DNA from: an uncultured Lachnospiraceae bacterium
Lineage (GTDB): Bacteria; Bacillota; Clostridia; Lachnospirales; Lachnospiraceae
Direction of reading: 5' to 3'
Assembly (NCBI GenBank): GCA_947626285.1
Contig: CANQRR010000002.1
Span: 1 to 64,000, forward strand
DNA length: 64,000 nucleotides
Shown here: positions 1 through 64,000 of the stretch, piece by piece
How positions within the stretch are numbered: position 1 is the first letter of the stretch
Layout of the letters: each line of letters opens with the position of its first letter
Notes under the pieces: model-generated
Seen by the model: only the letters and a program-made list of their open reading frames with translations
What the model was told of the DNA's origin: nothing
Databases searched by the model: none
Position numbers and translations under genes: made by a program

Positions 1-594
1 GTGCCATTTATCCGCCTGATGTCCTATTACAAATGTGCCATGATGGAGATTGAAACAAAATTCAATGTGTTGAATGAGGAATATTCTTTGGAGTTCGACC
101 GTAATCCGATCAGCAGTATCAAAACCCGGTTGAAAAATCCCCGCAGCATAAAAGAAAAAATAGAGCGGCGTGGCTTTCAGCCCACACTTTCCTCAATAGA
201 AGAAAACCTAAACGATATTGCCGGCGTTCGGGTAATCTGCTCATTCCCGGAGGATGTCTATGCGCTGTCAGAGGCGTTGCTCATACAGGATGACGTTACC
301 CTGATTGAAAAGAAAGATTACATAAAAACGCCGAAGCCCAACGGGTATAGAAGTCTGCACCTTATTGTTGCAATTCCGATTTTTTTGGCGCATGAAAAGC
401 GGATGATGAAAGTAGAAATCCAGTTGCGCACGATAGCGATGGATTTCTGGGCCAGCCTTGAACATCAGCTTCGTTATAAAAAGGACTCTGCATTCACCCC
501 GGAAATGGCTGAAGAACTTTATCAGTGCGCAAACCTCAGCGCGGAACTTGACCGGAGAATGGATGGTCTCCTAAAAAAGACCCAACAGAATTAA
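1..594 (+). CDS. RelA/SpoT-domain small alarmone synthetase (GTP pyrophosphokinase family), probably 5'-truncated by window edge
   Basis: Protein contains DIAGVRVICSFPEDVY...KPNGYRSLHLIV...VEIQLRTIAMDFWASLEHQLRYK, typical of RelA/SpoT synthetase domains. The residues before MEIETKFNVL look like an internal part of the family, so the gene likely starts left of base 1. Confidence 0.85.
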   Translation: MPFIRLMSYYKCAMMEIETKFNVLNEEYSLEFDRNPISSIKTRLKNPRSIKEKIERRGFQPTLSSIEENLNDIAGVRVICSFPEDVYALSEALLIQDDVTLIEKKDYIKTPKPNGYRSLHLIVAIPIFLAHEKRMMKVEIQLRTIAMDFWASLEHQLRYKKDSAFTPEMAEELYQCANLSAELDRRMDGLLKKTQQN

Positions 595-734
595 AATACT
601 CCGAAATACTCTGAAAGTATAATAGAAATGGCAGGACCTATGAATGGGTGAAGAAGACTGTTTCGTTTCAGTTTAGATTTCACTGCTATCATTGTCCTGA
701 AATGGAAAAAATCCAAATCGGAAGGGGAATCTTT

Positions 735-2549
735 ATGAAAGAAGTAAAGCATCCTAAGAAACCATTACTGTATTATTACGGCATTGTTATGCTTGTGCTG
801 GTCCTTTTTAACCTGATCGCCATGCCACGGATCGCACAGCGCCAGATCCAGGAGGTTGATTACGGCACATTTATGACCATGACGGAAGAAAAGAATATCG
901 GCCTGGTTGAGATTCAGAGCAACCAGATCCTGTTTACAGACAAGGAAGGAACTGCTGTCTATAAGACAGGCCTGATTGCTGATCTGGATCTCGTCAACCG
1001 TCTGCATGAGGCCGGGGCGCAGTTTTCGGGTGAGATCGTCGAGCAGGCCTCGCCGCTGCTCAGCTTTCTTTTGTCCTGGATTCTCCCGATTGTGATCTTC
1101 TTTATCATCGGACAATTCCTTTCCAGGAAAATGATGAACAAGGCCGGCGGGCCGAACTCCCTCATGTTCAATATCGGGAAAAGCAATGCCAGGGTCTATG
1201 TGAAATCCTCGGACGGCATCAAATTTTCCGATGTGGAAGGCGTAGATGAAGCGGAAGAAAGCCTGCAGGAGATTGTGGACTATCTGCATAACCCGGACAA
1301 ATACAAGGAGATCGGCGCGTCCATGCCAAAGGGAATCCTGCTGGTCGGCCCTCCCGGCACCGGCAAAACGATGCTCGCAAAGGCGGTCGCAGGAGAGGCC
1401 AACGTCCCGTTTTTCTCCATGTCCGGTTCCGAGTTTGTGGAAATGTTTGTCGGCATGGGCGCTTCCAAAGTCCGGGATCTGTTCAGACAGGCAAAGGAAA
1501 AAGCCCCCTGTATCGTCTTTATCGATGAGATCGACGCCATCGGACTAAGGCGTAACAGCGGAAACATGGGCGGCAACGATGAAAGGGAGCAGACGCTGAA
1601 CCAGTTGCTCACGGAAATGGACGGATTCGAGGATAACAGCGGCGTCATGATTTTGGCGGCGACCAACCGCCCTGAAGCGCTTGATCCCGCTTTGACACGC
1701 CCTGGCCGTTTTGACCGCCGTGTTCCCGTGGAACTCCCTGACCTGAAAGGCCGGGAAGCGATCCTGAAGGTTCATGCCAAAAAAGTAAAAATCGCCTCTG
1801 ACGTCGATTTTCTAAAGGTGGCGCGCATGGCCTCCGGCGCTTCCGGCGCGGAGCTTGCCAATATCATAAACGAAGCCGCCCTGCGCGCCGTCCGGGCAGG
1901 CAGAAAGGCAGCAACCCAAAGCGATCTGGAAGAAAGCATTGAGGTTGTGATCGCCGGCTATCAGAAGAAGAACGCGATCCTGACCGACAAGGAAAAAAAG
2001 ATCGTCTCCTATCATGAGATCGGTCATGCGCTGGTAGCCGCCAGACAGACAAATTCCGCACCTGTGCAGAAAATTACGATCATTCCCCGCACTTCGGGCG
2101 CTCTGGGCTATACCATGCAGGTGGATGAGGGCAACCATTACCTGATGAGCAGGGAAGAAATCGAAAACAAGATTGCCACGCTTACCGGCGGCCGGGCAGC
2201 AGAGGAGCTTGTCTTCAGCAGTCCGACCACGGGCGCATCCAATGATATCGAGCAGGCCACCAAGCTGGCCCGCGCCATGATTACGCGGTTCGGTATGAGC
2301 AAAGACTTTGATATGGTGGCGATGGAAAACGTGACCGGGCAATATCTCGGCGGCGATACGACACTCGCCTGTGCCGCCGAAACGCAGGCCCAGATTGACC
2401 GCCAGGTCGTAGAGCTGGTGAAAAAGCAGCATGAGAAAGCGGCGGGGATCCTGATGGAAAACCGCGGGAAGCTGGATGAACTGGCAAAATATCTGTATGA
2501 GCATGAGACGATCACAGGAGAAGAGTTTATGAAAATCCTGAATGGCTGA
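735..2549 (+). CDS. FtsH-type AAA+ membrane zinc metalloprotease (accessory copy)
   Basis: Walker [12 protein letters not shown] region, HEIGH zinc motif, N-terminal TM segments. ATG at 735 is preceded by a purine-rich RBS; the longer 648 start is less likely. Confidence 0.9.
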
Positions 2550-2615
2550 TCGTAGTTTTGGTTTTAGATTTCATGGTAAGTCAACGCAAAAACACAGAAA
2601 GGAAGTAAAGGCTGT

Positions 2616-5600
2616 ATGCTGGAACTGAAAAACATCAAAAAAGACTATCCGGCCGGCGACGGCACGGTACACGCATTAAAGGGGATCTCACTGAAATTCC
2701 GGGACAACGATTTTGTTTCAATCCTCGGCCCTTCCGGCTGTGGGAAAACCACGATGCTCAATATCATCGGCGGTCTGGATCAATACACGGAAGGCGACTT
2801 GATCATCAACGGCCGCTCCACAAAGGATTTTAAGGATCGGGACTGGGATGCTTACCGCAATCACTCCATCGGCTTTGTATTCCAGAGTTACAACCTGATC
2901 CCGCATCAGACCGTACTCCGCAATGTGGAGCTGGCACTGACGCTATCGGGCGTCTCGAAATCGGAGCGCAAAAGGCGCGCAAAGGAAGCCCTCGAACGGG
3001 TCGGCCTTGGTACGCAGCTCAATAAGAAACCGGCAGAAATGTCCGGCGGGCAGATGCAGCGGGTGGCGATCGCACGCGCCATCGTCAACAATCCCGATAT
3101 TATTTTGGCGGACGAGCCGACCGGAGCACTGGATACAGAAACCAGCGTTCAGGTCATGGATATCCTCAAAGAGATTGCCAAAGACCGGCTGGTGGTGATG
3201 GTGACCCATAACCCCGACCTTGCAGAGAGGTATTCGACGCGCATCATCCGTATGCTGGACGGTGAGATCACCGATGATTCCGCTCCGCTCACACAGGAAG
3301 AAGAAAACCGGGAGCATCTGAAAGAAAAATCCAAAACGGAGAACAAGAAGCTGCCGTCCATGTCCTTCGCAACCTCTTTCGGACTGTCGCTCAAAAACCT
3401 GTTTACCAAAAAAGGGCGCACGATCCTTACCTCATTTGCGGGCAGTATCGGGATCATAGGGATCGCTTTGATTTTCGCGGTGTCACAGGGCATGACTGCC
3501 TACATTGATACGGTGCAGGAGGATACGCTTTCCTCCTATCCGCTGACGCTGGAAGCGCAGAGTATGGATATGTCCGCGTTGATGGAAACCTTTATCGGCG
3601 CAGCGCAGTCCACGCATGAACATGAAAAAGACGCAGTGTATGCCAAGGGCATGATCTATGATATGGTTAACGCCTTGAGTGAAATGGAAGAAAGCGAAAA
3701 TGATCTGGCGTCGTTCAAAAAGCACCTGGAAACGGAACTTGCAAAGCAAACCGATGATAATAAGCTCCGGGAGGCAGTAAACGGTATCCAGTACACTTAC
3801 GATCTGGATCTGCTGGTTTACACGAAAAATATGGATGGGGAGATTATCCGCTCCGATATGGAAGAACTCATGCAGGATTTTCTCGTAGAATATCTTGGTA
3901 CAGACATTTCTTCCCTGATGACTCTCCGGGATCAGTATGGGATCAGCGATTCGCCCATGCAGTCTATGATGCCCAGCGGGATGTCCTCACAGCTCTGGCA
4001 GGAGATGCTGCCTGGCGAGGATGGAAAACTGGTAAGCCCGCTGCTTGAAAAGCAGTATGATGTTGTCTATGGCTCATGGCCGACGGAATATGACGAGGTC
4101 GTGTTGGTGCTGGACGAAAACAACGAACTGAACGATATGTCTCTTTACGCTTTGGGGCTTTCGCCAAAGGAAGATGTTGACGCCATTATGGAGGCCGCGA
4201 TCAACCAGACGGAAGTGCCGGTAAACAAAAAGCAGTGGTCTTATGAGGATATCTGCAATATGGAATACCGGACGATCCTCAATTCTGACTGTTATACCCT
4301 GGATGGCGACACTGGAACCTACAAAGACCTCCGCACAACGGAGGCAGGTCTTCAATATCTGTACGATAACGCGATCCCGTTAAAAGTTTCCGGAATCATC
4401 CGCCCGAATGAGGATGCTGTTTCCACAATGCTGTCTGGTTCCATTGGGTATACAAGCAAACTGACGGAATATGTTATTGAACACTCAAAAGATTCTGAAG
4501 CCATCAAAGCGCAGCAGGCGGCGCCTTCTACCGATATTTTTACCGGGCTGCCGTTCAATGAAAACACCGGTTCCCTGTCCGATGCGGAAAAGGAAACCGC
4601 TTTCCGTGAATATATAGAGGGTATGGACGAGTCTCAAAAGGCAGCCGCGTACATCCAGATCATGAGCATCCCCACCGAAGAGCAGCTGGACGCAAGTGTC
4701 TCGCAGGCCATGGCATCTATGACAAGAGCTGATATGGAGTCGTCAATGGCGCAGGGCCTGATCGAGCAAATGGGGATGGACGAGGCAAGCGTCAAGGATT
4801 ACGTCAGCAGCATGAGCGATGAGGAACTGACCGAACTGTTTACGCAAATGGTCACCGAACAGGTGAAGATGCAATATGCCGCGCAGGTAAAGGAACAGAT
4901 GGGCGGAATGGAAGCGCCGCAGCTATCCGCTGCGCTGGACCAGGCGATGCCCGGTTACACGACCGAACAGTGCGCGCTCTTTTATGACGAGATCACGGAA
5001 TTTTCCGAATCCACCTATGAGGATAATCTGTCGGAGCTTGGCTGTGTAGACATTGAAAGCCCCGCAAGTATCAACATTTTTTCATCTTCCTTTGAAAACA
5101 AGGATGTGATTGAGGATGCTATTTCAGACTATAATGAAACCGTGGATGAACTGTCGCAGATCCGCTACACCGACTATGTGGGAATCATGATGTCCTCTGT
5201 TACGACGATCATCAACGCCATTACCTATGTGCTGATTGCTTTTGTCGCGATTTCCCTGGTCGTTTCCTCCATCATGATCGGCGTCATTACGCTGATCTCG
5301 GTACAGGAGCGCACGAAGGAGATCGGTATCCTGCGGGCGATCGGCGCCTCCAAACGCAATGTTTCCAGTATGTTCAATGCAGAGACCGTGATCATCGGAT
5401 TCACTTCCGGCACGCTTGGCGTGTTGGTTACCTACCTGCTGTGCATCCCTATCAACCTGGTCCTGCACCATTTGACCGGCATCGGAAATTTAAGCGCTTT
5501 CCTGCCGCTGCCTGTGGCGCTGATCCTGATTGCAATCAGCATGGCGCTGACGTTGATCGCCGGCATCATCCCATCCAGAAGTGCCGCAAAGAAGGATCCC

Positions 5601-5624
5601 GTTGTTGCGCTGAGGACGGAGTGA
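2616..5624 (+). CDS. ABC transporter ATP-binding/permease fusion (MacB/FtsX-like, large extracellular domain)
   Basis: N-terminal [14 protein letters not shown]-like [14 protein letters not shown] and DEPTGALD; C-terminal FtsX-type TM region [19 protein letters not shown]. Confidence 0.9.
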
Positions 5625-5647
5625 AAACCTGGGCTGTTTGGGAGTAA

Positions 5648-5721
5648 GGAACATTGCAAAGTATCGAAATGTTCCGAAATATTATTGTAATGTACTGAAA
5701 TGTGTTGAAATATCACGAAAT
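5648..5721. repeat. Inverted repeat GGAACATT-N12-AATGTTCC plus five GAAAT iterons in ~10-bp phase
   Basis: GAAAT at 5666, 5676, 5697, 5707, 5717; GGAACATT at 5648-5655 and AATGTTCC at 5668-5675. Confidence 0.6.
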
Positions 5722-5806
5722 CGATGCTAATATAGATACAACATATCAAAGACGTTTGGCGATGTACACTGGAGCTGGAGGAGGGCACAGGACAAAGGCG
5801 GAAATT
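5701..5806. repeat. Repeat A copy 1 (diverged copy of 7129-7234)
   Basis: tgtgttgaaatatcacgaaatcgatgctaatatagata...gagggcacaggacaaaggcggaaat matches 7129 onward with only a few substitutions. Confidence 0.85.
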
Positions 5807-5818
5807 ACGAGGAAAACT

Positions 5819-5866
5819 CGGGGCAACAGGATTTGAACCTGCGACCTCTCGCCCCAGCCGAGCGCG
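5819..5866 (-). pseudogene. Partial tRNA-Pro(GGG) 3'-end copy (att-like scar)
   Basis: cggggcaacaggatttgaacctgcgacctctcgccccagccgagcgcg nearly matches the 3' part of the intact tRNA at 7351-7423, then diverges. Confidence 0.85.
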
Positions 5867-5910
5867 AAAAACCCTTATTTTACGGGGGTTTCAGAATGCA
5901 AAAATGCCTT

Positions 5911-5940
5911 GGTAACTAAATGGTAACTAAAGGTAACTAA
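5911..5940. repeat. Three GGTAACTAA iterons with 10-11 bp spacing
   Basis: ggtaactaaa-tggtaactaa-aggtaactaa; two further copies at 7283 and 7293. Confidence 0.65.
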
Positions 5941-6120
5941 ATTCTAGCTGCCCTGGGGAAGGAAAGGAGGCAGTTCCGGATGTATGCAAAATCATATTAG
6001 GACATGGAAAGGGATCCTGCCTTCCATGTCCTTTTGATTTCCTGTATAATAATATAATGCAGCAAAACGGCAATGAATAATTATTATTGCCGATATGCTC
6101 AATATGCGGGGTGATTTATA

Positions 6121-6348
6121 GTGAACGATATTTCTATAAATGTTCTGAGAAGCAGAAGCTGCTTCAACAGGGCTGAACTGCTGCAGATTATGCGTAAGGA
6201 CGGAGATCAGATAAGCGACGCGACATTTAAGCGGAGACTCCAACAATACCTGAAGGATCGTTCCATCATACTCCATCTGGAGCAAGTAAAGAATATCTTG
6301 TCCAGATGGAGACTTTATGGAGTGACCCATCTTAGTTATTTGAGGTAA
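6121..6348 (+). CDS. Short protein, possible remnant of a winged-helix/antitoxin-like regulator
   Basis: RAELLQIMRKDGDQISDATFKRRLQQYLKDRSII resembles an N-terminal wHTH; the protein ends abruptly at 75 aa. Confidence 0.35.
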   Translation: MNDISINVLRSRSCFNRAELLQIMRKDGDQISDATFKRRLQQYLKDRSIILHLEQVKNILSRWRLYGVTHLSYLR

Positions 6349-6355
6349 TATTTCA

Positions 6356-6901
6356 TTACCAAACCCTCAGTGTCGAGAAATCTATGGTCAAATCATCATA
6401 AATGCCAACGGCGATAGAATCAGAGAATGTGAAATCTGCGGTGCTGCCAGCTTCAAAATCCCATACAGTGATTTTCTCCTTGTCCGGGTCTACGATCCAG
6501 TAGTTTCGAACACCTGCAGAACGGTACTTGAACAATTTTGTGTAATAGTCCATCTGTTTGCTGGCGGGTGAGACAATTTCTATGATCCAATCCGGCGCTC
6601 CGTTGCATCCCTTTTCACTCAGCTTGTCGGAATTGCAGATTACTGAGAGATCAGGCTCCACGTAATTGCGGTCGTCTTCATTCAGGAATACAGCGAATGG
6701 AGCAGGATAGATTTCACAGGAACCGTTGTGTCTGCTGATGTAATCGTGGATTATAGCATGGAGCTCGCTGACAATTTTCTGATGAGTTCTGGATGGCGGT
6801 GCCATATAATAGATTTGTCCGTCGATGAGTTCTGCCCGAGTCCCATCCGGGATGGAATAGATGTCTTCGACAGTATAACATTTTTCCTGTGCTAATGCCA
6901 T
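6356..6901 (-). CDS. Uma2 family (DUF820, restriction-endonuclease-like fold) protein
   Basis: TVEDIYSIPDGTRAELIDGQIYYMAPPSRTHQKI...YVEPDLSVI...GAPDWIIEIVSPASKQMDYYTKLFKYRSAGVRNYWIVDPDK is typical of Uma2. Confidence 0.85.
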   Translation of the reverse strand: MALAQEKCYTVEDIYSIPDGTRAELIDGQIYYMAPPSRTHQKIVSELHAIIHDYISRHNGSCEIYPAPFAVFLNEDDRNYVEPDLSVICNSDKLSEKGCNGAPDWIIEIVSPASKQMDYYTKLFKYRSAGVRNYWIVDPDKEKITVWDFEAGSTADFTFSDSIAVGIYDDLTIDFSTLRVW

Positions 6902-7128
6902 ATGAGATGCACTTCCTTTCCGGTATAGCTTTATTCAAATGATCATTGGCGAGTTCATTCACACGTTTCCCTGTTTATTGCATTATCTTACCTGGTGGTG
7001 AACTCACTTTACCTTTTTATCAGTGATTATAATATATCACAGCTTATTCGCCATAGCAAGAAAAGTAAATAGGATTTCGGATTTCTGTTTGATAGGAAAA
7101 TTGTGGCTTTCGAAAAAGACAGCGAAGA

Positions 7129-7234
7129 TGTGTTGAAATATCACGAAATCGATGCTAATATAGATACAGCATATCAAAGACGTTTAGCGATGTACCTTGG
7201 AACTGGAGGAGGGCACAGGACAAAAGCGGAAATC
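7129..7234. repeat. Repeat A copy 2
   Basis: Matches 5701-5806. It lies in short ORF 7103-7291, with several differences synonymous in that frame. Confidence 0.85.
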
Positions 7235-7324
7235 ATCTCCAAAGTGTCCACTGTAATGCCCAGGCTGCCAAGCTGGTTCGATGGTAACTAAAAGTAACTA
7301 AGTTTTGCGACTGAGTAAACATAA

Positions 7325-7346
7325 AAAACCCCGTATTTACGGGGAA
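7325..7346 (-). terminator. Terminator of tRNA-Pro
   Basis: Minus strand CCCCGTAAATACGGGG followed by TTTTTT, just downstream of the tRNA. Confidence 0.7.
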
Positions 7347-7350
7347 AACT

Positions 7351-7423
7351 CGGGGCAACAGGATTTGAACCTGCGACCTCTCGGCCCCCAGCCGAGCGCG
7401 CTACCAAGCTACGCCATACCCCG
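7351..7423 (-). tRNA. tRNA-Pro(GGG)
   Basis: Minus strand CGGGGTATGGCGTAGCTTGGTAGCGCGCTCGGCTGGGGGCCGAGAGGTCGCAGGTTCAAATCCTGTTGCCCCG: 7-bp acceptor stem, anticodon loop CTGGGGG, GGTTCAAATCC T arm. Confidence 0.93.
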
Positions 7424-7590
7424 AAGCAGTTCTATTCTACTAGAAATTATAAGGATTGTAAAGGAAAAAATCAGGGACTCTGAAAAACATTCGCGCGACA
7501 GTATTTCGGGAAACAGGAAAAGATTAACGAAAAGAGTGCAAGAGTAAGGGCAAAAAGCACAGGGCAAAGAGAAACAGGACAGGTAACACA

Positions 7591-9399
7591 ATGCGTTGGC
7601 TGAAAAAGGGATATTCCCGTATCCGGCAATCATTTACGACCCATATCGCCATGCCTGTGACGATCTCCGTGATCGTCCTTCTTTTTGCTGCGATGCTGAT
7701 CTTTCAGTTCTATGTGAAGAATCAATACTTCACGTATCTGTTGGAGGAGACGGACCGGAGAGAGGCCGCGGTGCTGGAGGCGGTAGCGGCCAACCTTGAC
7801 AATTCCCTGCAGAATGTCGTGGGGACCGCGTGCAGGATCGCGATCAACAGCGAATTCCGGGATATGGTGGAGACGACGCAGCAGGAGCGGACGGGAAGAG
7901 ACTGGCTGATGTTGCGCGAGGAGATGGCCTTGATGGCCCAGTATTCCAGCAGCATCGCCGCCGTGACGGTCGTGAACGAGGACGGAGTTTTCCGAGAGTA
8001 CGGAAGATACTGGGAGCGGGGCGGCTACGAAAACCTCTGGACAGGAGAAAATCTGGAGGTGCTTGACGTTCTCTACCAGGAGGTCAGGCGGAAGCTGAAT
8101 GACAGGACGACGATGCGATACTGCGCCAGCGCTGCGCCTGCCAGACATGCCAGCATTCCGGAAACGGCGCTGTTTCATCTGGCTGTGCCCCTGGTGGGCG
8201 GACGCTCCGGCTGGGATAATGTGGACAATGTCGTCGTGGTGACCTTCCGTCTGGACGCGATCCTGGACGAGGACACGCTGAGAGGATATATGACGGACGA
8301 AAACGGCGGGATTATCTACCACGAGGATCCGAAATATATCGGCCTGGATGCCGGGGAATACCGGAGACAGTTTCCTGAGTATGAGGACATCAGCCGTGAT
8401 CTGCGGTATTTCGGCTGGACCGCGCACGCCTCGATCGATGTGGAGGCGATGCATGCGCGCGTGAATCGCCTGTACCATACGGGCATTTTTGTCTATCTGC
8501 TGCTCCTGTTTGTCTGCGCCCTCATCTGGCTGCTGTTTATTCAACGGCTCCTGCGGCCGGTGGGCGATATCCGGGACGCGATGGAGGACGTGCGGCTCGG
8601 GCGCAAGAGGGAGAAGATCCCGATCGACGGTTCGCACGAGATCTGGCAGCTTGCTGAGGATTACAACGCGATGCTGGACGCCCTGCATGAGCAGCAGGAG
8701 GAGACGGAGCGGCAGTATCAGGAGAAGACGCTTTCCATGAAGCAGAAGAACCGGGCGGAGCGCGAGGCACTGGAATCCCAGATCAACGCCCATTTCCTCT
8801 GCAATACGCTGACGGCGATCAACTACAACGCCGTCGAGGCCGGCAACGAGGAGGTGGCTGATCTCCTGAAGAACCTCTCGAATATGCTCTCCTATTCTTT
8901 TTCCAGAAAGAATGTACATATCACGCTCGGGCAGGAGATCCACTGGGTGGAGGAGTATCTGTATCTGCAGAAATTCCGGCTGATGGAGGTCTTCGACTAC
9001 CGGATCGACTTTCCGGACGAGTACGGCGAGTGGCCCTCCTGCAAGCTGTTTCTGCAGCCTTTCGTGGAGAATTCGATCCAGCACGGCTTCGAGGGCCGCG
9101 AGAAGGGCGGGCTGATCACGGTCAGCGGCTGCCCGGACGGGAAACGTTTCCGGCTCTCGATCCGGGACAATGGCTGCGGGATGACGGAGGACGTGGAGGC
9201 AGTCATCCAGCAGATCCTGAGGGAGGAGCATGTGCTGGATCTGCACGGCGTCGGGATCGGAGTACAGAACGCGGTCACGCGCCTGAGGATGTACTATGGG
9301 AAAGAGTTCGCGGTGACGATGGAGACGAAGGCGGGGGAGGGCACCTGCTTTACCTTCTGGCTGCCGCTTGTGATAAATCAGGAGGAGGACTTTGCCTGA
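7591..9399 (+). CDS. YesM-type sensor histidine kinase
   Basis: Two TM segments, HAMP region, LESQINAHFLCNTLTAI phosphoacceptor region, HATPase_c (NSIQHG, DNGCG). Confidence 0.9.
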   Translation: MRWLKKGYSRIRQSFTTHIAMPVTISVIVLLFAAMLIFQFYVKNQYFTYLLEETDRREAAVLEAVAANLDNSLQNVVGTACRIAINSEFRDMVETTQQERTGRDWLMLREEMALMAQYSSSIAAVTVVNEDGVFREYGRYWERGGYENLWTGENLEVLDVLYQEVRRKLNDRTTMRYCASAAPARHASIPETALFHLAVPLVGGRSGWDNVDNVVVVTFRLDAILDEDTLRGYMTDENGGIIYHEDPKYIGLDAGEYRRQFPEYEDISRDLRYFGWTAHASIDVEAMHARVNRLYHTGIFVYLLLLFVCALIWLLFIQRLLRPVGDIRDAMEDVRLGRKREKIPIDGSHEIWQLAEDYNAMLDALHEQQEETERQYQEKTLSMKQKNRAEREALESQINAHFLCNTLTAINYNAVEAGNEEVADLLKNLSNMLSYSFSRKNVHITLGQEIHWVEEYLYLQKFRLMEVFDYRIDFPDEYGEWPSCKLFLQPFVENSIQHGFEGREKGGLITVSGCPDGKRFRLSIRDNGCGMTEDVEAVIQQILREEHVLDLHGVGIGVQNAVTRLRMYYGKEFAVTMETKAGEGTCFTFWLPLVINQEEDFA

Positions 9400-9482
9400 C
9401 GGCATGAGATGAGACGGGATGGCGGATGGCACAGGCAGTTTGGCGGATCCGGATAAGCTGATTCCGGAGATGGGAGTGTGGT

Positions 9483-10238
9483 ATGAGGATCATGATAGCG
9501 GAGGACGAGCAGCGCGCGCGTCAGGGAATGGAACGGCTGATCGGAAGCATCGAGGGCGACTATGAGATCGTGGCCTCAGTTTCCAATGGGCAGACGGCGC
9601 TGGAGCGGATCCTGGAGCTGCGCCCGGATCTCGTGTTTGTGGACATCAAGATGCCGTTTTTGGACGGACTGTCTCTGATCCGTGCCGTGCGCGCCCATTC
9701 GCTCCCGACCGAGTTTGTTGTCGTGAGCGCGTACGCGGACTTTCAATTTGCGCAGGAGTCGATCTCGCTCGAAGTGGCTGGATACCTGCTCAAGCCGGCG
9801 GCCCGCGAAGAGGTGGAGAAGGTGCTGCGGAAGGTGTCCGCGAGACTTCAGAACCGACATTTCTATTCCGTGCAGGAGACAAACGATCTGCGCGGGAAAT
9901 ATCCGGACGCGCACCCGCTGATCTTGCGCGCGCTGGACATGATACAGGACGGATATGCAGGGAAGATCAGCCAGAGAAAGCTGGCGGAGGAGCTGGGCTT
10001 AAGCCCGGAGTATTTCAGTTATCTGTTCAACAAAAACACCGGCGTGACCTTTTCGGCCTTTCTGCGCGAATACCGCATCGAGCAGGCGAAGCGGCTGTAC
10101 GGCAGCGGCGCGTGCGACCGCAAGGACGTCCCGTATGCGGTCGGTTTTTCGGATGCAAAATATTTTAATAAGGTGTTCCGCGAGGTGACGGGACAGACTC
10201 CGTCGGAATATCTGTCGAATTGTCAAAAAAATATCTGA
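9483..10238 (+). CDS. YesN-type response regulator with AraC-family HTH
   Basis: REC domain (IAEDEQRARQG, FVDIKMPFLDG) and C-terminal AraC HTH (KLAEELGLSPEYFSYLFNK...VGFSDAKYFNKVFREVTGQTPSEYL). Confidence 0.92.
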   Translation: MRIMIAEDEQRARQGMERLIGSIEGDYEIVASVSNGQTALERILELRPDLVFVDIKMPFLDGLSLIRAVRAHSLPTEFVVVSAYADFQFAQESISLEVAGYLLKPAAREEVEKVLRKVSARLQNRHFYSVQETNDLRGKYPDAHPLILRALDMIQDGYAGKISQRKLAEELGLSPEYFSYLFNKNTGVTFSAFLREYRIEQAKRLYGSGACDRKDVPYAVGFSDAKYFNKVFREVTGQTPSEYLSNCQKNI

Positions 10239-10336
10239 ATCTTAAAATATTTTCCAAATCTTAAAATTTTTCCCCATGAATCTGACGAAAATCACAACAG
10301 CGTCGGTTGCGACGCCGGGATTTTCTGTGCTAAAAT
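10238..10336 (+). promoter_or_regulatory. Regulatory region of the sugar ABC operon: tandem 19-bp repeat, interrupted palindrome, extended -10 promoter
   Basis: AATCTTAAAATATTTTCCA/AATCTTAAAATTTTTCCCC at 10238-10275; GAAAATC..GCGTCG-GTTG-CGACGC..GATTTTC; TTGCGA-N18-TAAAAT preceded by TGC. Confidence 0.5.
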
Positions 10337-10418
10337 ACAGATACACAAAGCAGTGACGCGGCTTTTGTTGTGCAAAAGCACGATGAGATCCGGACGTGAA
10401 ACAAAAAAAGGAGGAAAT

Positions 10419-11672
10419 ATGATGAAAAAGAGATTGTTTGTAGCAGGCGCTGCCGTGATGGCTATGATGGCCGCATCGATGACGGTGAGCGCGGAGCCGA
10501 CGGAAATTACCCTTTGGAATTACTTCGACGCTTCCGCGGACAAAGACGCGATCATTCAGTGGGTGGACGAGTACAATTCGCTCCAGGATGACATCCATAT
10601 CACCAGCACCTATGTTTCCAGAGAAGAGCTGATGAACCAGTACACGGTAGGCGCGCTTTCCGGCGAGCTTCCGGACATCGGCATGGTGGACTCCCCGGAT
10701 ATGGCGTCTTACATTTCCCTGGGCGTGTTCGAGGACATCACGGATCAGCTTGAGGCATGGGGCGAACTTGACCAGTTCTATCCGGGGCCGCTGACCTCCT
10801 GTATGGATGCGGACGGAAGACTGTACGGACTTCCGCAGAACAGCAACTGCCTGGCTCTGGCCTGCAACATGGATCTGCTCAAGGCGGCAGGCTACGACCA
10901 TATGCCGGCAAGCCTTGACGAGTTCAAGGAGATGGTAGCCGCTACCACAAACCCGGACGACGATGTGTACGGTTTCGCGATGTGCTGCGTATCCACTGAG
11001 GAGGGTACGTTCCAGCTTCTTCCGTGGCTTCGCTCCGCATCGGGCGGCGAGGGCGTGAACGTTGACAACCTGACCGCGGAATCCGCGGTGAACGGCCTTG
11101 GCGTGCTCGGCGACTTCGTTGCGAACGGCTACATGAGCAAAGAGTGTGTGAACTGGACGCAGTCCGACGCGTTCAATCAGTTCGCGGCTGGCAAGGCTGC
11201 CTTCGCAGAAGTAGGCACCTGGCATCTGGCAATGACCGACGCGATCGGCGGCGCGTTTGAGTATGGCTTCTGCCTGCTCCCGACCGGTGACGAAGGGACT
11301 TCCACCTCCACGATCGGCGGCGAGAACTTCGGCGTGTGCAGCGGTGCGGCAGATGTTGACGCCTGCGTAGAGTTCCTGAAATGGATGTGCTCCAAAGAGA
11401 AAGAGGCTGAGTGGGCAGTGGTTGCCGGCAAGATCCCGACCCGTCAGGATTCCGAGGCTCAGTACACATACGAGACCGACGGCTTCGACGTGTTCGTTGA
11501 CGAGATGAACTACGCTCAGGCACGCGGCCCGCATCCGGAGTGGCCGACGATCTCTGAGGCGATCTACACGGCGGCACAGTCCGTATTCGTAGACGGCACG
11601 GCTCCGGCTGACGCGCTTGCGACAGCGATGGAGAAGATCACTCCGATCGTAGAGGAGACCCCGCTTCCGTAA
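10419..11672 (+). CDS. ABC transporter extracellular sugar-binding protein
   Basis: Signal peptide MMKKRLFVAGAAVMAMMAASMTVSA, ITLWNYF family start, strong RBS AAAGGAGG. Confidence 0.9.
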   Translation: MMKKRLFVAGAAVMAMMAASMTVSAEPTEITLWNYFDASADKDAIIQWVDEYNSLQDDIHITSTYVSREELMNQYTVGALSGELPDIGMVDSPDMASYISLGVFEDITDQLEAWGELDQFYPGPLTSCMDADGRLYGLPQNSNCLALACNMDLLKAAGYDHMPASLDEFKEMVAATTNPDDDVYGFAMCCVSTEEGTFQLLPWLRSASGGEGVNVDNLTAESAVNGLGVLGDFVANGYMSKECVNWTQSDAFNQFAAGKAAFAEVGTWHLAMTDAIGGAFEYGFCLLPTGDEGTSTSTIGGENFGVCSGAADVDACVEFLKWMCSKEKEAEWAVVAGKIPTRQDSEAQYTYETDGFDVFVDEMNYAQARGPHPEWPTISEAIYTAAQSVFVDGTAPADALATAMEKITPIVEETPLP

Positions 11673-11683
11673 TGATCATTCAG

Positions 11684-11720
11684 ACGGGCTGCCGTGAAGC
11701 GATTTGCGGCAGTCCGTTTC
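11684..11720 (+). terminator. Intercistronic hairpin between binding protein and permease genes
   Basis: ACGGGCTGCCG...CGGCAGTCCGT then TTTC. Confidence 0.5.
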
Positions 11721-11781
11721 TGATGTACGGATTCCTTCGCAAGGGGATCTGCAGACTGAAGTTTAGGAAGGAGTTAAATCC

Positions 11782-12672
11782 GTGAAGAAAATGACGTCAA
11801 TGTCGGCCCGAAAGACGCGCGAGGCGTACTGCTTTATCCTGCCGGCATTTATTTATATTCTGTTTGTGTTGGGCTATCCGCTCGTCTATAATGTTTACCT
11901 GAGCCTGAGAGACGTCGATGTCAAGAACCTCACGAAGGGCGGCGACGTCTTTATCGGGCTGAAGAACTATGTGGACCTTTTTGGCAACGCCACGTTCCGC
12001 CTGGTGATACGGAACACCTTTATATTCACGATCGCGTGCCTGGTCTTCCAGTTCACGATCGGCTTCGCGCTGGCGCTGTTTTTCTATCAGAGATTCCGCC
12101 TGTCGGGTCCGGTCCGCGGCCTTCTTCTGGTCAGCTACATGATCCCGATGTCGGTGACCGGACTACTCGGCAAGAATATCTTTTCCAACGCCGGACTGAT
12201 CAACAACCTTCTGGCGAAGATCGGGATCGCGGGTCCGGAATGGCTCGTCAACACGTCGACCGCGCTGATCGCGGTCATCATCATGAACTGCTGGGTGGGC
12301 ATTCCGTTCAACATGCTGCTTCTGATCTCGGGACTGACAAGCATTTCAAACGACGTCTACGAGAGCGCGTCCATCGACGGGGCAAACTGGATCCAGCGCT
12401 TCACCCACATCACGCTCCCGCTGATGAAGGGTTCCATGATGTCGGTGCTGATGCTCGGATTCATCTACACGTTCCGCGCGTTCGACCTGATGTACATCAT
12501 GACGGCCGGCGGACCGCTGAACTCGACGGACGTGCTGGGCACCTATTCCTATATGCTGTCGTTCACGCAGTATAAGTTCTCACAGGGCTCGGCGGTGGCG
12601 ATGGTGCTCTTTGCCTGCCTGTTTGTCGTCGGACTGTTTTACCTGAGACTGATCGCAAAGGAGGATGATTGA
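11782..12672 (+). CDS. Sugar ABC transporter permease (MalF/UgpA type)
   Basis: EAA-like motif ESASIDGANWIQRFTHITLP; six TM segments. Confidence 0.9.
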   Translation: MKKMTSMSARKTREAYCFILPAFIYILFVLGYPLVYNVYLSLRDVDVKNLTKGGDVFIGLKNYVDLFGNATFRLVIRNTFIFTIACLVFQFTIGFALALFFYQRFRLSGPVRGLLLVSYMIPMSVTGLLGKNIFSNAGLINNLLAKIGIAGPEWLVNTSTALIAVIIMNCWVGIPFNMLLLISGLTSISNDVYESASIDGANWIQRFTHITLPLMKGSMMSVLMLGFIYTFRAFDLMYIMTAGGPLNSTDVLGTYSYMLSFTQYKFSQGSAVAMVLFACLFVVGLFYLRLIAKEDD

Positions 12673-12674
12673 GT

Positions 12675-13520
12675 ATGAAACAGATGACTGGTAAGAAAGA
12701 GGCCAGAAGAGATCTGCGCAACTGCATCATCGCGGTCGTCCTCGCGTTCATCTTCCTGTTTCCGGTGTATTGGATGATACAGATCTCGTTCAAGTCGGAC
12801 GCCGAGACCTTCGGCAAGATTCTGAGCTACTATCCGAGGGAGTTTACGTTCGCGCCCTGGCTGGTGAACCTTCAGGACAAGACGTTTTTGCTTTCTCTGC
12901 GCAACAGCTTTATCAACGGTTTCCTGACAATGGGGATCACGCTGCTTCTCGGCGTTCCCGCGGCCTACGGCATGGGACGTTACCGCGTGCGCGGTAGCAG
13001 TGTCTTCCTGCTGGTGTTCCTGGTGTCGCAGATGCTGCCGGCGTCCCTGACGCTGACGCCGATGTACCTGATCTTCAACAAGATCCATTTCCTCGGGACG
13101 CATTTCACGGCTCCGGTGGCGATCGCGGCCGCGTCGATCCCGTTCGCGATCATCACACTGCGGCCGTATTTCAAGAGTATTCCGGTCGCGCTCGACGAGG
13201 CGGCCCGTCTGGACGGCTGCGGCTCGTTCCGCGCGTTCGTGTCGGTCATGATCCCGGCGGTCAAGACCGGTATCGTGACGATCGTAGTCATCTCGTTTTT
13301 GAACGGCTGGAATGATCTGGTATACTCCATGACGTTCAACGTGGGTGAGACAATGCGTCCTCTGACGGCGAACATCTACAAATTCCAGAACGCGTACGGC
13401 ACGAAGTGGAACTGTATCATGGCGTACGGGACGATCCTCGTGCTCCCGGTCATTCTGCTGTTTGTCTTCCTGCAGAAGTACATCGTGGGCGGACTCGTGG
13501 CAGGCGCCGTGAAGGATTGA
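12675..13520 (+). CDS. Sugar ABC transporter permease (MalG/UgpE type)
   Basis: EAA-like motif DEAARLDGCGSFRAFVSVMIP; C-terminal QKYIVGGLVAGAVKD. Confidence 0.92.
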   Translation: MKQMTGKKEARRDLRNCIIAVVLAFIFLFPVYWMIQISFKSDAETFGKILSYYPREFTFAPWLVNLQDKTFLLSLRNSFINGFLTMGITLLLGVPAAYGMGRYRVRGSSVFLLVFLVSQMLPASLTLTPMYLIFNKIHFLGTHFTAPVAIAAASIPFAIITLRPYFKSIPVALDEAARLDGCGSFRAFVSVMIPAVKTGIVTIVVISFLNGWNDLVYSMTFNVGETMRPLTANIYKFQNAYGTKWNCIMAYGTILVLPVILLFVFLQKYIVGGLVAGAVKD

Positions 13521-13594
13521 CGCGGCGCGGATTTCCATGTGACGCGTCAGAAAACAGAACTGACGCGGAAGATTGCAGATGAAGGAGAACAGAT

Positions 13595-15640
13595 ATGGCG
13601 AATCAGGACGAAATCAGAGAAGTATTCGGCTATTTTGAGAGAAAGGGCGACGCCCTGTGCTACCGCTATGAGGCGGAGCGGCTCGTCATCGAGCCCTGGG
13701 GCGAGAACAGCCTGAGAGTGCGCGCGACAAAGCTCGCGCAGATGCCGGAGGAGGACTGGGCGCTTCTGCCGCCGCAGAAACATCCGACGGTACAGATCGA
13801 GACGCGCGAGGACGGCGGCTCGATCACGAACGGCAAGATCAAAGCGGAGCTCAACCTGATCGGAAAGCTCACCTTCTACAATCAGAGGGGCGAGGTGCTT
13901 CTGGAGGAGTACGTGCGCAACCGGAAGGACATGTTCGGGAGCACATGCAGCTCACTTGACGTGGAAGCGAGGGAGTTCAAGCCGATCATCGGAGGCGATT
14001 ATCGCCTGGCGATGCGCTTCGTCTCCGAGCCGAAGGAAAAGCTGTACGGCATGGGACAGTACCAGCAGCCGTACCTCGATGTGAAGGGAGCGGATCTGGA
14101 GCTGGCGCACCGCAACTCGCAGGCGAGCGTGCCGTTTGTGCTCTCCAGTCTCGGCTACGGTTTCCTCTGGAATAACCCGGCGGTCGGGCGCGTGAACTTC
14201 GGCAAGAATATTACGACCTGGGAGGCATTCTCCTCGAAGAAGCTTGACTACTGGATCACGGCGGGCGACACTCCGGCGGAGATCGAGGAGGCGTACGCGA
14301 ACGCGACGGGCAAGGTTCCGATGATGCCGGATTACGCGATGGGCTTCTGGCAGTGTAAGCTGCGCTACCAGACGCAGGAGGAGCTGCTGGAGGTCGCGCG
14401 GGAGTACAAGCGCCGCGGGCTGCCGATCTCGGTGATCGTGGTTGACTTTTTCCACTGGCCGTGCCAGGGCGAGTGGAAGTTTGACCCGGTGTACTGGCCG
14501 GACCCGGACGCGATGATCGCGGAGCTGAAGGAGATGGGGATCGAACTTATGGTATCCATCTGGCCGACCGTCGACTACCGCAGCGAGAATTTCGAGGAGA
14601 TGAAGAGCAAAGGCCTGCTGATCCGCACGGAGCGGGGCTACCAGATTTCGATGGATTTTCAGGGAAATACGCTGCACTACGACGCGACGAACCCGGAGGC
14701 CAGAGCGTACGTCTGGCAGAAGGCGAAACAGAATTATTACGACAAGGGCGTGAAGATCTTCTGGCTCGATGAGGCGGAGCCGGAGTACACGGTGTATGAT
14801 TTCGAGAATTACCGCTATCATCTGGGCCCGGACATCCAGGTTGGAAACATCTATCCCGCCATGTACGCGAAGACCTTCTTCGACGGCATGAAGGCGGAGG
14901 GGCAGGAGAACATCATCAACCTCCTGCGCTGTGCTTGGGCGGGTTCCCAGAAATACGGCGCGCTCGTGTGGTCGGGAGACATCAAGTCGTCGTTCCCGAG
15001 CATGAAGAACCAGGTGGCGGCCGGCCTGAACATGGGGATCGCCGGCATCCCGTGGTGGACGACGGACATCGGCGGCTTCTTCGGCGCGAACATAAACGAC
15101 CCGGCGTTCCATGAGCTTCTGGTGCGCTGGTTCGAGTACGGCTGCTTCTGTCCGGTCATGCGCCTGCACGGCTATCGCTGGCCGCTCCAGCCGCAGTACG
15201 GCACGACGGGCGGCGCGACCTGCATTTCCGGCGCCCCAAATGAAGTGTGGAGCTACACGGACGAAGTGTATGAGATCCTTTCGAGTTACCTGCGCCTGAG
15301 AGAGGCGATGCGGCCCTATGTCGCAGAGCGCATGAAGGAGGCACACGAGAAGGGTACGCCGGTGATGCGCCCGATGTTCTACGATTTCCCGGAGGATGCG
15401 GTCTGCTGGGAGACGGAGACGCAGTATATGTTCGGCCCGGACGTTCTGGTGAAGCCGGTGACGGATGCGGGCGCGCGCAGCGTGAAGCTCTACCTCCCGA
15501 AGGGCAGCGAGTGGACGGATGCCTGGACGAAGGAGACGTTCGCGGGCGGACGATGGGTTGACGTGGACGCGCCGCTTGCGCAGATTCCGGTATTCACGCG
15601 GAATGGCTATGTGCTGCCGGTGGAGGCCGAAAAAATCTGA
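13595..15640 (+). CDS. GH31 glycoside hydrolase (alpha-xylosidase/alpha-glucosidase-like)
   Basis: KIFWLDEAEPE catalytic region, PWWTTDIGGFF, FRPMFYDFPED-type C-terminal motifs. Confidence 0.88.
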   Translation: MANQDEIREVFGYFERKGDALCYRYEAERLVIEPWGENSLRVRATKLAQMPEEDWALLPPQKHPTVQIETREDGGSITNGKIKAELNLIGKLTFYNQRGEVLLEEYVRNRKDMFGSTCSSLDVEAREFKPIIGGDYRLAMRFVSEPKEKLYGMGQYQQPYLDVKGADLELAHRNSQASVPFVLSSLGYGFLWNNPAVGRVNFGKNITTWEAFSSKKLDYWITAGDTPAEIEEAYANATGKVPMMPDYAMGFWQCKLRYQTQEELLEVAREYKRRGLPISVIVVDFFHWPCQGEWKFDPVYWPDPDAMIAELKEMGIELMVSIWPTVDYRSENFEEMKSKGLLIRTERGYQISMDFQGNTLHYDATNPEARAYVWQKAKQNYYDKGVKIFWLDEAEPEYTVYDFENYRYHLGPDIQVGNIYPAMYAKTFFDGMKAEGQENIINLLRCAWAGSQKYGALVWSGDIKSSFPSMKNQVAAGLNMGIAGIPWWTTDIGGFFGANINDPAFHELLVRWFEYGCFCPVMRLHGYRWPLQPQYGTTGGATCISGAPNEVWSYTDEVYEILSSYLRLREAMRPYVAERMKEAHEKGTPVMRPMFYDFPEDAVCWETETQYMFGPDVLVKPVTDAGARSVKLYLPKGSEWTDAWTKETFAGGRWVDVDAPLAQIPVFTRNGYVLPVEAEKI

Positions 15641-15799
15641 GACGAACGCACTCAAGAAATCCGATGCGGGGTGAGTTTGAAAAGTGATTTGAAAAGTGGG
15701 CATGGAATTTTATGGACAAGCGCCCGCGGATTGGTATAAAATAAGATGATCGATCATAACCGGGACGAAACGGTTATGAGGACAGAGGAGGCTCCTGCT

Positions 15800-16450
15800 A
15801 TGAAGAGGCGGATATCATCTGGCAGTCATCGCGGAATATATGAGACGGGATCAGGGTTTTATCACTACATGGGAAAGATATGCGACCTGATGCTTGTCAG
15901 TATTTTCTGGCTGCTGGGATGCGTTCCGGTCGTGACGGCGGGGGCCTCTTTTGCCGCGCTTTACTGTGCGACGTCGCGGTCGATCCGAGAGGACATCGGC
16001 ACGGTGAGCAAAAAGTTCTGGGATTCTTTCAAAAAGAATCTGAAGGATTCCATAGCAGTCTGGCTGATCTTCGGAGGGGCCATTTTCCTGATCCTGCTGA
16101 ATTACGGGATCGTGCGGGAGCAGTTCGGCGGACTGCCCGGACTGTTTCTGCAGATGTTCTATCTGTTCTGCGCGCTGCTTCTGATCGCGGCCGCGAGCTA
16201 CGCGTTTCCGGCTCTGTCGCGCTTTGACATGCCGCCCGGCTGGATCGTGAAGCTCTCGTTTTACCTGACGTTCCGGCACCTGCCGAGGACGCTTCTGCTG
16301 ATCGGCCTGTTTGCCGTTTCCTATCTGGTGCTCCTGATCAATATGCTGACGGTCGTGATCGTGCCGGGGCTCTACGCGCTGGCGGCCTCCGCGCTGATCG
16401 ATCCGCTGTTGGACCAGCATATGCCGGACGGGGAAGCGGAGGGACGCTGA
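15800..16450 (+). CDS. DUF624/YesL family membrane protein
   Basis: YHYMGKICDLMLVSIFWLLGCVPVVTAGASFAALY; GAGGAGG RBS before ATG 15800. Confidence 0.85.
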   Translation: MKRRISSGSHRGIYETGSGFYHYMGKICDLMLVSIFWLLGCVPVVTAGASFAALYCATSRSIREDIGTVSKKFWDSFKKNLKDSIAVWLIFGGAIFLILLNYGIVREQFGGLPGLFLQMFYLFCALLLIAAASYAFPALSRFDMPPGWIVKLSFYLTFRHLPRTLLLIGLFAVSYLVLLINMLTVVIVPGLYALAASALIDPLLDQHMPDGEAEGR

Positions 16451-16590
16451 AAGACAGCTGAAAATTGGGAAAAGGGCATTAAAGCTGCGTGAAAGATCGT
16501 GCTTTGAAAATAGGGGGAGTTGTGCGCTGATGCCGCACGTTTACTATTCAAAATAGAATGGAACCCCTGTGAATATAGAGGAGGAGCTTT

Positions 16591-18867
16591 ATGAAATTTA
16601 CGAACGGATTCTGGCTGCTGAAGGACGAGATCCAGCCGCTCTACGCCGTGGAGTACGCGGGGCATGAGCTGAAGGACCGGGAGTTGACCGTGTATGCGGT
16701 GGGAAAACACGTTGCGGATCGCGGGGACTGCCTGAATATCGGGATGCTGACGCTGCGGCTGTACAGCCCGGCGGAGAATGTGCTCCATGTCACGGCGACA
16801 CACTTTGAGGGAGGGGCGCAGAAGCATATTTTTGCCGCCGCCGCTGACACGGCTCCCGAGGTGAGCGTCACGGAGGACGACGCCACGGTGACCTACCAGA
16901 CGGGGAGTTTGCGCGCCGTGATCAGCAAGGAACCAAATCACTGGAAGATTGCCTATTACGACGGGGATCGTTATCTGACGCGTACGGGCTACCGGAATAT
17001 GGCGTATATGACGAACCGGGACACGGACGGACGCTACATGGTGGAGCAGCTCGGCCTGACGCCGGGCGAGTATGTGTACGGGCTCGGGGAACGGTACACG
17101 CCTTTTGTCAAAAACGGACAGAGCGTGGAGATCTGGAACGAGGACGGAGGGACGGCGAGCGAGCAGACTTACAAGAATATTCCGTTTTATCTCACGAACA
17201 GGGGATACGGCGTGCTCGTGGATTCGCTGGGCGATGTGGAGTTCGAGGTCGCGAGCGAGAAGGTGGAGGAGGTGCAGTTCTCTGTCAAGGGGGAGCGCAT
17301 CGGGTACTACCTGATCGCGGGCGGCGATCCGAAGGGCACGATTGAGCGCTACACCGGCGTGTTCGGACGCCCCGCGCTGCCGCCGGCCTGGTCGTTCGGG
17401 CTGTGGCTTACGACCTCGTTCACGACCAATTACGATGAGGAGACGACAAGCAGCTTCATTCAGGGGATGGCGGACCGCGCGATCCCGCTGCACGTGTTCC
17501 ATTTTGACTGTTACTGGATGCAGGCGTACCAGTGGTGCGATTTCGTCTGGGATCCGAAGACGTTCCCGGATCCGGAGGGTATGATCGCGCGCTATCACGA
17601 GCGGGGGCTGAAGATCTGCGTGTGGATCAACCCCTACATCGGGCAGAAGTCGCATCTCTTCGCGGAGGGAAAGGCAGCCGGATATCTGGTGAGGAAGAAG
17701 GATGGCTCCGTCTGGCAGACCGATCTCTGGCAGGCCGGCATGGGGCTTGTGGACTTCACGAATCCCGACGCGGTCGTCTGGTACCGGGACAAGCTGAAGG
17801 CGCTGCTCGACATCGGCGTGGACTGCTTCAAGACGGATTTCGGCGAGCGGATCCCGGTTCGCGATATCGTGTGGCACGACGGCTCCTGCGCGGAGGATAT
17901 GCACAATTACTATACTTATCTGTACAATCAGGCGGTGTTTGAGCTGCTGGAGCAGGAGAAGGGCAGAGGCAACGCGGTCCTGTTCGCGCGCTCCGCGACG
18001 GTCGGGGGACAGCAGTTCCCGGCGCACTGGGGCGGCGACTGCTCGGCGACCTACTCCTCGATGGCGGAGACGCTGCGCGGGGGACTTTCCCTGGCGGCCT
18101 GCGGCTTCGGGTTCTGGAGCCACGACATCAGCGGCTTTGAGCAGACGGCTACGCCGGACATTTATAAGCGCTGGTGCCAGTTCGGTCTGCTGAGCTCACA
18201 CAGCCGGCTGCACGGTTCTTCTTCGTACCGCGTGCCGTGGTTGTTCGACGACGAGGCCTGCGTGGTGCTCAAAGAGATGGTGGAGCTGAAGTGTCGTCTG
18301 ATGCCGTATCTGTACCGTCTGGCGGTCGAGTCGCACGAGACGGGCGTCCCGATGATGCGCCCGATGTTTGTGGAGTTCCCGGACGACCGGAGCTGCCTGC
18401 CGCTCGACATGCAGTATATGATGGGCGAAAGCCTGCTCGTGGCGCCGGTCTTTGAGGAGACGGGCGAGGTCGAATATTATCTGCCGAAGGGGAGATGGTA
18501 CAATCTCCTGACCGGAGAGACGCTCACGGGCGGCGGCTGGCAGAAGGGACGCTTCGACTATCACGGCATGCCGCTGCTCATCGCGCAAAACACGATCCTG
18601 CCTCTGGGCTCCTGCTGTACGAAGCCGGATTACGATTTCGAGCAGGACGTGACGCTGTTCCTCACAGAGTTTGAGGACGGGGCGCGCGCACGCACGTTTG
18701 TGCCGGATATAGCGGGCAGGCGTGCGATGGAGATCGAGGCGGTCCGTGCAGGGCAGACGATCACGGTGACCGTGCAGGGCGGCGCAAGCTGGGAGTGCAG
18801 CATGCCGGACGGCTGTGCGGCAAAGATTGAGAAGAGGGAAAATCAGGCAGTCATCACACTGAAGTAA
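16591..18867 (+). CDS. GH31 alpha-xylosidase (YicI-like)
   Basis: DCFKTDFGERIPVRDIVWHDG nucleophile region as in YicI, FWSHDISGFE, CYWMQAYQWCDFVWDPKTFPDP. Confidence 0.92.
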   Translation: MKFTNGFWLLKDEIQPLYAVEYAGHELKDRELTVYAVGKHVADRGDCLNIGMLTLRLYSPAENVLHVTATHFEGGAQKHIFAAAADTAPEVSVTEDDATVTYQTGSLRAVISKEPNHWKIAYYDGDRYLTRTGYRNMAYMTNRDTDGRYMVEQLGLTPGEYVYGLGERYTPFVKNGQSVEIWNEDGGTASEQTYKNIPFYLTNRGYGVLVDSLGDVEFEVASEKVEEVQFSVKGERIGYYLIAGGDPKGTIERYTGVFGRPALPPAWSFGLWLTTSFTTNYDEETTSSFIQGMADRAIPLHVFHFDCYWMQAYQWCDFVWDPKTFPDPEGMIARYHERGLKICVWINPYIGQKSHLFAEGKAAGYLVRKKDGSVWQTDLWQAGMGLVDFTNPDAVVWYRDKLKALLDIGVDCFKTDFGERIPVRDIVWHDGSCAEDMHNYYTYLYNQAVFELLEQEKGRGNAVLFARSATVGGQQFPAHWGGDCSATYSSMAETLRGGLSLAACGFGFWSHDISGFEQTATPDIYKRWCQFGLLSSHSRLHGSSSYRVPWLFDDEACVVLKEMVELKCRLMPYLYRLAVESHETGVPMMRPMFVEFPDDRSCLPLDMQYMMGESLLVAPVFEETGEVEYYLPKGRWYNLLTGETLTGGGWQKGRFDYHGMPLLIAQNTILPLGSCCTKPDYDFEQDVTLFLTEFEDGARARTFVPDIAGRRAMEIEAVRAGQTITVTVQGGASWECSMPDGCAAKIEKRENQAVITLK

Positions 18868-18883
18868 GGAGAGGAGAAACGAG

Positions 18884-20794
18884 ATGAGCGAGATAAAGCC
18901 GATTGGCCTGAAGCAGGCGAAGTTGAATGACGCCTTTTGGACGCCGTACCAGGAGCTTGTGAAGCAGGTGGTGCTTCCCTATCAGGAGAAGATTTTAAAC
19001 GATGAGATCCCGGGCGCGGAGAAGAGCCATGCGCTTGCGAATTTCCGCATTGCCGCGGGCATGGAAGAGGGCGAGTTCTACGGGATGGTCTTCCAGGACA
19101 GCGACGTCGCCAAATGGCTGGAGGCAGCGTCATACTCGCTCGCGGTGCATCCGGATCCGGATCTTGAGCGGCGGATGGACGAAGTGATCGCGATCGTGGA
19201 AAAGGCGCAGCAGCCGGATGGTTATCTTGATACCTATTTCACGATCAAGGAGCCGGAGCACCGCTACACGGATCTGTTGGAAGGGCACGAGTTTTATTGC
19301 ATGGGACATATGATGGAGGCGGCCGCGGCGCACTATGAGGTGACGGGCAAGGATACCCTGCTGAACGTTGCGCGGCGCATGGCGGACCAGATCGCTTCCG
19401 TGTTCGGACCGGATAAGCGGTACGGGATTCCCGGGCACGAGGAAGTGGAGGTCGGTCTGATGCGTCTCTATCAGGTGACCGGCGATCCGAAATATAAGGA
19501 TCTTGCGTCCTACTTTATCGAGGCGCGGGGAAAAGATAAGGATTTCTTCGCGGAGGAGAAGGAGAAGCGTGACTTCGATGTCTTCGGTATGGATCCGCGC
19601 GATCTGGATTACAATCAGAGTTTCGCTCCGGTGCGGGAACAGAAAGCCGCGAAAGGACACGCTGTGCGCGCGGTCTATCTCTACCGCGCGATGGCAGATC
19701 TCGCCGCGGCATCCGGGGACGGGACGCTCTATCAGGCGTGCCGGACGCTCTGGAAGGATATTCTGACAAAGAAACTGTATGTCACGGGCGCGATCGGCGC
19801 GTCGGGCGAACTGGAGTCCTTCTCAGTAGACTATGATCTGCCGCCGGACCGCGCTTATGCGGAGACCTGCGCGCAGGTGGGACTTGTCTTCTGGGCGAAG
19901 TCCATGCTGGATATTGAACCGAAGGGTGAGTATGCGGACATCATGGAGCTCTGCCTTTACAATTCGACGATCAGCGGGATGCAGATGGACGGAAAGCACT
20001 TTTTCTATGTAAATCCGCTCGAGGTGAATCCGGGACTGAGCGGTAAAGTGTTCGGAATGCGCCATGTGCTGCCGGAGCGCCCGGGCTGGTACCAATGCGC
20101 GTGCTGTCCGCCGAACCTGGCGCGTCTTCTGCTGTCGCTCGGCAGATATTGCTGGAGCGAGAGCGAGGATACGGTCTACTCGCATCTGATGATCGGGCAG
20201 ACGGCTCAGCTTGCGCTTGCGGATATTCAGGTGGAGAGCGCTTACCCGTGGGATGGACAGGTCCGCTATACAGTCACGCCGAAGACAGAGAAAGAATTCT
20301 GTCTGGCGATCCATATTCCGGGCTACATTGCGGACGCTTCGCTTGCCGTGACGGTAGGCGGAAAGCCGCAGGAAATAGAACGCAGGGACGGTTATCTCTA
20401 TCTGAGAAGAAACTGGAATGCAGGGGATGTGGTCGATCTACACTTCCCCATGGAGGTGCGCAGGCTTTACGGGACGATCCGCGTACGCGACACGGCGGGG
20501 CAGGTGGCGCTTGCCCGTGGCCCGGTGGTCTACTGCTTTGAGGGCGTGGACAACGGCCCTATGCTGCAGGCACTGACGCTTCCGAGAGACAGTGAGATCA
20601 CAGCAGAGAAGGGGGAGGGAGAGCTGTTGAAGGACTGCGTCGTGCTGAAGATGAAAGGACTGCGGGAGGCGGACAGCGACGCGCTCTACCGCAGCGCGCC
20701 TCCGCAGCGCACGGAGACGGAGCTTACGGCGATTCCCTATTATCTGTGGGGAAATCGGGGGCTGAATCAGATGCGGGTCTGGATCCGCGAGTGA
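18884..20794 (+). CDS. GH127 family beta-L-arabinofuranosidase-like protein
   Basis: DAFWTPYQELVKQVVLPYQ, AYAETCAQVGLVFWAKSML, WYQCACCPPNLARLL (Cys-containing GH127 motif). Confidence 0.9.
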   Translation: MSEIKPIGLKQAKLNDAFWTPYQELVKQVVLPYQEKILNDEIPGAEKSHALANFRIAAGMEEGEFYGMVFQDSDVAKWLEAASYSLAVHPDPDLERRMDEVIAIVEKAQQPDGYLDTYFTIKEPEHRYTDLLEGHEFYCMGHMMEAAAAHYEVTGKDTLLNVARRMADQIASVFGPDKRYGIPGHEEVEVGLMRLYQVTGDPKYKDLASYFIEARGKDKDFFAEEKEKRDFDVFGMDPRDLDYNQSFAPVREQKAAKGHAVRAVYLYRAMADLAAASGDGTLYQACRTLWKDILTKKLYVTGAIGASGELESFSVDYDLPPDRAYAETCAQVGLVFWAKSMLDIEPKGEYADIMELCLYNSTISGMQMDGKHFFYVNPLEVNPGLSGKVFGMRHVLPERPGWYQCACCPPNLARLLLSLGRYCWSESEDTVYSHLMIGQTAQLALADIQVESAYPWDGQVRYTVTPKTEKEFCLAIHIPGYIADASLAVTVGGKPQEIERRDGYLYLRRNWNAGDVVDLHFPMEVRRLYGTIRVRDTAGQVALARGPVVYCFEGVDNGPMLQALTLPRDSEITAEKGEGELLKDCVVLKMKGLREADSDALYRSAPPQRTETELTAIPYYLWGNRGLNQMRVWIRE

Positions 20795-20868
20795 TGTTTT
20801 GCGCGGATCCGGCTTTTTGATCCGGTGAGCGGTGAGCTCAGGCGTACGAAAAGGGAGGAGGAGGAACG

Positions 20869-23118
20869 TTGCGAAGGCTGATCCGGAGTCTGACAGGATA
20901 CATTCCGGGGGTGTTTCTGATCGCCGTGTTGCTGACCCTGCAGGTATTTTGCGATCTGCGGATTCCGAAATATACGGCGGACATCATCGACATTGGCATC
21001 GGGCAGAGCGGGATTGAGTCCCCGCTTGTCCCGGAGCTGAGCGGGACGGGCATGCAGCACCTTCTTCTTCTGATGACGCAGGAAGAACAGGAAACTGTGC
21101 TGTCCGGCTATGCGAAGGACGGAGAGCTCTATCGGAAGCAGAAACTGACGGCGGAGGAAGAGCAGGAGCTTGCGGAAGTGATGACCGCGCCGATGGTGGC
21201 GGTCTATGCGCTGAGTACGGATGGGGCAGATTACGAGGAGGTATTGGGTGACCTGTATGTGCCGCGCGGGATGGACGTGTTCGGGATTCTGGGGATGCTG
21301 CCGGATGAGACAAGGCTGGAGCTTACGGAACCTGCGCGGGGACAGATCCGGCAGGTGCCGCAGGAGCTGATCACGCAGGCTGCCGTAAATTTTGTGCGCG
21401 AAGATATGCGCGCGCGCGGGATCAATGTGGACAGGCTGCAGAGACGGTACCTGTTGAAAAAGGGGTTCGCGATGATCCTGGCTGTGGTCTGTGCCATGTT
21501 TTTTGCCGCGATGGCGGCGGCGCTTGCCTCCCGGATCAGCGTCAGCTGCGCAGGGCGGCTGCGGCAGGAACTGTTTGAACGAACGCTTTCTTTTGGAGAG
21601 ACGGAAAGTGGAAAATATTCTGTCTCCGCGCTTGTCTCGCGCGCCACGGGAGACGTCCGTCAGGTGCAGCAGATGTTGTCCGTGTTTTTCCGCATGGTGC
21701 TGTACGCGCTTCTGCTCGGTGCCGGCGCGGTCTTGGGCATGGTCCTGCTGAACCGGGAATTCGGGCGGCTTGCGTGTGTCGTCCTGCTGTTTGCGCTTTT
21801 GCTGACGGCAGGGGGTGTTTTCCTTGCGCTGCCCAGGTATCGGGCGCTGCGGGAGCATTCGGATCGGATCGCGCGGACGGCGCGTGAGAATGTGCAGGGG
21901 ATGATGACCATGCGCATGTTCGGAGCACAGGAGAGGGAAAAGGAGCGGCTGTGCCGGGAGAGCAGAGAGCTGATGCGGCAGACGGTCCGCGCGGGACGGC
22001 TGACTTCCATGGCGCTGCCGCTTTTGCTTCTGCTCATGGATGCCGCCGTGCTTCTGGCGGCACAAAGAGGCGCGGTCGGGATCAATGAGGGCAGCCTGCT
22101 CTCCGGCGGGCTGGTGGCAGGGATCCAGTATATGATGATGGAAGTCAACGCGTTCGTGACCCTGGCGGCCTTTTTTGCCGATCTGCCGGCGGGAGTTTCC
22201 GCGGCGGCACGGATCGAAGAACTGCTGGATGCCCCGCGGCGGGAAAGAGCCGGAAAGTCGTCTTCGGACCGCGGCGTGGAATCAGACCGGGGTATTCTGC
22301 GTCCGGCTCCGGCGCTTGAGTTTTGCGGGGTGTCCTGCACCTATCCGGAGCAGAGCGAACCGGTGCTGCAGAACGTCTCTTTTGCGGTTGATTACGGGGA
22401 GAAGGTCGCGCTGGTTGGCGGAATGGGAAGCGGAAAGACGACGTTGCTCGCGATGGCCTCCGCGCTCCTTGCACCGACGGCGGGCGAGGTCCGGATCGAC
22501 GGAAAGGCAGCGGCTGCCTGTGAGCCAGAAGAGCGGAGTGGAAAGATCGGCTATGTCCCGCAGGCAGCGTTTCTGTTTTCGGGTACGGTCGCGTCGAATC
22601 TGCGCCTTGGGAGGCCGGACGCCGCGCAGGAGGAACTGTGGTCGGCGCTTCGGACCGCGCAGGCGGAGGAGTTTGTCCGCGAGAGTGGCAAAGGAACGGA
22701 GATGGAGATCGCGCCGGGCGGAGAAAATCTGTCGGGCGGACAGAGACAGCGCCTGACGATCGCGCGAGTCCTGGTCGGTTCCCGGCAGATCTATCTGTTT
22801 GACGATTGTTTTTCCGCGCTGGACGCGGATACGGATGCGCGGCTTCAGGCAGCGCTGACTCAGAGGACGAAAGGCGCCGCGGTGCTCGTGGCGGATCAGC
22901 AGATCCGCCGTATCATGGACGCGGACAGGATCGTTGTACTCGACGGCGGACAGGTCGTCGGTATGGGGAGACATGAAGAGCTGATGCGAAACTGCGAGGT
23001 ATATCGGCAGATCGCGCTGTCGCAGGAGACGGCGGAAAAAGCAGACGGGGCAGAGGACAGGAATGAGTTTCGCCCGGGCAGACCGCGGGACAGATCGGAG
23101 GGCCGTAAGAATGTGTGA
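20869..23118 (+). CDS. ABC exporter half-transporter (subunit 1; TTG start)
   Basis: TM domain plus NBD with GGMGSGKTT, LSGGQRQRLTIARVL. GGAGGAGGAA precedes TTG. Confidence 0.88.
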   Translation: MRRLIRSLTGYIPGVFLIAVLLTLQVFCDLRIPKYTADIIDIGIGQSGIESPLVPELSGTGMQHLLLLMTQEEQETVLSGYAKDGELYRKQKLTAEEEQELAEVMTAPMVAVYALSTDGADYEEVLGDLYVPRGMDVFGILGMLPDETRLELTEPARGQIRQVPQELITQAAVNFVREDMRARGINVDRLQRRYLLKKGFAMILAVVCAMFFAAMAAALASRISVSCAGRLRQELFERTLSFGETESGKYSVSALVSRATGDVRQVQQMLSVFFRMVLYALLLGAGAVLGMVLLNREFGRLACVVLLFALLLTAGGVFLALPRYRALREHSDRIARTARENVQGMMTMRMFGAQEREKERLCRESRELMRQTVRAGRLTSMALPLLLLLMDAAVLLAAQRGAVGINEGSLLSGGLVAGIQYMMMEVNAFVTLAAFFADLPAGVSAAARIEELLDAPRRERAGKSSSDRGVESDRGILRPAPALEFCGVSCTYPEQSEPVLQNVSFAVDYGEKVALVGGMGSGKTTLLAMASALLAPTAGEVRIDGKAAAACEPEERSGKIGYVPQAAFLFSGTVASNLRLGRPDAAQEELWSALRTAQAEEFVRESGKGTEMEIAPGGENLSGGQRQRLTIARVLVGSRQIYLFDDCFSALDADTDARLQAALTQRTKGAAVLVADQQIRRIMDADRIVVLDGGQVVGMGRHEELMRNCEVYRQIALSQETAEKADGAEDRNEFRPGRPRDRSEGRKNV

Positions 23119-24808
23119 GATCAGACTTTGGAGCTATCTGAAAAAATATCGGCTGCGCTTTCTGCTAATTTTTGTCTGCACGGCAGCGGCAGCCGGACTG
23201 TCTGCCGTGGGGCCGCTGCTGCTCGGGAACGCGACGACGGTGATCTTTGACGGAATTATGTCGAAACTAAACGGTACAGGACGGATGGATCTCGATGCGG
23301 TCGCGCGCATTTTAAAGACGGCTCTGGCGCTGTACCTGCTCAGCACTTTGTTCGCGGCTGCGGGCAGCCGGATGACATCCCAAATTGAGGGTGAGCTGGC
23401 GCACCGTCTCAGATGCGCGGCGGCCGGAAAGCTCCACTTGCTCCCGGCGCAGTACTATGAAGAACATGCGGAGGGGGAGACGACAGCCTGTATCACGGAA
23501 GATGCACAGACGATCGGGCGGGATCTTGCGCAGGGCTTCTGGCAGTTGTCGACGGCAGTCATGACGATCGGCGGTATACTGATCGTGCTGCTCTGTCTGA
23601 GTCCGGCGCTGGCGGCGTGTGCGGCGCTGATCGTTCCGTTGTCGTGGGGCGCGCTGTGGCTGATGGCGGGGAGAGCAGAGAAATACGTCGTTCGATATCG
23701 GACGCTTCGGGCGGGCGCGGACGCGAAGATTGAAGAATACTATACGGGACGCGGCGTCATCAAAGCCTTTGGACAGGAGAGGGAGGCGGCAGAAGCGTTT
23801 CGCAGGGATGAGCGGGAGCTGTTGCAGGCGGCGTGGAAGGCGGATCTTTGTTCCGGGGCAATGCCGCTCGTCATGCAGCTGTTCGGAAATGTGGGCTATG
23901 TCCTGGCTGCGCTGATCGGAGGGACACTGGCGTTTGCCGGAGGACTGCAGGTCGGCGGGATACAGACGTACATTCATTCGATCAGAAATCTGATCGATCC
24001 GATCCGTCAGACTGCGCAGTCCGTGGCGATGCTCCAGACGGCGAAAGCGGCGTGGGAGAGGATGCGGGCGTTTCTCGGGGAGCCGGAGGAGACAGATCTC
24101 CTGCAGGAGAGTGCGGACAAGGTACATGATGCAGACGAAGCGGGTGAAGCGACGGACGACCGCCTGCGCAGCCGGGGAGAGATCCGCTTTTCGCACGTCT
24201 CGTTTGGCTACGGGGAGGACTATGTGCTGCGCGATTTTTCAGCGGTGATCGCGCCGGGACAGAAGGCTGCGGTCATGGGTATAAGCGGCGTGGGAAAGAC
24301 GACGCTGGTCAAACTGCTGTTGCGGTTTTACGATTGCCGGGAGGGAAAGATCTATGTGGACGGCAGGGATATCCGGGCGTATCCCCTTTCGGAGCTCAGA
24401 AGGCGTTTTGGTGTTGTCATGCAGGACATCTGGTTGTTCCGGGGAACGATAGCGGACAATATCCGTTATGGCTGGCCGGAAGCTTCAATGGAGGAGATAC
24501 GCAAGGCGGCGCGAGCGGCGTCGGCGGATGCGTTTATATGCGCTCTGCCCAAGGGCTATGAGACTGTGATCGATGAGGAGTCGGGCGGCCTTTCCAGAGG
24601 GCAGAGGCAGCTCATTGCGATCGCGCGGGCGTTCCTCGCGGATCCGGAGATCCTGATCCTCGACGAGGCGACGAGCGCGGTTGATTCGAAGACGGAGCGG
24701 CAGATCCAGACGGCGCTGCAGACCCTGATGAAAGACCGCAGCTGCCTGATCATCGCGCACCGTTCGTCGACGATCGGCGGCGCGGACCTGGTACTTCAGG
24801 TGGAGTGA
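23111..24808 (+). CDS. ABC exporter half-transporter (subunit 2)
   Basis: TM domain plus NBD GISGVGKTT, LSRGQRQLIAIARAFL, LDEATSAVD; start overlaps the preceding gene by 8 nt. Confidence 0.9.
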   Translation: MCEIRLWSYLKKYRLRFLLIFVCTAAAAGLSAVGPLLLGNATTVIFDGIMSKLNGTGRMDLDAVARILKTALALYLLSTLFAAAGSRMTSQIEGELAHRLRCAAAGKLHLLPAQYYEEHAEGETTACITEDAQTIGRDLAQGFWQLSTAVMTIGGILIVLLCLSPALAACAALIVPLSWGALWLMAGRAEKYVVRYRTLRAGADAKIEEYYTGRGVIKAFGQEREAAEAFRRDERELLQAAWKADLCSGAMPLVMQLFGNVGYVLAALIGGTLAFAGGLQVGGIQTYIHSIRNLIDPIRQTAQSVAMLQTAKAAWERMRAFLGEPEETDLLQESADKVHDADEAGEATDDRLRSRGEIRFSHVSFGYGEDYVLRDFSAVIAPGQKAAVMGISGVGKTTLVKLLLRFYDCREGKIYVDGRDIRAYPLSELRRRFGVVMQDIWLFRGTIADNIRYGWPEASMEEIRKAARAASADAFICALPKGYETVIDEESGGLSRGQRQLIAIARAFLADPEILILDEATSAVDSKTERQIQTALQTLMKDRSCLIIAHRSSTIGGADLVLQVE

Positions 24809-24883
24809 GCCGGGCAGGAATCCTGTGGTTGACAAATCTTTCGTTCGATGTTACAGTTTCTCAGGAAAGGGAGAGTGCAGATC

Positions 24884-26557
24884 ATGATGAATTATAGAAA
24901 GTATACGCGACAGTATTTTATGCCTCCGACGCCGAGCATGAAGTGGGCGGAGAAAGAGTATGTGGATCACGCGCCGGTCTGGTGCAGCGTGGACCTGCGC
25001 GACGGCAATCAGGCGCTGGTCGTGCCGATGTCTCTGGAGCAGAAGATCAAGTTTTTTAAGCTGCTGGTCGAGGTTGGCTTTAAGGAGATCGAAGTCGGTT
25101 TCCCGGCTGCGTCCGACACGGAGTATCAGTTCCTGCGCAAGTTAATAGAGGATAATCTGATCCCGGACGACGTGACGGTGCAGGTGCTGACGCAGGCGAG
25201 AGAGCACATCATCCGAAAGACGTTTGAGGCGCTGAAGGGCGCGAAGAACGCGATCGTCCATGTCTACAATTCGACGTCCCTGGCACAGCGCGAACAGGTG
25301 TTCGGCAAGTCGAAGGAGGAGATCCTGCAGATCGCCGTGGACGGAGCGAAGCTTCTGAAGGAGCTCACCGAGGAAGAGGGAGCGGGCTATCGCTTTGAGT
25401 ACAGCCCGGAGAGTTTTACCGGCACGGAAGTGGACTACGCGGTGGAGGTCTGTAACGCGGTACTGGATGTCTGGCAGCCGACGGCTGACCGCAAGGCGAT
25501 CATCAATTTGCCGAGCACGGTGCAGATGTCGATGCCGCACGTCTACGCGAGCCAGATCGAGTATGTGAACGAACATCTGAATTATCGTGAGAACGTGGTT
25601 CTTTCCCTGCATCCGCACAACGACCGCGGTTCGGGCATCTCGGACGCGGAGATGGGCATGCTCGCGGGCGCGGACCGCATCGAGGGCACGCTGTTCGGCA
25701 ACGGCGAGCGCACCGGCAATGTGGATATCGTGACGCTGGCGCTCAATATGTACGCGCAGGGCGTCGATCCGGAGCTCAACTTTACAAATATGACGGATGT
25801 GACGGAGAAGTATGAGGAATATACCGGGATGAAGGTGGACGAGAGAAGCCCGTACAGCGGCGCGCTTGTCTTCGCGGCGTTCTCCGGATCGCATCAGGAC
25901 GCGATCGCGAAGGGCATGAAGTACCGCGAGGAGCGCAACTGCGAGACCTGGACGGTGCCGTATCTGCCAATCGACCCGACGGATATCGGGCGCTCCTACG
26001 ACGCGGACGTCATCCGCATCAACAGCCAGTCCGGCAAGGGCGGCGTAGGCTACATCTTGGAGCAGCATTTCGGCCTGAAGCTGCCGAAGAAGATGCGCGA
26101 GGCGATGGGCTACATCGCGAAGGGCGTCTCTGACGAGCTGCACAAGGAGCTGCAGCCGGAGGAGATCTTCGAGCTCTACAAGGAGAAGTTCGAGAACATC
26201 ACCGAGCCGTACAAGATCGAGGAGGTACACTTCAAGCAGCACAACGGCATCATCGCCGAGGTGACCGCGACTTACGAGGGTAAGAAGAGTGTGATCGTCG
26301 CGTCCGGCAACGGCCGCCTGAACGCGGTGAGCAACGCGATGAAGCGACATTTCCGCTTGGAGTACGACCTCGTGACTTACGAGGAGCACGCGCTGGAGCA
26401 GAGTTCGAGTTCACGCGCGATCGCTTACGTCGGCATCCGCGACAAGAGCGGAAAGATCCATTTCGGTTCCGGCGTGGACGTGGATATCATCAAGGCGTCG
26501 ATCGACGCGCTGCTGACTGCGATCAACCACATGACGACCGCACACGCGAAAGCGTAA
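24884..26557 (+). CDS. leuA: 2-isopropylmalate synthase
   Basis: RDGNQALVVPMSLEQKIKFFKLLVEVGFKEIEVGFPAAS, LHPHNDRGSGISDAEMGMLAGADRIEGTLFGNGERTGNVDIVTLA, C-terminal regulatory domain. Confidence 0.95.
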   Translation: MMNYRKYTRQYFMPPTPSMKWAEKEYVDHAPVWCSVDLRDGNQALVVPMSLEQKIKFFKLLVEVGFKEIEVGFPAASDTEYQFLRKLIEDNLIPDDVTVQVLTQAREHIIRKTFEALKGAKNAIVHVYNSTSLAQREQVFGKSKEEILQIAVDGAKLLKELTEEEGAGYRFEYSPESFTGTEVDYAVEVCNAVLDVWQPTADRKAIINLPSTVQMSMPHVYASQIEYVNEHLNYRENVVLSLHPHNDRGSGISDAEMGMLAGADRIEGTLFGNGERTGNVDIVTLALNMYAQGVDPELNFTNMTDVTEKYEEYTGMKVDERSPYSGALVFAAFSGSHQDAIAKGMKYREERNCETWTVPYLPIDPTDIGRSYDADVIRINSQSGKGGVGYILEQHFGLKLPKKMREAMGYIAKGVSDELHKELQPEEIFELYKEKFENITEPYKIEEVHFKQHNGIIAEVTATYEGKKSVIVASGNGRLNAVSNAMKRHFRLEYDLVTYEEHALEQSSSSRAIAYVGIRDKSGKIHFGSGVDVDIIKASIDALLTAINHMTTAHAKA

Positions 26558-26605
26558 GCCGGCATCGGCTGAACAGAGATACGGAAACCGACATTCAGGT
26601 TTGAA

Positions 26606-26665
26606 GGCAGGGCATTTTCGGAAGAACTTCGCAAGGGTACTTCCGGAGCTGTCCTGTCTTTTTGC
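26606..26665 (+). terminator. Rho-independent terminator downstream of leuA
   Basis: Hairpin ggcagggc..ttcggaag...cttccgga..gtcctgtc followed by TTTTT. Confidence 0.6.
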
Positions 26666-26764
26666 ATTATCATCGGAACATTCGGATGAACGACGAGAAA
26701 ATAGCCTGTTTTTTGGACAATGTATACAAAAGAAAGAAATGTTTCCTTCTGTATAAGAATATAA

Positions 26765-26793
26765 TTGACAATAAAATGTATTAGTTGTATACT
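26765..26793 (+). promoter_or_regulatory. Consensus sigma-A promoter TTGACA-N17-TATACT
   Basis: -35 at 26765-26770, -10 at 26788-26793, upstream of the binding-protein gene. Confidence 0.8.
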
Positions 26794-26854
26794 AAATTAC
26801 GAAATATTGCGGCGCGAAAGCGCTGCGAAAAATAACATACAGGAGGTAGCATCT

Positions 26855-28111
26855 ATGAAATTAAGAAAAGCAATGGCAGTTGTTCTCTCGGCGGCAATGG
26901 CAGTCTCTTCCGCGATGGTCGTAAGCGCGGATGAGGGGCCGGTTACCCTGACGCTCTGGGGCGCTGAGGAGGATCAGACCCTGCTCGGCGAGCTGGTAGA
27001 TGAGTTCAAGGCGGCGTATCCGGATCAGGAATTTGACATTTCGATCGGCGTCGAGTCCGAGTCCACCGCGAAGGACACGATCCTCACGGACCCGGAGGCT
27101 GCTGCGGATGTGTTCGCGTTCGCGAGCGATCAGATCTTTGATCTGGTAAACGCAGGCGCTCTTCTGAATCTCGAGGACTTCGGCGAGGTCCTTCAGATGG
27201 CGGGAAAGACGCTGGACGATGTGAAGGCTGCGAACGTGGCGGGCTCTGTGGAAGCGGCTACGGTGGACGGAAGCCTGTACGCGTTTCCGCGCGCGGCAGA
27301 CAACGGATACTTCCTTTACTATGATTCCTCCGTTCTCTCCGAGGACGACATCGCATCCTGGGACAGCCTTCTGGCTGCTGCCGATGCGGCGGGCAAGAAG
27401 GTCGGCATGACCTTTGCATCCGGCTGGTACAATGCTTCCTTCTTCTACGGCGCGGGCTTCACGACCGGCCTGAATGAGGACGGCACCACGGCGATCGACT
27501 GGAACGGCACCAGCGCGGACGGTTACACGGGCGTTGACGTTGTAAAGGGCATGATCGGCATCGCATCGAGCCCGGCGTTCATGGCGATCGCGGACGGCGA
27601 CATCACGAACCAGATCGCGGGCGGACAGCTCTGTGCGGTAGTGTCCGGTACCTGGGATGCGATCGCTGCGCAGGAAGCGTTCGGCGACGGCTATGCGGCG
27701 ACCAAGCTCCCGACCTTCACGGTTGGCGATACGCAGGTGCAGCAGGGCTCTGTGGCGGGCTACAAGTTCGTCGGCGTGAACGGTTTCTCTGAGAACTCCG
27801 GATGGGCTGTGCTTCTGGCTGAGTTCATCACGAACGAGGCTTCTCAGCAGAAGTTCTTCGATCAGCGCGAGAGCGGCCCGAGCAACAACAATGTTCTGGC
27901 ATCTGACGCAGTCTCCGCGAATCTGGCGATGGCAGCGCTCGGCAAGCAGGCTGAGTTCGGCGTTGCGCAGAACGTGGGCGGCAAGTTCTGGGATCCGTCG
28001 GCTACCTTCGGCGAGATGATCGCGCAGGGCAATCTGTCCGTGGACGACGACGCGGCGATCCAGGAAGCTCTGGATACTTTGGTAGAGGGCGTCACGGCTC
28101 CGGTGGAGTAA
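26855..28111 (+). CDS. Maltose-type sugar ABC transporter binding protein
   Basis: Signal peptide MKLRKAMAVVLSAAMAVSSAMVVSA; VTLTLWGAEEDQTLLGELVDEF. Confidence 0.9.
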   Translation: MKLRKAMAVVLSAAMAVSSAMVVSADEGPVTLTLWGAEEDQTLLGELVDEFKAAYPDQEFDISIGVESESTAKDTILTDPEAAADVFAFASDQIFDLVNAGALLNLEDFGEVLQMAGKTLDDVKAANVAGSVEAATVDGSLYAFPRAADNGYFLYYDSSVLSEDDIASWDSLLAAADAAGKKVGMTFASGWYNASFFYGAGFTTGLNEDGTTAIDWNGTSADGYTGVDVVKGMIGIASSPAFMAIADGDITNQIAGGQLCAVVSGTWDAIAAQEAFGDGYAATKLPTFTVGDTQVQQGSVAGYKFVGVNGFSENSGWAVLLAEFITNEASQQKFFDQRESGPSNNNVLASDAVSANLAMAALGKQAEFGVAQNVGGKFWDPSATFGEMIAQGNLSVDDDAAIQEALDTLVEGVTAPVE

Positions 28112-28149
28112 GAGATCATAAGTAATACGGTCTGTATGTAAAGAATAAG

Positions 28150-28185
28150 GCAGGGCTGCCGCTTATCGGGCGGCGGTCCTGTTTT
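28150..28185 (+). terminator. Intercistronic hairpin between binding protein and permease genes
   Basis: CAGGGCTGCCGC-TTATCGG-GCGGCGGTCCTG then TTTT. Confidence 0.5.
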
Positions 28186-28276
28186 GACGCAGAGGAGCTT
28201 CCTGTGGACGACCTTTGCAGAAAATGCCGTGCGCGTGAATGTGCCGGGCATATTTTTTTAATAGTGGGAGGACTCT

Positions 28277-29734
28277 ATGGCAAGTCAGAAGAAAGGTGGG
28301 GCTATGTCCGCAGTCGGCGGCTTCTTTGGGGCGATCGGCGGGTTCTTTAAGGACTTCGGGGTCGCGTTTGCCAAAGGCGACATCTTTGTCAAGCTGTCTG
28401 TCCTGTGGATGGGTGCGGGTTATGCGCGCCGCAAACAGTACATAAAAGCGTTGATCATGACGGCGCTCGAAGCCGCGATCATCGCGTTTACCCTGACATT
28501 TGCGATGCAGTATGTGCCGAAGTTTGGCACTCTGGGAACGGTAGTGATGGAGCGTGTCTTCAACATGAAGACGATGAAGAGTGAGTTCAACGACTACGAC
28601 AACTCCTTCTCGATCCTGCTGTTCTCCCTGTTCAGCTTCGTGGTCTGGGCAGGAGCCTTTGTGATCTGGATGCGGAATGTCGTCAACGTCTACCGTCTCC
28701 AGCAGAAGGCGGAAGCGGGAGAGCATATCAATACGTTCCGCGAGGATATGCACTCCTACATTGAGGAGAAATTCCATATCACGCTGCTGACGCTTCCGGT
28801 GATCGGCATCACGGTGTTTACGTTTATCCCGATCCTGCTGCTGATCTTTGTCGCGTTCACGAACTACGACCAGCAGCACATGCCGCCGAGCGCACTGTTC
28901 ACCTGGGCAGGCTTTTCAAACTTCTTAAGCCTGTTCGGAGGCGGGCTGACGACGACGTTCAGCTACGCGTTCGTGCGCATCCTCGGCTGGACGCTCGTGT
29001 GGGCGTTCTTCGCGACGTTCACGACCTACATCGGCGGTATCCTTCTGTCTGTGCTGTTAAACAGTGCGAAGACGAGAGTGCCGAAGCTCTGGCGTACGCT
29101 GTTCATCATCACGATCGCGGTGCCGCAGTTCGTGTCGCTGCTGCTGGTGAGGAACTTCTTCTCAAACGGCGGTATCGTCAACACGATCTGCGCGAACATC
29201 GGACTGACCGGTTTCCTGCGCGACATCGGGCTCGTCTCGACGAGCTACATTCCGTTTTTGTCGGCTCCGGGCTGGGCGCACGTGATGATCATTCTGATCA
29301 ATATCTGGATTGGCGTGCCGTACCAGATGCTGATCGCGACGGGCGTTCTGATGAACCTGCCGTCCGATCAGGTGGAGAGCGCGCGCGTGGACGGCGCGAA
29401 GCCGTTCCAGATCTTTAAGAGCATCACGATGCCGTACATGCTCTTCGTGACAGGACCGGCGCTCGTGACCGATTTCGTCAAGAACATCAACAACTTCAAC
29501 GTCATCTACCTGCTGACTGAGGGCGTCTACACGACGACGAACCAGGCGATGGCGAATTCACAGGCGAAGGAGGTCGACCTTCTGGTGACCTGGCTGTTCC
29601 GATTGACGCAGGACTACTACAACTACAAGATGGCTTCGGCGATCGGTATCATCGTATTCATTATCTGTGCGGTTTTCACGCTGTTCGCGTTTAACCGCAT
29701 GATAGGAAACGGAAGAGAGGAGGATTACCAATAA
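28277..29734 (+). CDS. Sugar ABC transporter permease (MalF-like)
   Basis: Multiple TMs, EAA-like motif ESARVDGAKPFQIFKSITMP. Confidence 0.92.
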   Translation: MASQKKGGAMSAVGGFFGAIGGFFKDFGVAFAKGDIFVKLSVLWMGAGYARRKQYIKALIMTALEAAIIAFTLTFAMQYVPKFGTLGTVVMERVFNMKTMKSEFNDYDNSFSILLFSLFSFVVWAGAFVIWMRNVVNVYRLQQKAEAGEHINTFREDMHSYIEEKFHITLLTLPVIGITVFTFIPILLLIFVAFTNYDQQHMPPSALFTWAGFSNFLSLFGGGLTTTFSYAFVRILGWTLVWAFFATFTTYIGGILLSVLLNSAKTRVPKLWRTLFIITIAVPQFVSLLLVRNFFSNGGIVNTICANIGLTGFLRDIGLVSTSYIPFLSAPGWAHVMIILINIWIGVPYQMLIATGVLMNLPSDQVESARVDGAKPFQIFKSITMPYMLFVTGPALVTDFVKNINNFNVIYLLTEGVYTTTNQAMANSQAKEVDLLVTWLFRLTQDYYNYKMASAIGIIVFIICAVFTLFAFNRMIGNGREEDYQ

Positions 29735-30588
29735 TGAAAAAGATGAAAAGTAATCGTACCTCAAGCATTCTTTTGCACAATGCGCTGATCGCGGTGCTGG
29801 CGTTCATCTGGCTGATTCCGATCATCTGGCTGGTCTGCACGTCGTTCAGCGCCTATTCGGGAATGAACACAAGCACTTTTTTCCCGAAGGAGTGGAGTCT
29901 GATCCACTACCAGAAGCTGTTCCAGCCGGATACCGTACAGCAGTTCCCGCGCTGGTTCATGAACACCTTCATCATCGCGTGCTTCACGACCGTGATCTCC
30001 ACGGCGTTCGTGCTGATGGTGGCGTACGCGACCTCCGTGATGCGCTTTCCGATGAGAAAGCCCCTGATGAACATGGGCGTTATTCTGAACCTGTTCCCGG
30101 GCATGCTCTCCATGATCGCGGTGTACTTCGTATTGAAAACCTTCAACCTGACGAACAGCTACGCGGGTCTGATCATGGTCTACTCCGGGTCTGCAGGCCT
30201 TGGCTATCTGATTGCGAAAGGCTTCTTCGACACGATCCCGCGCGCGCTGTGCGAGGCGGCACGCATCGACGGCTGCAGCGAGGCGAGGATCTTCTCACAG
30301 ATCATCATTCCGATGAGCCGTCCGATCATCGTGTACACGGTCATCAGCAGTTTCCTGGGGCCATGGATGGACTTCGTGTTCGCGAAAATGATCCTGAACG
30401 CAGGTATCTCTGAGAACTATACGGTCGCGATCGGTCTGTACAAGATGCTCGACAAGAGCCTGATCAACAGCTACTTCACGATCTTCTGCTGCGGCGGCGT
30501 GCTCGTGTCGATCCCGATCTCCGTGCTGTTCTTCATCATGCAGAAGTTCTACGTGGAAGGCGTGACTGGAGGCGCGGTAAAGGGCTAA
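29734..30588 (+). CDS. Sugar ABC transporter permease (MalG-like)
   Basis: EAA-like motif CEAARIDGCSEARIFSQIIIP; C-terminal QKFYVEGVTGGAVKG; TAATG overlap with the previous gene. Confidence 0.93.
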   Translation: MKKMKSNRTSSILLHNALIAVLAFIWLIPIIWLVCTSFSAYSGMNTSTFFPKEWSLIHYQKLFQPDTVQQFPRWFMNTFIIACFTTVISTAFVLMVAYATSVMRFPMRKPLMNMGVILNLFPGMLSMIAVYFVLKTFNLTNSYAGLIMVYSGSAGLGYLIAKGFFDTIPRALCEAARIDGCSEARIFSQIIIPMSRPIIVYTVISSFLGPWMDFVFAKMILNAGISENYTVAIGLYKMLDKSLINSYFTIFCCGGVLVSIPISVLFFIMQKFYVEGVTGGAVKG

Positions 30589-30612
30589 AGAAACAGAAAG
30601 GAAAAGACGACT

Positions 30613-32538
30613 ATGGGAGAGTTTATCCTGAATATTGTCCACCGCCCCGAGATGGTGCCGGAGTACGCGGAGAAGGTGACCGGGCACGGGCAGGCGGAGG
30701 ACATCGGGCGCAAAGCGCTGCTGACAGAGAGCCTTGACATCTTTAAGACGCAGCAGGAGTGCGCGCACAAGAACGGGCTGAAGACGACGATCGAGATGAC
30801 CTACGCCAGCCTGTTCAACGACGAGGCGGTCGCGCTGGCGAAGGAGCACCATGAAAAGTATGGGGATGAGATCGGTCTGACGCTGCTGGGGCTGCCCTGC
30901 AAGGAGTTCCGCGAGAAGTACAAGACGAAGGATTTCTGCATCTGGATGTTCTCGATGGAGGACAAGAAGGCGATCGTGCAGGATGTCTTTGAGAAATTCC
31001 GTGAGCGCTTCGGCTTTTATCCGGAGTCGACCGGATCCTACTACATGGACGCGGAGCTGATCAACTACATAAAAGAAAAATACCCGTCGGTCAAATGCGC
31101 GGTGGCGACCTGCTGGGAGGAGGGGCCGAAGGCCTACCACACCTGCAACAACAGCTGGTATACGTTTATGGACGGCGGCCCGTGGGCGCCGTGGATCCCG
31201 TCGAAGCAGAACACGCACGCGCCGGCGGCGAACGAGGCGGAGGACTCCGGTATCGTGGCGATCCCTCACTTAAGCCGTGATCTGATCGCCTGCTACGATG
31301 GCAACGGATCGAACTTCGGGACGCATCCGCAGAATGTGCTGCGCGGGATGATCTATGACACTGAGACTTGGGAGTATCCATATCTCTACAACCTGATCGA
31401 CCAGTACCGCTACCAGGAGAAGTTCAACAACGGTTACGCTTACAACATGATGTTCGTCGGCCCGGGCTGGATGAATAAGATGGGGCGCTGGGAGTCCCCG
31501 TATGAACTGCTGCTCAAGTCCTACGAGGACGGCTGCGCCTACTACGGGAAGCTCAAGAAGGAGGGCAGGCTCATCGACATGACGATGAGCGAGTTCGCCG
31601 ACTATTATCGTCAGAAGAAATCCTACACGGAGCCGGAATGCGCGCTGTGGAGGGATATCCTCTACGGGAGCAAAAAGCAGGTCTTCTGGTACTGCGATCC
31701 GTTCATGCGCGTCGGCGTAAACATGGACCAGGGCGGCGCGATCGTCGACCTGCGCCCGTACGTGGCGAAGCTCGACTGGCCGGTGGGCATCGGCACGCCG
31801 CACATTCAGGACGCGAGCTATCCGTTCCTGATCCAGGAGAAGTACCGCGCGGGCTATTTCACGCACTATGCGGGCGAGGGCACGATCCGCAGCGCGAAGA
31901 TCTGCCACGGCGGCGAGGAGGTCGACCTGTGTCTCTGCCGCACGAAGGCGCATTTCTCTGAGAACAGAAGACCGGCGGATGATGGGACGCAGGGAGCGGT
32001 GCGCACAGAGCGCGTGGCGGACGCCTGCAGCGGAAAGGATGCCGGATGTGAAGTCATCGAGCGCGTTCTGACGCTCGACCCGGTGGAGGTCGAGTTTTCT
32101 GACCTCAGCTTGACGCTTCAGACCGTGATCACGTTCACGGAGGGCAGCAGCGCGATCAAGATCGAGCGGAAGGTGCTCGAGATGAGCGATCCGTCCGCGG
32201 ACGTGACGATCAACGAATACATGGTTGGCTGCTACGGGACGACGGAGTACAGCGAGGATATGTCGAGCCTCACGCTTTCCGTACAGAAGGGCGGAGAGAC
32301 GAAGACGCTTCCCTATGAGTACAAGTGCAGGGAAATGTCCTTGAAGGACGCGGATCAGGTCAGCTGCCTGCTTCCGCCGATCGACACGCGCGTGTCCATG
32401 ACCTGCGAGGGCAGGGAGAAGGAAGGCTATTTCAAAGAGGGCTACGCGTTCAGTCCGATGTTCACGCTCGGCTATACCGGGAAACTCTGCGAGAAGGAGG
32501 TCTTTGCGACATGGCTCAATCTGGAAAAGGGAAATTGA
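30613..32538 (+). CDS. Uncharacterised 641-aa protein, possible barrel-type carbohydrate-active enzyme with C-terminal beta-rich region
   Basis: Long ORF in a sugar operon; no family motif recognised with certainty. Several conserved-looking acidic/aromatic stretches (ESTGSYYMDAELINYIKEKYP, MDGGPWAPWIPSKQNTHAP). No signal peptide. Confidence 0.75.
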   Translation: MGEFILNIVHRPEMVPEYAEKVTGHGQAEDIGRKALLTESLDIFKTQQECAHKNGLKTTIEMTYASLFNDEAVALAKEHHEKYGDEIGLTLLGLPCKEFREKYKTKDFCIWMFSMEDKKAIVQDVFEKFRERFGFYPESTGSYYMDAELINYIKEKYPSVKCAVATCWEEGPKAYHTCNNSWYTFMDGGPWAPWIPSKQNTHAPAANEAEDSGIVAIPHLSRDLIACYDGNGSNFGTHPQNVLRGMIYDTETWEYPYLYNLIDQYRYQEKFNNGYAYNMMFVGPGWMNKMGRWESPYELLLKSYEDGCAYYGKLKKEGRLIDMTMSEFADYYRQKKSYTEPECALWRDILYGSKKQVFWYCDPFMRVGVNMDQGGAIVDLRPYVAKLDWPVGIGTPHIQDASYPFLIQEKYRAGYFTHYAGEGTIRSAKICHGGEEVDLCLCRTKAHFSENRRPADDGTQGAVRTERVADACSGKDAGCEVIERVLTLDPVEVEFSDLSLTLQTVITFTEGSSAIKIERKVLEMSDPSADVTINEYMVGCYGTTEYSEDMSSLTLSVQKGGETKTLPYEYKCREMSLKDADQVSCLLPPIDTRVSMTCEGREKEGYFKEGYAFSPMFTLGYTGKLCEKEVFATWLNLEKGN

Positions 32539-32741
32539 ATTATCGCTGTCCGTCCTGCTTCATGCGCGATCTGGACCTCGATATGTTCTATGACAAGGAG
32601 AAGAAAGAGTACTACTGCATCCGCTGCCAGTATCGCGGGAGCGAGGAGGATGTGCTAGCGAAGAACCAGATGGCGCGCTTCCGCTACGGCGACATGATGC
32701 GGCGCTTTGCGATGGAGGATTTCGAGAGGTTCGATGATTAA
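32511..32741 (+). CDS. Small zinc-ribbon protein (76 aa)
   Basis: CPSC-x19-CIRC; ATG at 32511 overlaps the upstream gene by 28 nt and its stop overlaps the downstream GH53 start. Confidence 0.75.
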   Translation: MAQSGKGKLNYRCPSCFMRDLDLDMFYDKEKKEYYCIRCQYRGSEEDVLAKNQMARFRYGDMMRRFAMEDFERFDD

Positions 32742-33894
32742 AGAGTTTATCAAGGGAATGGATCTGTCGACGCTCCTGGAGGTCGAGCGCTGCGGCGGGA
32801 AGTTTTATGATCACGGTGTGCCGGGGGACGCGATGGATATTCTGAGGAGCTACGGCATGAACCTGGTGCGCCTGCGTCTCTGGAATGATCCTTTTGATGA
32901 GAAGGGAAATTCCTACGGCGCGGGCGGAAGCGACATCGAGACGACGCTTGCCCTGGCAAAGCGCGCAAAGGAGAAGGGCGTCGGCTGGATGTTGGATTTC
33001 CACTATAGCGATTTCTGGGCGGATCCGGGCAAGCAGATCCCGCCGAAAGCGTGGCGGGGGAAGGACGCGGATCAGCTGGAAGAAGCGGTCTACGATTACA
33101 CCCGTGAGATTCTGAAGCGCTGCGCCAGGGAAGATGTTTTGCCGCAGATCGTGGCGGTGGGCAATGAGCTGTCCAACGGGCTTCTGTGGGAACAGGGAAG
33201 GACGCCGAACTACAGAAACATTGCCCGTTTCGTCAGCGCGGGCGTCCGCGCCGTGCGGGAGGCAGAGGCGGAAGCGTGTGAAAACGCGAAGAAGATCGAT
33301 CCGGCGGCGCAAGGCGGGGATGGGATTTCCGTGATGCTCCACCTGGACAACGGCGGGAACAATGCGCTGTACCGCAGCTGGTTTGACGCTTACTTCGCAA
33401 ACGGCGGCGCGGATTTTGACTGCATCGGGCTTTCCTATTATCCGTTTTGGCACGGCCCGCTTGACATGCTGCGACAAAACATGGACGACATTGCCGTGCG
33501 CTACCGGAAGGATCTGATCGTGACGGAGATCTCGATGGGTTACACGATGGAGGATTACTGCGCCTATGAGAAACTGGAGCCACAGGAGCGGAAGGGAATG
33601 GCGACCCGCCGGGAGCTGGTGGAGCAGATCGACTATCCGATGACGCCGGAAGGGCAGTTGGATTTTATGCGCGACGTCCTGCGGATCATCCGGGAGGTGC
33701 CGGAGGGCCGCGGAAAAGGCTTCTGCTACTGGGAACCTGCGTGGATCCCGGTGCCTGGGAGCGGCTGGGCGACTGAAGCGGCGTGTGCGTATATCAGGGA
33801 GAGTGGCCCGGGCGGAAACGAGTGGGCGAATCAGGCGCTGTTCGACTATGATGGGAACGCGCTCCCGGCGCTGGAGGTCATACGTGACTTCTGA
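32734..33894 (+). CDS. GH53 arabinogalactan endo-beta-1,4-galactanase-like enzyme (no signal peptide)
   Basis: FIKGMDLSTLLEVE, MNLVRLRLWNDPFD, LDFHYSDFWADPGKQIPPKAW, VAVGNELSNGLLW and LIVTEISMGYT catalytic Glu regions. Confidence 0.92.
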   Translation: MIKEFIKGMDLSTLLEVERCGGKFYDHGVPGDAMDILRSYGMNLVRLRLWNDPFDEKGNSYGAGGSDIETTLALAKRAKEKGVGWMLDFHYSDFWADPGKQIPPKAWRGKDADQLEEAVYDYTREILKRCAREDVLPQIVAVGNELSNGLLWEQGRTPNYRNIARFVSAGVRAVREAEAEACENAKKIDPAAQGGDGISVMLHLDNGGNNALYRSWFDAYFANGGADFDCIGLSYYPFWHGPLDMLRQNMDDIAVRYRKDLIVTEISMGYTMEDYCAYEKLEPQERKGMATRRELVEQIDYPMTPEGQLDFMRDVLRIIREVPEGRGKGFCYWEPAWIPVPGSGWATEAACAYIRESGPGGNEWANQALFDYDGNALPALEVIRDF

Positions 33895-33964
33895 GACGGG
33901 GGACGATCCGTGATCCTGCGCATGGGTTATTTTTGCGTATGCCTGACTGGAGATGGAGGATGCC

Positions 33965-34750
33965 ATGAAAAACAATACGATGATGAGAAAACCGAATGTG
34001 GTCTGGAAGCTGCCTTCGATCTCGGGATTCGGGCTGAAAGTGTTTGCCTGTGTGGCGATGCTTCTCGGCAGCATCGGTTCCTCCGTCATCCAGGACGGGA
34101 TCATCCATCTGGACAGCTACACGCAGGAGGAACTGTCGCAGGCGCTGAGTGCCGACCCGCATCTGATGACGGCGGCGGGCGCCGGTTCTGTGATGCAGCT
34201 CATCAGCGGTCTGGCGATTCCGCTTTTTGCCTTCTTTGTGGTGGAAGGATTCCGCCATACTTCAGATTATCGAAAATACCTTCTGCGCGTGCTGCTGTTT
34301 TCGTTTGTGAGTGAGATCCCGTTTGACCTTGCCATGCAGCAGTCTTTTTTCGATTTCTCCGCGCAGAACGCCATGTTCGGGATTGCGATCAGCCTGCTGA
34401 TGCTCTACGTGCTGGACCTTTTCAAGGAAGGAAACGGGGCGGTGGCAGTCCTGGCGCGCATCTGCACGGTGATTGGAGCGCTGATGTGGGTCGTGCTGCT
34501 GCGCGTAAACTTCGGACCGACCACGGTGCTGCTCGCCGCGATCTTTTATCTTTTCTACGCGCGGAATGTGCTGAAGACCGTTCTGGGGCTTCTGGTCAGC
34601 GCGATTCATGTCACGGCGCCGCTGTCGTTTTATCTGATCTGGTTCTACAACGAGGAGCGGAAACATAAGGAATGGAACCTTGCGTTCTATGTTTTCTATC
34701 CGCTTCACCTTCTGGTGCTTGGCATTATCGTCAAGTTTGTCATGGCATAG
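33965..34750 (+). CDS. TraX family membrane protein
   Basis: ISGFGLKVFACVAMLLGSIG...AIPLFAFFVVEGFRHTSDYRKYLLRVLLFSFVSEIPFDLA; GGAGG RBS. Confidence 0.85.
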   Translation: MKNNTMMRKPNVVWKLPSISGFGLKVFACVAMLLGSIGSSVIQDGIIHLDSYTQEELSQALSADPHLMTAAGAGSVMQLISGLAIPLFAFFVVEGFRHTSDYRKYLLRVLLFSFVSEIPFDLAMQQSFFDFSAQNAMFGIAISLLMLYVLDLFKEGNGAVAVLARICTVIGALMWVVLLRVNFGPTTVLLAAIFYLFYARNVLKTVLGLLVSAIHVTAPLSFYLIWFYNEERKHKEWNLAFYVFYPLHLLVLGIIVKFVMA

Positions 34751-35069
34751 GGATATCTACCAGATGTACCCTGCCAGGGCAGGCCAATGTACAATATCCT
34801 GCATTTAACAATTAGGAAAAAATATTACAAAAATATTAATAATCCGACACCATATCCTGCAATTCTGCATACCATCACAAAAAATATCGAAAAATAAAGG
34901 AAAAAGCGTAGATTTTGTATCTGGCAAAATGGACAAACCGTCAGGAAGAAGTTTCAAAATATGCACAAAAACAAAACCGAAATTTGATAACTATATAGCA
35001 AATATGCACATTTTTCACATGTCGGAAAAAGTCGGCCAGATAATATATTACAAAAATATGAAAAATATA

Positions 35070-35099
35070 TTGACACATAGTTTCAATGTTTTGTATAAT
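35070..35099 (+). promoter_or_regulatory. Perfect-hexamer sigma-A promoter TTGACA-N18-TATAAT
   Basis: TTGACA at 35070-35075, TATAAT at 35094-35099, upstream of the cell-wall hydrolase gene. Confidence 0.8.
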
Positions 35100-35187
35100 G
35101 CAGATACGTTGGGAGGCAGTAAAATAAACAATAAGGGACATAAGAGGCAGATATGAAGTGATATCTACCAAAATGACAGGAGAGTTT

Positions 35188-36009
35188 ATGATGCTGTTAC
35201 GAGACGGACTGAAATCACTTGTTGATTTCACGCGACGTATCATGAACCGGTACATCAGGGATATTGCGTCAATGCTGGCAGGCGTCATGCTGGTCGTCGG
35301 CATTGTGCTGGCCGTGCCGGAACTGGACGCCAGCGGTCAGGGCATAGCAGATGCTGTTGATGCTCCGGAAGCGGAGGATGGAAGGGCGCAGCAGCTGCAG
35401 GCGGGACTTATGGGGATCCTGGGCGGCGTGGCATCTATGGAGCAGTATTCCGATGCCGCACGGCTTGTGAGCGTCGCAGATGCGAACGAGGAGGTACTGG
35501 CTGGGGTAAAAGGACTTGACCGAAGGGTCATCCACCGGACATCGATCGAGGAAGGCACGAAGATCGCCGGTGAGCTCGGCTACTACGCGCAGCAGGCAGT
35601 ATATGAAAACCAGATGTCACAGGAAGATTATTACACATTGCTGCAGATCGTAGAAGCGGAGGCCACAGGCGGGGATGAGCTGAGCAAGATGATCGTAGCC
35701 CAGGTGGTTCTCAACCGGGTACAGGATTCGCATTTCCCTGACACGATCTACGACGTGGTCTGGCAGAAGGCGCAGTTCCAGCCGACGTCGGACGGCAGAA
35801 TCTATAGCTGCAGTGTTACAGATTCCACGATAGAAGCTGTCGACCGGGTCCTGCAGGGAGAAGATTACTCACAGGGCGCTTTGTTCTTTTTTGCACGCGA
35901 TGACGCCGACTCCGCGAGCGCGAGCTGGTTTGACTCCAGCCTTGTCAAGATATTTGAGTACGGCGGGCATGAGTATTTCACGTTTGAAGAATATGTGAGT
36001 GATACATAA
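35188..36009 (+). CDS. SleB-type cell wall hydrolase
   Basis: LLQIVEAEATGGDELSKMIVAQVVLNRVQDSHFPDTIYDVVWQKAQFQPTSDGRI. Confidence 0.85.
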   Translation: MMLLRDGLKSLVDFTRRIMNRYIRDIASMLAGVMLVVGIVLAVPELDASGQGIADAVDAPEAEDGRAQQLQAGLMGILGGVASMEQYSDAARLVSVADANEEVLAGVKGLDRRVIHRTSIEEGTKIAGELGYYAQQAVYENQMSQEDYYTLLQIVEAEATGGDELSKMIVAQVVLNRVQDSHFPDTIYDVVWQKAQFQPTSDGRIYSCSVTDSTIEAVDRVLQGEDYSQGALFFFARDDADSASASWFDSSLVKIFEYGGHEYFTFEEYVSDT

Positions 36010-36015
36010 GGAAAA

Positions 36016-36048
36016 GGGCTTCTCCGATCGTTCGGAGGGGCCTTTTTT
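36016..36048 (+). terminator. Rho-independent terminator
   Basis: GGCTTCTCCGATCGTTCGGAGGGGCC followed by TTTTTT. Confidence 0.8.
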
Positions 36049-36135
36049 CGGGAAAAGTCCATTTGAAGGCGAAAAGTAGACAGGAAGCCTGGGATTGAGG
36101 GCGCGGGCAGTTGAAAGTGAAGATGCAGACAGTTG

Positions 36136-36172
36136 AAGTGGGCTTGCCCACTTTGTTCTTTTGTGATATGAT
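36136..36172 (+). promoter_or_regulatory. thrC promoter with 8-bp inverted repeat overlapping the -35
   Basis: AAGTGGGC-TT-GCCCACTT; TTGCCC (36144) -N17- TATGAT (36167). Confidence 0.5.
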
Positions 36173-36209
36173 AAACTGTAATTACGGAAAACAGAAAAGG
36201 ATGAATGTT

Positions 36210-37700
36210 ATGAATCTGATGTACAGAAGTACCAGGGACGACAAGAACCGGGTGACTGCGTCGCAGGCGGTGTTGAAAGGGCTCGCTGAGGATGGCGGGC
36301 TGTTCGTGCCGGAGCGTATTCCGGAGCTTGCGCTTTCACCTGAGACGCTTGCGGACATGACGTATCAGGAGACCGCGTATGAGGTGATGCGGCAGTTTCT
36401 GACCGACTACACGGAGGAGGAGCTGAAGGCCTGCATTTGCAGCGCGTACGATGAGAAATTCGACACGCCTGAGATCGCTCCGCTTTGCGAAGCGGACGGT
36501 GCGTATTATCTTGAGCTTTTTCACGGGGCGACGATCGCCTTTAAGGATATGGCGCTCTCGATTCTGCCGTACCTGATGACGACAGCGGCGAAGAAGAACC
36601 ATGAGGACAAGGAGATCGTGATCCTGACGGCGACCTCCGGAGATACCGGGAAAGCGGCGCTTGCCGGGTTTGCGGACGTGCCGGGGACGAAGATCATCGT
36701 GTTTTACCCGAAGAACGGCGTGAGCGCCGTGCAGGAGAAGCAGATGGTGACGCAGAAGGGAGCCAACACCTGCGTCATCGGCATTCGCGGGAACTTTGAC
36801 GACGCGCAGACCGGGGTGAAGCGGCTCTTCGGGGACGCGGCGCTAGGGGAGGAGCTTGCGAAAGCCGGCTATCGTTTCTCCTCGGCGAACTCAATCAATA
36901 TCGGACGGCTGGTTCCGCAGATCGTCTACTATGTGTACGCGTACGGAAAGCTGCTGAAGGCCGGGAAGATCCGCTCCGGCGAGCGCATGAACGTGGTGGT
37001 GCCGACCGGGAACTTCGGAAACATTCTGGCGGCCTATTACGCGAAGTGCATGGGACTTCCGATTGAGCGGCTGATCTGCGCGTCCAATGAGAATAAGGTG
37101 CTGTACGATTTCTTCCGGACGGGCATCTACGACAGGAACCGCGAGTTTATCCTGACTTCGTCGCCTTCGATGGACATTCTGATCTCCAGCAACCTGGAGC
37201 GACTGATCTACCGCATGGCCGGCGACGACGCGAAGGAGAACGCGCGGCTGATGGCGGAGCTCTCAGAGAAAGGAAGCTATACGGTCAGCGAGGCGATGCG
37301 AGAGGCCATGACGGGCTTCACAGGCGGCTTTGCGACGATGGAGGACGTCGCCGGGGAGATTGCGGGATTATATAAGAAGACGGGATATGTGCTGGACACG
37401 CATACGGCGGTGGCGTCCTGTGTGTACCGCGCGTACCGGGCGCAGTCGGGGGACAGCACGCCGACGGTCATCGCTTCGACGGCAAGCCCGTACAAATTTG
37501 CGCGCAGCGTCATGGAGGCGATCAATCCGAAGTACGCGGGTATGGACGACTTCGCGCTGATCGATGAGCTGAGCAGGCTCTCCGGGACGAAGGTGCCGCG
37601 GGCGATCGAGGAGATCCGAAGCGCCGTGGTGCTGCATGACAAGGTGATCGACAAGTCACAGATGGAAACGGCGGTCAAAGCATTCCTTGACATTCACTGA
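36210..37700 (+). CDS. thrC: Threonine synthase
   Basis: MYRSTRDDKNRVTASQAVLKGLAEDGGLFVPE, FHGATIAFKDMALSILPYL, VPTGNFGNILAAYYAKCMGLPI. Confidence 0.95.
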   Translation: MNLMYRSTRDDKNRVTASQAVLKGLAEDGGLFVPERIPELALSPETLADMTYQETAYEVMRQFLTDYTEEELKACICSAYDEKFDTPEIAPLCEADGAYYLELFHGATIAFKDMALSILPYLMTTAAKKNHEDKEIVILTATSGDTGKAALAGFADVPGTKIIVFYPKNGVSAVQEKQMVTQKGANTCVIGIRGNFDDAQTGVKRLFGDAALGEELAKAGYRFSSANSINIGRLVPQIVYYVYAYGKLLKAGKIRSGERMNVVVPTGNFGNILAAYYAKCMGLPIERLICASNENKVLYDFFRTGIYDRNREFILTSSPSMDILISSNLERLIYRMAGDDAKENARLMAELSEKGSYTVSEAMREAMTGFTGGFATMEDVAGEIAGLYKKTGYVLDTHTAVASCVYRAYRAQSGDSTPTVIASTASPYKFARSVMEAINPKYAGMDDFALIDELSRLSGTKVPRAIEEIRSAVVLHDKVIDKSQMETAVKAFLDIH

Positions 37701-37751
37701 CCGGCGCGGCCATTCGAGATAAACGAAAGCAGTAGGAAAGGGGCAGTCGAA

Positions 37752-38105
37752 ATGGATATGGGTTCCATGTTTTCTCTCGTGGATATGCTGGTCGTCGCTT
37801 GCGGCCTGTATGTCATTTACCTTTGTATCGATATGATGCGGACAAGGGAGGTCAAGCAGAATATGCTTCTGCCGAAAGGGCTGGACGCCAAGAAGTGCAA
37901 GGATGTGGAGGGGTACATCCATCAGCTTGCGCCGAAGCAGCTGGTGCTGGGGATACTTGCGCTCGTCTGCGGGGTGGCGGGGCTGCTGCAGGATCTTGCA
38001 GGGCTCGTGAACGCCTATGTGTATATGGGTGCCCTGATCTTGTTTTTCATCTATGCCGTCTGGTATGCGGTCTACATGAAAAAAGTGATCCGGAAATTCT
38101 GGTAG
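37752..38105 (+). CDS. Small membrane protein of unknown function
   Basis: 117 aa with about three hydrophobic segments; start preceded by AGGAAAGGGG. Confidence 0.7.
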   Translation: MDMGSMFSLVDMLVVACGLYVIYLCIDMMRTREVKQNMLLPKGLDAKKCKDVEGYIHQLAPKQLVLGILALVCGVAGLLQDLAGLVNAYVYMGALILFFIYAVWYAVYMKKVIRKFW

Positions 38106-38208
38106 GATAATAGGACAGAGTTGTTGCCGGGCATCTGCGGCGCCGCGGCTGTACGGATAAACGATATGGAACTGTTCATGTGTTAAGGTACAAAAGGGGA
38201 GTGGCTTC

Positions 38209-38907
38209 ATGAAGAATTTTAAGGAGTGGTTATCGGATTACCTGCGGTATATCATGCTGCTGCTGGCGGCGGTGCTGATCTTTTTCCTTGTGCTGATCGG
38301 CGTCAGGCTGTATCAGCGTGGCGGGCAGCAGGGTTCTCAGGATGTCATTGAGGTGTATCCGGAGTCGGAGACCGAAGGTTCCGGATCCGTGCAGGAGTCC
38401 GGGACAGAGCAGGAGAAGAATTCGGAGAAGGAATCCGAAACTGGTTCAGTGGATAAGCCGGAGCTGGCCAGGGAGACAGGACAGGCGACGGAAGCGCCCT
38501 CGCAGGCTGAGCCGGAGAGCGAAAGCGCGACGAAGACGACAGAGACTTCTTCCGGTCTTTTGCCGGAGAATGAGACCGGCGTGACGATCGTCCGCCAGAC
38601 CGAGACGGAGGCGAAGACGACTCCGGCATTGAAGAAGGAGACTGAGCCGGTGCCGGCGCCGCAGCCGATCACGGAGACGGAACCGCCGACGGAGCCTCCA
38701 ACGGAAGCGCCGACCGAACCGCCGGAACCGGTCTACATGACGCTGACGGGTTCGTGTTACATCCGCAGCGGCCCGGGCTATGAGTACGAGATCATCGGGG
38801 AATATATGTACGGGACGACCGTGCAGGTGCTCGACGATTCGAGCGGCTGGTACAAAGTGCAGGTCGACGGGATGACCGGGTACATGGGGAGCAGGTTCTT
38901 CCACTGA
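38209..38907 (+). CDS. Membrane-anchored protein with Pro/Thr/Glu-rich linker and C-terminal bacterial SH3 domain
   Basis: N-terminal TM; (PTE)-rich repeats; GSCYIRSGPGYEYEIIGEYMYGTTVQVLDDSSGWYKVQVDGMTGYMGSRF. Confidence 0.85.
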   Translation: MKNFKEWLSDYLRYIMLLLAAVLIFFLVLIGVRLYQRGGQQGSQDVIEVYPESETEGSGSVQESGTEQEKNSEKESETGSVDKPELARETGQATEAPSQAEPESESATKTTETSSGLLPENETGVTIVRQTETEAKTTPALKKETEPVPAPQPITETEPPTEPPTEAPTEPPEPVYMTLTGSCYIRSGPGYEYEIIGEYMYGTTVQVLDDSSGWYKVQVDGMTGYMGSRFFH

Positions 38908-39106
38908 AAGTGCTACATTTGCATAATGTATCCGGACGGAACCGCACGGTACCCTTCCTTGGAACTTTCCCGGCAAAACTGTAGATACATGTTGGGAAAC
39001 GGAAAACTTTCTTTTTTCAGTTTGTGCCGGAAAAGCCCCGGAAATCCATGCGGTTCCTGTCTATCTAAATGTGAAATGAATATAAAGTCTGAAACGAGAT
39101 CCTTCT

Positions 39107-39139
39107 GGGGGGGGGACAAAGGTGTCCCCGCAGGGGGAT
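39107..39139. promoter_or_regulatory. G9 homopolymer and two mutually exclusive hairpins in the leader of the downstream gene
   Basis: gggggggggacaaaggtgtccccgcaggggga: GGGGACA-AAGG-TGTCCCC or TCCCC-GCA-GGGGA. Confidence 0.4.
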
Positions 39140-39173
39140 TTTGTGCTTATAAGGATGAAGGAGGAGTGAGAAC

Positions 39174-41741
39174 ATGGCGGCGTTTGAGAAGATCAAGAGC
39201 GGGATGCCGGGACTGGATCAGGTGCTCGACAATATCCGTCTGGGCGACAATGTGGTCTGGCAGGTGACGGATCTGGAGGAGTACAGCTATTTTGTGCAGC
39301 CGTACGTGCGGCAGGCGATCGCGGACGGGCGGAATCTGGTCTACATCCGTTTCGCGCAGCACGAGCCGATCCTGCCGGAGATGGAGGGGCTGAAGATTTA
39401 TCAGTTCGACCCGGACGAAGGCTTTGAGAAATTTACGGTCGACATCCACAACCGGATCACGGAGGAGGGGCGGGACGCGTTCTACGTCTTCGACAGCCTC
39501 TCGGAGCTGCAGTCGGCCTGGTACACGGACCTGATGATGGGCAATTTCTTCTGCGTGACCTGTCCGTACCTCTTTATCCTGGATACGGTCGCGTTCTTCC
39601 CGCTGATCCGCGGCAGACATTCTTTTGAGGCAGTCGCGCGCATCCGGGAGACGACGCAGCTTCTCCTGGACGTCTATTCGGACGGGGACGTGCGCTACCT
39701 GCATCCCTTAAAGGTCTGGAACCGCTATTCGACGACGATGTTCCTGCCGCACTGCTGCAGGGATGCAAGCGGCGTCTTCGAACCGTTGACGGACGGCGTG
39801 GCGACGAGCCGCTATTACAGTCTGATCCAGTCGGCGGCCGGGTATGGGCAGGACCAGTCGAGCGACAGCCACGACCGCTTTTTTATCAAGGCGAAGGCGG
39901 ATTACCTGAGCGGACAGTTCACAGATGAGACGGAGGACATGATCATCGAGAGCACGATGACGCGCGACCCAAAGATGCACGCGCTTCTAAAGCAGTATTT
40001 TGAACCGGCGGACTATTTCGAGGTGCGCGACCGCATGATCGGCAGCGGCGCGATCGGCGGAAAGGCCTGCGGCATGCTGACCGCGCGGAAGATCGTGGAC
40101 AGGGCGCTGGAGGGTTACCACAAGCATTCCGAACAGCACGATTCGTTCTATATCGGATCGGACGTGTTCTACACCTACATCGTTTCGAACGGCTGCTGGG
40201 AGACGCGCATCCGGCAGAAGACGGAGGAAGGGTTTTTAAGCGCCGCGCAGGAGCTGAAGGAGGCGTTGCTCTCCGGGCAGTTCCCGAACAACATCCGGGA
40301 GCAGTTCCGCAACATGCTGGAGTATTTCGGCCAGAACCCGATCATCGTGCGCTCATCTAGTCTTCTGGAGGACGGGTTCGGAAACGCGTTTGCAGGAAAA
40401 TATGAGTCGGTGTTCTGCCCGAACCGCGGCGAGATCGAGGAGCGGATGCAGGCGTTCGAGGACGCGGTGCGCACGGTCTACGCGAGCACGATGGACCCGT
40501 CGGCTCTGGAGTACCGCCAGAAGCGCGGGCTGGCCGACAGCGATGAGCAGATGGCCGTGCTGGTGCAGCGCGTGTCGGGCTCTTACTACGGGCCGTATTT
40601 TATGCCGTGCACGGCGGGCGTCGGCTACAGCTACAGTGCCTACAAATGGATGCCGGATATGGACCCGTCGGCCGGGATGCTGCGCATCGTGATGGGGCTT
40701 GGGACGAAGGCTGTGGACCGCACGGAAAATGACTATCCGCGCCTCGTGAACCTGGACCGGCCGGAGGTGACGATGCTCGTGAAGATCGCGGATAAGCACC
40801 GCTTCTCCCAGCACAAGATCGACGTGATCAACATGGCGGAGAACCGCACGCAGGAGGTCGCCTTGTCTGAGCTTCTGCCGCATCTGCCGCAGTGGTACAA
40901 GAATGTGGTGCTGGAGCACGACTATGAGGCGGAGGACCGTCTGAGAGAGACGGGCAGGCCGCGGGACATTTATTTCGTGAGCTGTCAGCGCCTGCTGGCG
41001 AACAGGAAGTTCACTTCAATGATGAAGAAGATGCTGCACGAGCTTCAGAAAGCCTATGACAACCCGGTGGACATCGAGTACACGGTGAACTTGAGCCAGG
41101 GCGACGACTTCGTCGTTAATCTTCTGCAGTGCCGTCCGCTCTACGTCGGGAAGGATGAGGTCAGCACGCAGATGCCGGAAGTCAGCTCGGAGCGGACGTT
41201 CTTCGAGATCACGGAGTCCTCGATGGGGCAGTCGATGGCAAAGAAGATCGACGTGGTGATCCAGGTGGAACCGAAGGAATACTATGAGTTCCCGTATGCG
41301 CAGAAGCCGCGCGTGGCGGACGCGATCGGGGCAGTGAACAAGTATTACAAAGGGAAAATCAAAAATATCCTGCTCACGGTGCCGGGGCGCATCGGCACCT
41401 CGTCGCCGGAGCTCGGCGTGCCGGTGAAGTTTGTCGACATCTCCGGTTTCTGCGCGATCTGCGAGGTCACGGACAACCGCGCCGGGTATATGCCGGAGCT
41501 CAGCTACGGTAGCCATATGTTCCAGGATCTGGTCGAGTCGGAGATCTTCTACGGCGCGATCTTTGGGGATCGCAGGACGAAGTGCTACCAGAGGGATTAC
41601 TTTGAAGGGCGGACAAATCTCTTCCCGGAGATCTGCCCGGACGAGGCGGAACTCTCCGGTATCCTGCGCGTCTACGAGGTCGATCGCCTGAAGCTCTGGG
41701 TGGACGGCGTGAACAACCACGCGCTGTGCGCGGAGGAGTAG
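39174..41741 (+). CDS. PPDK/PEP-synthase N-terminal (ATP-grasp) domain protein with N-terminal KaiC/RecA-like domain
   Basis: KSGMPGLDQVLDNIRLGDNVVWQV resembles a KaiC N-terminus; GSGAIGGKACGMLTARKIV and PIIVRSSSLLEDGFGNAFAGKYESVF are PPDK_N-type. No PEP-utiliser His domain seen. Confidence 0.8.
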   Translation: MAAFEKIKSGMPGLDQVLDNIRLGDNVVWQVTDLEEYSYFVQPYVRQAIADGRNLVYIRFAQHEPILPEMEGLKIYQFDPDEGFEKFTVDIHNRITEEGRDAFYVFDSLSELQSAWYTDLMMGNFFCVTCPYLFILDTVAFFPLIRGRHSFEAVARIRETTQLLLDVYSDGDVRYLHPLKVWNRYSTTMFLPHCCRDASGVFEPLTDGVATSRYYSLIQSAAGYGQDQSSDSHDRFFIKAKADYLSGQFTDETEDMIIESTMTRDPKMHALLKQYFEPADYFEVRDRMIGSGAIGGKACGMLTARKIVDRALEGYHKHSEQHDSFYIGSDVFYTYIVSNGCWETRIRQKTEEGFLSAAQELKEALLSGQFPNNIREQFRNMLEYFGQNPIIVRSSSLLEDGFGNAFAGKYESVFCPNRGEIEERMQAFEDAVRTVYASTMDPSALEYRQKRGLADSDEQMAVLVQRVSGSYYGPYFMPCTAGVGYSYSAYKWMPDMDPSAGMLRIVMGLGTKAVDRTENDYPRLVNLDRPEVTMLVKIADKHRFSQHKIDVINMAENRTQEVALSELLPHLPQWYKNVVLEHDYEAEDRLRETGRPRDIYFVSCQRLLANRKFTSMMKKMLHELQKAYDNPVDIEYTVNLSQGDDFVVNLLQCRPLYVGKDEVSTQMPEVSSERTFFEITESSMGQSMAKKIDVVIQVEPKEYYEFPYAQKPRVADAIGAVNKYYKGKIKNILLTVPGRIGTSSPELGVPVKFVDISGFCAICEVTDNRAGYMPELSYGSHMFQDLVESEIFYGAIFGDRRTKCYQRDYFEGRTNLFPEICPDEAELSGILRVYEVDRLKLWVDGVNNHALCAEE

Positions 41742-41842
41742 AAATTTCTTCAAATAGAAAAAGTATCTTGCTATCCCGCCTGTACAGCGACTATAATAAA
41801 GTAAGACTTTAGATGTGTCGCTGGGAAGGGCGGGATATTTTT

Positions 41843-42661
41843 ATGAGATTGTTGATTGTCGAGGACGACCGCGGGCTGGCGGAGGGTATCGCCTTTTCCA
41901 TGGGACGCGATGGATACGAGGTCAGCCATGCCGGGACGATCGCGGCTGCGCGAAGGTTGCTGGAATCAGAAAAGCCGGATGCGGTCCTGCTCGATCTGAA
42001 TCTTCCGGACGGCGACGGGATCGCATTCTGCCGGGAGATCCGGGAGACTTCCAGGATCCCGATCCTGATGCTGACGGCCCGCGACATGGAGACAGATGAG
42101 GTGCAGGGGCTCTTGAGCGGGGCGGACGATTACCTGACAAAGCCGTTTTCTCTGGCGGTGCTCAAGGCGAGGCTGGACACGGTGATGCGGAGAAGCCAAG
42201 AGCCGGCGGCAGGGCAGCCGGAAAAAGACGCCCGCCATGGCGGCACAGCAGACCACATGGGCGGGGTCAGAGCGCGCGGCTCGGACAGGGAACAAGGTTC
42301 CGAAATGCGCGGCTCAGACGGAGGACAAGACGTTGGAAGCCAAGGAGCAGACAGAGAACGCGCGCTGGTGTGCGGGGAGATACGGCTGCTGCCGGGAAGC
42401 ATGAAGGTCTGGCGCGGCGAGCGCGAGGTCGAGTGCAGCGCGACGGAGTTCCGCCTTCTGTATTATCTGATGGAGAACCGCGGGCAAGTGCTGCTCAAGG
42501 AACAGATCCTGGGGCATGTCTGGGACAGTTCCGGGAGTTTTGTCGACGAGAACACCCTGCAGGTGACGATCGGCAGGCTGCGCCGGAAGCTGGAAAAGGA
42601 TCCTTCGAATCCGACGTACATTCGGACCGTCCACGGGCTGGGATATCTATTTGCACAGTGA
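41843..42661 (+). CDS. OmpR/PhoB-family response regulator with an unusually long interdomain linker
   Basis: MRLLIVEDDRGLAEGIAFSMG, LLDLNLPDGDG, and winged helix ECSATEFRLLYYLMENRGQVLLKEQIL...VDENTLQVTIGRLRRKLE. Confidence 0.92.
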   Translation: MRLLIVEDDRGLAEGIAFSMGRDGYEVSHAGTIAAARRLLESEKPDAVLLDLNLPDGDGIAFCREIRETSRIPILMLTARDMETDEVQGLLSGADDYLTKPFSLAVLKARLDTVMRRSQEPAAGQPEKDARHGGTADHMGGVRARGSDREQGSEMRGSDGGQDVGSQGADRERALVCGEIRLLPGSMKVWRGEREVECSATEFRLLYYLMENRGQVLLKEQILGHVWDSSGSFVDENTLQVTIGRLRRKLEKDPSNPTYIRTVHGLGYLFAQ

Positions 42662-42701
42662 TTTTTTTAGTTGATAAGCAGAAGAAATGAGGAGGACTGC
42701 C

Positions 42702-44123
42702 ATGAAAGAACGATTGAGATCCGCGAACCCCTACCTTCCGCTCTGGGAGCACGTCCCGGACGGCGAGCCGCGCGTCTTCACATACAAGGGCGAAACGCGC
42801 GTCTATGTCTACGGTTCGCACGACACGGAGCGCAGCGAATACTGCGGCAGGGACCAGGTGGTCTGGAGCGCGCCGGTGGACGACCTGACCGACTGGACCT
42901 GTCACGGCGTCTGCTATCGGGCGTCCGACGATTCCATACTCTTCGCGCCGGACGTGGTGCAGAAGGGCGATACCTTTTACCTCTACGCTGCCGAGGACCA
43001 CGGTTCGCGGATCATGGTCGCCTCCTCAAAAAATCCCGCCGGTCCGTTTGAAAACCCGCGGCTCACGCCGCTGGGCTTTGACCCCGGGATCCTGGTGGAC
43101 GACGATGGCAGGGTGTACGCGTTCTGGGGATTCTGCAGGGCGTTCTGCGCGGAGCTCGAGGACGACATGTGCACGATCAAAGAGGGCACCCTGCGCTGCG
43201 ATTCCATCGGACACACGCCGGATCCCTGGAATGAGGAGAACAACGAGACAGGCATCGATCTGCGCGATTCTTTTTTTGAGGCGTCCTCCCCGCGAAAGAT
43301 CAACGGCAAGTATGTCTACGTCTATTCGAAGCGCTATGTGACGCCGGTGCCGGAGCTGGGCGTGTATGAGCCGTGCAACGGTTTCCTCAGCTACAAATGG
43401 TCGGACCGCCCGCTCGACGGTTATCAGGAAGGCGGCGATATCTCGTTCAACGGCGGCGAGATCCTGCGGCTTCCGGACGGGACCGGACAGCAGACGTACC
43501 GCTGGGGCAACAATCACGGCGGACTCGTGGAGATCGGCGGGCAGTGGTACATTTTCTATCATCGCCAGACCGGCACAGATGAGTTTTCCAGACAGGGCAT
43601 GATCGAGCCGGTCGATGTGGCGGTCGGAAAGGATGGGAAAATCTACATTGGGGATATTACTTATGTAAACGGCGAGCCGGTGAGCTCGAAACCGGTGGAG
43701 GAGACTTCCTCCGGGGCGTCAGCAGGCGGCATCGACGCCTACAAGATCATCTCCGCGGGTTATGCCTGCCATCTTTCGCCGCTCGGGCAGGCCTATGTCA
43801 AGCCGGTGTATGAGCAGATCGACGGCGTCTCCTCCCCGGTCGTGAACATCAAGGATGGCACGACCGCCGGGTTCCGCTACCTTCAGTTCGGGCAGAACGC
43901 CCCGAAGACCTGCACCGTCGCGATGAGCTGCAGCGCGGAAATGTGTGTGAAGGTCAGGATCGACAGCTGGCACGGCAGGGTAGTGGCGCAGTTCGACGCG
44001 AAACCGGGAAAGAGGGAGTACTGTGCGCCGCTCGCCTGCGGGATCATCGGCAGACGCGCGGTATACTTCGAGTTCTGCGGCGACGGCGAGGCGGAGTTTG
44101 ACTGGTTCACCTTTGACCGTTAG
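42702..44123 (+). CDS. GH43-family glycoside hydrolase with C-terminal CBM6-like region
   Basis: NPYLPLWEHVPDGEPRVFTYKGETRVYVYGSHD, FAPDVVQKGDTFYLYAA, DPGILVDDDGRVYAFWG. Confidence 0.88.
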   Translation: MKERLRSANPYLPLWEHVPDGEPRVFTYKGETRVYVYGSHDTERSEYCGRDQVVWSAPVDDLTDWTCHGVCYRASDDSILFAPDVVQKGDTFYLYAAEDHGSRIMVASSKNPAGPFENPRLTPLGFDPGILVDDDGRVYAFWGFCRAFCAELEDDMCTIKEGTLRCDSIGHTPDPWNEENNETGIDLRDSFFEASSPRKINGKYVYVYSKRYVTPVPELGVYEPCNGFLSYKWSDRPLDGYQEGGDISFNGGEILRLPDGTGQQTYRWGNNHGGLVEIGGQWYIFYHRQTGTDEFSRQGMIEPVDVAVGKDGKIYIGDITYVNGEPVSSKPVEETSSGASAGGIDAYKIISAGYACHLSPLGQAYVKPVYEQIDGVSSPVVNIKDGTTAGFRYLQFGQNAPKTCTVAMSCSAEMCVKVRIDSWHGRVVAQFDAKPGKREYCAPLACGIIGRRAVYFEFCGDGEAEFDWFTFDR

Positions 44124-44173
44124 GCGGCGGCCGGCGGACGGAGATCTCTCTTAGGTAAAGAAGGAAGGGCAGG

Positions 44174-45262
44174 ATGGGCAGAAACGATATCTGGCTTCTC
44201 GTATTTGGCGTGCTGGCGTTTGTCGGTCTCTTTGCCGGCATCTGCAGTTTTTTCTATTATCGCTGGCTGATCGGGCGGCTGGCGCGGACGCTGAGCGCGT
44301 ATCAGCGGAACGTGCCTGTGCAGGAGAAGGAGACGGAGGCCGCCGCAGAGGAGCGGCAGATGGACTTATATGAAAAAGGGCAGTTTGCCGACACGCGGGA
44401 GTCGAAGCTGGAGGCGCAGCTTCGGAGGCTTCTGCGCCAGTCCGCGGTTCTGCAGGAGCAGGCGCAGAAGGACAGGGAGAGCCTCGCAGGGCTGCTGTCG
44501 GATCTGTCGCATCAGCTCAAGACGCCGCTCGCGAACATCGTGATGGATGCGGAGCTTTTGCAGGAGGACGATCTGACAGAGGAAGAGCGCGAGAAATTTG
44601 AGCTGCACATCAAGGAACAGGCGCAGAAGATGCAGTGGCTTTTGTCGGCGCTCGTGAAGGCGTCCCGGCTGGAACGCGGCATCCTGCACTTTGAGGCGGT
44701 GCGGCAGGATATTCTGCCGACGCTTGCCCTGAGTGTGAGTGCGGTGTACCGCCAGGCGCAGGAGAAGGACATTATAATCGAGCTGAGGGCAGAGAAGGGT
44801 GCGGGCGGATCGGAGGGCGGCACGGACAGTGATGTTTCTTTGGCCGGAACCGATCCGGGCAGACAACCTGGCGAATACCTGCTGTACCACAATCGAAAGT
44901 GGACGGCGGAGGCGATCACAAATATTCTTGAGAACGCGGTCAAATACAGCCCGCGCGGAGCGAAGATCCGGATCGTTCTGGAGCCGCTTTCCACCTACAC
45001 GAAGGTCAATATCCTCGACCGGGGCCCGGGCGTGCCGCAGGAAGAGTACAACCAGATCTTCAAGCGGTTTTACCGTGGGAAGCAGGCGGAAGAGATCGAG
45101 GGGACAGGGCTGGGGCTGTACCTGGCGCAGGTGATACTTGCGCAGGAAAAGGGATACGTCACAGTGGCTGAGAACCCGGAGGGCGGGAGCTGCTTTTCGG
45201 TGTTTCTGTTGAACGCGGGGCTGGAAAGCGCGGAGAAACGGCCCGATGATCCGCCTGCGTGA
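44174..45262 (+). CDS. Sensor histidine kinase
   Basis: LLSDLSHQLKTPLANI H-box, ITNILENAVKYSP N-box, GTGLGLYLAQVIL. Confidence 0.92.
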   Translation: MGRNDIWLLVFGVLAFVGLFAGICSFFYYRWLIGRLARTLSAYQRNVPVQEKETEAAAEERQMDLYEKGQFADTRESKLEAQLRRLLRQSAVLQEQAQKDRESLAGLLSDLSHQLKTPLANIVMDAELLQEDDLTEEEREKFELHIKEQAQKMQWLLSALVKASRLERGILHFEAVRQDILPTLALSVSAVYRQAQEKDIIIELRAEKGAGGSEGGTDSDVSLAGTDPGRQPGEYLLYHNRKWTAEAITNILENAVKYSPRGAKIRIVLEPLSTYTKVNILDRGPGVPQEEYNQIFKRFYRGKQAEEIEGTGLGLYLAQVILAQEKGYVTVAENPEGGSCFSVFLLNAGLESAEKRPDDPPA

Positions 45263-45311
45263 TCGAAGCGGCAGAGGGCGGACCTGCTCCACAGCAGGGT
45301 ACCGCCGGAAG

Positions 45312-45341
45312 AATACTGACAGAACTGTCAGTATTTTTTTT
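45312..45341 (+). terminator. Rho-independent terminator between histidine kinase and ABC genes
   Basis: AATACTGACAG-AA-CTGTCAGTATT followed by a T run. Confidence 0.85.
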
Positions 45342-45347
45342 ACGAGT

Positions 45348-45380
45348 CGTCAGCGTGCTGTCAGCAATGCCCGGTATACT
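45348..45380 (+). promoter_or_regulatory. Candidate response-regulator-controlled promoter of the ABC transporter
   Basis: CGTCAG (45348) and TGTCAG (45359) 11 bp apart; TATACT -10 at 45375. Confidence 0.5.
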
Positions 45381-45473
45381 GAAATACAGGCAGGAGGTTC
45401 CTGCCGAATCGACAGCTGCGAAATATCAGGGTCTGTGCTGTGGGACAGCCTGTGACGCGGCGAAAAGGGGGAT

Positions 45474-46255
<782 letters not shown>

Positions 46256-46259
<4 letters not shown>

Positions 46260-48958
46260 GGAACAACAATCAGAAGGTCATCCGCCGCCTGTCCGCGCGC
46301 AGCCTGGCGAACAGCCGTGTGCGCAACCGGATCGCGGTGCTGGCGATCGCGCTCACGAGCCTGCTGTTCACGGGAATTTTTACTTTTCTGGAAGGGAGCA
46401 TCCAGATCACGGAGGAGGAGACGATGCGCGAGGTCGGCACGCGCACGCACGCGGGGCTGAAGGACGCGACGAGGGAGCAGATGGAGCGGATCGCTGAAAA
46501 CCCCGAGGTAAAAAGCTATTCCTGGAATATTTTTCTCGGCGTCGCGGACAATGTCCCGACGAGGCAGAGTGAGCTGCGCGTTGCGTCGGGGGAGGATGAG
46601 CTGGAGAATTCGTTCGTCGAACTGGAGGAAGGGACGGTGCCGAAGGGGCGGCTCGACCTGATCGCGGACACGATCGTGCTCGAGGCGCTTGGAGTTGAGC
46701 CAAAGCTGGGAGCCCAGGTGCCAATCTCGTTCGAGTTTCTGGGCGAGCCGCACAGCGAGACCTTTACACTCTGCGGCTGGTACAGCGGCAGCTACATCAG
46801 CCATGCGAGCGAGCTTTATCTGTCGGAAACGTACTGGGAGGAGCTGCGCGCCGGGCGCACGGACGAGGAATTCGCCGCGATCGGTGAGGATGATCCGCAA
46901 TACAGGGGCATGGGACTTTACAGCGTGAACCTGTGGTTCAAAAACGCGCGCGGGATCGAAGAGCGTGTGCGCAGGATCATCGAGGAGGCGGGGTACGAGC
47001 CGGAGACGGAGCTCGATTACGGCGTGAACTGGGCCTATATGAGCAGCCGCGCGGAGAACCTGGACGCGATGCAGATCATTTTGCTGGTCAGCGCCCTGCT
47101 CGCCGTGATCCTCACCGGATATCTGATCATTCACAACATTTTCCAGATCTCGATCCTGGGCGACATCCGATTCTATGGGCTGCTGAAGACGGTCGGCACG
47201 ACCGGAAGGCAGATTCGGAAGCTGGTGCGCCGCCAGGCGTGGATGCTGTCGGCGGTCGGGATCCCTCTGGGCTTGTGTCTGGGATTCATATTATGTAAAC
47301 TTGTATTCCCGTTCGCTACCGGCTTCCTGGATCTGCGCGGCATGGAGAAAAGCGTCGCGTTCCGTCCCTGGATCGTGTTGTTCGGGGCGCTGTTCTCTCT
47401 GGCGACCGTGTATTTCAGCTGCCGCAAGCCGGCGCGTATCGCCGCGAAGGTCTCTCCGGTGGAGGCGGTGCGCTATACGGAGGGCGGCGGCAGCGGACGC
47501 GGAAGAAGCGGCAGAAGGAATGCAGTGAGCGGCGGGAAAAAGGAACGGAGAGATCCGCAGAAAACTTCAAAATACAGAGGACGGATCCCGCGCATGGCGC
47601 TCGCGAACCTTGGGCGGAACAAGGGAAAGACCTGCGCGGTCGTGCTGTCGATGACATTCTCGATGGTGCTGCTCGCGCTTGTCCTGACCGCGATGCACAG
47701 CTTCCGGCTGGATTCCTATATTGAAGCGCGGATGACCGGGGATTTTCTGCTCGCGAATACGAATCTGACCGGAACCCGTATCAGCATGGATATGGCGCTA
47801 GACGAGGCGTACATCGCAGAGGCGGATAAGCAGCAGGGGATCACGGCGAGAGATGAGATCTGGGTGCGGTACGGCGGACCGAAACTGCGTCTGAGCGAGG
47901 CGGCAAGAGAGAAGTTTGCCGCTCTCGACGAGCAGGGACTGGTATTCCTTGATGACAGACACGGGGATATGTCGAGAGAGACGATCGAGAAGATCAAGAC
48001 CGGGGAATACGGGATCTACACGAATGAATACGCGTACACGCCGAGGCTTCTGGAACGGATCCCGGTGCTGGAGGGAACGCTTGACGCGGAGAAATTCCAA
48101 AGCGGAGACTATGTGCTGGTTGGGAATTTTTATGGGAATACGCAGACGGATGGGCCTTTGTACCATGCGGGCGAAACGATCACTGTGGGAATGGCGACGG
48201 AGGACTCTGAGTATGAGGAGGAACTGGATGACGACGGCAATACGCAGTATGTTGATCTGATCAATACACAGGAAAAGGAGTACGAGGTGATGGCGGTGAT
48301 CGATCTGCCGACGAGCATGCGGGACGGAGGAATCTCTCCGGACTCTTTCGATCTTGTGTTGCCGCTCGCGGATATGAGGCAGCAGAGCGAGGTGAGCGCG
48401 AGCCAGCTTCTGGCGGTTGCTTATGAGGTGAAACCGGAGTACCGGGAAGCGTTCGCGGATTTCGCGGAGCAGTACACGAAAAACGTCAACCCGCAGATGG
48501 GTTATCTCTCGGCGGACACGCTGAGGGCAGAGTTTTCGCGGATGATACAGTCGGTTGGACTGATCGGCGTCGTGCTGGCCGCGATCATCGCGCTGGTCGG
48601 CGTCCTGAATTTCCTGAACACTGTTTTGACCGGGATCCAGGCGCGCCGCCGCGAGTTCGCGATGCTGCAGAGTATCGGCCTGAGCGGGAGGCAGCTGCGG
48701 CAGCTTCTGATGTGCGAGGGCGTGTATTACGCGCTGATCTCCGGCGCGCTCGGCGTCGTGTTCGGGAGCGCGATCGGATACTTCGCGGTCGGCAGCCTGG
48801 AGCAGATGATCCTGTTCTTCCGCTATCGGTACACGGCGCTGCCGTACCTGATTCTGCTGCCGGTGTTCCTGGCGGTCTCCGTGTTGCTGCCGTACCTGGC
48901 GTGCGGGAGACTTGCGCGCACGAGCATTGTGGAGCGGCTGCGCGAGGCGGAGACGTGA
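46256..48958 (+). CDS. FtsX-like ABC transporter permease
   Basis: Multiple TMs, VSPVEAVRYTEGG, ARRREFAMLQSIGLSGRQLRQLLMCEG; ATGA overlap with the upstream gene. Confidence 0.9.
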
Positions 48959-49014
48959 AACTCCGCCCGGCAGTGAATTTTGCCGGACGGAAAGATATAA
49001 ACGCAAGATTTGTG

Positions 49015-50388
49015 TTACGGGCATTGATATGCGACTGCACCTTTACAGATCGTGACGTGTACTTTCCCATACAATTTCATTCCCGTAAATGGACTGTTCG
49101 CGGATTTCGAGCGATAGTTCCCGGCGATGAACGTTTCATCCGGGTCGAAAATCACAAGGTCAGCGGCGCAGCCCGGGATGATGGAGCCGTAGAGCAGCTG
49201 TTCTGCCGAAGCGGCAGCGGACAATGGCTCCGTGCCGTCGCCGGGAGTCTGGAACTTTTCGGGACAGGAGGTAAGCTCTGCGTGAGGTATCTGTCTGGCC
49301 AGAGCATTCAGCCGGTATAGCTTTGCCGGGCCGACTGTCATGCGCTCCAAAAGCTGCAGAAGCGTCAGATGCCCGGGGCGCACCAGGTTCGTAACGCCGA
49401 GCGCCAGGGAGGTCTCCAGACCAATGATCCCGCTCGGCGCGGAGAAGAAGTCTTCTTTTTGCTTTTCTTCCGCGCTGTGCGGGGCGTGGTCCGTCGCGAT
49501 CACCTCGATCGTGCCGTCGCGCAGTCCTTCGATGATCGCCAGGCGATCGGCTTCGGTGCGCAGCGGCGGGTTCATCTTGGCGTTGGTGCCGTATTTCTCC
49601 ACCGCGTCCTCCGTCAGAGAAAAATGGTGCGGCGTGGCTTCGGCGAAGACTCTTGCCCCCTGCGCCTTTGCGTTTCGCACGAGTGCGACGGAAGCCGCAG
49701 AGCTGATGTGCTGGATGTTGATCGTTGCGCCCGTCTGCAGGGCGAGCCTGCAGTCCCGTTCGATCAGAACGTTCTCAGCGATCGCCGGGGCGGTGCGGTT
49801 CGCGCCCGCTTTTTCGATATAGTCCGGGTGCTCCTCGTGGAAGGAGAGCGGCAGTCCGAGCGCGCGGGCAGAGCGCATGGCTTCTTCACACAGTTTCGCA
49901 TCGATCAGTGGGATCCCGTCGTCGGTAAAACCATACGCTCCGGACTCTGCCAGCGCAGAGAAATCGGTCAGTTCCTTTCCCTTTAATCCCTTTGTGACAG
50001 CCGCGGCAAAGCGCACGCGGATCTTTTCTTCCTTAGCGCGGCAGATGAGATCGCTCAGCAGCTCTGTATTATCCACCGGCGGACGCGTGTTCGCCATGCA
50101 GACGACCGTCGTGAAGCCGCCCGCCGCCGCGGAGAGCGAGCCCGTGTGCAGATCTTCCTTCCAGGTCTGTCCCGGATCGCGGAAATGCACGTGCACATCG
50201 ACCAGTCCCGGCGCTACGACGCAGCCGGAGGCGTCGATGACTTCCTCATCTTTCTGCGCAGCCAGCCCGTTGGTGCAGCCAGGCTTTCGCGGGTGAATTT
50301 CCGAAATGGTTCCGCTTTCTATCCGGATGTCCGCAGGATACTGTTCACCGGTACCCGGGGAGAAGATCGTTCCGTTTTTGATCAGCAT
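49015..50388 (-). CDS. pyrC: Dihydroorotase
   Basis: GLVDVHVHFRDPGQTWKEDLHTGSLSAAAGGFTTVVCMANTRPPVDN, ATDHAPHSAEEK. Confidence 0.95.
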   Translation of the reverse strand: MLIKNGTIFSPGTGEQYPADIRIESGTISEIHPRKPGCTNGLAAQKDEEVIDASGCVVAPGLVDVHVHFRDPGQTWKEDLHTGSLSAAAGGFTTVVCMANTRPPVDNTELLSDLICRAKEEKIRVRFAAAVTKGLKGKELTDFSALAESGAYGFTDDGIPLIDAKLCEEAMRSARALGLPLSFHEEHPDYIEKAGANRTAPAIAENVLIERDCRLALQTGATINIQHISSAASVALVRNAKAQGARVFAEATPHHFSLTEDAVEKYGTNAKMNPPLRTEADRLAIIEGLRDGTIEVIATDHAPHSAEEKQKEDFFSAPSGIIGLETSLALGVTNLVRPGHLTLLQLLERMTVGPAKLYRLNALARQIPHAELTSCPEKFQTPGDGTEPLSAAASAEQLLYGSIIPGCAADLVIFDPDETFIAGNYRSKSANSPFTGMKLYGKVHVTICKGAVAYQCP

Positions 50389-50441
50389 ATCGGCTCTCCG
50401 TTTCTCTGTATTTCTAAGGTTTCTGTCTGTTCCTGAAATTT

Positions 50442-50470
50442 ATTTTATGGTGTGAGGGAAGCGGTGTCAA
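50442..50470 (-). promoter_or_regulatory. pyrC promoter TTGACA-N17-TAAAAT (minus strand)
   Basis: Read from the reverse complement upstream of pyrC. Confidence 0.7.
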
Positions 50471-50523
50471 GCGATACTGTTTACTCAATGTCCGGATGCG
50501 GAAAAACCGGAGCGAGTGAAAAA

Positions 50524-50545
50524 ACGTTTCTTAAGAGAATCCTAA
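50524..50545. repeat. 22-bp motif copy 1 (ACGTTTCTTAAGAGAATCCTAA)
   Basis: Perfect reverse complement of 52602-52623. Confidence 0.85.
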
Positions 50546-50578
50546 TTCAAAAACCGGAGGGCGGGCGCAAAAAAACAG

Positions 50579-50607
50579 TTGAAAAATATGGGCGGATACG
50601 GTAGAAT
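50579..50607 (+). promoter_or_regulatory. efp promoter TTGAAA-N17-TAGAAT
   Basis: Hexamers with 17-bp spacing upstream of efp. Confidence 0.6.
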
Positions 50608-50716
50608 ATTACAGATCATTTGATTCGATAAAATCCTGTTTGGATATGGATGCCCACAGGGCGGCTTGTGGTTCCTGTCTCTGCGGGGCATAAAAGTATA
50701 AGGAGGAAGACAGACT

Positions 50717-51274
50717 ATGGTAGCAGCAGGTGAGTTTAGAAACGGTATGACTCTTGAGATGGAGGGAAGCGTTTATCAGATTCTTGAGTTTCAGCACGTG
50801 AAGCCGGGTAAGGGCGCTGCTTTTGTAAGGACGAAGCTGAAGAACATCATCAGCGGCGGCGTGGTGGAGAAGACGTTCCGTCCGACAGAGAAATTCCCGC
50901 CGGCACGTATCGACCGCCAGGAGATGCAGTACCTCTATTCGGACGGCGACCTGTTCCATTTCATGAATACGGAGACCTACGATCAGATCGCGTTGAACCA
51001 GGAGCAGATCGGCGACGCGCTGAAGTTTGTGAAAGAGAACGAGATGGTAAAAATCTGTTCGCACAATGGCAACGTGTTCGCAGTGGAGCCGCCGCTCTTC
51101 GTGGAGCTTGAGGTGACGGACACCGAGCCGGGCTTCAAGGGCGATACGGCCACCGGCGCGACGAAGCCGGCCACCGTGGAGACCGGAGCGACGGTCAACG
51201 TTCCGCTGTTTGTGGAGACCGGGGACAAGCTGAAGATTGATACCAGGACGGGCGAATATCTGTCCAGAGTATAA
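50717..51274 (+). CDS. efp: Elongation factor P
   Basis: [57 protein letters not shown]. Confidence 0.97.
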
Positions 51275-51347
51275 AGATCGGGACAGGCACAGGCCGTGGA
51301 CGCCGAGTGATGATTGGCGGGACTGCGATATAAAAGTGGATGATAAG

Positions 51348-51385
51348 GGAGCTGCAGAATCGGAGGAGATTCGGCAGCTCCTTTT
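51348..51385 (+). terminator. Rho-independent terminator downstream of efp
   Basis: GGAGCTGCAGAATC-GGAGGA-GATTCGGCAGCTCC followed by TTTT. Confidence 0.8.
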
Positions 51386-51539
51386 ATGTTCATAAAATAT
51401 TAAGAATTACAAACTTGCAATATGTGATTAAATATGATATGGTTTGAGATGTAAAGTCTGAACGCGTGAGCGTTTCCCTGTGCGGTCGCACAAGATTTCA
51501 GCACTTGAACAACAAAAAGGAAAGGTGGTATGTAATTAA

Positions 51540-52448
51540 TTGGAGTATCAGGAATTTCTAGGAAACGTCAGAGACTTGGTACAAAAGAAAGTGGGAGAAA
51601 ACAGCAGGGTGAATTTAGCCCAGGTACTGAAGAACAATCGGAGCAGCATCGATACGATGACGATACTGAACGGAAAAAGCAATGTGTCGCCGGCGATCTA
51701 CATGGACAGGTATTACCAGAACTATCTGGACGGGGACAGCATTGAGACGATCGCGGAACAGATTGAGGATTTCCACAGGAGAAACGCGAAAGAGGAGGCT
51801 TATGATCTTTCCTATTACACGGATTATGATCAGGTGCGGGGACAGATTGTGTGCAGGCTTGTGAATTATGAGAAGAACCGGGAAATGATGCACTGTGTTC
51901 CACATCGGAGATTTCTGGATTTGGCGGTGATCTATTATTACAAAATGGAGGACGATACCTTCGGGGATGCGAGTATACTTGTGAAAAACGAACATCTGGA
52001 AATGTGGGACGCCGATCCCGAGGAAATCGACGACGCGGCGATGAGCAATACGGCGCGGCTGATGCCCTATGAATGCATCTACATTGCCGACATGATCCGG
52101 GACATGACCGGCGTGCAGATTGAGGAGGCCTGCGGAGGTCAGATCCCGATGTATGTTCTGACGAATGTAGGGAAATGCTTCGGAGCGGCGGTGCTGCTCT
52201 ATCCGGCTGTGCTGGAGGCGGTGGGCGCGCGGTTAGGCGGCGATTTCTTCGTGCTGCCGAGCAGTGTGCATGAATGTATGCTGGTGCCGGTCGCGGAGGA
52301 TCTGGATCCGGGAGAACTGCGAAAGATCGTCTGCGAGATCAACGAGGAGTGCGTCGCGCCGGAGGAAGTGCTGGGAGATACCGTGTACCGGTACTGCTGC
52401 GAGAGAGGAGAGCTGATCACGGCGGCGGCCGAGGTGATCATGCAGTAG
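51540..52448 (+). CDS. DUF5688-like protein (TTG start)
   Basis: EYQEFLGNVRDLVQKKVG...YDQVRGQIVCRLVNYEKNREMM...LPSSVHECMLVP; purine-rich RBS upstream. Confidence 0.75.
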   Translation: MEYQEFLGNVRDLVQKKVGENSRVNLAQVLKNNRSSIDTMTILNGKSNVSPAIYMDRYYQNYLDGDSIETIAEQIEDFHRRNAKEEAYDLSYYTDYDQVRGQIVCRLVNYEKNREMMHCVPHRRFLDLAVIYYYKMEDDTFGDASILVKNEHLEMWDADPEEIDDAAMSNTARLMPYECIYIADMIRDMTGVQIEEACGGQIPMYVLTNVGKCFGAAVLLYPAVLEAVGARLGGDFFVLPSSVHECMLVPVAEDLDPGELRKIVCEINEECVAPEEVLGDTVYRYCCERGELITAAAEVIMQ

Positions 52449-52474
52449 GAAAGCCGTTTTTGCGCATAAAAAAC

Positions 52475-52546
52475 GCACCTGGAGGGAATCGAACCCCCGA
52501 CACGCGGTACCGGAAACCGCTGCTCTATCCGCTGAGCTACAGGTGC
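52475..52546 (-). tRNA. tRNA-Arg(CCG)
   Basis: Minus strand GCACCTGTAGCTCAGCGGATAGAGCAGCGGTTTCCGGTACCGCGTGTCGGGGGTTCGATTCCCTCCAGGTGC; anticodon loop TTCCGGT, 7-bp acceptor stem. Confidence 0.93.
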
Positions 52547-52601
52547 ATCCAAAAATTGCTCAACTATATTAGCACAGTTTCAGAAAAATGTAAAGTGAGA
52601 T

Positions 52602-52623
52602 TTAGGATTCTCTTAAGAAACGT
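52602..52623. repeat. 22-bp motif copy 2 (TTAGGATTCTCTTAAGAAACGT)
   Basis: Perfect reverse complement of 50524-50545. Confidence 0.85.
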
Positions 52624-52627
52624 GCGC

Positions 52628-52656
52628 TTTACATCTTTGCATAATTATGCTAAAAT
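52628..52656 (+). promoter_or_regulatory. Promoter TTTACA-N17-TAAAAT of SH3-domain gene
   Basis: -35 begins 5 nt after the 22-bp motif. Confidence 0.6.
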
Positions 52657-52715
52657 TACCCTGATATTAAATGCGATTTTTAGACAGAACGCAGTTGCAT
52701 AAGGGGGACGGGGTA

Positions 52716-53687
52716 ATGTTGAACGATATCAGGGAGTGGATTTCCGATTATTTGCGGTATATACTGCTGGGTGTTGCGGGTCTGCTGCTCCTGTTGATCA
52801 TTATTTTTGCCGTGCGTTTGTTTACCGGCAAAGGCTCCGGAGAGCAAAAGAAGGAGAAAGAGCAGAAGGAACAGCAGACGGAGCAGGATACGCAGGCTGC
52901 CGACGTGAATACGCCGATCACCGCTGCGGGGGATGCGCTGGAGCGCAATCAGGTCGATGTGCTTGATCTGGTGACGCGCTTCTACACCGCGAAGCTGAAC
53001 AAAGATCAGGAGACGCTGAACGAGATCTGCGAAGTGACGAGCGACGGCGCGAACGCGGGTTATGAGGCGATGGACGACGTGATCGAGTCCTACAATAATC
53101 TCATCACCTATTCCAAGGCGGGACTCACGGAAGGTTCCTACGTTGTGTTTGCCTATTTCGACGCGAAGCTTACCGGGATCGATACATTGGTGCCGACGCT
53201 GCGCGGGCTGTATCTGTTCACCAATGAGGAAGGCAATCTGATCATATCCAACACGAAGAGCCATCCGGATCAGGAGGCGTATCAGCAGCAGGTGTGGACA
53301 GACGACGACGTACAGGTGCTTCGCAAGGATGTTGCGGATCAGTATGAGGCAAGCCTGGAGCAGGACGAGGATCTGGCGCAGTTTGTAGAATCTATGAAGG
53401 CCGACACCGGGAGCAATGGCGGCGATACGTCCGATGGCGACAGCGGGGACGATGCGGATGCCGGTGATACCGATGCGGGTCTGGGCACGATGTACGCTTC
53501 GACGGGCGTGAATGTCCGCGGAGAGCCGAATGCGGAGAGTACCTTGTACGGGACGCTTATGACCGGCATGCAGGTGGAGGTGCTTGAGAATCTGGACAAC
53601 GGCTGGTCCCGTATCAGCTACGTCACGTCGGATGGGACGACGATCGAAGGGTATATGATGACTCAGTATCTTACGGATACACAGTGA
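52716..53687 (+). CDS. Membrane-anchored protein with C-terminal bacterial SH3 domain
   Basis: N-terminal TM; VNVRGEPNAESTLYGTLMTGMQVEVLENLDNGWSRISY...EGYMMTQYL. Confidence 0.85.
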   Translation: MLNDIREWISDYLRYILLGVAGLLLLLIIIFAVRLFTGKGSGEQKKEKEQKEQQTEQDTQAADVNTPITAAGDALERNQVDVLDLVTRFYTAKLNKDQETLNEICEVTSDGANAGYEAMDDVIESYNNLITYSKAGLTEGSYVVFAYFDAKLTGIDTLVPTLRGLYLFTNEEGNLIISNTKSHPDQEAYQQQVWTDDDVQVLRKDVADQYEASLEQDEDLAQFVESMKADTGSNGGDTSDGDSGDDADAGDTDAGLGTMYASTGVNVRGEPNAESTLYGTLMTGMQVEVLENLDNGWSRISYVTSDGTTIEGYMMTQYLTDTQ

Positions 53688-53747
53688 CAGTAAAAACGAG
53701 CCGAGTCGGACAGCGGGCTGTTGCGTAATAGTGCCGAATGAGCTATT

Positions 53748-54686
53748 ATGCATCAGCCCGTTTCTTTCGACAGGGACAGACGGGTGGTGGATTACAGGGT
53801 GCAGAGACAAGTATCGGACGGAGAGCTGCGTTTGAATAAATATCTGAGCGAGGCAGGGTTATGTTCGCGCCGTGAGGCAGACCGGCTGATCGAGGCCGGA
53901 AGAGTGCAGGTCGACGGCAGGGCGGCGACGCCGGGACAGAAGGTAGCGAAGGGGCAGCGGGTCCTTGTGGACGGGCGGGAGGTTGTGCCGGAGCAGGAGC
54001 TGATCCTGCTGGCGGTCAACAAGCCGCGCGGAGTGGTCTGTACGACCGACCGCCGCTGGGGCGACCGGACGATCTACGACGTCGTGGACTGTCCGAAGCG
54101 GATCTTTTCCGTCGGGCGGCTGGACAAGGATTCAGAAGGGCTTCTCCTTATGACGAACTACGGGGATATCCTGAATAAAATCCTGCGCGCCGGGAACTAT
54201 CATGAGAAAGAATATCTGGTGACGGTGGACAGAGAGATCAGCAAGGACTTTCTGAAGAAGATGGCGGAGGGCGTGTATCTGGATGAGCTGGATACGACCA
54301 CGCGCCCGTGCAGCATTCGGATGGTCGGGAAGTGCCAGTTTCGGATCGTGCTCACGCAGGGGCTGAACCGCCAGATCCGCCGGATGTGCGAGGCGCTTCA
54401 TTACCGGGTGAAGCGTCTGGTGCGGGTGCGGATCATGAACATTGAGCTGGGAGATCTCAAGCCGGGCGAATACCGGCCGGTCACGCGGAAGGAGTTTGCG
54501 CAGCTTCAGGAGCAGCTGCGCCATTCGACGAATCCCGGACAGCAGCCAAAGCGTCAGGCGGCGGATGCGCGGCAGAGAACGCAGTGCGCTGAGACCGCAC
54601 AGAGTGGGAAAAGTGGAACAGGATGGAAACAAAAAAACAGGGCCGGGCAGCAGGAATCCGGGGAAAGGAAGCACAGAGACCGATGA
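53748..54686 (+). CDS. rluB: 23S rRNA pseudouridine synthase (RsuA/RluB family); true start may be TTG at 53832
   Basis: LRLNKYLSEAGLCSRREADRLIEAGRVQVDG (S4), VGRLDKDSEGLLLMTNYGD, QGLNRQIRRMCEALHYRVKRLVRVRI. Confidence 0.9.
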   Translation: MHQPVSFDRDRRVVDYRVQRQVSDGELRLNKYLSEAGLCSRREADRLIEAGRVQVDGRAATPGQKVAKGQRVLVDGREVVPEQELILLAVNKPRGVVCTTDRRWGDRTIYDVVDCPKRIFSVGRLDKDSEGLLLMTNYGDILNKILRAGNYHEKEYLVTVDREISKDFLKKMAEGVYLDELDTTTRPCSIRMVGKCQFRIVLTQGLNRQIRRMCEALHYRVKRLVRVRIMNIELGDLKPGEYRPVTRKEFAQLQEQLRHSTNPGQQPKRQAADARQRTQCAETAQSGKSGTGWKQKNRAGQQESGERKHRDR

Positions 54687-56671
54687 ATCAGCAGATCGAT
54701 CGCATGAAAGAATTGGCGGAAAAGCTCCGCGCTGCGTCGAAAGCGTACTATCAGGAAGACCGTGAGATCATGAGCAATCTGGAGTATGACAGACTGTACG
54801 ATGAGCTCACGGCGCTGGAACAGGAGACAGGGATCGTGCTTGCGGGAAGCCCGACGGTCACGGTCGGCTATGAGGCGCTGGAGGCGCTCCCGAAGGAGCG
54901 GCACGAGTCGCCGATGCTGTCTCTGGGAAAGACGAAGGAACGCGAGGAGCTTGCGGCTTTTGCGGGCGACCACGAGGTGCTTGTCTCCTGGAAGCTGGAC
55001 GGACTCACGGTAGTGCTGACGTACCGGGACGGGACGCTTGCCAAGGCGGTCACGCGGGGAAACGGGGAGATCGGAGAGGTGATCACGAACAACGCCCGCG
55101 TCTTTCAGAACATTCCGCTTCACATCGCCTATCGGGGCGAGTTGATCCTGCGCGGGGAAGCCGTCATCACTTACTCTGAGTTTGAAAAGATCAACGGCGA
55201 GATCGAGGACGTGGAGGCGCGCTACAAAAATCCGCGCAATCTCTGCAGCGGCTCCGTGCGCCAGCTCAACAATGAGGTCACGGCCAACCGCCATGTGCGC
55301 TTCTACGCGTTTGCGCTGGTGAAAGCGGAAGATGTGGATTTCGGAAATCTGCGGAGCAACCAGTTTGAGTGGCTGAAAGAACAGGGATTTGAGACGGTGG
55401 AGTACCGCCACGCGACGGGTGCGACCGTAGGAGAGACGGTGTCGTATTTCGCGGAGAAGATCCAGCATTACGACGTGCCGTCGGACGGACTTGTCGTGAC
55501 GTACAACGACATCGCGTATGGGCAGTCGTTAGGCAGGACCGCGAAGTTCCCGCGGGATTCCATTGCCTTCAAATGGCAGGATGAGACCTGCGAGACGACG
55601 CTGCGGGAGATCGAGTGGAGTCCCTCAAGGACCGGGCTGATCAATCCGGTCGCGATCTTCGATCCGGTGGAGTTGGAGGGGACGACGGTCAGCCGGGCCA
55701 GTGTGCACAACATAAGCATCATGAAAGCGCTGAAGCTTGGGATCGGGGATACGATCACCGTCTACAAGGCGAACATGATCATCCCGCAGATCGCGGAGAA
55801 CCTGACCAGGAGCGGAAAGATCGGGATTCCGGAGGCGTGTCCGGCGTGCGGCGGGCGCACGGAGGTTCGCTCCGTGAACGACGCGGAGTCGCTCTACTGC
55901 ACGAATGAGCGCTGCAGCGCGAAAAAGATCAAGAGCTTTACCCTTTTTGTGAGCAGGAACGCGCTGAATATCGAGGGACTTTCGGAAGCCACACTTGAAA
56001 AATTCATCGCAAAAGGGTATATTCATACGTATGCGGATATTTTCCACCTGAGCGATCACCGGGAGGAGATCGTGCAGATGGAGGGATTCGGGGAGAAATC
56101 CTACGCCAACCTGATCGAGAGCATTGAGACAGCCAGACATACGACGCTGCCGAGGCTGATCTACGGACTGGGGATCCCCAACATCGGTACGGCCAACGCT
56201 TTGCTTCTGAGCCGGTTCTGCGGATATGATCTGGAAAAACTGCGAAACAGTACGGCGGAAGAGCTTGCCACGGTCGAAGGGCTTGGCGAGATCATCGCGG
56301 CTTCCGTGGCGGATTATTTTGCGGATCCGGAGAATCGTAAGACGCTGGATGACCTGCTTGAGGAGCTTGAGCTGGAGCACCCGGCGGAGGAGACCGCGCC
56401 GCAGGCGCTTGAAGGAAAGACTTTTGTGATCACGGGGAGCGTGAATCATTTCGCGAACCGCGACGAGCTCAAGGCCTATATTCAGGAGCGCGGCGGCAAG
56501 GTGGCGGGTTCCGTGTCGTCAAAGACTGATTACCTGATCAACAACGATGTGACGTCTGCGTCTTCCAAGAACAAAAAAGCGGCGCAGCTTGGGATCCCGA
56601 TTCTGTCTGAGGATGATTTTCTGTCGCTGGCGGAGGGTGTTCCGGCGTCCGTGGACGGACGCGGCGACTGA
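54683..56671 (+). CDS. ligA: NAD-dependent DNA ligase
   Basis: SWKLDGLTVVLTYRDG (KxDG), Zn-finger CPACGG..CTNERC, HhH and BRCT regions; ATGA overlap with rluB. Confidence 0.95.
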   Translation: MNQQIDRMKELAEKLRAASKAYYQEDREIMSNLEYDRLYDELTALEQETGIVLAGSPTVTVGYEALEALPKERHESPMLSLGKTKEREELAAFAGDHEVLVSWKLDGLTVVLTYRDGTLAKAVTRGNGEIGEVITNNARVFQNIPLHIAYRGELILRGEAVITYSEFEKINGEIEDVEARYKNPRNLCSGSVRQLNNEVTANRHVRFYAFALVKAEDVDFGNLRSNQFEWLKEQGFETVEYRHATGATVGETVSYFAEKIQHYDVPSDGLVVTYNDIAYGQSLGRTAKFPRDSIAFKWQDETCETTLREIEWSPSRTGLINPVAIFDPVELEGTTVSRASVHNISIMKALKLGIGDTITVYKANMIIPQIAENLTRSGKIGIPEACPACGGRTEVRSVNDAESLYCTNERCSAKKIKSFTLFVSRNALNIEGLSEATLEKFIAKGYIHTYADIFHLSDHREEIVQMEGFGEKSYANLIESIETARHTTLPRLIYGLGIPNIGTANALLLSRFCGYDLEKLRNSTAEELATVEGLGEIIAASVADYFADPENRKTLDDLLEELELEHPAEETAPQALEGKTFVITGSVNHFANRDELKAYIQERGGKVAGSVSSKTDYLINNDVTSASSKNKKAAQLGIPILSEDDFLSLAEGVPASVDGRGD

Positions 56672-56739
56672 GTCGGAGACAGGGGACGCAGGAGATATCC
56701 GACAGAAAACGGACATAAATGCGAGGAGAGAGATAGAGT

Positions 56740-57666
56740 ATGCCGATCAAAGTACAGGGCAATTTGCCGGCGAGAGAGATTCTGGAGCGGGAGAATATTT
56801 TCGTGATGGATGAGAACCGGGCGATCCACCAGGACATTCGTCCGATCCACATCGCGATACTGAATCTCATGCCGCTCAAGGAGGAGACAGAGCTGCAGCT
56901 TCTGCGCTCACTTTCGAATACGCCGCTCCAGGTGGATGTGACCTTTGTGAAGGTCAGTTCGCATGAGGCGAAAAATACGTCGACCAGCCATCTGAATGAG
57001 TTTTATGTGGAGTTTGCGGATATCCGCGACCGGCGCTTCGACGGAATGATCATCACGGGCGCCCCGGTGGAGCTGATGGAATTTGAAGAGGTGGACTATT
57101 GGGAGGAGCTGACGCAGATCATCGACTGGACGGAAAAGAACGTCACGTCCACGATCTACCTGTGCTGGGCTGCGCAGGCCGGACTGTACTATCATTACGG
57201 ACTTCAGAAGAAGCTTCTGGACAAGAAAATGTTCGGGCTGTTCTGGCACCGCGTCCTGAACCGAAAGATTCCGCTGGTGCGCGGCTTTGACGATGTGTTT
57301 CTCGCGCCGCACTCCAGACACACGGAGGTCCCGATCGAGGAGGTCCGAAAAGTGAAAGAGATCACAATCCTGGCGGAGTCCGACGAGGCAGGGCTGTTTC
57401 TCGCGATGGCGGACAATGGCCGCAAGATCTTCATTATGGGGCATCCGGAGTACGACCGCGTGACGCTGGACGGAGAGTACCACCGCGACCTGAACAAAGG
57501 GCTGCCGATCGAGCTGCCGGAGAACTATTACGAGAACGACGATCCGAACACCAAGCCGCTGCTGCGCTGGCGTTCGCACGCGAACAATCTCTACACGAAC
57601 TGGTTGAACTATTATGTCTATCAGGTCACCCCGTACAACATGGTAGGGGCGCCTGATTTCAACTGA
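56740..57666 (+). CDS. metA: Homoserine O-succinyl/acetyltransferase (MetA family)
   Basis: MPIKVQGNLPAREILERENIFVM, RPIHIAILNLMPLKEETELQLLRSLSNTPLQV, STIYLCWAAQAGLYYHYGL. Confidence 0.95.
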   Translation: MPIKVQGNLPAREILERENIFVMDENRAIHQDIRPIHIAILNLMPLKEETELQLLRSLSNTPLQVDVTFVKVSSHEAKNTSTSHLNEFYVEFADIRDRRFDGMIITGAPVELMEFEEVDYWEELTQIIDWTEKNVTSTIYLCWAAQAGLYYHYGLQKKLLDKKMFGLFWHRVLNRKIPLVRGFDDVFLAPHSRHTEVPIEEVRKVKEITILAESDEAGLFLAMADNGRKIFIMGHPEYDRVTLDGEYHRDLNKGLPIELPENYYENDDPNTKPLLRWRSHANNLYTNWLNYYVYQVTPYNMVGAPDFN

Positions 57667-57670
57667 GCAG

Positions 57671-57704
57671 AAAAAACAGGCCGGGCGGTGTGCGTGCCGG
57701 CCTG
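57671..57704 (-). terminator. Terminator for the minus-strand GGDEF gene
   Basis: Minus strand CAGGCCGG...CCGGCCTG followed by TTTTTT. Confidence 0.75.
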
Positions 57705-57730
57705 AACGGTCGAATGCGGATCGCGGGAGA

Positions 57731-59734
57731 TCACTTCCGGATGGAAGGTCTCCTGCTTTTTTTGTTCTCATACAATCTCCGGTCGGCTTCGGCGATGACC
57801 TCCTGGAGATTGGCATCCGCGTCAAGCACAAAAGGCACGATGCCCATGGAGATCTCCACATAGTAAGGCTTTTCTGAATATTCATTCAGCTGCCAGCACG
57901 CCTCGGCGATGCGGTTGCGGAAGAGCGGTTCGAAGGATTCCGTCCCGGAGGTGATCAGCACGATAAACTCGTCCCCTCCAATCCGCGCGAGCAGATCTGT
58001 ATCGCGCAGACAGGATTTCAATACTTTAGAGACGGACTGGAGCGCGAAATTCCCCTCCAGATGTCCCCAGGTGTCGTTGATCTCCTTCAGATGATCGAGA
58101 TCCGCGTAGATCATGTACGCGTTTTCACTCACGACCGTCCGGTGGATCTTTTTGATCTGCTCAGTGAAGCCGCGCAGATTCAGCAGGCCGGTCAGCTTGT
58201 CATAGCCGGATTCGATGTCCAGCACGCGTTTTTCCTCACGGATCTGTTCCATGTCGTGCGACATCGCGCGGCGATGCGCCTCCTCGATCTTGCTGATCTC
58301 GAGATAGCGCAGGGACAGGCCGATCTGGAGACTGACAAAATAGAAGAAAGAGAAATCCTCGCTCTGGATGTCGCACAGCAGAAGCCCGTACTGCCTCTCG
58401 CCGGAGAACAGCAGGAAGGTCATGAAATTGTGGCGATCCCCATCGTTCGTGAGATGGGAGAGCGGATTTTCCGCGGTCACATGCGGCCGGTCGGACGGCT
58501 CATAGGAGACAGAGCGTCCGTTGCGGTAGAAGGAGGCGAGACGCAGCGTATCAGGGCACGTCCAATCGCTGTTCCCGTCGTAGGCGACCGGCGGGTCGAG
58601 CAGGAAGAGATAGGCGCCCTTTGTGCGGAGCTCCTTGATCCGCTCCATGATCTGAAGGCAAAATTCTTTTTCATCATCTACGTAATCGTTCAGCTCGCGC
58701 GCAATGATCGGGATGAACCAGGATTTGCGCTGGAAATTCTGAAACTCCAGCTTCATATCCGCGATCACATGGGTCAGCCTGTGGACCTCGGACGCGAGGT
58801 TTAAAGCGGGTTCTTTCTCCGGCTCATCTAAAGAAGGGCATCCGCAGGATTCCCGCTGTACGAACGATACGGGAATGCGGCGGTCAGCAATCTGCTCATG
58901 GTTCAGGATCCGGAGCATATCGTAGATCGCCATACGGGCCATCGCCTTTCCGTCCTGCGCGACCGTAGTGAGCGGCGGATTCAGGCTTCCGGCGATGTCG
59001 CAGTCGTCAAAGCCGGTGATGAGAATATCCCTGCCGACGACGAGGCCGCGCTTTGCGCAGACCTTGTAGCCGGCGAGCGCCATGTCGTCGTTCGCGAAGA
59101 CGATCGCCTGCGGATGGTCGTTGCGGTCGAGCAGGCGTTCAACCTCATCATTCACAAATTCGGAGAAATCCCCGTGACCGATCATGTCCGGGGTCACCGG
59201 GAGAGCGTATTTCTTCATGGTATCCAGATACGCGTTCTTGCGCTCTTCGGAGTCTGTATTGTTCTGCGGACCGGTCATGAACAGAATGCGCTCACAGTGA
59301 TGTTCTGTGATCAGATGTTCGACGACGGTACAGATTCCCTGATAATTGTCGGAGATCAGGGAATAGCAGCCGGGCAGATCCACGACCGCGGACATGAAGA
59401 TCGTCGGGATATGGATGAACTTCTTCGCGAAGTCATTCAGGGTGATATTCTCCATGTAGCGAGCGAGCGTCCCATAGCTGATGATCAGCCCGTCCAACCC
59501 GCTGATCAGGGCATAGTCGTAGATGGTGTTGAACTGATAGTCGTAGGTGTTCTGCTTGTATTCGTCCAGCAGGATATCCTGGAAAACGCCCTTCGTCTGC
59601 GTGCCAAGAAAAAGACAGACATTTACATCAAGCTCGGCGCCGGCGGAGATGATGCCGCTGATGATCTCTTTCGGGAAATTGCCGTGCATACCGCCGACCA
59701 TGACGCCGATCGTGTATCGCTTTTTCGCTTTCAT
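57731..59734 (-). CDS. LacI/GalR-type ligand-binding domain fused to GGDEF diguanylate cyclase, no HTH
   Basis: YTIGVMVGGMHGNFPKEIISGI...VFANDDMALAGYKVCAKRGLVVGRDILITGFDDCDIAGSLNPPLTTVAQDG; C-terminal RDTDLLARIGGDEF. Confidence 0.92.
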   Translation of the reverse strand: MKAKKRYTIGVMVGGMHGNFPKEIISGIISAGAELDVNVCLFLGTQTKGVFQDILLDEYKQNTYDYQFNTIYDYALISGLDGLIISYGTLARYMENITLNDFAKKFIHIPTIFMSAVVDLPGCYSLISDNYQGICTVVEHLITEHHCERILFMTGPQNNTDSEERKNAYLDTMKKYALPVTPDMIGHGDFSEFVNDEVERLLDRNDHPQAIVFANDDMALAGYKVCAKRGLVVGRDILITGFDDCDIAGSLNPPLTTVAQDGKAMARMAIYDMLRILNHEQIADRRIPVSFVQRESCGCPSLDEPEKEPALNLASEVHRLTHVIADMKLEFQNFQRKSWFIPIIARELNDYVDDEKEFCLQIMERIKELRTKGAYLFLLDPPVAYDGNSDWTCPDTLRLASFYRNGRSVSYEPSDRPHVTAENPLSHLTNDGDRHNFMTFLLFSGERQYGLLLCDIQSEDFSFFYFVSLQIGLSLRYLEISKIEEAHRRAMSHDMEQIREEKRVLDIESGYDKLTGLLNLRGFTEQIKKIHRTVVSENAYMIYADLDHLKEINDTWGHLEGNFALQSVSKVLKSCLRDTDLLARIGGDEFIVLITSGTESFEPLFRNRIAEACWQLNEYSEKPYYVEISMGIVPFVLDADANLQEVIAEADRRLYENKKSRRPSIRK

Positions 59735-59980
59735 ATTGTCCCAGTCCTCATAGTGGAATTGAATGCTGATCCGTTCACTTGAATTTGCCTATATTATACA
59801 ATTCGGAGGGGGAGATTGCAAGTCTGAAAAATCCTCCGCGCTTGACGCAGTGACGCTGGCATGGAGCTTATCGCCTCGATCCTGTAACTTCTGTCTGAAA
59901 AAGTAGACTTTTGATGTGGAGATACTGGAAATATATATTTGTTTCTGTTATGATAAATCAAAAGTTTTGAGGAGGAAAAC

Positions 59981-60592
59981 ATGGGGCAATGTGCGTGGGC
60001 ATTTGCAAACGAAGCCGACCGGATCTATCACGATCATGAATGGGGCGTGCCGGTACGTCAGGATGACCGCCAGATGTTTGAGCATCTGACACTGGAATGT
60101 CTGCAATGCGGGCTGAGCTGGGGGTTGATGATGAAGAAACGGGAAATCTTCCGCCAGTGTTTTGAAAATTTTGAGTATGACAAGATCGCGGATTACGGCG
60201 AGGCGGACGTGCAGCGGATCCTGAGCACGGAAGGAATGCTGAAGGCGGAGCGCAAGGTCCGCGCGATCATCAATAACGCCCGGTGCTACCGGAAAGTCCG
60301 GGAGGAGTTTGGCAGCTTCTGCGACTATCTCTGGGCGTATACAGATGGGAAGACCATTCTGTACGACGGGCATGCCGACGGCGCGATACCGGTCAGCAAC
60401 GGGCTCTCCGCCCGGATCAGCAAAGATTTGAAAAAGCGGGGCTTTCGGTTTATCGGAGCGATCACGATTTACTCACATCTGCAGGCCTGCGGCATCATCA
60501 ACGACCATGCGCGGGATTGCCCCTGCTATCAGAGGATCAATGCAGCATATCCGACAGTAAGGATGAAACCGGATCAGGAGGTGCTTGATTGA
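59981..60592 (+). CDS. tag: DNA-3-methyladenine glycosylase I
   Basis: CAWAFANEADRIYHDHEWGVPVRQDDRQMFEHLTLECLQCGLSW. Confidence 0.93.
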   Translation: MGQCAWAFANEADRIYHDHEWGVPVRQDDRQMFEHLTLECLQCGLSWGLMMKKREIFRQCFENFEYDKIADYGEADVQRILSTEGMLKAERKVRAIINNARCYRKVREEFGSFCDYLWAYTDGKTILYDGHADGAIPVSNGLSARISKDLKKRGFRFIGAITIYSHLQACGIINDHARDCPCYQRINAAYPTVRMKPDQEVLD

Positions 60593-60628
60593 AAGACCGC
60601 CTGTGGATAATTTTGTGGAGGTGAAAGA

Positions 60629-61183
60629 ATGATCTTGTATGTGAACGCCTGCGTAAGGGCAGAATCGAGGACAAACAGGTTGGCAAAGGCTTTATTGGAT
60701 AAGCTTGGAGCTTATGAAGAGGTCCGGTTAACCGATCTGGCGATAAAGCCGCTTAATGAGGAGAGCCTGAATTACCGCGAGGCTCAGATCGGAAAACGAA
60801 ATTATGATGACAGTATCTTTGATCTGTCGAAGCAGTTTGCAGAAGCCGATTTAATCGTTGTATCGGCTCCGTATTGGGACGGCCAGTTTCCTGCCGTCTT
60901 GAGAACATATCTTGAGAATATATACTCTATAGGCATTGTTTCGGAATACGGCGAAGACGGATGCCCGCATGGATTGTGCAAAGCGAGGAAACTATACTAT
61001 GTCACGACGGCCGGCGGAAGATATAATCCAAGGTTCAGCTATGACTATATAGCGCATTTGGCGAAGAATATGTTCGGCATTGAGGAGACGGAATTGCTCT
61101 GTGCGGAATATCTGGATATCGAAGGCAATGACGCGGAGGAAATACTATCCGGGGCAATAAGCGGTATAGATGAAATGCATTAA
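60629..61183 (+). CDS. Flavodoxin-like-fold NAD(P)H oxidoreductase
   Basis: MILYVNACVRAESRTNRLAKALLDKL; ADLIVVSAPYWDGQFPAVLRTYLENIY. Confidence 0.85.
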   Translation: MILYVNACVRAESRTNRLAKALLDKLGAYEEVRLTDLAIKPLNEESLNYREAQIGKRNYDDSIFDLSKQFAEADLIVVSAPYWDGQFPAVLRTYLENIYSIGIVSEYGEDGCPHGLCKARKLYYVTTAGGRYNPRFSYDYIAHLAKNMFGIEETELLCAEYLDIEGNDAEEILSGAISGIDEMH

Positions 61184-61207
61184 TTTCAGCTGATTGAAAT
61201 AAAACCG

Positions 61208-61246
61208 AAGGGATATGTTGCCGGTGAAAGGCAGCATATCCCTTTC
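61208..61246. terminator. Possible bidirectional terminator between convergent genes
   Basis: AAGGGATATGTTGCC-ggtgaaa-GGCAGCATATCCCTT. Confidence 0.65.
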
Positions 61247-61309
61247 CTGTAGCCTAAAATCATTCCGCGTACAATCCACAGGCAGGCTCATCCGTGGAGA
61301 AACCCGGTT

Positions 61310-61936
61310 CTACTTCGCGTTCGGCGGGCAGGTCACCGGAGCGTCGAAGCCCGGACTGAACGCGTAGAAATTCTTCGTGTCAAGCTTTTCCTGGACTTTT
61401 TCCAGGGCTTCGCCGAAGCGCTGGAAGTGTACGACTTCACGCGCGCGCAGGAAGCGGATCGGGTCGGCGACCTCCGGAATGTTGCTGACGACGCGCAGGA
61501 TGTTGTCGTAGGTCGACCGCGCCTTCTGTTCCGCCGCAAGGTCTTCGTGGAGATCGGTGACCGGGTCGCCCTTCACCTGGAATTCGCAGGCGTTGAACGG
61601 GATGCCGCCCGCCGCCTGTGGCCATACGCCGACCGTGTGGTCGATATAGTACGGCCCAAGGCCGGATTTTTCGATCTCCTCCATCGACAGACCCTTTGTA
61701 AGCTGATGGATGATCGTGCTCACGATCTCCAGATGGGCCAGCTCCTCCGTGCCGATGTCGGTGAGCAGGCCGGCCACCTGCCGATCCTTCATGGAGAAAC
61801 GCTGCGACAGGTAACGCATGGAGGCGGAGATCTCCCCGTCAGGTCCGCCGTACTGGCTGGCGATGAACTGCGCCAGCTTTGCGTTTGGCGTTGTGATGTT
61901 TACCGGATATTCCAGTCTCTTTTCATAGTACCACAT
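61310..61936 (-). CDS. cotJC: Spore coat protein CotJC (manganese-catalase family)
   Basis: MWYYEKRLEYPVNITTPNAKLAQFIASQYGGPDGEISASMRYLSQR...TDIGTEELAHLEIV. Confidence 0.93.
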   Translation of the reverse strand: MWYYEKRLEYPVNITTPNAKLAQFIASQYGGPDGEISASMRYLSQRFSMKDRQVAGLLTDIGTEELAHLEIVSTIIHQLTKGLSMEEIEKSGLGPYYIDHTVGVWPQAAGGIPFNACEFQVKGDPVTDLHEDLAAEQKARSTYDNILRVVSNIPEVADPIRFLRAREVVHFQRFGEALEKVQEKLDTKNFYAFSPGFDAPVTCPPNAK

Positions 61937-61939
61937 AAG

Positions 61940-62413
61940 CTAGCAATTCCCTCCTTCCCAAGGCCACGGCTGGTTCACCCACTGCCAGTACGCCTCACAG
62001 CTTTCGCCGGCCTGCATCAGGTTCAGCGGACCGTAGAGCTTCGCGTATTCCTTCAGCGCAGAGTTCCGCTTTTCGTTGAGGTCACGGAAATACTGCATGC
62101 CCTCCTGACAGTCGGAATGTGTGTCGAGGTAGAGAACCGCCTCATACGCTCCGAAGCTCACCTGGTCAATGTAGGCGAGCAGGCTCTTGCGGTCGCCGGT
62201 GGGCATTTCAGCGGTGCGCTGGTAGGCCGTACCGTTGCCGCAGCCACAGTCGTTTGACGCGGAACGCTGTGCAGCCGGGCTGACGCCGCAGCCGCAGTCA
62301 TTTGCCATCGGACGCGCGCCCTGTCCTGGGTTCGGATAGCCGTAGTTGCCGCGCATATTCATGTTGCGCATATTCGCGGACATGTTTTGATTCATATAGG
62401 GATTGTTGTTCAT
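61940..62413 (-). CDS. cotJB: Spore coat protein CotJB with a Cys-rich N-terminal extension
   Basis: C-terminal LLAYIDQVSFGAYEAVLYLDTHSDCQEGMQYF...YGPLNL...WQWVNQPWPWE. Confidence 0.9.
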   Translation of the reverse strand: MNNNPYMNQNMSANMRNMNMRGNYGYPNPGQGARPMANDCGCGVSPAAQRSASNDCGCGNGTAYQRTAEMPTGDRKSLLAYIDQVSFGAYEAVLYLDTHSDCQEGMQYFRDLNEKRNSALKEYAKLYGPLNLMQAGESCEAYWQWVNQPWPWEGGNC

Positions 62414-62634
62414 CTGCCGCCGCCCCCTTTCCCGCAGAACGGTTTGTGCAGGCACGGGAAGACCGTGCCTACCTGGAGACCTGTGCAAAGGTCGTAGGTC
62501 GCTTCCCATTGCTGGTACGGCACGTAGGCCATCGCCAGAGGTGCCTGTGCCTCTGTCAAATGATAATAGATTTCGTTGACGCGGCTGTTGCCCATGTTGT
62601 TGCAGCCGCAGTCAAGACTTTGTATCTCTGACAT
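62410..62634 (-). CDS. cotJA: Spore coat associated protein CotJA
   Basis: PLAMAYVPYQQWEATYDLCTGLQVGTVFPCLHKPF. Confidence 0.88.
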   Translation of the reverse strand: MSEIQSLDCGCNNMGNSRVNEIYYHLTEAQAPLAMAYVPYQQWEATYDLCTGLQVGTVFPCLHKPFCGKGGGGR

Positions 62635-62843
62635 AACTACTCCTTTCCTGAGAAATATTTTGTTCAGTATCAGAATATGACGCCGGCGCTTAAATGAGAG
62701 TTGTACCAATTCATCCGGTGCGTCATACACAGATTATTTTGCGGAAAATCGCGGGGAAAATTCCTGTTTTACTGGAAAATAGATTGGGAATATGCTATAC
62801 TTTGTTGTCAACAGGAAATGTATGGGACAACGGAAGGGGTATT

Positions 62844-64000
62844 ATGGCTTCGAGAGCAGAGCATCTGCGGCCCGTTCAGAAGAAGGGCGCGGCGGGAAAT
62901 ACATCGGGGAGAACCGGGACGAACGAAAAAAAATACACGAGAAAGGTGATCGGCGGGGAGCGGGATTACTATGATTACAACCTGCTGGCGATCGTGATCC
63001 TGCTGACCTGTTTCGGGCTTGTCATGCTGTACAGCACGAGCGCGTACGAGGCGATGGTGGAGACGGGCGGGGACGATATGTCCTATTTCCGGAAGCAGGC
63101 GCTCATCAGTATCGCCGCGCTGCTGGCGGCGCTGTTCGGCTCCCAGATCGACTACCATGTTCTGGCAAGATTTGCCATGCCGTTTTACTGGCTGTCGGTG
63201 GGATTGCTGGTCATCACGAAGTTTGTGGGAAGGACGGTCAACGGCGCGCGGCGCTGGATCTATTTCGGGCCGGTCTCGTTCCAGCCGGCGGAGATGGCGA
63301 AGCTGGCGATCATTCTGTTTCTGCCCGTGCTGATCGTGAAGATGGGACATAAGCTGAAGGGCTGGAGGGCGCCGGCGGTGGTCTTCGCGTTTGGCTTTAT
63401 CTCCGCGTTTTGTACCTATGTGTTTACGGACAACCTCAGCACGGCGATCATCATTCTGGGTATTACGGTGATCCTGATCTTCATTACGCACCCGAAGACG
63501 ATCCCGTTCGTCATCGGCGGGGCGGTAGGAGTCGTGCTGATCGGTATCCTTGTGTATGTGCTGATCAACAGCGCGAGCTCCGGGAGCTTCCGCATCCGCC
63601 GCATCCAGGTATGGCTGGATCCGGAGTCGAACGCGAGCGCGGGCGGCTACCAGGTGATGCAGGCGCTCTACGCGATCGGGTCGGGCGGATTTTTCGGCAA
63701 AGGCCTTGGAAACAGCGCGCAGAAGCTGGGGGCGTTGCCGGAGGCGCAGAACGACATGATCTTTTCGATCATCTGCGAGGAGCTGGGCGTGTTCGGAGCC
63801 GTGCTCGTGATCCTGATGTTCGTGTTCATGCTGTACCGGCTGTTCTTTATCGCGCAGAACGCTCCGGATCTGCTGGGTTCACTGATCGCGTCCGGCATCT
63901 TCGTGCACATCGCGCTGCAGGTCGTACTGAACATTGCGGTCGTGACGAACCTCATCCCGACGACGGGCATCACGCTCCCGTTTGTCAGCTACGGAGGCAC
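62844..64000 (+). CDS. FtsW/RodA/SpoVE family SEDS peptidoglycan polymerase, truncated at window end
   Basis: VMLYSTSAYEAM, VNGARRWIYFGPVSFQPAEMAKLAIILFL, LPEAQNDMIFSIICEELGVFGA, GITLPFVSYGGT. Open to the window edge, so absent from the ORF track. Confidence 0.92.
   Translation, partial: MASRAEHLRPVQKKGAAGNTSGRTGTNEKKYTRKVIGGERDYYDYNLLAIVILLTCFGLVMLYSTSAYEAMVETGGDDMSYFRKQALISIAALLAALFGSQIDYHVLARFAMPFYWLSVGLLVITKFVGRTVNGARRWIYFGPVSFQPAEMAKLAIILFLPVLIVKMGHKLKGWRAPAVVFAFGFISAFCTYVFTDNLSTAIIILGITVILIFITHPKTIPFVIGGAVGVVLIGILVYVLINSASSGSFRIRRIQVWLDPESNASAGGYQVMQALYAIGSGGFFGKGLGNSAQKLGALPEAQNDMIFSIICEELGVFGAVLVILMFVFMLYRLFFIAQNAPDLLGSLIASGIFVHIALQVVLNIAVVTNLIPTTGITLPFVSYGG

Follow-up and report, generated by a model that had tools for sequence, protein, structure and literature searches.

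A probable composite, decayed tandem island in the 3′ part of tRNA-Pro(GGG) in an uncultured Lachnospiraceae bacterium

Introduction

How does a bacterial tRNA gene come to stand beside a partial copy of itself, with the same short repeat in front of both? The question is raised by a tRNA-Pro(GGG) locus in the genome of an uncultured Lachnospiraceae bacterium (GCA_947626285.1). The window, by which we mean the whole stretch of 64,000 nucleotides that was analysed, starts at the first base of contig C2 (CANQRR010000002.1) of this 147-contig genome. A preliminary description of the window had proposed that two related elements, or one element plus a remnant, accreted at the tRNA, a proposal now supported by a third att copy, by empty sites in other species and by ends shared between the units. 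We consider it very probable that the locus holds a composite and decayed tandem island of about 18.7 kb, inserted in the 3′ part of tRNA-Pro(GGG).

Results

The tRNA-Pro(GGG) gene, its scars and repeat A

The intact tRNA-Pro(GGG) gene was located by ARAGORN on the minus strand at 7349-7424, which confirms the gene proposed at 7351-7423 and corrects its extent; it would be the target as rebuilt by the newest element. Its 3′ part, reaching past the anticodon stem-loop, forms the proximal core or att (7348-7400, minus strand), delimited by alignment with the scars at 5816, at C13:61338 and in G009. The internal scar, aligned at 5816-5866 on the minus strand and probably the att between two elements, is a partial copy of 51 bp. 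Starting at the tRNA 3′ end, it extends across the anticodon stem-loop, of whose loop 2 bp are missing, and its similarity to the tRNA stops short after GAGCGCG. A third tRNA-Pro 3′ scar, of 52 bp, occurs in the same genome at C13:61338, at the distal end of the island. Both elements are bounded by tRNA cores, with att kept at both ends and 1-2 bp lost in the scars, and the tRNA is intact at one end and its 3′ part directly repeated at the other, the arrangement by which integration into a tRNA 3′ end is recognised. The crossover itself would have taken place at this core.

Within the window, the two copies of the tRNA 3′ portion are each preceded by repeat A, an arrangement noticed in the preliminary description and borne out by ARAGORN and alignment. 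The left copy of the repeat (5700-5805, plus strand) holds a promoter-like site at 5705-5733, and the right one (7128-7233, plus strand) is in frame with an integrase tail; they are identical at 100 of 106 positions (94%). There is no further repeat A in the window, where the best other stretch matches at fewer than 60 of the 106 positions, nor elsewhere in the genus except for a weak 34-bp match in G011, and its reading frame matched no family in Pfam. The right copy continues into the 3′ tail of the integrase and the arm repeats; the left one meets an internal deletion, previously put at about 115 bp and here measured as 104 bp (7234-7337 absent), which joins GCGGAAAT to TACGAGG. Both copies share one fusion point with the integrase tail region.

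Element ends and a remnant of an integrase

The left end of the right-hand element (5867-6032, plus strand) contains arm-like repeats at 5911-5940 and a terminator-like hairpin at 5999-6032, scored on the minus strand. Arm-like GGTAACTAA repeats and the terminator are common to the left ends of both elements, and the GGTAACTAAATGGTAACTAAAGGTAACTAA repeats that accompany the hairpin at these left ends are putative arm-type integrase sites. Scar and left end together (5813-6040) are 99.6% identical to C13:61335-61563 and 97% identical to contig C37 of G009.

At the right end, positions 7217-7291 (plus strand) encode the last ~24 codons of an integrase, ending in KAEIISKVSTVMPRLPSWFDGN and a stop codon that lies inside the first arm repeat, with 79% identity to an integrase fragment of G034 (E 1.7e-6). 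The arm-like repeats GGTAACTAAAAGTAACTAA follow at 7283-7301 (plus strand), and a terminator-like hairpin of the tRNA at 7329-7344 (minus strand). An integrase and a distal att copy had been expected further to the left: the att copy is there, at C13:61338, and of the integrase the genome holds this 3′ tail beside the tRNA, with no intact cognate integrase found. We call the elements decayed for this reason, and the same decay makes excised circles unlikely.

On C13, a fused right-end/left-end joint between arm repeats lies at 62585-62691 (L039 7586-7692), and seems to have arisen when the tRNA core separating two units was deleted. In front of this joint stands a VapBC unit, which G009 lacks at the corresponding place.

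Reconstruction of the island and its chromosomal flanks

C13 ends in the same 77 bases with which C101 begins; the match is exact and stops there, which is what an assembly overlap should look like. C101 ends inside dnaK and C2 begins inside a RelA/SpoT-domain gene, the left end of C2 having no overlap with another contig. In G007, dnaK, RelA and FtsH lie in one cluster with 92-95% DNA identity to the pieces found here, and from this cluster, rather than from joined sequence, we infer that C101 and C2 are linked; the spacing in G007 predicts a gap of about 1.86 kb between C101 and window position 1, mostly occupied by dnaK. The composite island would then measure ~18.7 kb (1838 + 7621 + ~1860 + 7348 bases), in which the C101-C2 link is the inferred part and the rest is sequence.

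An uninterrupted form of the locus is found in close relatives and sister species (G022, G068, G069 and G028), which have one intact tRNA-Pro(GGG) with its 3′ end abutting an NTP-transferase gene; the search for related strains with both tRNA copies and no element, which would speak against insertion, returned none. In our genome the NTP-transferase gene lies near the end of C13, with the scar directly after its stop codon and then the left end, and the C13 flank joined to the window tRNA can be aligned with the empty site of G022 along 1089 bp, with 82% identity. The opposite side of the tRNA is occupied in G068 by two ABC genes and leuA, and the same genes, the right flank of the ancestral empty site, lie in the window at 20869-26551 (plus strand; 70%, 72% and 97% in tblastn with the G068 genes, the last being the protein identity of leuA). 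With the NTP-transferase side and the ABC-ABC-leuA side both identified, C13 and C2 fall on either side of one island.

In the window, a block of ~13 kb (7591-20800) parts tRNA-Pro from ABC-ABC-leuA. It contains genes for a histidine kinase, a response regulator, a sugar-binding protein, ABC permeases and a glycosidase; a related cluster occurs elsewhere in G003 (C5:72162; 66-89% protein identity), and no copy of the tRNA 5′ flank that could explain the block was found. The orientation of tRNA-Pro(GGG) relative to its neighbours also varies among species (L078, L080, L082, L121): the NTP-transferase gene is at its 3′ side in G022, G068 and G069, G017 and others have that gene at the 5′ side, and in G034 the 3′ side is taken by the ABC-leuA genes. 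In G017, two tRNA-Pro(CGG) genes stand 1.29 kb apart in direct order (L118 2912-2985 and 4199-4272), possibly another duplicated target.

Cargo and its movement between species

The predicted order of the island is VapBC, PIN, AbiE, AbiE, two-component system, dnaK, RelA, FtsH, ABC, Uma2 and tRNA-Pro. The part on C13 carries VapBC-type genes, then the fused right/left end and then a truncated PIN gene; C101 carries two AbiEi/AbiEii pairs (PADLOC, E-values down to 2e-120), a response regulator, a histidine kinase, a zinc-ribbon protein and the start of dnaK. The window begins with a RelA/SpoT-domain gene cut by the contig start (1-594, plus strand; PF04607), small alarmone synthetase-like with NF053588 below its cut-off, followed on the same strand by an FtsH protease at 648-2549 (TIGR01241 above cut-off) and, at 2616-5624, by a MacB-like ABC transporter with an FtsX domain, annotated as cargo. 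The RelA, FtsH and ABC genes had been taken for cargo, and in the reconstructed order they indeed lie between the distal and the proximal att copies.

Beyond the left end, a truncated AbiEi-like antitoxin gene (6122-6268, plus strand) belongs to a segment (6031-6271) that is 93% identical to C101:59-297, identified as AbiEi by PADLOC. It is followed by a Uma2 unit at 6269-7106 on the minus strand (gene 6356-6901; PF05685, E 3e-31). The earlier view of this 1.5-kb Uma2 island as the residue of another element is strengthened, the right element being ~1.5 kb long with an AbiEi remnant. The Uma2 gene and its flanks form a sharply bounded unit that interrupts the AbiEi gene (6269-7106), begins at its left edge with the inverted repeat CTCCATCTGGA..TCCAGATGGAG, and recurs in another setting in G069 (L074 690-1527); they may move as a unit. 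In two other species, G017 (L080) and G016 (L088), a Uma2 gene likewise immediately adjoins tRNA-Pro(GGG) at its 3′ end, where no recognisable att or arm sequences are seen.

Several of these pieces are more alike between species than the chromosome around them. G009 has the same left end and scar beside the same NTP-transferase gene, and its left end is 97% identical to ours where the NTP-transferase gene is 78.5% identical, which we count in favour of movement between species. Between the Uma2 unit and contig C81 of G069, DNA identity is 98.3%, against 91% for leuA and 80% for the NTP-transferase gene, and FtsH is 95.5% identical to contig C154 of G007, in which leuA reaches only 81%, a disparity that again agrees with RelA and FtsH being cargo. 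A cluster of J-domain, DnaK, RelA, glycosyltransferase and FtsH genes is common to window positions 1-2549 and G007:C154 (L192; 92-95% DNA identity), and looks like a travelling stress-response cluster.

Relatives of the integrase

Among the 32 tRNA-Pro(GGG) loci compared in the genus, such an integrase remnant occurs only in G034, where the tRNA-Pro(GGG) gene has next to it a 96-aa fragment of the same integrase, along with arms and a terminator resembling those here; the loci of G011 and G032 have similar arm motifs. Relatives of the G034 fragment, sought in a 397-genome sample of the family, face tRNA-Pro or tRNA-Leu in four other genera (tRNA-Pro(GGG) in G319, tRNA-Pro(CGG) in G260 and G453, tRNA-Leu in G301), with GATTACC repeats resembling arms between integrase and tRNA in G319 and G301. 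No distal att copies for these four were found in the adjoining stretches examined.

An intact relative of 434 aa is present in G008, 49% identical over the compared 73-aa C-terminal stretch, in an element of 6.9 kb between 70-bp direct repeats of 94% identity that share a 27-bp stretch with tRNA-Pro. The genes of this element include a replication initiator (PF23343) and an ATPase-like gene, with no capsid gene seen, and it looks IME-like. In IMG/VR, neither the integrase fragment nor a 30-base arm pattern found a match and a 20-base arm pattern matched two contigs; a 21-base pattern, run against the genome collection, matched the contig of G009 and two from Belliella.

Discussion

A proposed order of events

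The arrangement would be explained if an element, presumably with a tyrosine integrase, had inserted at the tRNA core and rebuilt the tRNA at one end, with the old 3′ half left next to the NTP-transferase gene as a scar. The rebuilt tRNA would then have received a second element, related to the first, whose insertion produced the second scar at 5816-5866. Both would have lost their integrases and are presumably immobile today; the right element would have shrunk to ~1.5 kb (AbiEi remnant and Uma2), and the left one would have kept VapBC, a truncated PIN gene, two AbiE pairs, a two-component system, DnaK, an alarmone synthetase, FtsH and an ABC exporter. Four observations weigh against this account: C101 and C2 do not meet in sequence; neither an intact cognate integrase nor a relaxase or phage gene was found to reveal the ancestor; a simple arrival of two intact elements leaves the shared integrase-tail fusion unexplained; and divergence is unequal, the left ends being 99.6% identical and the repeat A copies 94%. 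Since both repeat A copies end at one fusion point, the second element must have arrived already decayed, moved by another integrase, or have been copied in place.

The latter course, one integration followed by a segmental duplication in situ, in which unequal recombination between att or arm repeats created the second scar, left end and repeat A before deletions and the Uma2 insertion shrank the second copy, is possible, if somewhat unlikely. It would account for the common fusion point and for the near identity of the left ends, and the C13 copy at 62583 indicates that recombination between arm repeats happens here. It fits poorly with the different cargo of the two units and with the 6% difference between the repeat A copies, by which the duplication must be old, yet the left end is nearly unchanged; besides, the 7% by which the AbiEi remnant and the C101 gene differ equals the distance seen between species (92.5-93% identity), which favours a sister element. 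We moderately prefer sequential arrival to duplication in place. Our confidence in the tandem decayed island concerns the island as such; the duplication reading shares most of its anatomy, and the likelihoods voiced here overlap and are not meant to sum to one.

That the loss of the integrase body is seen beside both repeat A copies, and that the genome has three near-identical left ends, with a different toxin-antitoxin or nuclease gene after each, also brings to mind minimal cassettes without integrase, moved by an integrase in trans and collecting in tandem at tRNA-Pro. The repeated unit would consist of the same left end, one toxin-antitoxin or nuclease gene and an integrase-tail right end, and the VapBC genes between left end and fused joint on C13, lacking there in G009, would make a third such unit. 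We think this decidedly unlikely: neither other tRNA genes nor viral contigs yielded a unit standing free or alone, and no intact cognate integrase was found in this genome. Nor is an integron cassette array suggested by units that lie at one locus between tRNA cores and arm repeats. As for the ancestor, phages too make use of tyrosine integrases at tRNA 3′ ends, and their satellites are among the carriers of AbiE and other defence genes. Descent from a prophage or phage satellite, in place of a conjugative or mobilizable element, is nevertheless unlikely: there is no phage gene in the assembled island parts, phage records match the tRNA sequence only, and the intact G008 relative pairs its replication initiator with an ATPase-like gene and no visible capsid gene. 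An assembly fault might be suspected in a genome of 147 contigs with 4.75% contamination, and in a window that starts at a contig end. A chimera or a duplicated assembly path is highly improbable all the same, given that G009 has the same left end and scar beside the same gene and that the repeat copies differ by 6%, and an assembly artefact was rejected on the agreement of both flanks with the gene order of sister species.

Comparison with known islands

Streptococci contain CIMEs accreted one after another at a tRNA gene or a housekeeping gene (PMC5704250, PMC7563491); they are decayed elements that keep att sites and lack mobilization and recombination genes, the classical ones measuring 1.2-13 kb (PMC7563491). 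The island shares with them the tandem position at one target gene, the direct-repeat att copies in between and the loss of recombination and transfer genes, and we count as a likeness their cargo of 1.2-13 kb (PMC5704250, PMC7563491); no integrase or mobilization gene is present among the annotated genes of its assembled parts, as in the definition of CIMEs. Unlike in streptococci, there is no intact ICE or IME in tandem here, the target is tRNA-Pro(GGG) in Lachnospiraceae, and the cargo consists of AbiE, VapBC and Uma2 genes and the DnaK-RelA-FtsH cluster. The best reading is that the island works like accreted CIMEs, with most of their definition in place, and is CIME-like; we do not file it firmly as a CIME, as it would then have to descend from an ICE or IME, and it retains an integrase remnant and no transfer gene.

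Tn6031 is listed at a tRNA-Pro 3′ end (PMC5704250). As in tyrosine-integrase IMEs at tRNA-Pro, the integrase 3′ end faces the tRNA 3′ end and the tRNA is rebuilt at one junction; unlike them, the elements here are decayed, the closest intact relative found (G008, 6.9 kb) having 49% identity over 73 aa. CGI48 of Shewanella putrefaciens (PMC8978831) is likewise described as a composite island at a tRNA gene, tRNA-Trp, with toxin-antitoxin cargo; ours differs in being much smaller and decayed, with several toxin-antitoxin and Abi systems near its left end.

Significance

This is no new kind of system; it is an ordinary but clear case of islands piling up and decaying. The junction of the NTP-transferase gene and tRNA-Pro(GGG) is a well-delimited hotspot with empty and occupied states across species, at which the DnaK, alarmone synthetase and FtsH cluster and the AbiE, VapBC and Uma2 genes appear as exchangeable cargo. 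A process of accretion and decay known from streptococci is in this way shown in an uncultured genus of the Lachnospiraceae.
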